From assembly GCA_937900875.1 (NCBI GenBank), contig CALCGD010000265.1:1-32608 (forward strand): DNA of 32,608 nt, read 5' to 3'. The notes beneath the pieces were generated by a model that had not been told where the DNA came from, ran no database searches, and saw nothing but the letters and a program-made list of their open reading frames with translations. This DNA is from an uncultured Flavobacteriales bacterium. GTDB taxonomy: Bacteria > Bacteroidota > Bacteroidia > UBA10329. Below, in pieces: positions 1 to 32,608 of the stretch; the stretch's first letter is position 1; each line of letters starts with the position of its first letter. Both the position numbers and the translations under genes were made by a program.

Positions 1-257
1 TCAAGGATGGAAAGAAATTTGTGACCGAAAGCTCAATGGTTGTTAAAGGAGATGATCAAGAAAACACATCAATGGCCAAAACTGTAGGGCTTCCATTAGC
101 AATTGCAACCCGCATGATATTGGAAGGACAGATTACTGACAGAGGTGTCCTATTACCGCTTTCTAAGAACGTTTATCAGCCAGTTTTAGCTGAGTTGAGC
201 AAGAATGGTATATCTTTCAAGGAGAAAACCTACCAAGTAGAGGAGTTTACTACATGA
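1..257 (+). CDS. Saccharopine dehydrogenase family protein, C-terminal fragment
   Basis: This is the last ~85 residues of a gene that begins before the window; the frame is open from base 3. The segment SMAKTVGLPLAIATRMILEG, followed by a GVLLP strand and a YQPVLAELSKNGI helix, resembles the C-terminal end of saccharopine dehydrogenase/reductase-type enzymes (NAD(P)-binding, lysine-pathway family). The nucleotide-binding half lies outside the window, so the substrate cannot be judged. Its TGA stop overlaps the coaD start in an ATGA motif, so the two genes are probably co-transcribed and translationally coupled. The internal GTG at 21 is not a real start, because the homologous sequence continues upstream of it. 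Family assignment is good; exact function is open. Confidence 0.82.
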   Translation, partial: KDGKKFVTESSMVVKGDDQENTSMAKTVGLPLAIATRMILEGQITDRGVLLPLSKNVYQPVLAELSKNGISFKEKTYQVEEFTT

Positions 258-718
258 AACGAATTGCAGTTTTTCCGGGTTCTTTCGACCCAATTACCAA
301 AGGTCACGAAGACATTATTCTGAGAGCCGTCCCGTTGTTTGACGAGATTATCGTAGCAATAGGAACCAACTCTAGCAAGAACTACATGTTTTCGTTGGAA
401 AAACGGTTGGAAATGATTCGTTATACCTTCAGGAATGAAGCTAAAGTGAAGGTGGAAACATACTTAGGAATGACTGTTGAATACTGCAAAACGGTTGGCG
501 CAAACTACTTACTTCGTGGCCTAAGAACATCTGCTGATTTCGAATTTGAACGCAGCATTGCGCACATAAATCAAACGCTCAATCCTGATTTAGACACTGT
601 TTTTCTACTCTCGTTGCAAGAGTATTCTGCAATAAATTCAACGATTGTCCGTGATATACTTATCAATGGTGGCGAAGTTTCTCGCTTCGTGCCCGAAGGA
701 CTTGACTTGAATACATGA
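254..718 (+). CDS. coaD: Phosphopantetheine adenylyltransferase (PPAT)
   Basis: CoaD transfers AMP from ATP to 4'-phosphopantetheine to make dephospho-CoA, the penultimate step of coenzyme A synthesis, in the cytoplasm. The 154-residue length is typical. The N-terminal nucleotidyltransferase signature FPGSFDPITKGHEDII carries the TxGH motif. Further family blocks are the LLRGLR segment near residue 89 and the C-terminal INSTIVRD segment (usually ISST in relatives) that helps bind ATP. The start ATG shares bases with the preceding TGA, and the stop overlaps the next start, so the gene sits in a tight three-gene run. Nothing suggests damage. Confidence 0.97.
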   Translation: MKRIAVFPGSFDPITKGHEDIILRAVPLFDEIIVAIGTNSSKNYMFSLEKRLEMIRYTFRNEAKVKVETYLGMTVEYCKTVGANYLLRGLRTSADFEFERSIAHINQTLNPDLDTVFLLSLQEYSAINSTIVRDILINGGEVSRFVPEGLDLNT

Positions 719-2130
719 GATTTATCTGGCTTTTGTTCATTATCCCGTTTGTTGCAAATGGGCAACATGCCGTAATTCGGGGTGTAGCTCCATTAGCCAT
801 TGGGCAAGAAATTCAGCTCAGAGTCTATGATGATCCAATAAGTCAAAAGGAACGGGTTTTAGCCAGTCAAATTGTTGATGTTGATGGTAGTTTTGAACTC
901 AAAGTTGCTCCTTATGAAGTGCAGTATGCGATGCTTCAAATTGGTCAGGATTGTGCTGATTTTTTCATTGAACGAGATAAAGACATTGAGTTAACGTTCG
1001 TTCCTCCAGTGCGAGATGCAAATGAACCTAGTGCCTTTTATCAGCGCCACTTTTTCATTCCTAAAATTACGGGTGGAAAATCTGCAAAACTGAACGAGCA
1101 GATCATCAACTTTAATGATTCCGTTGATAGCTTTTTAGAAAGGCTTTATCCGATAATGGTGAATAGAAGAAGCCCTCAAATTGTAGCCAAAGAATTGGCA
1201 TTGTTTGATGAGAAGGTGCTTAAGGATTTCGCGAAAGCCGAACCGTTCGTCAAGGATTACATCGCTTACTCACTAGCTGGTGTGGAGCAAACGTTTTTAA
1301 CTGACAAGGAACGCTTGTATAACAAGTATTTGAAAGACAAAAGAGTACAGGCAAATAATCCTGCCTTTATCGATTTTGCGCTTCAGTTTTTTCAGGGAGA
1401 AGTGAATAAAGTCCTGCTAATAGATAAGTTTGAGGAAAGCAAGAAAGCCATGCAAGGCCGAGAGATTTTTGCGGCATTCGATAACCTTCTTCACGAAAAC
1501 CCGCGATTGCAAGATTCGTTTTTGAGGCGGTTGGTCTTAATTGCTGGAATAGAACAACTGTTCGTCCATAAGGATTTTGATGAATTGAAATTGATAGCTG
1601 CTCTTAAACAATTTGGAGGATTATCGTCCAATTCTTATCTCGGAAATGCTGCAAAAAATGTGGCGTCAAAACATGAGAAGCTTTCGGTCGGAACAGTTGC
1701 TCCTGAGATTGTTTTTAAAGATGTAAACGGGTTTGAAAAACGCTTGTCTGACCTGAAAGACACCTACGTTTTTCTGGAATTGACGGATGCCACAAATAGC
1801 TACTGTCAAAGAGAAACCAATGTAATTCCTAACCTAAAAGAAGAATTCAAAAACATTCAATTCGTTACCATTTGCGTGGGAAATTCAGCAGATGAAATGA
1901 AGTCCCTGCAAAAACAACTGAATATAGATTGGGTTTTTGGTGGAATTTCAATAACTAACTCACTAATTGAGGATTACAACATCAAGAGTTTGCCGTTGTT
2001 TTTCATTTTGGATCCCGAAGGGAAATTGTACAAAACCCCTGCTTCAGACCCAACCAAGGGAGCACAAGGTGAGTTAATGACTCTTAACGAAATGCTGAAG
2101 GCAAAGGGTCGAAAATCAGTTGGTAAGTAA
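715..2130 (+). CDS. Secreted thioredoxin-like (TlpA/redoxin fold) protein lacking the CxxC motif
   Basis: The 471-residue protein has an N-terminal signal peptide (about residues 1-16, MRFIWLLFIIPFVANG) and should act in the periplasm. Residues ~17-110 form a beta-rich region resembling the N-terminal domain often found in Bacteroidota TlpA-like proteins. A helical middle follows, and from ~325 a thioredoxin-fold domain (VGTVAPEIVFKDVNG, then a strand-helix pattern and an SLPLFFILDPEGK segment with the cis-proline region). At the active site only Cys364 remains in a TNSYCQRE context; the first cysteine position of CxxC is Asn. It may therefore not be a normal disulfide oxidoreductase. The start overlaps coaD by ATGA, and the end overlaps the convergent Nudix gene by 15 bp. 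Fold assignment is good; role unknown. Confidence 0.8.
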   Translation: MRFIWLLFIIPFVANGQHAVIRGVAPLAIGQEIQLRVYDDPISQKERVLASQIVDVDGSFELKVAPYEVQYAMLQIGQDCADFFIERDKDIELTFVPPVRDANEPSAFYQRHFFIPKITGGKSAKLNEQIINFNDSVDSFLERLYPIMVNRRSPQIVAKELALFDEKVLKDFAKAEPFVKDYIAYSLAGVEQTFLTDKERLYNKYLKDKRVQANNPAFIDFALQFFQGEVNKVLLIDKFEESKKAMQGREIFAAFDNLLHENPRLQDSFLRRLVLIAGIEQLFVHKDFDELKLIAALKQFGGLSSNSYLGNAAKNVASKHEKLSVGTVAPEIVFKDVNGFEKRLSDLKDTYVFLELTDATNSYCQRETNVIPNLKEEFKNIQFVTICVGNSADEMKSLQKQLNIDWVFGGISITNSLIEDYNIKSLPLFFILDPEGKLYKTPASDPTKGAQGELMTLNEMLKAKGRKSVGK

Positions 2131-2736
2131 ACCTTCAGTTACAACCTGCCTAATTGACCCAAAACTAGTTTGAGCAAGTCTTTTAGCTTCGCTAGACGTA
2201 ACCCATTTAACTACTGAAATGCCCTCTTCTGTTTGTGGGATAAGTTCAGATTTGTCAGCACTTTTCATTAAATACCAGTACGTTGGTTTCAAGATTCTAG
2301 CACCATTCAAATTGTACGTGTGGTAGGTGGTGCTAAGCGCCTTACGGATTTCTGGCGGAGCAATGCCGCATTCTTCAGAAACCTCTCGTACCGCACAATC
2401 CTCAATTTTCTCAGCCATTTCCAATTTTCCTTTCGGCAAATCCCACATGCCATTTCGGTAAATGAAAAGCCATTCTCCTTGTTCATTATGTACAAACCCA
2501 CCTGCCGCTTCTACCGTTTTGAAAAAGGAACAAAAGGATTTCCAGTTTTGTGGAGAGTCTCCAGTAATTAAAATGGCCTGCAGTGTATTTGTTTCTACAT
2601 CAGCAATGAGTTCGGTTAGATTCTTAATTGATGGATTGTTGATTTGACTGTTGAAAACTGTCGTGTTTTTAGGCTCATTTCCAAACTGGATAAAAGAGCT
2701 TCCTATGAAAACTTTATAGCTTTGCGCAATGGACAT
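2116..2736 (-). CDS. NUDIX hydrolase
   Basis: The reading frame stays open well into pyrE on the other strand, but homology-like sequence begins at MSIAQSYKVFIGSSF, so I place the start at the ATG at 2736 (206 residues). Residues ~1-75 form a small N-terminal domain of the kind seen in Bacteroidota Nudix proteins. From ~80 a Nudix domain follows with an intact box, GKLEMAEKIEDCAVREVSEE then CGI, matching G-x5-E-x7-RE-U-x-EE-x-G-U, so Mg-dependent pyrophosphohydrolase activity is likely. The substrate cannot be read from the sequence. Its start codon overlaps the divergent pyrE start by 8 bp, and its stop lies inside the convergent thioredoxin-like gene. Confidence 0.88.
   Translation of the reverse strand: MSIAQSYKVFIGSSFIQFGNEPKNTTVFNSQINNPSIKNLTELIADVETNTLQAILITGDSPQNWKSFCSFFKTVEAAGGFVHNEQGEWLFIYRNGMWDLPKGKLEMAEKIEDCAVREVSEECGIAPPEIRKALSTTYHTYNLNGARILKPTYWYLMKSADKSELIPQTEEGISVVKWVTSSEAKRLAQTSFGSIRQVVTEGLLTN
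2717..2724 (+). promoter_or_regulatory. Candidate -7 promoter box of pyrE
   Basis: TAGCTTTG matches the Bacteroidota -7 consensus TAnnTTTG exactly and ends 4 bases before the pyrE ATG. No clear TTG is seen at the -33 distance. If used, transcription would begin almost at the start codon, giving a leaderless or nearly leaderless mRNA. This is a motif match only. Confidence 0.4.
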
Positions 2737-3373
2737 TTTGAACTCAGAATTGGCAGCTAATGTAGCTAATGAATTGCTACGCATTAAGGCAGTAAAACTG
2801 CAACCCAACAATCCATTTACTTGGGCTTCTGGCTGGAAATCTCCTATATACTGTGATAATCGAAAAACACTTTCATACCCAAATGTGAGGAAGTTGATTG
2901 CTAAAGGGTTAGCGAAAGGAGTTCGTGAGAAATTTGCGGATGCTGATGTTGTTGCTGGTGTTGCCACGGGTGCCATTGCTGTTGGTTTGATGGTTGCAGA
3001 AGAGCTTGGATTGCCATTCATATATGTCCGTCCAAAACCAAAAGAGCATGGTTTGGGAAATCAGATTGAGGGCTACCTGCCCGAAAACAGTAAGATTGTG
3101 GTAATAGAGGACCTTATCTCAACTGGAGGCAGTAGTTTGAAAGCTGTAGACGCTCTTCGCGAAACTAACTCTACTGTTTTAGGTATGATGGCAATATTCA
3201 CCTACGGGTTTGCCAATGCTGATGAAAATTTTGAGCAGGCTGAATGCAAGATTTACACACTGTCCAATTATTCGGAATTAGTCAAACTTGCAGTAGAATC
3301 AGGGTATGTTTCTGAATCTGATTTGGCACAATTAAATGAGTGGCGAAAATCGCCATCAACCTGGAAAGCTTAA
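2729..3373 (+). CDS. pyrE: Orotate phosphoribosyltransferase
   Basis: PyrE joins orotate to PRPP to make orotidine 5'-phosphate in de novo pyrimidine synthesis (cytoplasm). The 214-residue length is normal. FTWASGWKSPIYCDNR is the characteristic N-terminal substrate-binding block; the YVRPKPKEHG segment supplies catalytic-loop basic residues, and IVVIEDLISTGGSS is the PRPP-binding loop. The start at 2729 fits the usual spacing to the FTWASG block. The gene is head-to-head with the Nudix gene, start codons overlapping by 8 bp, and tail-to-tail with birA with a 4-bp TTAA overlap, so both ends share bases with neighbours on the other strand. Confidence 0.97.
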   Translation: MDILNSELAANVANELLRIKAVKLQPNNPFTWASGWKSPIYCDNRKTLSYPNVRKLIAKGLAKGVREKFADADVVAGVATGAIAVGLMVAEELGLPFIYVRPKPKEHGLGNQIEGYLPENSKIVVIEDLISTGGSSLKAVDALRETNSTVLGMMAIFTYGFANADENFEQAECKIYTLSNYSELVKLAVESGYVSESDLAQLNEWRKSPSTWKA

Positions 3374-4173
3374 AGTTTTAACTGCCAGTTAATTTCGTGG
3401 TGTAGATGAAGGGTTTGTGTGCCGTTAGAATGTTCTAATCGTAGCTCGCCAGTCTTTTCAACTCCAACAATTATTACCGATTCTATTTGGTCGTTTACCT
3501 GAAGATTCATGACTATTCCACTTCCGAAAAGGTTTGAATTGAGCAATCCTAAAAGTTCATCTAGTTTCCCTTCTCTTAGCTGAAGATAAAATCGCTCTAG
3601 TTGGGTACTCAGCAAATCAAGAACTGCTGCAGTTTTTACATTTGAGTCAGTAATAAGTTTAATTGAAGTAGGGTTTAAGCTTGTGGGAAATCGTACCTGG
3701 TTTACGTTTATTCCAATTCCGATAATGCTTGTTTCAAGATTAGGCCCTCGAAGCACGTTTTCAATAAGAATTCCGGCAATCTTTTTCCCGTTTACCAACA
3801 CGTCATTTGGCCATTTAACCTTCACATCTTCATTGGGCAGCAAGGCGCTTATGGTTTCAAAGACAGCCAATGCAACTGAAGCACTAAGAATAAATTGATC
3901 TTTCGCTGCCAAAAAGACAGGCCTTAAGATATACGAACATGTTAGGTTCATATTAGGCTCACTTACCCACGAATTAGAGCGTTGACCCCTTCCACTGATT
4001 TGGTCTTTTGCAACTACTAGTGTACCCTCAATAGGCGTTTTGTCGCGAACAAGTTGGCGGGCATAGTTGTTGGTTGAGTCAACTTCGTTCAAGTTAATTT
4101 GAATAGAGCCTATGAACAGGTTTTTGGTCAATTGAAAGGAATAATTAATGGTAAATTTGCAAATTCTAAACAC
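3370..4173 (-). CDS. birA: Biotin--[acetyl-CoA-carboxylase] ligase
   Basis: The enzyme activates biotin to biotinyl-AMP and attaches it to the carrier domain of biotin-dependent carboxylases. Visible family blocks are LNEVDSTNNYA, the GRGQR biotin-binding loop followed by W, KWPNDVLVNGKKIAGILIE, and IIGIGINVN. There is no N-terminal helix-turn-helix, so this is a ligase without the repressor domain. The start is uncertain: GTG at 4173 gives 267 residues, but the first ~15 look unlike the family and overlap the rsfS promoter; a TTG at 4131 (before TKNLFIGS) is an alternative. The stop overlaps the pyrE stop in TTAA. It is divergent from rsfS, with 6 bp between starts. Confidence 0.93.
   Translation of the reverse strand: MFRICKFTINYSFQLTKNLFIGSIQINLNEVDSTNNYARQLVRDKTPIEGTLVVAKDQISGRGQRSNSWVSEPNMNLTCSYILRPVFLAAKDQFILSASVALAVFETISALLPNEDVKVKWPNDVLVNGKKIAGILIENVLRGPNLETSIIGIGINVNQVRFPTSLNPTSIKLITDSNVKTAAVLDLLSTQLERFYLQLREGKLDELLGLLNSNLFGSGIVMNLQVNDQIESVIIVGVEKTGELRLEHSNGTQTLHLHHEINWQLKL
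4132..4159 (+). promoter_or_regulatory. Candidate promoter of the rsfS-ftsH operon
   Basis: TTG at 4132-4134 and TAAATTTG at 4152-4159, 17 bases apart, match the Bacteroidota -33/-7 pattern (TTG, TAnnTTTG). The box ends 20 bases before the rsfS ATG. It lies within the extended 5' part of the birA frame on the other strand. Confidence 0.6.
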
Positions 4174-4179
4174 CCCTGA

Positions 4180-4557
4180 ATGAAGAAATCATCCCACAAA
4201 GTGGAAAGTGAAAAACTTGTAGCGAGTATCGTAGACGGATTACGTGAAAAAAAGGGGAAAGATATAGTAACACTTGACCTTCGTAAAATTGACAATGCTG
4301 TATGCGACTTTTTTGTTGTCTGCAGCGGAGACTCTAATACCCAAGTGAATGCATTAGCTGGCAGCGTTGAAGAGCACGTTAAAAAGGAACTTAACGATAG
4401 ACCTTGGCATGTTGAGGGAACATCTAATGCAGAATGGGTGTTGATGGATTATGTAAACGTGGTAGTTCACGTTTTTCAGCGAGAACCAAGGGAGCATTAC
4501 AATATTGAAGGACTTTGGGCAGATGCGTTGATTAAGGAGTATGAAGAAGTGGCCTAG
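4180..4557 (+). CDS. rsfS: Ribosomal silencing factor RsfS
   Basis: RsfS binds ribosomal protein uL14 (L14) and blocks joining of the subunits when nutrients run low. The 125-residue length is typical. Seen blocks are IVTLDLRKIDNAVCDFFVVCSGDSNTQ (residues ~29-55, the central strand-loop), RPWHVEG, and the C-terminal MDYVNVVVHVFQREPREHYN followed by LEGLW-like IEGLWADA. It starts the rightward run that continues with ftsH 19 bases later; in Bacteroidota these two genes are commonly adjacent. The ATG at 4180 has a well-placed promoter upstream. Confidence 0.96.
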   Translation: MKKSSHKVESEKLVASIVDGLREKKGKDIVTLDLRKIDNAVCDFFVVCSGDSNTQVNALAGSVEEHVKKELNDRPWHVEGTSNAEWVLMDYVNVVVHVFQREPREHYNIEGLWADALIKEYEEVA

Positions 4558-4576
4558 GCCAAAAGGAAAGAGAATA

Positions 4577-6661
4577 ATGTCTGAAAAGGAAAAAAAAGGA
4601 GGCGATAAAAAGCCAGGAAAATCGAAGTTCAACTTCGAGTTTAATTTCAACTTTTACTGGGTTTATGTGCTGATTGCTGTCGCGTTTATAGCGATGACTT
4701 TCATGCCATCGCTGGGAGAAGCTGATCGTAAATTGAATGATGATGAATTAAAAGTGATTCTGTCGTCTGGAGATGTAAAAGAATTGGTAATCGTCAATAA
4801 AGATATTGCCGAAGTCTTTATTACTGAGGAGGCTTTAGAATCGAATTCCGATTACGAGAAGGTCAAAAGCAACCCATTTGGATCTGCCTTAAATAAAGGA
4901 CCTCACTACTATCATCAGATTGTTGAAATTCAAAATTTCGACAATACCATCAAGGAAATTAAGGCAAGTTTACCTGAGGATAAACGGTTTGATACTGATG
5001 CAGAATCTCGCAAGAATTGGGGAGATTCTGTGATGTGGCTTCTTCCATTTGTGTTGATTATTGGAGTTTGGATATTTCTGATGCGCAGAATGAGTGGAGG
5101 TGCTGGTGGAGGTGCTCAAATTTTCAACATTGGTAAATCAAAAGCACAGTTATTTGAGGGTGATACCAAGGTTAATGTCACTTTTAATGACGTTGCAGGA
5201 TTAGATGAAGCCAAGGTTGAGATAAAGGAAATTGTAGACTTCTTAAAAAATCCTAAAAAGTACACAGATTTAGGGGCAAAAATCCCTAAAGGGGCGCTAC
5301 TAGTTGGCCCTCCAGGAACAGGAAAAACGCTACTTGCAAAAGCTGTAGCGGGTGAGGCTAAAGTGCCATTTTTCTCGCTTTCAGGTTCAGACTTTGTGGA
5401 GATGTTTGTTGGCGTAGGTGCAAGTAGGGTAAGAGACCTTTTTAAGCAGGCAAAGGAAAAAGCACCGTCTATCATTTTCATCGATGAAATTGATGCTGTT
5501 GGGCGTGCAAGAGGTAAAAGCGTTTCTCAAGGAGCGAATGACGAGCGTGAGAATACGCTGAATCAGCTGTTAACCGAGATGGACGGTTTCGGTACCAATA
5601 GTGGGGTTATCATTTTAGCCGCTACAAACCGTGCAGATATTTTAGATCGAGCCTTACTTAGAGCTGGTCGATTTGACCGTCAGATATTGGTTGATATGCC
5701 AGACTTAACTGAGCGTATTGATATTTTTAAAGTACACCTGAAACCATTGAAGCTAGGCAAAGATGTTGATGTGGATTTTCTAGGAAAGCAAACACCAGGA
5801 TTCTCGGGTGCTGACATTGCAAATCTGTGTAATGAAGCTGCCCTAATTGCAGCAAGGAAAGACAAAAAGAAAATTGAAAAGCAAGATTTTCTGGATGCGG
5901 TAGATCGTATAATCGGGGGTCTTGAAAAGAAAAACAAGATTATTACCAAAGGAGAGAAAAAGGTAATCGCATATCACGAAGCAGGTCATGCCGCGGTGAG
6001 TTGGTTAACTGAACACGCATCTCCGCTGATTAAGGTGACTATTGTACCGAGAGGTCGTTCGCTTGGAGCGGCTTGGTATTTACCTGAAGAGCGTCAGATT
6101 ACCACAAAAGAGCAAATGTTAGATGAAATGTGTGCGGCTCTAGGTGGACGAGCTGCAGAGGAAATTATATTCGGAAAAGTCTCTACCGGTGCTCTAAGCG
6201 ATTTGGAGAAAATCACCAAACAGGCTTACGCTATGGTTACGGTTTACGGGCTAAGTGAAAAGATTGGAAACGTCAGTTTCTACGATTCTTCGGGTCAAAG
6301 TGAATACAGTTTTAGTAAACCATATAGTGAGAAAACAGCTGAATTGATTGATAAGGAAGTGAGCGACATGGTGGAGTCCGCTTACAACAGAACCAAGAAA
6401 ATTCTATTGGATAATAAGGATAAACTGGAAAAACTTGCTGAAGAATTGCTTGAAAAAGAAGTCATTTTCAAGGAAAACTTAGAGGTAATTTTTGGGAAGA
6501 GACAGTGGGAGCCAGCAGAGTTGGAACCTAAAAAAACAGAAGTTGTTGACGAGGTAGAGTCAGATGAGCCTATCGAAAAATCAGCGGTGGAAGAAGTTAA
6601 TATTGAAGAACCCGAAGACGTTGTCAAAGTTGAAGGGAACGACTCTTTAACTCAAAGTTGA
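4577..6661 (+). CDS. ftsH: ATP-dependent zinc metalloprotease FtsH
   Basis: FtsH is a membrane-anchored AAA+ protease that removes misfolded or regulatory membrane and soluble proteins. I chose the ATG at 4577 (694 residues) because AAGGAAAGAG lies just upstream; an in-frame ATG at 4541 would overlap rsfS. The order is a charged N-terminus, a membrane segment at ~25-45, a periplasmic loop, and a second membrane segment at ~155-170 ([17 protein letters not shown]). The AAA domain follows with Walker A GPPGTGKT (244-251), Walker B IIFIDEID and the second-region-of-homology arginines. The peptidase has zinc site HEAGH (467-471). The C-terminal ~60 residues are acidic and low in complexity (many Glu/Val). 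All catalytic motifs are intact. Confidence 0.97.
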
Positions 6662-6673
6662 TAAATTGCCAAC

Positions 6674-6874
6674 TTGGAAAAAGGTTGGGTAACCATTCTG
6701 TCTACTGCAAGTAACGAAGCTGAGTTAAAATGCGCTTTGCTAAAAAGCCATGGAATAGATGCTGTTATCATTAACAAACAAGACTCATCTTACTTATTTG
6801 GTTCCGCTGAATTATACGTTCGGCAAGATGATGTCATTCCAGCCAAAAGGATATTGAATGAAGAAAATGCCTGA
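6674..6874 (+). CDS. Small DUF2007-type putative signal-transducing protein
   Basis: This 66-residue protein matches the pattern of DUF2007 proteins: a strand WVTILSTASNEAELKCALLK, then GIDAVIINKQDS, then AELYVRQDDVIPAKRIL. The fold is probably a small alpha/beta domain related to PII-like proteins; no biochemical role is established. The only usable start is TTG at 6674, because a stop lies 10 bases upstream and there is no ATG; there is no strong ribosome site. It lies 12 bases after ftsH and overlaps cdsA by 17 bp, so translation is probably coupled within the operon. Confidence 0.8.
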   Translation: MEKGWVTILSTASNEAELKCALLKSHGIDAVIINKQDSSYLFGSAELYVRQDDVIPAKRILNEENA

Positions 6875-7685
6875 GCTTCTTACAAGAATCGTTGTTGGAC
6901 TTATAGTCTTCACTATTTTTTTAGCTGCCATTTTCTTTGGTGGACCAATAGGGTTTTTAGCCGTATTCGCTTTCGCGTTGTCTGTGGGCTTGTACGAGTT
7001 CTATAACCTGGTTGATAAAGGAGGGTTCAAACCTCAGCGATTAACTGGCTATTTGCTTGGACTTTCGTTATTACTTGGTAATGGAATGATGACTTTTTAT
7101 GGGTATTCCGAAAAGTTTCTGTTGTTCCCTCTTTTATGTCTTTTTCTAATTCTCCCAATAGAATTATATCGAAAACGAGAAGATCCGTTTACAAATATTG
7201 CTCACGGATTTCTTGGCATTATATACGTAGCTGTTCCAGTTTGTTTGCTCATTAATATCATTCACCCAAATGATGAAATTGGGTACAATCCGTTGTTTTT
7301 TGTCGGATATCTAATGTTAATTCTCTCCTCAGATTCGGGCGCATATTTGGCCGGAACCGCATTTGGGAAGCATAAGCTTTTTGAAAGAATAAGTCCTAAA
7401 AAGAGCTGGGAAGGAGCAATTGGCGGACTTTTGATGAGCGTAGGGTTCGCAATAGGTTTCTCCTATTTTCTAGACTTTCTAAGCGTATGGGAATGGATAG
7501 GGCTTTCTGTAGTATCAGTCATTGCAGGTATTTATGGCGATTTAGTAGAAAGCCTCTTAAAACGAAATGTAGGAGCCAAGGACAGTGGAACTTTACTGCC
7601 AGGACATGGTGGTGTTTTGGATAGGTTAGACAGTATTGTATTAGCTACACCGTTTGCATATGTATATCTACAAATATTTCTCTAA
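6858..7685 (+). CDS. cdsA: Phosphatidate cytidylyltransferase (CDP-diglyceride synthase)
   Basis: CdsA makes CDP-diacylglycerol from phosphatidic acid and CTP, the entry to phospholipid head-group synthesis, in the inner membrane. The 275-residue protein has about seven to eight hydrophobic segments. The family signature is complete near the C-terminus: SLLKRNVGAKDSG followed by LLPGHGGVLDRLD, which carries the metal-binding acidic residues; SPKKSWEGAIGG precedes it. The ATG at 6858 follows AAAAGGA; another ATG at 6867 is possible. It is co-directional with psd, so two enzymes of the phosphatidylethanolamine route are neighbours. Confidence 0.96.
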   Translation: MKKMPELLTRIVVGLIVFTIFLAAIFFGGPIGFLAVFAFALSVGLYEFYNLVDKGGFKPQRLTGYLLGLSLLLGNGMMTFYGYSEKFLLFPLLCLFLILPIELYRKREDPFTNIAHGFLGIIYVAVPVCLLINIIHPNDEIGYNPLFFVGYLMLILSSDSGAYLAGTAFGKHKLFERISPKKSWEGAIGGLLMSVGFAIGFSYFLDFLSVWEWIGLSVVSVIAGIYGDLVESLLKRNVGAKDSGTLLPGHGGVLDRLDSIVLATPFAYVYLQIFL

Positions 7686-7705
7686 CCGAAGGTTAATCCA
7701 AAGCG

Positions 7706-7713
7706 TACATTTG
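7706..7713 (+). promoter_or_regulatory. Candidate -7 promoter box of psd
   Basis: TACATTTG is a perfect TAnnTTTG match in the 36-base gap between cdsA and psd. No TTG is found at the usual -33 distance. Its position would place the transcript start near 7719, which favours ATG 7731 over ATG 7722 as the psd start. Confidence 0.4.
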
Positions 7714-7730
7714 CAGGCTGCATGGCAAGA

Positions 7731-8390
7731 ATGACTATTCATAAAGAAGGCTACCGAATGCTAACTCTGTTAGCGTTAATGGTAATAGCGGCATCGGTAG
7801 GTGTGGTTTATTTATGGCCAGAACTTCATTGGTTACACCTGCTTGTTGGAATTGGTGGAGCAGTTGTATTCTTAATCGTACTCCAATTTTTTCGTTCTCC
7901 TAAGAGGAAGTTGGTTATTTCAACCAGAAGCATTGTTTGCCCAGCTGATGGAAAGGTGGTTGCGATTGAAGAAGTAGAAGAGCCAGAATACTTTAATGGC
8001 GAAAAGCGTATTCAAGTTTCAGTGTTTATGTCACCTTTGAATGTGCATCTGAATAGATACCCTATTTCGGGTCGTGTCGCTTATTCTAAATACCATCCTG
8101 GAGATTTTTTGGTGGCTTGGCACCCGAAGTCCAGTACGGAGAATGAACGAAATACAGTTGTTATTGAAACTGAATTTGGGGTTTCTGTATTGATAAGACA
8201 GATTGCTGGCTTCTTAGCTCGAAGGATTGTATGGTACTGTCACACGGATGATGAGGTAAAGCAAGGCGATGAGCTTGGTTTCATAAAATTCGGTTCTCGA
8301 GTAGACTTGTTTCTTCCACTTGATGCTCAAATTAAAGTGGAGTTAGACGAGAAAGTGCAAGGCGGAATCAGTGTTTTGGCGGAGATTTAA
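7731..8390 (+). CDS. psd: Phosphatidylserine decarboxylase, short form
   Basis: The enzyme removes CO2 from phosphatidylserine to give phosphatidylethanolamine. It is made as a proenzyme that cuts itself at a serine to form the pyruvoyl cofactor. Two hydrophobic segments lie near the N-terminus (~12-50), followed by VCPADGKVVAIEEV, the VFMSPLNVHLNRYP block with the catalytic histidine, and FIKFGSRVDLFLP, whose GS (Ser189 from this start) is the cleavage site. At ~219 residues it belongs to the short, bacterial/archaeal-type group. ATG 7731 (MTIHKEGYRML) fits the family N-terminus; ATG 7722 would add three residues. The stop overlaps the convergent HAD gene by TTAA. Confidence 0.94.
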   Translation: MTIHKEGYRMLTLLALMVIAASVGVVYLWPELHWLHLLVGIGGAVVFLIVLQFFRSPKRKLVISTRSIVCPADGKVVAIEEVEEPEYFNGEKRIQVSVFMSPLNVHLNRYPISGRVAYSKYHPGDFLVAWHPKSSTENERNTVVIETEFGVSVLIRQIAGFLARRIVWYCHTDDEVKQGDELGFIKFGSRVDLFLPLDAQIKVELDEKVQGGISVLAEI

Positions 8391-9082
8391 AGAATCTCAA
8401 TTAACTCTTTTAGGTGATGAATATGGATGTGTTCGGAATCTTCCGACTTCGGCTCATTGGGCTCATACCAAACCGCCTTCCATCCAACATTTAAAGCTCC
8501 TACCACATCTGCTTCAAAATGATCTCCTATCATAATGCTGTTCTCCGCCTTGGAATTGGCCAAAGACGCTGCAAAGTCAAAAATAATTTGACTAGGTTTT
8601 TTTGCTCCAGCACTTTCAGAAGTAATGTGTTGTTCGAAATATCCGTCCAGTCCAGAACTCTTCATTTTAATGTGCTGCACTTCCTCAAATCCATTCGTGA
8701 TAATATGAAGTTGATAGTTCGGCTTGAGATATTCTAATAGCTCAATACATCCTTCCACCAAACCGGTTTTTCTCGGGCTTCTGCTTATATATAGTTCGCC
8801 AATTTGAGCTGCTAGGGCGCGATCATCGTAATTGAAAAATCTCAGTGCTACTTCAAACCTTCCGAATCTCAAATCCTTTTTCTCAATAACTCCGTTACGA
8901 TAATCTTCCCAAAACAATTCATTTATTCGCTTGTATTCTCGAATAAATTCATGGTCCGGAACTCCTAGTTTTTCATGCAAGTTGTGTTCCGTAAAAAGCT
9001 CTTTGAGAGTAGCTTCGGAATTAGATTCAAAATCCCAAAGGGTTCTGTCTAAGTCAAAGAAAACGTGTTTAATTTCTTTCAA
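8387..9082 (-). CDS. YjjG-family noncanonical pyrimidine nucleotidase (HAD superfamily)
   Basis: A 231-residue haloacid-dehalogenase-type phosphatase. Motif I is FFDLDRTLWDF (nucleophile Asp and the acid/base Asp two residues on), motif II IITNG, motif III around GAKKPS, and motif IV MIGDHFEADVVGA. The helical cap between residues ~20 and 90 and the RTLWDF wording resemble YjjG, which hydrolyses nucleoside monophosphates including noncanonical pyrimidine ones. Substrate range is inferred. The start appears to be TTG at 9082, 6 bases after the membrane-protein stop, so it probably relies on translational coupling. It is the last gene of the upp block; its stop overlaps psd by four bases. Confidence 0.87.
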   Translation of the reverse strand: MKEIKHVFFDLDRTLWDFESNSEATLKELFTEHNLHEKLGVPDHEFIREYKRINELFWEDYRNGVIEKKDLRFGRFEVALRFFNYDDRALAAQIGELYISRSPRKTGLVEGCIELLEYLKPNYQLHIITNGFEEVQHIKMKSSGLDGYFEQHITSESAGAKKPSQIIFDFAASLANSKAENSIMIGDHFEADVVGALNVGWKAVWYEPNEPKSEDSEHIHIHHLKELIEIL

Positions 9083-9088
9083 ATCAGC

Positions 9089-9535
9089 TTAAAAAATGAT
9101 TACCACGGAAGACACTATTACCGACCAAACAACTACCGATGCTGCCAAGTAGGTTAGCACCTTTTTTTGATCGCTGAAATAACGTGCTGCTAAGAACGTG
9201 CCTACCGGAATTGAAAGAAACGTTGGAGTGATAGCCGCCAGCCCAATAAGACCGTATTCGCGCTTAATCTTTACAATAAATTTATTCTTCCAGGTAAAAA
9301 CACGTTTCTTTTGCGGCTTACTGTTTCCTTGAAATTTGGATGTGAATTTTCCAATAAATGCCATAATGATGGCGCTTAGGTAATAGAAAAAGAATACCCC
9401 AAACAGGCCTCCGCACGTGGTAATAACGAGCGTTTCTAAATACCCAAAACCAATGTTGAGCGAAGTAATTGGCGCAGTCAAAAACTTGGTTGCACTAAGA
9501 ATTACCACTAATAGTATTTGAAGTATTTTCTCCAC
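9089..9535 (-). CDS. Small integral membrane protein of unknown function
   Basis: I do not recognise a characterised homologue. The 148-residue protein has about four hydrophobic segments: residues ~1-20, ~28-62 (possibly a long hairpin with GGLFGVFFFYYLSAIIMAF), ~93-118 (YGLIGLAAITPTFLSIPVGT) and ~127-148. A basic, Lys-rich loop at ~62-90 is probably cytoplasmic. The proline- and glycine-containing third segment is loosely like small DedA or 'small multidrug export' type membrane proteins, but that is a weak resemblance. The start is GTG at 9535, with an AGGAAGGAG ribosome site 7-8 bases upstream. It lies 55 bases after upp and 6 bases before the HAD gene, so the three form one leftward operon. 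Confidence 0.72.
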   Translation of the reverse strand: MEKILQILLVVILSATKFLTAPITSLNIGFGYLETLVITTCGGLFGVFFFYYLSAIIMAFIGKFTSKFQGNSKPQKKRVFTWKNKFIVKIKREYGLIGLAAITPTFLSIPVGTFLAARYFSDQKKVLTYLAASVVVWSVIVSSVVIIF

Positions 9536-9590
9536 CTCTTATCTCCTTCCTCTACGCTTTCGTACTGGTTTAGTTGTACCGTTCGTCCGA

Positions 9591-10241
9591 TTATTCTTTA
9601 GCTCCGTAAGCTAGGTCGCCAGCATCTCCCAACCCAGGAACAATGTATGACTGGGCAGTTAGCTCCTCGTCCAATGCTCCTATCCAAATACTACAATCTT
9701 TTGGCAAATGACGCTCACAATATTCAAGGCCCTCTCGGCTGGCAATAGCAGCCACGATATGTACTTTTTTAGGCTGTCCCATTCTTAGCAAAGCCTTGTG
9801 AGCTAGCACCATCGAGCCACCTGTAGCCAACATGGGGTCGCAAAGAATTACGGTTCTTCCTTCAACAGAAGGGCTAGACATATATTCTATTTTAATATCA
9901 AAAGAGCCATCAGATTTATGGTTCATTCTGTATGCAGAGATGAAACAATTATCAGCATGGTCGAAATAATTTAGTAAGCCCTGGTGCATTGGCAAACCAG
10001 CGCGAAGGATAGTTGCCAATATTGGTTGGCTATTAAGAATCGGAAGTTCGACTTCGCCAAGGGGAGTGGTCAGCGTGCCAGAATTCCACTCCAATTCTTT
10101 ACTGATTTCATAAGCCATTAATTCTCCAATTCGCTCAAGATTTCTCCTAAACCTCATCCGGTCATTTTGAACGTCAATGTTTCTGATTTCTCCTATGAAT
10201 TGGTCAAACAACGAACCATTTCCACCAAGTATCCTTGCCAT
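9591..10241 (-). CDS. upp: Uracil phosphoribosyltransferase
   Basis: Upp salvages uracil by joining it to PRPP to form UMP. The 216-residue length fits. The PRPP loop is ILCDPMLATGGSMVLAHKAL, and the C-terminal uracil-binding block is IVPGLGDAGDLAYG. ILRAGLPMHQGLLNYF is the central family segment. The ATG at 10241 is the only reasonable start. The gene heads a leftward block whose last member is a pyrimidine-nucleotidase-type HAD protein, so two members fit pyrimidine turnover. No clear promoter was found in the 86-base gap upstream. Confidence 0.96.
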   Translation of the reverse strand: MARILGGNGSLFDQFIGEIRNIDVQNDRMRFRRNLERIGELMAYEISKELEWNSGTLTTPLGEVELPILNSQPILATILRAGLPMHQGLLNYFDHADNCFISAYRMNHKSDGSFDIKIEYMSSPSVEGRTVILCDPMLATGGSMVLAHKALLRMGQPKKVHIVAAIASREGLEYCERHLPKDCSIWIGALDEELTAQSYIVPGLGDAGDLAYGAKE

Positions 10242-10291
10242 TTAATTGAGCTAATTTGAATTGATTTTTGAACTCGAATGTGATAGAATAA

Positions 10292-10327
10292 ATATACACA
10301 ATGCAAGCGCTGCCCCTGTGTTAAAAG
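10292..10327 (-). terminator. Weak possible terminator after the deacetylase
   Basis: On the leftward strand ACACA (10317-10321) can pair with TGTGT (10296-10300), with an inner GCA/TGC helix around AGCGCT, followed by ATATTTATT. The stem is interrupted and the T-run is broken, so this is only a candidate. Confidence 0.3.
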
Positions 10328-11632
10328 TTACACATGCGCCACTTCTAACATATGCGTAAAAACATCGCGCCACCCTTCCCAAATTGTTTTGTTACTTAAG
10401 GTTTCATTGTGCCATAGGCTAATGAACGTTCCGTTTACATCTTTCACCTTTTGCACCAATTCAGTTATGTGGGTCTTAGCAGCTTCAGGGGAAAGTTGCA
10501 TGTAGTATTTGAGCGTAGCTTCCATCATGGTAAATGGGTAAACCGTCAAATTAGTGGTAGCTTCAATATCCAAATCATAAAACGTGTATGGAGTGCAAGT
10601 GCCAGCTCTAAAGCCCGTATGAGCGGCATATCCCATAGAGTGATCCTCTGTGATGTCGTTGTCAATTAAGTTTTGATATGTATGCGGGAGATGAAGAATA
10701 AGAAAATGTTGCCTGCTTTTTATAACGGGTCTATGAATGATTTTCTCCAGTCGTCTTTTTTCAACTTTTAACTTATTGCTATTCTCATTTGAATTGAAGC
10801 CAGGATGAATCCCAACCTCTGCATAATCAGCAAGGTGTTTTATTAATGACTGAAACTGCAAGTTGTAATGCGGTACGTTTTTGTCGTTGACTCCGTAATC
10901 AGCCAGCAAAAGGAAATAGATAGTTTTGAGATTGTACTTTTTCTGAATTTCTAATTGAAAATCGTATGTGTCGTACGGGTCTTTTGCCCGGCCGATAAGC
11001 ACGTTTGTTCTCTCTACAACTTCAGCGAAATTTTTCTTCGCCAAAGACCTAGCATAAGCCCCAGCAGTTCGCATAAACCCTTTATGCTTATAGGCGTAAG
11101 CATTGTCAATATCTATGGTAGAAATGAAATTGTAGGTTCGGTCCTTGAATACAGAATCAGGATATGCTTTCAAGATTATTTCTTTAATCTTCAGCACCCA
11201 TTGGTCTACAACTGGTTCTGTCAAAAAATCATTTTTAAATGCAAGACTTTCTGCAGCTTCAAACCTGTTATAATGGTCTCTTATGTGCGGAAGGCATTCT
11301 TCATACCTAGTTAGTAAAAAGAAGGATGCCGCAAATGCATCAAACAACAATGCAGACCTTTCCGATTGAACGGCATAGAAATACTTACCGTTTTCTCCCG
11401 TTACAACTTTTACTGATTGATCTTTAACTCCTGTGTCGTGTAGTAGCCCATGAGACTTGAAATACAGTTCGTTCTCCACTGCAGAATGTGTGTAACTTAA
11501 TTTAGGTTCAGACGACTCTAAGAAAGCTTGTCGGTTACCTTCAAAAGACACGTCCAAGCCAAGCATATCACCAAGTAGGACCTTAAAAATGTACCTAACC
11601 CTTGGGGTAATTTTATGGCTGTAAACCAGCAT
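10328..11632 (-). CDS. Polysaccharide deacetylase-like (carbohydrate esterase 4 fold) protein
   Basis: A 434-residue protein with a novel-looking N-terminal half (~1-170) and a C-terminal NodB-like barrel. Candidate motifs are STIDIDNAYAYKHKG (first acidic motif, DxD), VGIHPGFNSNE (metal-binding histidine), FRAGTCTPYTFYDL (arginine/aromatic motif) and ISLWHNETL near the end (last histidine motif). This arrangement is common in Bacteroidota 'polysaccharide deacetylase family' proteins of unknown substrate. No signal peptide is evident, so a cytoplasmic role in glycan or nucleotide-sugar modification is possible. I chose ATG 11632, since it overlaps the wecB stop as TAATG; an open frame continues 10 codons further upstream. 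Its position after wecB suggests surface polysaccharide synthesis. Confidence 0.75.
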   Translation of the reverse strand: MLVYSHKITPRVRYIFKVLLGDMLGLDVSFEGNRQAFLESSEPKLSYTHSAVENELYFKSHGLLHDTGVKDQSVKVVTGENGKYFYAVQSERSALLFDAFAASFFLLTRYEECLPHIRDHYNRFEAAESLAFKNDFLTEPVVDQWVLKIKEIILKAYPDSVFKDRTYNFISTIDIDNAYAYKHKGFMRTAGAYARSLAKKNFAEVVERTNVLIGRAKDPYDTYDFQLEIQKKYNLKTIYFLLLADYGVNDKNVPHYNLQFQSLIKHLADYAEVGIHPGFNSNENSNKLKVEKRRLEKIIHRPVIKSRQHFLILHLPHTYQNLIDNDITEDHSMGYAAHTGFRAGTCTPYTFYDLDIEATTNLTVYPFTMMEATLKYYMQLSPEAAKTHITELVQKVKDVNGTFISLWHNETLSNKTIWEGWRDVFTHMLEVAHV

Positions 11633-12789
11633 TAGGTCAAATGCTCTAAAATGGATTGGCAAATGAATTCTGCCGCACTTCCATCTCCGAATATGGATGG
11701 GTATTCGAGCTTGCCTTTATGAGAGAAATGCTCATAACCACTTTTAATTTTCACCGGATTTGAGCCAGCTAGAACAGCACAGCCACTTTCAACTATTTCT
11801 ACCCATTCAGTTTCGGGACGAAGGATAACACACGGCTTTTTCATAAAGAAAGCTTCCTTCTGAACTCCGCCACTATCTGTCATCACTAATTGTGCGTGTT
11901 TTTCAAGTAAAATCATTTCTAAGAAACCCACTGGTTCAACAATCTTGAAAAGTAGATTTTCTGCTAGCGACTTGATCTCCGAATCGTCAGACTGCTGAAT
12001 CATGTTGGCAGTACGTGGATGCAACGGTAGTACAATTTGAATCTGGTTTTGAAGTGAAATTTCATTCAGAGCTGAAAGGATCCCAGCTAATGTGTTGATA
12101 TCGTCCGTGTTCTGTGGTCGATGAATTGTCGAAAGGATAAAGTTGCCCTTGTCAATTCCATGTGTGCTAAACAGAGACTGGTACTCATCTGCTTTTGCTG
12201 AGTAAAAAAGCGTGTTGTCATACATCAAATCGCCACAGTGAAAAACGTACGGATTGTCAACATCTGCTTTGCCTTTTTTCTGGGCTTCATCAAGCGATAA
12301 AAAACCTTCTCGTTCGAGGCTCCTTAAACCAGCTTTCGTGGGAGAATAAAGCAAGGTAGAGGTATGGTCGGCAGTAATCCGATTAATCTCCTCAGGCATT
12401 CTTTTATTGAAAGACCGAAGACCGGCTTCAATATGAACAACTGGTATATGAAGTTTAGATGCTGCCAGAGCGCCAGCCAACGTAGAATTAGTGTCGCCAT
12501 AGATAACTAGAGCATCTGGGTTTTCGAGATTAATCACTCGTTCAATCTCTTCGAGCATTTTACCAGTTTGTTTTCCGTGACTTCCAGAACCGATTGAAAG
12601 CTGATAATTCGGCTGAGGAATGCCCATTTCTTCAAAGAAAACGTCAGACATACCATGGTCGTAGTGCTGACCAGTGTGCACCAACACCTCAGTTAGTTGA
12701 CTAGAAAATTTACTTTGAATAGCTCGGTTGAGTGCAGCCGCTTTAATAATCTGCGGGCGTGCGCCAATAATCGTCAATAGTTTCTTCAT
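11632..12789 (-). CDS. wecB: UDP-N-acetylglucosamine 2-epimerase (non-hydrolysing)
   Basis: The enzyme interconverts UDP-GlcNAc and UDP-ManNAc, a precursor for surface polysaccharides. The 385-residue length is standard for the GT-B-fold family. Seen blocks are TIIGARPQIIKAAAL (N-terminus), VHTGQHYDHGMS, VIYGDTNSTLAGALAA, VHIEAGLRS, STIHRPQNTD and MTDSGGVQKEAFFMKKPCV. The ATG at 12789 overlaps the radC stop in TGATG; a TTG one codon upstream is less likely. The stop overlaps the deacetylase start in TAATG, so radC, wecB and the deacetylase are translationally chained. Confidence 0.95.
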   Translation of the reverse strand: MKKLLTIIGARPQIIKAAALNRAIQSKFSSQLTEVLVHTGQHYDHGMSDVFFEEMGIPQPNYQLSIGSGSHGKQTGKMLEEIERVINLENPDALVIYGDTNSTLAGALAASKLHIPVVHIEAGLRSFNKRMPEEINRITADHTSTLLYSPTKAGLRSLEREGFLSLDEAQKKGKADVDNPYVFHCGDLMYDNTLFYSAKADEYQSLFSTHGIDKGNFILSTIHRPQNTDDINTLAGILSALNEISLQNQIQIVLPLHPRTANMIQQSDDSEIKSLAENLLFKIVEPVGFLEMILLEKHAQLVMTDSGGVQKEAFFMKKPCVILRPETEWVEIVESGCAVLAGSNPVKIKSGYEHFSHKGKLEYPSIFGDGSAAEFICQSILEHLT

Positions 12790-13487
12790 CAAAACACTCC
12801 TTCGTCCACAAAGCTAAAGTAATCGCGTTCACCAATAATTAAGTGGTCAAGAACAGGAATGTCGAGGGAATTTCCTGCATCCTTCAGCTTTTTTGTGATT
12901 TGATGATCCGCTTGACTAGGTTTTAAATTCCCCGAAGGGTGATTGTGTGCTAAAATGATTGCAGAAGCGGGAAATTGAACTGCAGATTTGAAAACGACTT
13001 TCGGATCAACTACGGTTCCTGATACGCCACCTCTCGAAACGCTTTCTTTCCCAATAACTTCATTGGCACGATTGAGAAAAATAACCCAAAACTCTTCGTA
13101 GTTCAAATCTCCTAAATGTGGATAAATGACATCAAAAGCTGATTGACTGCTAGTAATCTTTACTCGTTTATCTGGCTCAGAATCTTTTCTTCTTCTGCCT
13201 AATTCAAGCGCGGCAATTATGCTGATGGCTTTTGCTTCACCTATTCCTTTGAATTTGGTGAGGTCCTTAACCGAAAGTTTTCCTAGTTCAGAAAGTTGAT
13301 TGTTTAGGCTTTGAAGAATACGTTTGGAGAGGTCGACAGCCGTTTCGGATGTGCTTCCGGAGCCAATCAGAATGGCGATTAATTCTGCATCGCTTAAAGC
13401 TGCTTTTCCCTTCAACAGCAACTTTTCTCGAGGACGGTCATCTTCCGCCCAAGCTCTTATTCCTTTGATTGATTTATACTCGTCCAT
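12789..13487 (-). CDS. radC: RadC family JAB-domain protein
   Basis: A 232-residue RadC homologue. The N-terminal part (~1-100) is a helix-hairpin-helix-type region (KFKGIGEAKAISIIAALELG), and the C-terminal part is a JAB/MPN metal-binding domain with HNHPSGNLKPSQAD (HxH-x10-D) and an upstream glutamate in the EEFWVIFLN strand. The family was named for DNA repair, but a direct repair role is not supported for E. coli RadC and the true function is unclear. The ATG at 13487 is the start. A TATATTCG box at 13497-13504 could be its promoter, although the leader would be only a few bases. It heads the leftward radC-wecB-deacetylase chain, behind the rpsT terminator. Confidence 0.93.
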   Translation of the reverse strand: MDEYKSIKGIRAWAEDDRPREKLLLKGKAALSDAELIAILIGSGSTSETAVDLSKRILQSLNNQLSELGKLSVKDLTKFKGIGEAKAISIIAALELGRRRKDSEPDKRVKITSSQSAFDVIYPHLGDLNYEEFWVIFLNRANEVIGKESVSRGGVSGTVVDPKVVFKSAVQFPASAIILAHNHPSGNLKPSQADHQITKKLKDAGNSLDIPVLDHLIIGERDYFSFVDEGVF

Positions 13488-13517
13488 CTGCCGAATCGAA
13501 TATAACTAAACCGTAAA

Positions 13518-13551
13518 ACAAAAAAAAGCCCCGACCGTTAAGTCGAGGCTT
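13518..13551 (-). terminator. Intrinsic terminator of rpsT
   Basis: Read leftward, AAGCCTCGAC (13551-13542) pairs with GTCGGGGCTT (13535-13526) around the loop TTAACG, with one T-G wobble, and eight T's follow in the transcript. It lies 20 bases after the rpsT stop and separates it from radC. Confidence 0.9.
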
Positions 13552-13571
13552 CAATATTTGATTTAACCTGA

Positions 13572-13823
13572 TTAAAGCGCGTTAACGTGAACCGTCAACT
13601 TCGATTTAAGGTTAGATGCTTTGTTTCTATGAATGATATTGTTTTTGGCCAATTTATCAACCAAAGCAACCACTTTTGGAAACAACTCTGCTGCAACTTT
13701 CTTGTCAGTTGCCTCACGTAATTCCTTAATGGCATTACGAGTTGTTTTGTGAATGTATTTGTTTCTCAAACGTTTAGTCTCGTTTGAACGTATTCTCTTA
13801 AGTGTCGATTTGTGATTAGCCAT
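13572..13823 (-). CDS. rpsT: 30S ribosomal protein S20
   Basis: S20 is a primary-binding small-subunit protein that contacts 16S rRNA. The 83-residue, Lys/Arg-rich sequence shows the family's [12 protein letters not shown] start, the [16 protein letters not shown] helix and the C-terminal [15 protein letters not shown] segment. The gene is a single-gene unit: a well-formed Bacteroidota promoter lies 28 bases upstream and a strong terminator lies 20 bases downstream. The direction is leftward, between icd and radC. Confidence 0.98.
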
Positions 13824-13851
13824 TGCTTCTCGTAGTCAAAATTTTGGGCTG

Positions 13852-13881
13852 CAAATGTAATAATTAACTTTCTAGATACAA
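13852..13881 (-). promoter_or_regulatory. Promoter of rpsT
   Basis: On the leftward strand TTG (13881-13879) and TACATTTG (13859-13852) are 19 bases apart, matching the -33/-7 pattern of Bacteroidota. The -7 box ends 28 bases before the rpsT ATG. This is the best promoter match in the window. Confidence 0.7.
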
Positions 13882-13882
13882 A

Positions 13883-13909
13883 GCACAAGATTCAAGAAAT
13901 TTCTTGTGC
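13883..13909 (-). terminator. Hairpin after icd, possible terminator next to the rpsT promoter
   Basis: GCACAAGA (13883-13890) and TCTTGTGC (13902-13909) are perfect inverted arms around an 11-base loop, and CAAGAAATTTCTTG (13893-13906) is itself a perfect 14-base palindrome. Leftward, TTTGTAT follows, so it may end icd transcription; the T-run is short. It abuts the rpsT -33 element by one base. Confidence 0.5.
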
Positions 13910-13937
13910 CGAAAAATCAATCTGTAATTTTTCTTTT

Positions 13938-15206
13938 TCAATTCATCTTTGAGATGATTTCATCCCCAAATTCTGAAGTTGAAAGCAACTCAGCATTTTC
14001 CATCAATCTATGAAAATCAAACGTAACTCGCTTGCTTGCAATGGCAGCTTCAACCGCATTTTCAATCAATTTAGCGACCTCAGTCCAACCCATGTATTCA
14101 AACATCATAGCACCTGAAAGAATGATAGAACTTGGATTTACGATGTCCTTTCCTGCCAATTTTGGCGCAGTTCCGTGTGTGGCTTCAAAAATGGAGTAGC
14201 CAGTATTGTAGTTGATATTGGCTCCTGGAGCAATGCCAATTCCGCCTACACAAGCCGCTAATGCATCTGAAATGTAATCTCCGTTCAAATTAAGTGTAGC
14301 CACAACCGAATGTTGTTTTGGGTAAAGCAGAATTTCCTGTAGGAATGCATCTGCGATACAATCTTTTATAAGCACTTTTCCGGCTGCCGCAGCATCTTCT
14401 TGCGCTTGATTGGCAGCGTCAATACCATCAGTGGATAAAATATTGTCATACATACCCCAAGTAAAAACTTGGTCTTTGAATTGAGACTCAGCATAATCGT
14501 AACCCCATTTTTTGAAGCTTCCTTCTGTAAACTTCATAATGTTCCCTTTGTGAACAATGGTTACAGATGGTTTTTTGTGTTCAATGGCGTATTCAATTGC
14601 AGAATGAATTAAACGTTCTGTTCCTTGTTTAGAAACCGGTTTTATTCCGATAGAAGTGGTTTCTGGGAATCGGATTCCTCTTGCTCCAAAATCATCTTGA
14701 AGAATATTTACCAATCTCTTGCATTCGGGAGTTTCCGCCTGAAATTCAATACCTGCATAAATGTCTTCGGTGTTCTCTCTGAAAATTACCATGTCGGTGT
14801 ATTCAGGATGTACTAATGGAGATGGAACTCCTTTAAACCAACGTACCGGCCTCAGACACACGTATAAATCAAGGGTTTGGCGAAGCTGTACGTTTAACGA
14901 GCGGATTCCTCCACCAATTGGTGTGGTAAGCGGTCCTTTAATAGCTACAAGATGCTTCTTTATGGCATCGAGTGATTCTTGTGGTAACCATTCTCCGGTT
15001 TCGTGGTAAGCTTTTTCTCCTGCAAGAATCTCTAGCCAATCAATTTTTTTAGAATCGCCATAGACTTTCTCCACCGCAGCATCGAATACTTTTTTGGCAG
15101 GTTCCCAAATATCAACGCCAATTCCGTCTCCTTCTATAAAAGGGATTATTGGGTAATTCGGCACGGTAAGTTCACCGTTTTCAATAGTTATTGATTCTGA
15201 ATTCAT
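13938..15206 (-). CDS. icd: Isocitrate dehydrogenase, probably NADP-dependent
   Basis: The enzyme converts isocitrate to 2-oxoglutarate and CO2 in the TCA cycle. The 422-residue protein is of the homodimeric E. coli type. [12 protein letters not shown] opens the fold, [13 protein letters not shown] carries the substrate serine equivalent to E. coli Ser113, [16 protein letters not shown] is the family block, and [20 protein letters not shown] is the cofactor loop. Aligning by eye to E. coli, Lys344, Val351 and Arg395 positions are kept while Tyr345 is Leu and Tyr391 is Phe, which favours NADP over NAD, though not fully diagnostic. The ATG at 15206 is the start. A candidate promoter lies 26-52 bases upstream. 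Confidence 0.95.
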
Positions 15207-15231
15207 GTAATCTATTTCGATAAGATTTGCG

Positions 15232-15258
15232 CGAAGTTATATTTCTATTGAAAATCAA
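15232..15258 (-). promoter_or_regulatory. Candidate promoter of icd
   Basis: Read leftward, TTG (15258-15256) and TAACTTCG (15239-15232) are 16 bases apart; the -7 box differs from TAnnTTTG at one base. The transcript would have a ~20-base leader. The -33 element lies inside the end of the regulator gene. Confidence 0.35.
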
Positions 15259-15985
15259 ACATCGGACTAAAGGAATGGTTGTACGCAGACTGATTAAACT
15301 CATATAATCTAGCAGGTTTGTGTGCCACTCCCTGCTGCTTTTCGTCAAGTGCCTTTAAGAAATCCATACCCGTTATTTTTCGTCTGAAATTTCTCTTGTC
15401 AATCTCAAAGCCCATGACGGTTTCGTACAGATTCTGTAATTGTCCCAACGTAAATTTCTCAGGAAGGAGTTCAAATCCAACAGGCTCCGTCCGCATTTTA
15501 AGTTTTAACGCTTCCATTCCGTTTTGAAGAATGAGATTATGGTCGAATGCCAATTCTGGGACTATGTCAATGCTCATCCATTCGGCTTTGCGTGCGAATG
15601 AATTAGCGGCTGGCTTGAAATTTTCAGGCTTTATTAGTGAGAAGTATCCGACCGTAACAACCCTTGCTTCTGGGTCCTTTCTCACACTTCTCAACCATTC
15701 CAAATCATTTTCGCGTTTAACGCGTGATGGGTCGCCAAAAGCTGCAAACTGACTTAAAAACAGATTGTCAAGTGCTGTAAGTTCTTTTAAGATGCGTTTA
15801 GCAGCTTCATCTAAATTCTCGTCATTTCTAATAAGGTCTCCAGGTAGCTGATAGTTTTTCCCATCTGTGTTGTCCGGGTTTTCTCGTTCAATTAAAAGCA
15901 CTTTTAACCCCGATAAATCGAATCCAAAAACCACACAGTCTACAGATACATTTGGGTTTAGACTTAATGATTGATTTTCGGACAT
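15245..15985 (-). CDS. Nudix-related winged-helix transcriptional regulator (NrtR-like), probable regulator of the starch locus
   Basis: The 246-residue protein has a Nudix-fold domain (~1-155) and a C-terminal winged-helix domain. The helix wording FTLGQLQNLYETVMG followed by DKRNFRRKI is typical of NrtR-type regulators, which include sugar regulators such as AraR in Bacteroides. The Nudix box is decayed: in PGDLIRNDENLDEAAKRILK the catalytic RE becomes RI, and two of the three key glutamates of REUxEE are lost, so it should sense a ligand rather than hydrolyse one. The ATG at 15985 has AGAAGAG upstream. It is divergent from the sugar kinase, with a 7-bp-arm palindrome (16019-16039) between them. 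The ligand is unknown; a maltose- or glucose-derived sugar is my guess from context. Confidence 0.85.
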   Translation of the reverse strand: MSENQSLSLNPNVSVDCVVFGFDLSGLKVLLIERENPDNTDGKNYQLPGDLIRNDENLDEAAKRILKELTALDNLFLSQFAAFGDPSRVKRENDLEWLRSVRKDPEARVVTVGYFSLIKPENFKPAANSFARKAEWMSIDIVPELAFDHNLILQNGMEALKLKMRTEPVGFELLPEKFTLGQLQNLYETVMGFEIDKRNFRRKITGMDFLKALDEKQQGVAHKPARLYEFNQSAYNHSFSPMFDFQ

Positions 15986-16018
15986 TAGCTCTTCTGAGAG
16001 TATGGGTGTAGGGCTTAC

Positions 16019-16039
16019 TTAGTGTCAAATTAACACTAA
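16019..16039. promoter_or_regulatory. Palindromic operator between the regulator and the sugar kinase
   Basis: Arms TTAGTGT and ACACTAA are perfect inverted repeats separated by seven bases (CAAATTA). The site lies 33 bases from the regulator ATG and 42 from the kinase ATG, in a divergent promoter region. A near copy (17 of 21 bases the same) precedes susC at 23100. Binding by the Nudix-type regulator is inferred from position. Confidence 0.75.
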
Positions 16040-16045
16040 CTTGCC

Positions 16046-16053
16046 TTTCTTTG
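16046..16053 (+). promoter_or_regulatory. Candidate -7 box for the kinase-GH31-GH13 operon
   Basis: TTTCTTTG differs from TAnnTTTG at one base and begins 17 bases after the operator centre, nearly the same geometry as at susC (15 bases). There is no obvious TTG -33 element; the operator occupies that region. Confidence 0.3.
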
Positions 16054-16081
16054 CAAACGAACAAGATTATTAGAAGGTTAA

Positions 16082-16936
16082 ATGATACTTATTGCAGATA
16101 GCGGAAGCACCAAATGCGACTGGAAATTAATGGAAGGCCAAACTGAGGTTGGAGCCGTAAGTACCATGGGATTCAATCCGTTTTTTCATGGAGAATCCAT
16201 CATCAGCGCAACACTTAAAGCGCAACGGTTACTTACTGAAAATGCCGATCAGATTACTGATGTTTTTATCTACAGTGCTGGTTGTTCAAGTCCAGAATTA
16301 AATAAGGTAGTAGAAAAGGCCTTGCGAACGGTTTTTACCAAAGCAAATATTCTGGTAGACCACGATGTGCTCGGTGCGGCTTTGGCGGCTTGCCAAGGGG
16401 AAGAAGGAGTGGCTTGTATATTAGGTACAGGTTCTAATTCGTGCTACTATAATGGAGAAACGGTTTATGAAGAAATCCCATCGATAGCATACATTTTAGG
16501 TGATGAAGGCAGTGGAAGTTGGTACGGTAAACAAGTACTTAGAGACTATTTGTACAAGTTAGAAATGCCTGAAGGTCTAAGACAGAAACTGGTAGATCAA
16601 GGACATACAAAAGACTCAATTCTTGACAATATTTACATGCAAGAACATGCTAACGTTTATATCGCATCCTTCATGAAAACCATCTCAGAGTTCAGAGATA
16701 CCGACTATGTTAAAGACATGGTGCATGAAGGAATGCGAGCCTTTTTAGTGCGACATGTTTGCTGTTTTGAAAAACATAAAGAAGTGCCAGCCAATTTTGT
16801 TGGTTCAATTGCATATTACTTTCAGGATATTCTAAAGGAAGAAGCCGAGAAATTGGGCATTACAATAGGTTCGGTAATCAAAAAGCCGATTGATGGTTTA
16901 GTAGAGTATCATCTAAAGAACCCAGTAAAAGGATGA
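16082..16936 (+). CDS. BadF/NAGK-type sugar kinase (annotated family: N-acetylglucosamine kinase), possible glucokinase
   Basis: A 284-residue ASKHA-fold kinase. MILIADSGSTKCDWKLME is phosphate motif 1, ILVDHDVLGAALAAC carries the second strand with the catalytic Asp region, and CILGTGSNS is phosphate motif 2, followed by AYILGDEGSGSWYGK. Relatives in Bacteroidota are usually labelled N-acetylglucosamine kinase or BadF/BadG ATPase. Here it is the first gene of an operon with an alpha-glucosidase (ATGA overlap) and amylases, and there is no GlcNAc gene nearby. I therefore suspect it phosphorylates glucose released from maltodextrin. The ATG at 16082 has AGAAGG upstream at about six bases. The assignment to family is sure; the substrate is inferred. 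Confidence 0.85.
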   Translation: MILIADSGSTKCDWKLMEGQTEVGAVSTMGFNPFFHGESIISATLKAQRLLTENADQITDVFIYSAGCSSPELNKVVEKALRTVFTKANILVDHDVLGAALAACQGEEGVACILGTGSNSCYYNGETVYEEIPSIAYILGDEGSGSWYGKQVLRDYLYKLEMPEGLRQKLVDQGHTKDSILDNIYMQEHANVYIASFMKTISEFRDTDYVKDMVHEGMRAFLVRHVCCFEKHKEVPANFVGSIAYYFQDILKEEAEKLGITIGSVIKKPIDGLVEYHLKNPVKG

Positions 16937-19353
16937 AACAATTGTTCCAATCGCTTGGCGCGGTAATCGCTTTTAAAGAGACTGAAAACGGTGTTTTGTT
17001 GAGCACCGATGATGCAGATGTTCGAGTCACGATTTATTCTTCTTCTGTAGTGCGGGTTTTTATTGATAAGACCGAAAATGACGGTTCAGAATTACCATAT
17101 GCAGTAGTCGAAAAGCCTCAGAAAGTTGAATTTGATGTCAAGGAAACTGAAGACGTCATTTTTATAAAGACTTCCAAGTTGAAAGTTATGATCTCGCGGA
17201 AGCCTCTTCGGATTTCATTTACCGACTTAGAAGGAAAATTTTTGAACGAAGATGATTGTTCGTTCGGAACCGGTTGGATGGGTGACACGGTAGCCTCTTA
17301 TAAAGCATTAAAAGAAGGGGAAAAGTTCATTGGTTTAGGTGAGAAAACCGGGCCGTTGAATAGAGCAGGAAACGCCTACACACATTGGAATACAGATCAT
17401 TTTGCTTATCCATCTGATGCCGACCCTCTTTATTTGAGCACGCCTTTTTATATGGGAATTCATGCCGATGGACACTATGGGATATTCCTGAATAATTCTC
17501 ATCGTTCGGTAATCAATTTTGGAGCTAGTAATGACCGTTTTTCGTCTATTCAAGCCGAAGGCGGACCGATGGATTATTTCTTCTTCCATAACGATACCGT
17601 GGCCGAAATGGTCTCGGATTATTCATGGTTAACTGGCCGAATTCCCTTACCGCCAAAGTGGGCGCTAGGTTTTCAGCAATGCCGATACAGCTACTACCCA
17701 GATACTGAAGTAGCAAGTGTGGCACGAACTTTTCGAGAAAAGAAAATTCCTGCTGATGTCATCTATCTCGATATCCATTATATGCAGGATTTCAAGGTGT
17801 TTACGTTTGATGAAGAGCGTTTTCCAAACCCGAAGAAGCTTACCGCTGAGTTGGAAAAGCAGGGCTTTAAAACCGTGGTTATAGTTGACCCAGGGGTTAA
17901 GCGAGAGAAAGGCTACGAACCTTGTGAAGATGGGATTGAGAAAGACGTTTTCGTAAAATATCCTGATGGCGAATTGCATTCCGCTCAGGTTTGGCCAGGC
18001 TGGAGTTACTTTCCAGATTTTACAAAAGTGGAAACACGAGATTGGTGGGCTGACAAGATGAAGTTTTACACGGATAACGGTATTCGTGGTTTTTGGAATG
18101 ACATGAACGAACCAGCAAGTTGGGGTCAAATGACGCCAGATTTGATTGAGTTCGATTGGGAAGGAGAACCAACTTCACATCGCGAAGCGAGAAATGTTTA
18201 CGGTGGGTTAATGTCTCGTGCAACCAAAGAAGGCGCAGATAAACACTTAGATAACAAGCGTCCATTGATGCTTACTCGTGCTGGGTTCTCTGGAGTTCAG
18301 CGCTATGCTGCTGTTTGGACTGGCGATAATATTGCTTCGGATGAGCACATGATGGCTGGGGTACGCCTTATCAATAGCATGGGTCTCACAGGAATTCCTT
18401 TTGCTGGATATGATGTAGGTGGATTCGTTGATGAAGCTTCTCCAAACCTATTTGCTCGTTGGATTTCGATTGGGTCGTTTAGCCCGTTTTTCCGAGCGCA
18501 TAGCATGATTGGAACGCGAAATGCAGAACCTTGGACTTTTGGAGAAACTACCGAAGCCATTGCTCGGAACTACATCAATTTGCGCTATAAGTTGATGCCA
18601 ACAATTTACACAGCCATGCATCGGGCAACTATAGACGGAATGCCGTTAGTGAGGTCCTTGGCTTTGTTGCATCCAACGGATGAAAAGGTTTACGAAGGAG
18701 CGTATCAAAATCAATACATGTTTGGCGAATCCTTATTGATTTGCCCTGTTGAAAGCACCAAAGACTTAGTTCGTGTTTACTTGCCAGAAGGAGATTGGTA
18801 CGACTTGTTTACGGATAAACATTACCAAGGAAATCACGAAGTAGTTGTTGATTGCCCAGTTGAGAAATTGCCTGTTTTCGTAAAGCGCGGTGCGCCCATT
18901 ATCACGCAAAGTTTGGTTCAGTCAACTGCGGAAAAGCATGATGGAGTGATGAATCTTCATGTTTGGTTTAGTGCCGAAGGAACCGCTTGTATTTATGAAG
19001 ATGATGGTGAAACTTACGACCATCAAAAAGGAAAATGGAGCTCTCGAGAAATCAAATATGATTGTCCGAATAACACCATTTCTTTTGGTGCTCAAGATGG
19101 AGAATACACATCTGATTTTGATAAGGTGAAAGTTATTTGGCATGGATTCCACGATAGAAAAGTGAAGACGATATCTGTTCTTGGAAAAGAGCTTAAAGCA
19201 AAACCTGAAGAGCACAAATGGGTTGAAACTTTACCAAACTTCGACCCTCTTGGCGAAACAGTTAAGGATTACATCTGCAATGTGTTTACGACTGAATTTG
19301 ACAACACAGACAAAGCTTTTGAACTCACTTGGGAAAGCGAACTCAACGACTAA
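16933..19353 (+). CDS. GH31 alpha-glucosidase, cytoplasmic
   Basis: The 806-residue protein hydrolyses terminal alpha-1,4-linked (and perhaps other) glucose residues. It has an N-terminal beta-sandwich (~1-230) and a (beta/alpha)8 barrel with the nucleophile motif GFWNDMNEPASWG (Asp390) and the acid/base region WTGDN (Asp465), plus GADVGGF-like AGYDVGGF. C-terminal beta domains follow (~600 on). No signal peptide or lipobox is present, so the enzyme should stay in the cytoplasm and act on imported maltose or maltodextrin. Its ATG overlaps the kinase stop by ATGA, and the next gene follows after 8 bp. Fit to the locus is strong; exact linkage preference is not readable. Confidence 0.95.
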   Translation: MKQLFQSLGAVIAFKETENGVLLSTDDADVRVTIYSSSVVRVFIDKTENDGSELPYAVVEKPQKVEFDVKETEDVIFIKTSKLKVMISRKPLRISFTDLEGKFLNEDDCSFGTGWMGDTVASYKALKEGEKFIGLGEKTGPLNRAGNAYTHWNTDHFAYPSDADPLYLSTPFYMGIHADGHYGIFLNNSHRSVINFGASNDRFSSIQAEGGPMDYFFFHNDTVAEMVSDYSWLTGRIPLPPKWALGFQQCRYSYYPDTEVASVARTFREKKIPADVIYLDIHYMQDFKVFTFDEERFPNPKKLTAELEKQGFKTVVIVDPGVKREKGYEPCEDGIEKDVFVKYPDGELHSAQVWPGWSYFPDFTKVETRDWWADKMKFYTDNGIRGFWNDMNEPASWGQMTPDLIEFDWEGEPTSHREARNVYGGLMSRATKEGADKHLDNKRPLMLTRAGFSGVQRYAAVWTGDNIASDEHMMAGVRLINSMGLTGIPFAGYDVGGFVDEASPNLFARWISIGSFSPFFRAHSMIGTRNAEPWTFGETTEAIARNYINLRYKLMPTIYTAMHRATIDGMPLVRSLALLHPTDEKVYEGAYQNQYMFGESLLICPVESTKDLVRVYLPEGDWYDLFTDKHYQGNHEVVVDCPVEKLPVFVKRGAPIITQSLVQSTAEKHDGVMNLHVWFSAEGTACIYEDDGETYDHQKGKWSSREIKYDCPNNTISFGAQDGEYTSDFDKVKVIWHGFHDRKVKTISVLGKELKAKPEEHKWVETLPNFDPLGETVKDYICNVFTTEFDNTDKAFELTWESELND

Positions 19354-19361
19354 TTTTTACC

Positions 19362-21710
19362 ATGATTAATCGAATTACCATTCTATGTTTAGCGGTTTTG
19401 CTATTCTCTTGCTCGGATGAAAAGAGAGCTGAAGTAAAACACTCAACCCTCATTATTGGACTCGCCTCTACCATCAGTTTACCAGTTGAGGGTCCCGCTG
19501 AAATCAATCTTGGCGATTACGTTTTGGAACTAGAATTGCTTGACAGCGTCTCGGTCAAAGCGCCATTTTCTGTTACCAGAAATGAAGGTATGCTGGAACT
19601 TTCATGGACTGGCGAAATTCCACCAATTGCTGAACTACAACTTTGGGCGGATGGAATTCCTTCGTCCATCATTCTATTGAAATCAAAAAAGCAAGCGGTG
19701 GAACTGACTTATTCAGGAGTAGCTGCATCTGTTCAAGTGGCTGGAGAATTTACAAGTTGGAGCACGAAAGGACAAGATTTTGTGAGATATGGAGAGGTTT
19801 GGAGCAAGACTATTTATCTCGACCCAGGCTTGTATCAATACCAACTTGTTATTGATGATGAATGGATTATGGATCCCGCAAACCCCGATAGCGTTGATAA
19901 TAATGTAGGTGGATTCAATTCGCTTTTGAATGTTGGAGGATTGGAGCAGGAGGGAAGTCCGCTTCTTCTTACTAGAAGTTCTGATAATGCCAATGTTCGT
20001 TTTGAATTCAGGAATGAGCCAACCGAGATTTTTGCCGTTTGGGAAAATCATCGCTTGCCAGTCGAAATGGTTGGTTTACAGGGAAGCGAGCTAACGATTG
20101 GTTTGCCAATTTTAGCTCAGCAAGCACCTAATTCTACCCTTCGGGTTTGGTCTTATAATGAGCATGGTGTTTCTAATGATGTTTATGTCCCGCTTCAGAA
20201 CGGAAAACCAATTCAAAAGCATGAGAATGTAAAGCGCACAGAATGGCATTCTGCTCAGATGTATTTCATGATGGTAGACCGGTTTATCAATGGAGATACA
20301 TTGAATGATGAACCTGTTGATGATCCTGAAATACATTACAAAGCGAATTATCAGGGCGGAGATTTAGCAGGAATACACCAAACACTAGACAGAGGGTATT
20401 TCGAGCAACTAAGTATCAACACAGTTTGGGTTTCGCCCATTACACAGAATCCTAAAGTTGGATTTGTCGAGTTTCCTGCGCCTCACAGGAAGTTCTCAGG
20501 CTATCACGGTTATTGGCCAACCCTAAATACGGTTGTGGATTATCGGTTGGGAACATCAGACGAGCTCAGAAGCTTGATTGATGATGTGCATGGAAAGGAC
20601 ATGAACATCATTCTCGATTTCGTTTCAAATCACGTGCACGAAGATCATCCCGTTGTAATAGATCATCCGGAATGGCGAACGCCTCTAGATTTACCTGACG
20701 GCAGAAAGAACATCAGAATTTGGGAAGATGAACGGCTTACTACTTGGTTTGATACGTTCTTGCCAAGCTTAGATCATTCCATTCCTGAAGTGACTGAAAT
20801 GCTTTCTGATACCGCCCTTTTTTGGGTAAAAGATTACGGCTTTGATGGTTTTAGACATGATGCCGCAAAACACATTCCGCAAGATTTCTGGAGAACATTG
20901 ACCAAGAAAATTAAGCGTGAAGTAGTTCTTGAACAGGGAAAACCTGTTTTCCAATTGGGCGAAACGTTTGGAAGTCGTGAGTTGATTGGGTCTTATATCG
21001 GTTCAGGAATGATGGACGGAAAGTTTGACTTCAATCTATACTTCGATGCTCGGAATGTGTTCGCGCTTGATTCAGAAGATTTTGACAGACTCGGAACCTC
21101 GCTTCAATCTACCCTAAGTTATTATGGTCATCATCACTTAATGGGAAACATTACTGGTAACCACGATTTGCCACGTTTCATCACGTACGCTAGTGGTGCA
21201 CTGAAATTTGGGGAAGACGATAAAGAAGCAGGTTGGAATAGAGACATCAAAGTGGAAGATCCAATAGGTTATCAGAAACTTGAACAACTCATCGCCTTCA
21301 TGTGGACAATCCCAGGAGTTCCTGTGATGTATTACGGAGATGAGTTTGGAATGCCTGGTGCTGGCGATCCTGATAATAGACGCTTAATGCGCTTTGAATT
21401 ATCCGCTGACGAAACCGAAACTTTAAAAACTACAAAAGCAATTTCTAAACTTAGAAAAGAGCATTTGGCACTTCAGTTTGGAGATATATATGACATCTGT
21501 GCAGATGGAAAAATGATGCATTACCGAAGGAAATACTTTGATGATGAAGTGATTGTAATTTTTAATAAAGACAGCGCTCAACACTCACTTCCAATGCATG
21601 ATGAAAGTGGCGAATGGACAACGGAATTCGGAAGTAAAATGAAATATGAAGACGGAAATCTAGAAGTGCAGATTTCAGCTTATGGCTTCGAGATATTGAC
21701 CAAAAAGTAA
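19362..21710 (+). CDS. GH13 alpha-amylase-type lipoprotein with a CBM48-like domain
   Basis: A 782-residue lipoprotein. The signal ends in LLFSC (Cys17), followed by SDEK, an acidic stretch that in Bacteroidota often marks lipoproteins exported to the cell surface. Residues ~112-191 look like a glycogen-binding CBM48 domain (VAGEFTSWS, then GLYQYQLVIDDEW). The GH13 barrel starts near ~300; its triad is complete: nucleophile Asp500 in GFRHDAAKH, Glu534 in LGETFG and Asp602 in GNHDLPR. It should cut starch or pullulan-type glucans outside the cell. I chose ATG 19362 because the lipoprotein signal starts there; the frame is open 11 codons further up. It is co-transcribed with the GH31 enzyme. 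Confidence 0.93.
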   Translation: MINRITILCLAVLLFSCSDEKRAEVKHSTLIIGLASTISLPVEGPAEINLGDYVLELELLDSVSVKAPFSVTRNEGMLELSWTGEIPPIAELQLWADGIPSSIILLKSKKQAVELTYSGVAASVQVAGEFTSWSTKGQDFVRYGEVWSKTIYLDPGLYQYQLVIDDEWIMDPANPDSVDNNVGGFNSLLNVGGLEQEGSPLLLTRSSDNANVRFEFRNEPTEIFAVWENHRLPVEMVGLQGSELTIGLPILAQQAPNSTLRVWSYNEHGVSNDVYVPLQNGKPIQKHENVKRTEWHSAQMYFMMVDRFINGDTLNDEPVDDPEIHYKANYQGGDLAGIHQTLDRGYFEQLSINTVWVSPITQNPKVGFVEFPAPHRKFSGYHGYWPTLNTVVDYRLGTSDELRSLIDDVHGKDMNIILDFVSNHVHEDHPVVIDHPEWRTPLDLPDGRKNIRIWEDERLTTWFDTFLPSLDHSIPEVTEMLSDTALFWVKDYGFDGFRHDAAKHIPQDFWRTLTKKIKREVVLEQGKPVFQLGETFGSRELIGSYIGSGMMDGKFDFNLYFDARNVFALDSEDFDRLGTSLQSTLSYYGHHHLMGNITGNHDLPRFITYASGALKFGEDDKEAGWNRDIKVEDPIGYQKLEQLIAFMWTIPGVPVMYYGDEFGMPGAGDPDNRRLMRFELSADETETLKTTKAISKLRKEHLALQFGDIYDICADGKMMHYRRKYFDDEVIVIFNKDSAQHSLPMHDESGEWTTEFGSKMKYEDGNLEVQISAYGFEILTKK

Positions 21711-21718
21711 ATCAACGT

Positions 21719-23086
21719 ATGAAAAATCTATTCTCATTTGCAGTAATTCTAGCTCTGTTTACGGCCTGCGAATCTCCGAAACCACCCGTTGAGGAAACGG
21801 CTCCTACACCTGAACCACATTGGTCGGCAAACAGCACCATCTACGAAGTAAACCTTCGCCAGATGACAGAAGAAGGAACGTTTAAAGCCTTCCAAAATCA
21901 GCACTTAGATCGCTTGGCTGATATGGGTATAGAGATTCTATGGTTCATGCCGATTTATCCGATTGGAGAGGAGAACAGAAAAGGAACTTTAGGTTCTTAC
22001 TATGCAGTAAAGGATTACCAAGATGTAAGCTCAGAGCATGGGTCGATGGAAGACTTCAAAGCACTGGTGGATGCCGCGCATGGAAAAGGGATGAAAGTCA
22101 TTTTGGATTGGGTTGCCAATCACACCGCCTGGGACAATGCATGGGTAACCGAACATCCAGAATGGTACACAACCGATTCTACAGGGAAAATGGTTCCGCC
22201 AGTTGCTGATTGGGCTGATGTGGTTGATTTGAATTATGACAATGCTGATATGCGAGAAGCGATGATTCAAAGTCTTGAATTCTGGCTTCGCGAAGCAGAT
22301 ATTGACGGTTACCGTTGTGATGTGGCCGAAATGGTTCCACTTGATTTTTGGGTAGATGCAAGAGCACGAATCGATTCAGTTAAGCCTAATTTCTTCCTAG
22401 CCGAAGGAGAAGCCACAGAACTTCATCAAGCGTTTGATATGACGTACGCTTGGAGTTTTCATCACTTGATGAATGAAGTGTCAAGAGGCGAAAAAGGCGC
22501 TTCAGATGTAAAAGCATATTGGGAAGAGCAATCAACCAAATACAAATCTGACGACTATCGGATGCAGTTCATTACAAACCACGATGAGAACTCATGGAAT
22601 GGAACCGCAATTGAGAGAATGGGCGATTACAGAAAGGCATTTGCAGTAATGAGTTTTACTGTTCCTGGAATGCCGTTAATCTATAGCGGACAGGAAGCAG
22701 ATATGAACAAACGTTTGCTGTTTTTTGAGAAGGATTTGATTGATTGGCGTAACGATTCATTAGCTGATTTCTACAAGAATTTGGTTTCCATAAAAAAGGA
22801 CCATGACGTGCTGTTTAATGGTGCTAAAGGCGCACCAATCAAGTTCCTAAATGCAGGAAATGAACGTGCAGTAGTTTATTCTAGAGCTAATGAATTTTCA
22901 GAACTTTTGGTGATGCTCAATTTCTCTAATGAAGCTGTTTCGATAAATCTTGAGGGCGATGAATTCACAGGGTTTTATTCAAGTCATATCGACAAGGGTT
23001 CAATCGATGCGCACGGAAGTCTGCCTTGGGATTTACCACCGCATGGTTATCAGATTTTTGAACGGGCAATTGATGAGAAATATTGA
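21719..23086 (+). CDS. GH13 alpha-amylase-type lipoprotein, compact
   Basis: At 455 residues this is little more than a catalytic domain. A lipoprotein signal ends in LFTAC (Cys17) followed by ESPK and a Pro/Glu/Thr-rich linker. The catalytic residues are all present: Asp201 in DGYRCDVAEM, Glu229 in FLAEGEA and Asp289 in TNHDENSW. A short C-terminal beta domain ends at YQIFERA. It should act at the outer membrane or cell surface on maltodextrins or starch. It begins 8 bp after the larger GH13 gene and is the last gene of the first operon; 13 bp after its stop comes the second operator. Precise specificity is unknown. Confidence 0.92.
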   Translation: MKNLFSFAVILALFTACESPKPPVEETAPTPEPHWSANSTIYEVNLRQMTEEGTFKAFQNQHLDRLADMGIEILWFMPIYPIGEENRKGTLGSYYAVKDYQDVSSEHGSMEDFKALVDAAHGKGMKVILDWVANHTAWDNAWVTEHPEWYTTDSTGKMVPPVADWADVVDLNYDNADMREAMIQSLEFWLREADIDGYRCDVAEMVPLDFWVDARARIDSVKPNFFLAEGEATELHQAFDMTYAWSFHHLMNEVSRGEKGASDVKAYWEEQSTKYKSDDYRMQFITNHDENSWNGTAIERMGDYRKAFAVMSFTVPGMPLIYSGQEADMNKRLLFFEKDLIDWRNDSLADFYKNLVSIKKDHDVLFNGAKGAPIKFLNAGNERAVVYSRANEFSELLVMLNFSNEAVSINLEGDEFTGFYSSHIDKGSIDAHGSLPWDLPPHGYQIFERAIDEKY

Positions 23087-23099
23087 CCATAATCAGCAC

Positions 23100-23120
23100 T
23101 TAGTGTCATATTGACACTTT
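23100..23120. promoter_or_regulatory. Palindromic operator in front of susC
   Basis: AGTGTCA and TGACACT are perfect 7-base inverted arms separated by TAT, within a 21-base block that matches the 16019 site at 17 of 21 positions. It lies 47 bases before the susC ATG and just upstream of a -7-like box. A hairpin with following TTTCTCTT is an alternative reading (weak terminator), but the shared sequence with the divergent promoter favours an operator. Confidence 0.75.
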
Positions 23121-23124
23121 CTCT

Positions 23125-23132
23125 TATATTCG
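23125..23132 (+). promoter_or_regulatory. Candidate -7 box of susC
   Basis: TATATTCG differs from TAnnTTTG at one base. The operator centre is 15 bases upstream, so a bound regulator would cover the -33 region, as expected for repression. The leader would be ~30 bases. Confidence 0.4.
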
Positions 23133-23167
23133 TGTAGAAATACCTTCGGCTTATCTAAATTAGGGCC

Positions 23168-26100
23168 ATGTCTAAACATCTACTAACTCTCTTATTCGTT
23201 GCCCTTAGTTCATGGGTTTTTGCCCAAACAGGAACAATAAAAGGTATTGTAACTGGAGATGATGGCCTTTCCATCATCGGGGGTACCGTCCTTCTACAGG
23301 GAACCACAATCGGAGCTTCAACCGATTTTGATGGAAACTATGAGTTGAAAGGAGTTCCTGTTGGAGAACAAACCATAGTTTATTCATTTATCGGTCTTAA
23401 GACTCAGAAGAACAAAATCACGGTAAAAGAAGGTGAAACGACTTCGTTTGATGTCAAACTTTCAGAGGACGTAATGCTGCTTGATCAGGTGGTTGTGGTA
23501 GGATACGGAACAACTCAAAAGCGCGATATAACAGGTTCAATTTCAACCGTAAAAGCAGAAGCAATTGCACAATCGTCTCAACCAAGTGTGGATGAAGCTT
23601 TGCAAGGTCAGGCGGCTGGCGTAAGCATCATTTCTCAGAACGGTATTTCTGGTTCTGCGGTTAAGATTAATGTTCGAGGTACGAATTCGATAGCTGCTGG
23701 TTCTCAGCCACTTATCGTTGTTGATGGAATTCCAATTACTACTGGAAACTTCGACCCAGGAAATCTTGGTTCCAGCTCAAATGCGTTGTCTGATTTGAAC
23801 CCAAACGACATTGAAAGCATTGAGGTTTTGAAGGATGCTGCAGCCACAGCTATTTATGGTTCACGAGGAGCAAATGGTGTTGTGATGATTACCACCAAGC
23901 GCGGAAAAGCTGGGAAATCTAGCCTTAATATCGGTTATAGCTACGGTATCATGAATGAGACGAATCGTGTCAAATTCTTGGATGCTTCAGAGCATTTAGC
24001 GCTACGTAATCGTGCGAGAACTGATGCTGGTTTAGCTCCTGAAACTGGAACAACAGGGGTAGGTGGTGGTCTCACAAGAGCAGAGGCTGATTCGCTGGCT
24101 GCAAAAGGAGGAACGGATTGGATTGATGAAATGCTACGAACGGGTGGAGTTCATCAGCTGGAACTTTCCGCGAGCGGAGGTTCTGAGAAAGTGCGCTACT
24201 ATTTGGGCGGAGCGTACAGAAGTGAAGATGGCTTTTTGAAAGGCAACAATTATGATAGGGTAAATGCCCGTTTGAATTTGGATGCCGATGCTTCCAAAAT
24301 CCTTCGTGTTGGTGGAAATCTTGCCATTACTTATACGAGTATTGATAGAGTTAGAACAGGCGATGCAGGTGGATTAGGAACGGCTCAACAAATCCTTCCT
24401 TACGTCCCCATTTATGATGCCGATGGCGAGTTCAATAATAACATCAGCAATCCCGTTCGAGATTTGGCTTTGCAGTCATTTAACACTGAAATTATCCGAA
24501 GCATCAATTCCATTTACACGGATTTGACATTGCACAAGAATCTTAAATTCCACACCGATTTTGGTATCGATTTTATGAATCAGCAGGAAGATGAATTCAA
24601 TTTCCGAAACGTGAACCAAACTGGAAGTACCTCTTCTGCATGGGATAGAACAACACGTGTCATTAACTGGAACTTGAACAATTTCTTGACTTACGAGAAA
24701 GACTGGGACTCAAAGCACTATTTCAAAATCATGGTTGGGCAATCTGCGCAGCGAGTAAAAGCGGAAGGATTTGGACTTTTTGGCTATGGATTTCCGAACG
24801 ATTATCTGACTAGCCCTTCTGATGCGCCAGCCGATAATCAGAATGGTTATAGCTACGAAACGGGCAACGGATTGTTGTCATTCTTCTCTCGAATCAACTA
24901 CAAATTGAAGAATCGCTATCTGCTTGGAATCAGCATGCGTGGCGATGCAAGTTCGCGTTTTGGGCCAGACAATAAATGGGGATTTTTCCCAGCTTTTTCT
25001 GCTGGTTGGATAATCTCTGATGAGAAATTTATGAGCGGTTCTAAAGCTGTTCCTTACTTGAAATTGAGCGCCAGTTTCGGTTATACAGGAAACGATGCAA
25101 TTCCTGATTTTGCCTATTGGTCACTGTATTCAGCAGGTTTCGATTATGCCGATAGTTCGGGCGTTGCGCCAATTCAACTGGACAATCCCAATTTGAAATG
25201 GGAGCGTTCGCAACAGCTTGACGTGAATGTTGATTTCGCCTTTTTCGATAGTAAGTTGTTTGGAAACATCACTTATTACCGAAAAACGAGTTCAGATTTG
25301 CTTCTATTCATGTCCTTGCCGAGTTCGTCAGGTTATGATGGCGTTTGGCAGAACATTGGTCAGCTAGAAAATTGGGGAATGGAATTTAGCCTTACGAGCC
25401 GAAATATCAACCGTAAATTCAAATGGGAAACCAACCTGAATTTGGCTTTCAATCGCAACAAGGTTTTGGATGCGGCAAGCCTTCCGCCAGATGCATTTGA
25501 AAGCGGACAACCAGGAGAAGGACGCGTGATTGAAGGCTATCCAGTTGGACAAGCGTTCTTGGTGGAGTTTGCTGGAGTTCAAGCACAAGATGGGCAAATT
25601 GGAGCTTACAATTTGGATGGTTCGGCCATGCTTGATGGGGGAGGAAGTCAAGTGATGTATAATGTAAATGGAGGCACGGAATTGTTCTACGATAAGAACG
25701 GTAACCTCATGACATTCGCCAATCCAACCGGAGGATTGTTTTACGAGCATCATAGAAAAGCAATGGGCAGTCCGTTGCCGATATTCTACGGAGGCATTAC
25801 AAACACACTTTCATACGCAGGGGTTGAGTTGAATTTCATGTTCAGCTTTGCTTACGGAAACACACTTTATGATGATGCCGCAAAAACTCAGATTGGAAGC
25901 TGGCAAAGCATCGCGCAGCGAGAAGAAATTTTAGACGCTTGGTCGCCTGAAAATCCGAACACTGATGTGCCTGGTTTGAATGGATATGTACCAGTTAATT
26001 CCTCTAGATTCTTGTACGATGCTTCTTATTTAAGGCTAAGAAGCTTGACTTTGGCCTACAATTTCCCAAAGAAAACCTTGTCCAAAATCAAGCTACAAAA

Positions 26101-26281
26101 GCTTCGGATTTACGTGAAGGGCGGAAACTTATGGACCTTGACAGCTTTCAAAGGTTGGGACCCTGAAGTGCTAAGAAATGTGGACCCGAATTCGCAAGCT
26201 GGTAACGTATCGTTTGCAGGACCATACTTGGGAACGCCACAAGCTAGAACCATTTCATTCGGAATTCAAATTGGACTATAA
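23168..26281 (+). CDS. susC: SusC-type TonB-dependent outer-membrane transporter
   Basis: The 1037-residue protein is the outer-membrane channel of a glycan uptake pair. A signal peptide (to ~20, SWVFAQ) is followed by a carboxypeptidase-regulatory-like domain (~22-105), a TonB-box region around VVVVGYGTTQKRDITGSIS, a plug domain (~115-225, with LIVVDGIPI and IYGSRGANGVVMITTKRG), then a long beta-barrel ending in the aromatic-rich C-terminal strand RTISFGIQIGL. It should take maltooligosaccharides held by the SusD partner, using TonB energy. Identity as a starch/maltodextrin transporter rests on the flanking GH13/GH31 genes. The start ATG lies 47 bases after the operator. Confidence 0.95.
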   Translation: MSKHLLTLLFVALSSWVFAQTGTIKGIVTGDDGLSIIGGTVLLQGTTIGASTDFDGNYELKGVPVGEQTIVYSFIGLKTQKNKITVKEGETTSFDVKLSEDVMLLDQVVVVGYGTTQKRDITGSISTVKAEAIAQSSQPSVDEALQGQAAGVSIISQNGISGSAVKINVRGTNSIAAGSQPLIVVDGIPITTGNFDPGNLGSSSNALSDLNPNDIESIEVLKDAAATAIYGSRGANGVVMITTKRGKAGKSSLNIGYSYGIMNETNRVKFLDASEHLALRNRARTDAGLAPETGTTGVGGGLTRAEADSLAAKGGTDWIDEMLRTGGVHQLELSASGGSEKVRYYLGGAYRSEDGFLKGNNYDRVNARLNLDADASKILRVGGNLAITYTSIDRVRTGDAGGLGTAQQILPYVPIYDADGEFNNNISNPVRDLALQSFNTEIIRSINSIYTDLTLHKNLKFHTDFGIDFMNQQEDEFNFRNVNQTGSTSSAWDRTTRVINWNLNNFLTYEKDWDSKHYFKIMVGQSAQRVKAEGFGLFGYGFPNDYLTSPSDAPADNQNGYSYETGNGLLSFFSRINYKLKNRYLLGISMRGDASSRFGPDNKWGFFPAFSAGWIISDEKFMSGSKAVPYLKLSASFGYTGNDAIPDFAYWSLYSAGFDYADSSGVAPIQLDNPNLKWERSQQLDVNVDFAFFDSKLFGNITYYRKTSSDLLLFMSLPSSSGYDGVWQNIGQLENWGMEFSLTSRNINRKFKWETNLNLAFNRNKVLDAASLPPDAFESGQPGEGRVIEGYPVGQAFLVEFAGVQAQDGQIGAYNLDGSAMLDGGGSQVMYNVNGGTELFYDKNGNLMTFANPTGGLFYEHHRKAMGSPLPIFYGGITNTLSYAGVELNFMFSFAYGNTLYDDAAKTQIGSWQSIAQREEILDAWSPENPNTDVPGLNGYVPVNSSRFLYDASYLRLRSLTLAYNFPKKTLSKIKLQKLRIYVKGGNLWTLTAFKGWDPEVLRNVDPNSQAGNVSFAGPYLGTPQARTISFGIQIGL

Positions 26282-26282
26282 G

Positions 26283-27707
26283 ATGGAAAGGATGAAGAAA
26301 TTATCACTCATATTATCGTTGGCCATTTTGTTCGGATCGTGCGAGAAACTACTCGTTATTGACCCAGTTACAGACATTCCAGCCGATCAAGCAATAAATA
26401 CCGTTCAGGATTTAGAGAATCTAGCTAATTCCATGTACAATGGTTTGCAAGGAGGTTCGCTTTACGGAGGCAATTTTCAACTCTATGCAGACCTTATGGC
26501 CGAGGATACTCGTGTAGACGAATCAAGGTTGTCCCCATTCGGAACTCTTGAGATTTATCAACGGGCTACAACTATCCAAATCGGCTCTTTGCGGAGTACC
26601 TGGAAAGAAGCGTACAAGGTGATTAATCGGGCGAATAATATCATTCGTGTTGTGGATGAAAACCTTCTTTCTGGCGATGATTTTGAGCACAGAAAAGGAG
26701 TTTTAAAGGCAGAAGCCTTATTTATAAGAGCATTGTGCCATTTTGAACTCTGCCGTTTTTGGGCGCAACCTTATGACGTGGATAACCAAGGAGGAAATGG
26801 CCAAGCAGGTGTGCCGTATAGATTGGAGCCAACTTTATCGTTTACACAGGATTTGGCTATTGCCCGCTCAACGGTTGAAGACGTTTACACCAACGCTTTA
26901 ATTGATTTAAATGAAGCAGAAACGCTTTTTGCCGCTGCAGGCGCACGGAGGTCAACTCATCGCGCAGCAGGCATGGCTACAAATGCACTCAAGGCAAGAA
27001 TTCTTTTTTCAAAAGGGGATTATACAAATGCATCGGCTGCAGCTACAGAAGTAATTGCAAGCAACCTTTATAGTCTTTATCCAAGTAATTCTGATGATGT
27101 AGCGCTGCTTGTTCCGTTTCAATCAACGGGTTATGGAGCGGCAACCGCGTCTATTTTTCAACTGGCTTTTACCACTTATGATAATGGGTTGAATGAGTCG
27201 TATTCTCAACTGAATAACCTACCCGTTTTTCAGTATTCTGCTGCAGATTTAGTAACTAGTTATGCTCCAGGAGACCAAAGAAAAACGAAATGGTATTTGC
27301 AAAATCCAATTAATCTGAATGGTAGAATAACTAAGTATGATCGCCCTGGAGACGTGTTTTACAACGTTCCAGTTTTTAGATTGGCGGAAATGCATCTTAT
27401 TCGAGCTGAAGCAAACATGAGTCCTGGTGGAAGTGGAAATACTACGGAAGCATTGGAAAGCTACAATGCCATTAGAGAAAGAGCTTTCGAAACCAATTTC
27501 ATTCCTGAAACAGGAACGAATCAGTTATTGGAGAAAATAAGATTGGAAAGAAGATGGGAACTCTGTTTTGAAAACGATAGGTACCACAATCTAAGACGAT
27601 TGAAGCTTCCTGTGCGCGATGGAGTTTCGTATAATGATGCATCTTTACTATTCAAAATACCGCAAGAAGAAATTGCTGGAAATCCTTCTATAGAACAAAA
27701 CCCTTAA
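26283..27707 (+). CDS. susD: SusD/RagB-type outer-membrane glycan-binding lipoprotein
   Basis: A lipoprotein of ~475 residues whose signal ends in ILFGSC (Cys about 17-20 from the start), followed by EKLLVIDPVTDIPADQAI, the typical SusD N-terminus. The helical TPR-like scaffold is visible, and the C-terminal RagB/SusD signature is present: RLAEMHLIRAEANM, then KIRLERRWELCFENDRYHNLRR and LLFKIPQEEIAGNP. The ATG at 26283 comes right after the susC stop; ATG 26292 (MKKLSLIL) is equally possible. The open frame extends back into susC, which is not real coding. It forms the lid of the SusCD pair. Confidence 0.94.
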   Translation: MERMKKLSLILSLAILFGSCEKLLVIDPVTDIPADQAINTVQDLENLANSMYNGLQGGSLYGGNFQLYADLMAEDTRVDESRLSPFGTLEIYQRATTIQIGSLRSTWKEAYKVINRANNIIRVVDENLLSGDDFEHRKGVLKAEALFIRALCHFELCRFWAQPYDVDNQGGNGQAGVPYRLEPTLSFTQDLAIARSTVEDVYTNALIDLNEAETLFAAAGARRSTHRAAGMATNALKARILFSKGDYTNASAAATEVIASNLYSLYPSNSDDVALLVPFQSTGYGAATASIFQLAFTTYDNGLNESYSQLNNLPVFQYSAADLVTSYAPGDQRKTKWYLQNPINLNGRITKYDRPGDVFYNVPVFRLAEMHLIRAEANMSPGGSGNTTEALESYNAIRERAFETNFIPETGTNQLLEKIRLERRWELCFENDRYHNLRRLKLPVRDGVSYNDASLLFKIPQEEIAGNPSIEQNP

Positions 27708-27717
27708 TATTCATTTC

Positions 27718-28746
27718 ATGAAAACACTTTACACTCTAGGTCTTCTCCTAATTACGGGAGTAGCTTTTTCTCAAGTTCCAACCAATTTTGGCTCAAATGC
27801 GGAAGATGGAATCCTTTATCAAACGTACAATCTAATTGATCACGGTAGCGTGAGTTCTGTCCGGTTTCAAGCACAAAATGCCATCGGAGAAGGTGATGGT
27901 ACATGGGAATTTTACACTGGCGATTACATGAATAATTGGCGACCATATACGGCTGATGACACACTGAGTAGTTTTGATATGATTATCGACCCTTCTGCCG
28001 AATCAGCTAGTGCTCGTTACAATTCTGGTTATGGAGGTGAAACAGGTAAACTACAAGCTATTCAGGCTGGATACTACTACACTGCCATTATCGGAAACAA
28101 TGTCACAGCCGACAATTTCATGTCAATTATTGAGACTGATTTTGCCCCTGTGGCAATTGATACGGTTTACAACTCACCTACAAATCCAACTGAGACAGAT
28201 GATATTGTAATAACGGTTGAACTAGACGGAGCAACTACTCTTAGTCCTGGAGAGCATGTGTTCATTCGAGCTGCTGCAAGTGCCGACTTTACCATTGCAC
28301 CGGCTTTCTTAGAGGTAACCAACTTTTCCAATGGTGTGGGCACGGTTACGATTCCTGCAGGATCAATTTCAGCGGGAATTGCAGCGCATTACTACGCCTT
28401 AGTGACTGAGGAGGCTTCTCCAGTTCATGAATCCATTGACTATTTCACACTATTCTTCGGTAATAATGGTGGAGATAATTATGAGTTTACCGTTTCTCCT
28501 GTTACGGGAATAGAAGATCCTGTTGCTGAATTTGGCATTACCAACACGAATGGAACAATCCGCATCTCAAATTCAGCGCAGCTTAATAGGGTTGAGTTAA
28601 TTGCAGTGGACGGTAAAGTCGTTTCGGCTAAATCGGTTAACGGAAGTGAGATTAACATTAGCACAAACGGATTGGCTAAGGGAGTTTATGTGTTGAATCT
28701 CATCGGTGCCGACCATAAAACAAGCACAAAACTGTTTGTTGATTAA
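27718..28746 (+). CDS. T9SS-sorted secreted protein in the SusE position
   Basis: A 342-residue protein with a signal peptide of type I (LLLITGVAFSQ, no lipobox cysteine). The middle has two beta-rich regions (~25-145 and ~155-250); these are plausibly carbohydrate-binding, but I do not recognise the domain. The last ~75 residues (~265-342) look like a type IX secretion type-A sorting tail: GTIRISN, then VELIAVDGKVVSAKS and GLAKGVYVLNLIG ending in KLFVD. So it is probably secreted or anchored through T9SS instead of being a SusE-like lipoprotein. It is 10 bases after susD. A strong terminator follows its stop. The role (starch binding at the surface) is inferred from position only. Confidence 0.75.
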   Translation: MKTLYTLGLLLITGVAFSQVPTNFGSNAEDGILYQTYNLIDHGSVSSVRFQAQNAIGEGDGTWEFYTGDYMNNWRPYTADDTLSSFDMIIDPSAESASARYNSGYGGETGKLQAIQAGYYYTAIIGNNVTADNFMSIIETDFAPVAIDTVYNSPTNPTETDDIVITVELDGATTLSPGEHVFIRAAASADFTIAPAFLEVTNFSNGVGTVTIPAGSISAGIAAHYYALVTEEASPVHESIDYFTLFFGNNGGDNYEFTVSPVTGIEDPVAEFGITNTNGTIRISNSAQLNRVELIAVDGKVVSAKSVNGSEINISTNGLAKGVYVLNLIGADHKTSTKLFVD

Positions 28747-28764
28747 AATTTGAAGCTTTAAAAC

Positions 28765-28801
28765 AAGGCCGTCTAACAACTGTTGGACGGCCTTTATTTT
28801 A
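28765..28801 (+). terminator. Strong hairpin terminator inside the starch operon
   Basis: AAGGCCGTC (28765-28773) pairs perfectly with GACGGCCTT (28786-28794), extended inward by AACA/TGTT, and is followed by a T-rich stretch (cctttatttta). It ends only a few bases before the GH13 start at 28807, so there is no room for a new promoter after it. Confidence 0.85.
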
Positions 28802-28806
28802 TCTGA

Positions 28807-30645
28807 ATGAAACGACTTATTTATCTTCTCTTTTCTCTTTTATCCACTGTTGCGGTTGCCCAAGAATCGCCCGATTTGAAATTCTTTCCGCCCAATTGGT
28901 GGACTGGTATGCCAGAAGAGAATTTTCAATTAATGATTCATGGATTGAGAGGCGACTGGGACGTAGAGTTGGTAGATGATTTGGAATTAACCATTACAGA
29001 CCAGCATACGGTAGATAACCCTAATTATTTGTTCCTAGACATCACCATTCCGAAGGGGTATAAGGGTGATGGAATCCCGTTACATTTCTCAGACGGAAAC
29101 GCTTCATTTAAGCTTATATATCCTTTGCTAAAGCGAGACGAATTGCCAAATATTCATCGTGGAATAAACTCCGCAGACCTCATTTATCTCATTTTTCCAG
29201 ATCGATTTGCCAACGGAGATGAAGCTAATGATGTGAATTTTGGCTTGACCGATACGCGTGTTCTACGAGACTCGCTCAAAACCAGACACGGAGGCGACAT
29301 TAAAGGAATTCGAGATAATCTCTATCACTTTCGCGATTTAGGAGCTACAGCACTTTGGATTAACCCGTTGCTAACTAACGATCAGCCCTGGGAGAGTTAC
29401 CACGGTTATGCCGCCACAGATCATTACCAAATCGACCCAAGATTCGGCACATTAGAGGATTACAAAGCATTGGTGAATGAATGCCATCAGTCGGGAATAA
29501 AAGTGATTATTGATATCGTTTTTAACCACGTTGGGGGTAATCATCTTCTAATTAAAGACCTACCGTCTAAAGACTGGATTCATATCTGGGATGAGTTTCA
29601 GCGCACCAGCTACCGAGCACCAACTCTAATGGATCCTTACGCATCCGAATCGGATAAGAAAATAATGACCGATGGTTGGTTTGATTACCACATGCCAGAT
29701 TTAAATCAGAAGAACGAATTATTGGCAAACTTCCTTATTCAGAATTCTATTTGGTGGATTGAGATGACAGGAATTGACGCCTATAGAATTGACACCTATG
29801 CGTATTCAGATGCGGAGTTTATGGCTAAATGGGCCAAGACGATTAAAAAGTATTATCCCAAGTTCAATTTCTTTGGCGAAACGTGGGTTCACGGAACACC
29901 TATTCAGGCTCATTTTACCGAGAATAATAAGATGAATGGCGAATTCAATACCGAACTACCAGCAGTCACAGATTTTCAGATGTATTATGCCATAAACGAT
30001 GCGATTTCTAAACCTCAGGGCTGGACTGATGGAATGGCTAAACTGTACTACACCCTAGCCAAAGATTTCGTTTATGAAGATCCAAACAGGAACATTTTGT
30101 TCTTAGATAATCATGACTTGGGTCGCTATTACTCCATGGTTGGAGAGGATTTTGAAAAATGGAAAATGGGAATGAGTTGGTTAATGACCACCCGAGGAAT
30201 TCCGATGATTTATTATGGTACTGAGATACTCATGACAGGATTTACAGACCCAGACGCCAAGGTTAGAGCAGATTATCCTGGGGGCTGGAAATCTGATTCG
30301 GTAAATAAATTTACCAAAGAGGGTAGAACCGAATTGGAAAATGAAGCATTTGATTTCATTCAAACCCTAGCTCGTTTCAGAAAGAAAAGCAAAGCCATTA
30401 CCAAAGGACAAACAATGCAATTTGTACCAGTTGACGGTGTTTATGTGTATTTCCGCTACACAGATTCCGAAACAGTTATGGTTATCATGAATTCGGCAGA
30501 GAAAGAAATGGCGCTAGATATGGACCGATATGCTGAAAGAATTACCTCCGCTACAACTGCCAAAAATGTTGTCACAGGCTCTCAAGTATCGCTCGAAAAT
30601 TTAAAAATAGGTTCTAAAAGTTCGTTAATTCTTCAATGGAACTAA
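28807..30645 (+). CDS. susA: SusA-like periplasmic GH13 enzyme (neopullulanase/cyclomaltodextrinase type)
   Basis: The 612-residue protein has a cleavable signal peptide (LLSTVAVAQ, residues ~1-19) and no lipobox, so it is periplasmic. Residues ~24-115 form the N-terminal domain of the cyclomaltodextrinase type (FFPPNWWTGM block), followed by the GH13 barrel and a C-terminal beta domain from ~530. The triad is present: Asp329 in DAYRIDTYAY, Glu358 in FGETWV and Asp437 in DNHDLGR. It probably cuts imported maltooligosaccharides, as SusA does in B. thetaiotaomicron; the symbol is by analogy. No ribosome site is seen between the terminator's T-run and the ATG. Confidence 0.92.
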   Translation: MKRLIYLLFSLLSTVAVAQESPDLKFFPPNWWTGMPEENFQLMIHGLRGDWDVELVDDLELTITDQHTVDNPNYLFLDITIPKGYKGDGIPLHFSDGNASFKLIYPLLKRDELPNIHRGINSADLIYLIFPDRFANGDEANDVNFGLTDTRVLRDSLKTRHGGDIKGIRDNLYHFRDLGATALWINPLLTNDQPWESYHGYAATDHYQIDPRFGTLEDYKALVNECHQSGIKVIIDIVFNHVGGNHLLIKDLPSKDWIHIWDEFQRTSYRAPTLMDPYASESDKKIMTDGWFDYHMPDLNQKNELLANFLIQNSIWWIEMTGIDAYRIDTYAYSDAEFMAKWAKTIKKYYPKFNFFGETWVHGTPIQAHFTENNKMNGEFNTELPAVTDFQMYYAINDAISKPQGWTDGMAKLYYTLAKDFVYEDPNRNILFLDNHDLGRYYSMVGEDFEKWKMGMSWLMTTRGIPMIYYGTEILMTGFTDPDAKVRADYPGGWKSDSVNKFTKEGRTELENEAFDFIQTLARFRKKSKAITKGQTMQFVPVDGVYVYFRYTDSETVMVIMNSAEKEMALDMDRYAERITSATTAKNVVTGSQVSLENLKIGSKSSLILQWN

Positions 30646-30692
30646 CCCGACTTGGGAATGTCTTCTTATCTTTTCAGTTCAAAATTTATCGC

Positions 30693-31532
30693 ATGAGAAC
30701 TTTTACTCGATTATTCGCGCTTGCTGGTTTGGTACTATTTATTGGCGGAAATGCCATTGCGCAGAACCATAGCCAAAATCAGGAACAGCTTAAAAAGTAT
30801 GAGTCTGATGAGTTATACGCGTCAGACTGCAAGCACGATGTAAGCGGTAAATGGATTGGGACTGAAATTCAGTATGACGAGACAGGAAGTTTCATTAAGG
30901 TGAAATTTGACATTGTATTCGAGTTTGTTCAAGACGGAAATAAGGTCACAGGCACTTCTTACATCAAAGACAAATTGGCCAACGATATAGGCTACATGAA
31001 TATTAGAGGTTACGTTATTGGAGATAAACTTCATTTCGAAGAATACGAGCTTACAGGTCAACAATGGGAAACGCCTAATAGAGTTTGGTGCTTTAGAACT
31101 GGTGAACTCGATTTAACCCAAATAAGACGCAAAATGCAGCTGTCTGGCGATTATGATGCTTACGCGGCTTACGATTACCGACCATGTAGAGATTACTGCC
31201 ACACGGTTGTTCAAAAAGACACCAAAGATTCTGATGGACCAGAAGTGGCTGAATTCAAATTTGCTGAAGAAAAAGAGAATCTAATTTCTGTTGCTCCAAG
31301 TCCATTTAGAGACCAGACTACACTCTCCTACACCTTAGATAAGGATGCAAAAGTTCAGTTAGATGTATTTGATCTTTCTGGAAGAAAAGTGGTTGAGCTA
31401 ATAAATGGTAATCAGACTTCAGGAAAGTATTCTCAGGTTTTTGAAGCAGCGGGAAATCCTGTGGGAAGCTACATTGTTCGCTTGTTTGTGGATGATAAAC
31501 TTTACACCAAGCAGGTGGTAATTATGAGGTAA
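30693..31532 (+). CDS. T9SS-sorted secreted protein with a cysteine-containing N-terminal domain
   Basis: A 279-residue protein. The open frame starts earlier, but MRTFTRLFALAGLVLFIGGN followed by AIAQ is a clear signal peptide, so I place the start at ATG 30693. After a short linker, residues ~45-165 form a beta-rich domain (HDVSGKWIGTEIQYDETG, then GDKLHFEEYELTG) with four or more cysteines, the last near RPCRDYCH; disulfides are likely. The C-terminal ~75 residues are a T9SS sorting tail (VAPSPFRDQTTLSYTL, LDVFDLSGRKVVELI, GSYIVRLF). No known function. It lies 47 bases after the GH13 gene; whether it belongs to the starch operon is uncertain. Confidence 0.75.
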   Translation: MRTFTRLFALAGLVLFIGGNAIAQNHSQNQEQLKKYESDELYASDCKHDVSGKWIGTEIQYDETGSFIKVKFDIVFEFVQDGNKVTGTSYIKDKLANDIGYMNIRGYVIGDKLHFEEYELTGQQWETPNRVWCFRTGELDLTQIRRKMQLSGDYDAYAAYDYRPCRDYCHTVVQKDTKDSDGPEVAEFKFAEEKENLISVAPSPFRDQTTLSYTLDKDAKVQLDVFDLSGRKVVELINGNQTSGKYSQVFEAAGNPVGSYIVRLFVDDKLYTKQVVIMR

Positions 31533-31535
31533 GCC

Positions 31536-32447
31536 TCATTTGCAGTTGTAAACGATAACTCCTTTTGCTTCTTGATGGCCAAGTTCGCTGGCCTTAATCC
31601 AATCTACACAAGCTTCTTCGTTTTTGCCGGCTCTAGCTTTGGCTTGTCCACGACTGTAATGAGCATCAGCAAAGTTTGGTTGCATCTCTATTACGCGAGA
31701 GTAATCCTCTATTGCAGCTTCATAGTGCTTTAGTTTTTCGAATGTTTCGCCCCGTATCATGTACAATTGTGCTTCAGGATTATCAATCTGTTCCATAGCA
31801 CGAGAATAATAGGCGAGGGCATCTGCGTACTCTTCAATCTCATACGAAACGCGCCCAACATCCCACGTTAGCTGAATGTTTTTTGGGTTGAGTTCTACCA
31901 CTGTTTTGTAATCTGCTAAAGCAGATTTTTTATTATTCATACGCATGTAAAGTTGTCCTCTTTCGAAATGCGCATTCATCAAATTTTGGTCATTTAAGGC
32001 AATAACAGAGGCTAAATCTTCCAACGCCTTCTTGTCTTTGCCCGCACGAACATACGCTTGAGACCTGTTCATGAATGTTTGAGAACCGTACGCAGATCCA
32101 TATTCAATAGCCTTAGAATTGGCTTCAATAGACAAGTTGAAATCGTTCAAGTAAAACGCACAAAGGCCAACTAAAAAGTGGGCGTCTCCATTTGCCGAGT
32201 CTAGTTCAACGGCCTTGGAAAAATCTTTGAGAGCACCTTGATAATTATTCAAGGCTCGCTTGGCGTGTCCACGATTTAGGTATCGGTTTGCGTCTAACGA
32301 ATCAGCCTTAATTGCCCAATTAAACCAGGTTACGGCATCTTTGTAATTCTCCTGATGAAAGGCAGTTACTCCTCTTTCAAGAAAGCTTTGGGCATTGGAA
32401 ATGCCAAGCTGTGCAAGGAAAAAAGAAAGAAAAACCAGCTTTTTCAT
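31536..32447 (-). CDS. TPR repeat protein, secreted
   Basis: A 303-residue protein with a signal peptide MKKLVFLSFFLAQLGISNAQ. I choose ATG 32447, since the 34 extra upstream codons do not look like protein. The rest is about eight 34-residue TPR units (for example YQGALKDFSKAVELDSANGD and YEAAIEDYSRVIEMQPNFAD), a scaffold for protein contacts, ending with a Cys-containing cap (ACVDWIKASELGHQEAKG). Its partner is unknown. It is convergent with the preceding T9SS protein, with only 3 bp between stops and no terminator there. Confidence 0.87.
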   Translation of the reverse strand: MKKLVFLSFFLAQLGISNAQSFLERGVTAFHQENYKDAVTWFNWAIKADSLDANRYLNRGHAKRALNNYQGALKDFSKAVELDSANGDAHFLVGLCAFYLNDFNLSIEANSKAIEYGSAYGSQTFMNRSQAYVRAGKDKKALEDLASVIALNDQNLMNAHFERGQLYMRMNNKKSALADYKTVVELNPKNIQLTWDVGRVSYEIEEYADALAYYSRAMEQIDNPEAQLYMIRGETFEKLKHYEAAIEDYSRVIEMQPNFADAHYSRGQAKARAGKNEEACVDWIKASELGHQEAKGVIVYNCK

Positions 32448-32508
32448 TTGGTAAAATTCTGAACTACAATTTAGTGAACCAAAGTTGGTTACCTGAATGG
32501 TGAACAAG

Positions 32509-32544
32509 AAAAAAGCGCAGATTCTAGAAGAACCTGCGCTTTTT
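32509..32544. terminator. Bidirectional hairpin terminator
   Basis: GCGCAG (32515-32520) pairs with CTGCGC (32534-32539), flanked by six A's on one side and five T's on the other, with a 13-base loop. Leftward it would end a gene arriving from beyond the window, before the TPR gene begins. Confidence 0.75.
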
Positions 32545-32549
32545 AACAA

Positions 32550-32608
32550 TTAATAATCTGATTCCCCCGAAAGATACCAGTACGTAAATAGATTACGTTT
32601 TTGAAGGA
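32550..32608 (-). CDS. Possible C-terminal fragment of a gene beyond the window
   Basis: Reading leftward from the window edge, one frame gives KRNLFTYWYLSGESDY then TAA at 32552-32550, just before the terminator. Eighteen codons are too few to name a family; another frame is also open to a stop at 32543. The call rests on the terminator position. Confidence 0.2.
   Translation of the reverse strand, partial: LQKRNLFTYWYLSGESDY

Follow-up and report, generated by a model that had tools for sequence, protein, structure and literature searches.

Introduction

In the Sus model, surface binding proteins are delivered as lipoproteins, and SusE is arranged as an N-terminal lipid anchor followed by an Ig domain and then by X25 modules. 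SusE and SusF carry the X25 module in tandem copies (PMC9112005), and SusE of F. johnsoniae (Fjoh_0405) belongs to a SusCDE complex as a surface lipoprotein (PMC12611786). T9SS-exported enzymes are also known from SusCD loci: SusG of Mariniflexile is a T9SS enzyme, with a CTD, in a SusCD starch locus (PMC11278836), and the ChiA chitinase of the F. johnsoniae chitin PUL is a T9SS cargo that is fully secreted and soluble (PMC5127042).

We analysed a window of 32,608 nucleotides, the full length of a contig from an uncultured Flavobacteriales bacterium, in which the gene directly downstream of susD (the slot gene, or X) encodes a predicted T9SS-sorted protein. As with SusG and ChiA, SusCD and T9SS export occur together in one locus, but those two proteins are enzymes, whereas the slot protein has no catalytic domain and lies in the slot of a binding protein. 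The SGBP-B-like CHU_1279 of C. hutchinsonii is likewise a non-catalytic glycan-binding protein of two beta domains, located at the outer membrane and encoded in a PUL-type cluster; however, it binds cellulose rather than alpha-glucan, its cluster has no SusD, and no T9SS tail is described in the accessible part of the source (PMC12016534). Thus, T9SS-sorted enzymes in SusCD starch loci are known, and what appears to be new is a T9SS-sorted binding protein in the SusE slot, for which we found no description in the open literature.

The slot gene lies in an alpha-glucan locus

The locus encodes SusC, SusD, three GH13 proteins and one GH31 protein (Table 1), with a BadF-type kinase also upstream, before the GH31 gene, and is therefore an alpha-glucan PUL. 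The slot gene starts 10 nt past the susD stop codon, which is the position of SusE and SusF. The first-pass annotation had placed the gene in the SusE slot, and this placement holds: the gene directly follows susD, which in turn follows a TIGR04056 SusC, and the order is kept in two other genomes of the genus, G008 and G004.

Table 1. Coordinates of features in the window
Feature	Position	Strand	Basis or remarks
NrtR/AraR-type Nudix regulator	15245..15985	-	PF21906 97.2 bits, PF19368 50.6, NUDIX
Predicted operator, divergent promoter of alpha-glucan catabolic operon	16019..16037	.	same palindrome as upstream of susC; also in G004 (L047:196)
GH31 alpha-glucosidase	16933..19353	+	PF01055 393.7 bits
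GH13 lipoprotein with CBM48/AMPK1-type module, lipobox LFSC	19362..21710	+	PF00128, PF16561; start inferred
GH13 lipoprotein, lipobox FTAC	21719..23086	+	PF00128 121.5 bits
Palindromic predicted operator TTAGTGTCATATTGACACT, upstream of susC	23100..23118	.	kept in G008, G004, G002
susC (SusC/RagA TonB-dependent transporter)	23168..26281	+	TIGR04056 800.9 bits
susD lipoprotein, lipobox LFGSC	26292..27707	+	PF07980 + PF14322; start taken from orthologs
Slot gene, 342-aa predicted T9SS-sorted protein in SusE slot	27718..28746	+	ORF and orthologs in G008, G004
Type I signal peptide, residues 1-18	27718..27771	+	sequence, without lipobox
Domain 1, residues 19-146, X25/CBM69-like starch-binding-module fold	27772..28155	+	AlphaFold model, VIA-align
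Domain 2, residues 147-262, Ig/FnIII-like, probable stalk	28156..28503	+	model, generic hits
T9SS type A sorting domain, residues 277-341	28546..28740	+	TIGR04183
Intrinsic terminator closing susC-susD-X	28765..28794	+	13-bp stem, 7 G-C, T-rich tail
Cyclomaltodextrinase-type GH13, type I signal peptide, past terminator	28807..30645	+	PF00128, PF09087, PF10438

Because a strong hairpin with a T-rich tail lies right after the slot gene, the transcription unit is predicted to be susC-susD-X. A hairpin of different sequence is found at the same place in G008 and G004. The cyclomaltodextrinase-type GH13 gene falls outside this unit, and is absent at that place in G008.

A palindrome connects this unit to the rest of the locus. 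The pattern TTAGTGTCA-NNN-TRACACT occurs twice in the window, with both strands matching at each occurrence, where 0.05 matches would be expected by chance. One site precedes susC, and the second is situated between the Nudix regulator gene and the BadF-GH31-GH13-GH13 operon; the palindrome core is absent from the other 185 loci examined. The palindrome is probably the operator of an alpha-glucan regulon, and it is probable that the Nudix protein binds it. Since the palindrome lies before both susC and the BadF-GH31-GH13-GH13 operon, the slot gene is linked to the alpha-glucan system through its predicted regulation in addition to its position.

Two further observations concern the ends of the window. 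At the end of the locus, a second T9SS-tailed protein of 298 aa (30636-31532, + strand; TIGR04183 35.2 bits) has a body without a Pfam match and is kept beside the PUL in G008 and G004. Near the other end, two long open reading frames, one Nudix-like (2116-3021, - strand) and one phosphoribosyltransferase-like (2729-3373, + strand), overlap on opposite strands, and one of their starts is probably called too far upstream.

The slot protein has a signal peptide without lipobox and a T9SS sorting tail

The signal peptide of the slot protein, MKTLYTLGLLLITGVAFS|Q, has no lipobox, and there is no Cys in any of the 342 residues, so the protein cannot be a lipoprotein. Its tail scores 29.4 bits against TIGR04183 (cut-off 23) and 26.6 bits against Pfam Por_Secre_tail, just below the cut-off of 27. 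The orthologs in G008 and G004 pass both cut-offs (TIGR04183 26.3 and 32.7, Pfam 27.2 and 28.0). Furthermore, the genome encodes the SprA translocon (2070.8 bits) and the PorU sortase (1253.8 bits), and contains at least 150 TIGR04183 matches, compared with one SusD. By profile, the slot protein is therefore a T9SS type A cargo, with a Sec signal peptide lacking a lipobox, a sorting domain and the corresponding machinery in the genome. Both the type I signal peptide and the type IX sorting tail proposed in the first-pass annotation are thus borne out, and the delivery through the T9SS that it suggested is supported.

The tail is nonetheless divergent: it has no counterpart to the initial 8-11 positions of the sorting-domain model, the usual YPNP start is lacking, and the AlphaFold model of the tail has a pLDDT of only about 50-65. 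Together with the Pfam score below the cut-off, and with a next gene (GH13) that encodes a type I signal peptide, these features could suggest an ordinary Ig-like domain in place of a sorting tail, in a periplasmic protein that would help the downstream cyclomaltodextrinase-type GH13. We consider this very improbable. TIGR04183 is passed by all three orthologs, and a separate CTD profile gives them 22.6-30.5 bits, as opposed to at most 9.9 bits for every slot gene that is not of the T9SS type; on these two grounds we reject an ordinary Ig or other beta domain for the tail. The terminator also separates the slot gene from the GH13 gene, which G008 lacks at that place.

Domain 1 is predicted to have the fold of starch-binding X25/CBM69 modules

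Sequence profiles have little to say about the region between signal peptide and tail. Residues 20-262 are without any Pfam match, and in none of 14 family members does domain 1 match a Pfam X25 or CBM family. Sequence searches do not link domain 1 to solved structures. The SusE and SusF_SusE families (PF14292 and PF16411) do not match the slot protein at E up to 1, and no matches to these two profiles were found across the genus. In hhalign comparisons, domain 1 has no detectable homology to 22 SusE/SusF modules (0.3%), nor to the X25 module of a protein from genome G056 that is discussed below.

Structure prediction was more informative. With relatives from other families included, AlphaFold2 produced a confident model of domains 1 and 2. 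Domain 2 has a pLDDT of about 85-90 over most of its length, and its fold neighbours are generic Ig/FnIII domains with Z of about 9. As Ig domains swamped the fold search with the whole model, we folded domain 1 alone (pLDDT 90.3, pTM 0.84) and searched with it separately. In the VIA-align comparison with the PDB, its best neighbour was 7rpy, X25-2 of Ruminococcus bromii Sca5 (Z 10.3, 111 residues, 2.9 A), which Foldseek alone also ranked first (probability 0.99, E 0.026). Next came the N-terminal region of the maltohexaose-producing alpha-amylase of K. pneumoniae (9us6, 9us3 and 9us4; Z 8.5-8.7), of which we take MalS to be a homologue, and the CBM69 domain AmyP-SBD (5x5s; Z 6.3). The N domain of E. 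coli MalS is predicted to be a CBM69 (PMC10223318). All five PDB rows above Z 4 are thus modules of proteins that bind or degrade alpha-glucans, and the next row is at 3.5 or less; SusF is absent from these comparison rows, which excludes nothing.

Since the five rows that stand out are all related to alpha-glucans, and X25 is the module of SusE and SusF, the slot after susD is predicted, on the basis of the model, to carry a SusE-type fold on a T9SS chassis. The first-pass annotation had called these domains unrecognised and beta-rich. This remains correct for sequence profiles, which are blank, but by structure domain 1 has an X25/CBM69-like fold, and it was the comparison with the PDB that led to these starch-binding modules. 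The predicted likeness to Sca5X25-2 (PMC9112005) and AmyP-SBD (PMC10223318) is one of fold: we found no sequence similarity to X25/CBM69 modules, and X25 is in tandem in Sca5 but single in the slot protein. The slot protein as a true SusE is ruled out, as it has no lipobox, no profile match and no hhalign homology. Lacking sequence homology to SusE/SusF, it is best regarded as a SusE analogue and not as SusE, and we do not claim family membership.

In Sca5X25-2, the aromatic platform that binds alpha-glucan comprises W620 and W661, with N684 and N687, and its single X25 lobes bound no malto-oligosaccharides alone (PMC9112005). Candidate platform residues in domain 1, proposed from sequence conservation, are Y34, Y70, W74 and N102. 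The conserved aromatics Y34, W63, Y70, W74, Y77 and Y121 are, however, common to large adhesin-like proteins (see below), in which they are equally conserved, and so they may be structural.

Within the genus, the slot gene accompanies SusCD

The susD gene of the window is the only PF07980 match in its genome, so that its operon is the sole SusCD operon. The orthologs in G008 and G004 are full-length and 63 and 66% identical to the slot protein, and the slot gene is present in all three genus genomes, including that of the window, whose contigs cover the slot. Among these orthologs, domains 1 and 2 are best conserved (74-76% and 69-71%, compared with 36-54% for the tail). Three genomes that are 94-95% complete (G005, G006 and G007) have no match to the slot gene, and all three are without a SusD of the window type. 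In G002 and G003 the contig breaks off inside susD, and the completeness of G001 is 70%. Thus, wherever a genome of the genus allows a verdict, the slot gene and SusCD are either both present or both absent.

The two-domain front end is shared with large T9SS proteins

Scanning contigs with the single protein yielded nothing, whereas scanning with an alignment yielded 12 loci; a search of plasmids gave no match. Relatives in other families are mostly the N-terminal part of large proteins, several of which have confirmed T9SS tails. In six loci (L053, L054, L055, L057, L061 and L062), open frames of 1600-3600 aa begin with the X25-like and Ig-like front end, and the L053 and L055 giants have a confirmed type C sorting tail. 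Such giant proteins may be glycan-binding adhesins. In Flavobacterium sp. BFFFF1 (L058:9917-12801), a frame change separates domain 1 from domain 2 of the front end, reflecting either a pseudogene or a sequencing error.

These relatives raise the question of whether the slot protein is instead a small T9SS protein of general adhesin or matrix type that ended up in the SusCD operon, with the generic front end of giant proteins and no starch binding. In several families, T9SS-type proteins of 900-3900 aa open with this front end, mostly without alpha-glucan genes nearby, and, as noted above, the aromatics of the starch-locus proteins may be structural. Since most relatives of the module belong to large T9SS proteins away from SusCD, the module in the slot may also bind other glycans. 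On the other hand, every fold neighbour that rises above the rest is related to alpha-glucans, the operon position, terminator and operator are conserved, and the gene follows the presence of SusCD in the genus. Moreover, one relative does adjoin a T9SS amylase: in G129 (L037:3238-8981, also L051), a T9SS protein of 922 aa that starts with the two domains of the slot protein lies 23 nt past a T9SS-tailed GH13 with CBM48-like and DUF4961-like parts. Given this evidence, we regard an adhesin without starch binding as unlikely, and favour a role of the slot protein in binding alpha-glucan.

Parallels in other SusCD loci

Outside the genus, we inspected the gene that follows susD at 46 loci: 8 belong to the nearest SusD relatives, another 19 are high-scoring SusD loci from as many genomes, and the remaining 19 come from 15 further genomes. 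Three slot neighbours run off the contig end, leaving their C-termini unreadable. Where a slot neighbour is present on the same strand, it is most often a lipoprotein. Next to the 8 nearest SusD relatives there is no candidate SusE-type gene, but a gene on the opposite strand or an unrelated one of cytoplasmic type.

A T9SS-tailed protein directly follows susD in one of the 46 loci, that of G056 (L167:11740-19501). The order there is a T9SS-tailed GH13 with a CBM48-like domain, SusC, SusD, and a protein of 247 aa (L167:11740-12483) that carries an X25 module between its signal peptide and a T9SS tail, the latter scoring 51.1 bits in Pfam. The pullulanase X25 profile recognises this module under the family cut-off (E 4e-4; 1e-3 with the whole protein), and by hhalign the module aligns with those of SusE/F (91%, E 1e-6). 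This protein shares with the slot protein its signal peptide, T9SS tail and location directly after susD and, given the predicted fold of domain 1, an X25-type module, but it belongs to another taxonomic family, has a module recognisable by sequence and no Ig domain that we could see, and is not an ortholog. In G102 (L168:9662-13429) and G066 (L174), small T9SS-tailed proteins of about 260 aa are encoded near, but not adjoining, single SusCD pairs with amylases. They carry other beta domains, with a DUF4961-like match in G066, and are possibly further non-lipidated starch-binding helpers. In each of G056, G102, G066 and G129, independently, T9SS-sorted proteins without catalytic function are thus associated with alpha-glucan enzymes.

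These parallels could reflect a recurrent, convergent class of T9SS-sorted SusE analogues: in Bacteroidota that are rich in T9SS cargo and poor in SusCD, X25-type modules would have exchanged a lipid anchor for a T9SS tail at least twice, in the genus of the window and in G056, in the slot after susD. We propose this tentatively, as a possibility that falls somewhat short of being probable.

Discussion

Taken together, it is quite likely that the slot protein is exported by the T9SS and binds glycan at the surface, filling the role of SusE/SusF beside SusCD. Its similarities to these proteins are the position after susD, the predicted X25-like beta-sandwich, the Ig-like domain and a probable glycan-binding role next to SusCD. 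It differs in having no lipobox or Cys, a T9SS tail instead of the lipid anchor, a reversed domain order and a single module rather than two or three, and in its lack of detectable sequence homology. Starch binding is suggested by the modelled fold and by the locus, and location at the surface and cooperation with SusCD are what we infer from the arrangement as a whole. As a T9SS tail takes the place of the lipid anchor of SusE, this helper probably reaches the surface by a different export route. The idea that two delivery routes are mixed in one locus is therefore supported, with precedents among enzymes (PMC5127042, PMC11278836).

In the mechanism that we envisage, the protein would cross the inner membrane by Sec with its type I signal peptide, fold in the periplasm, and then be exported through the T9SS translocon. 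The sortase would remove the C-terminal domain, and the mature protein would be joined to surface lipopolysaccharide, or released. The X25-like module would hold alpha-glucan near SusCD, with the Ig-like domain as a stalk that spaces it from the membrane. Read from the other end of the chain, the order of X25-like module, Ig domain and C-terminal anchor would mirror the geometry of SusE, with the binding module distal in both.

The release branch of this scheme leads to a different view, in which the protein is a diffusible capture factor for starch and is not attached to the cell. T9SS cargo can be released, for example the soluble ChiA (PMC5127042), and sequence alone cannot separate release from anchoring; but a diffusible binder without an enzyme would presumably compete with uptake, and the SusE slot and stalk-like domain suggest attachment. 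We therefore give release a modest chance, and lean towards a slot protein that stays attached beside SusCD.

The binding partner of the only SusCD of this genome is thus predicted to be delivered through the T9SS and anchored at the opposite end of its chain. If so, the accessory slot would owe its identity to function and position and not to the type of anchor, and a single operon would be able to couple the T9SS with SusCD. A further suggestion is that proteins of this kind are overlooked when SusE is sought by family profile or lipobox. The two-domain front end of many giant T9SS proteins of unknown function in Bacteroidota also gains a testable role. If the recurrent class is real, two surface-delivery machines supply one uptake complex.
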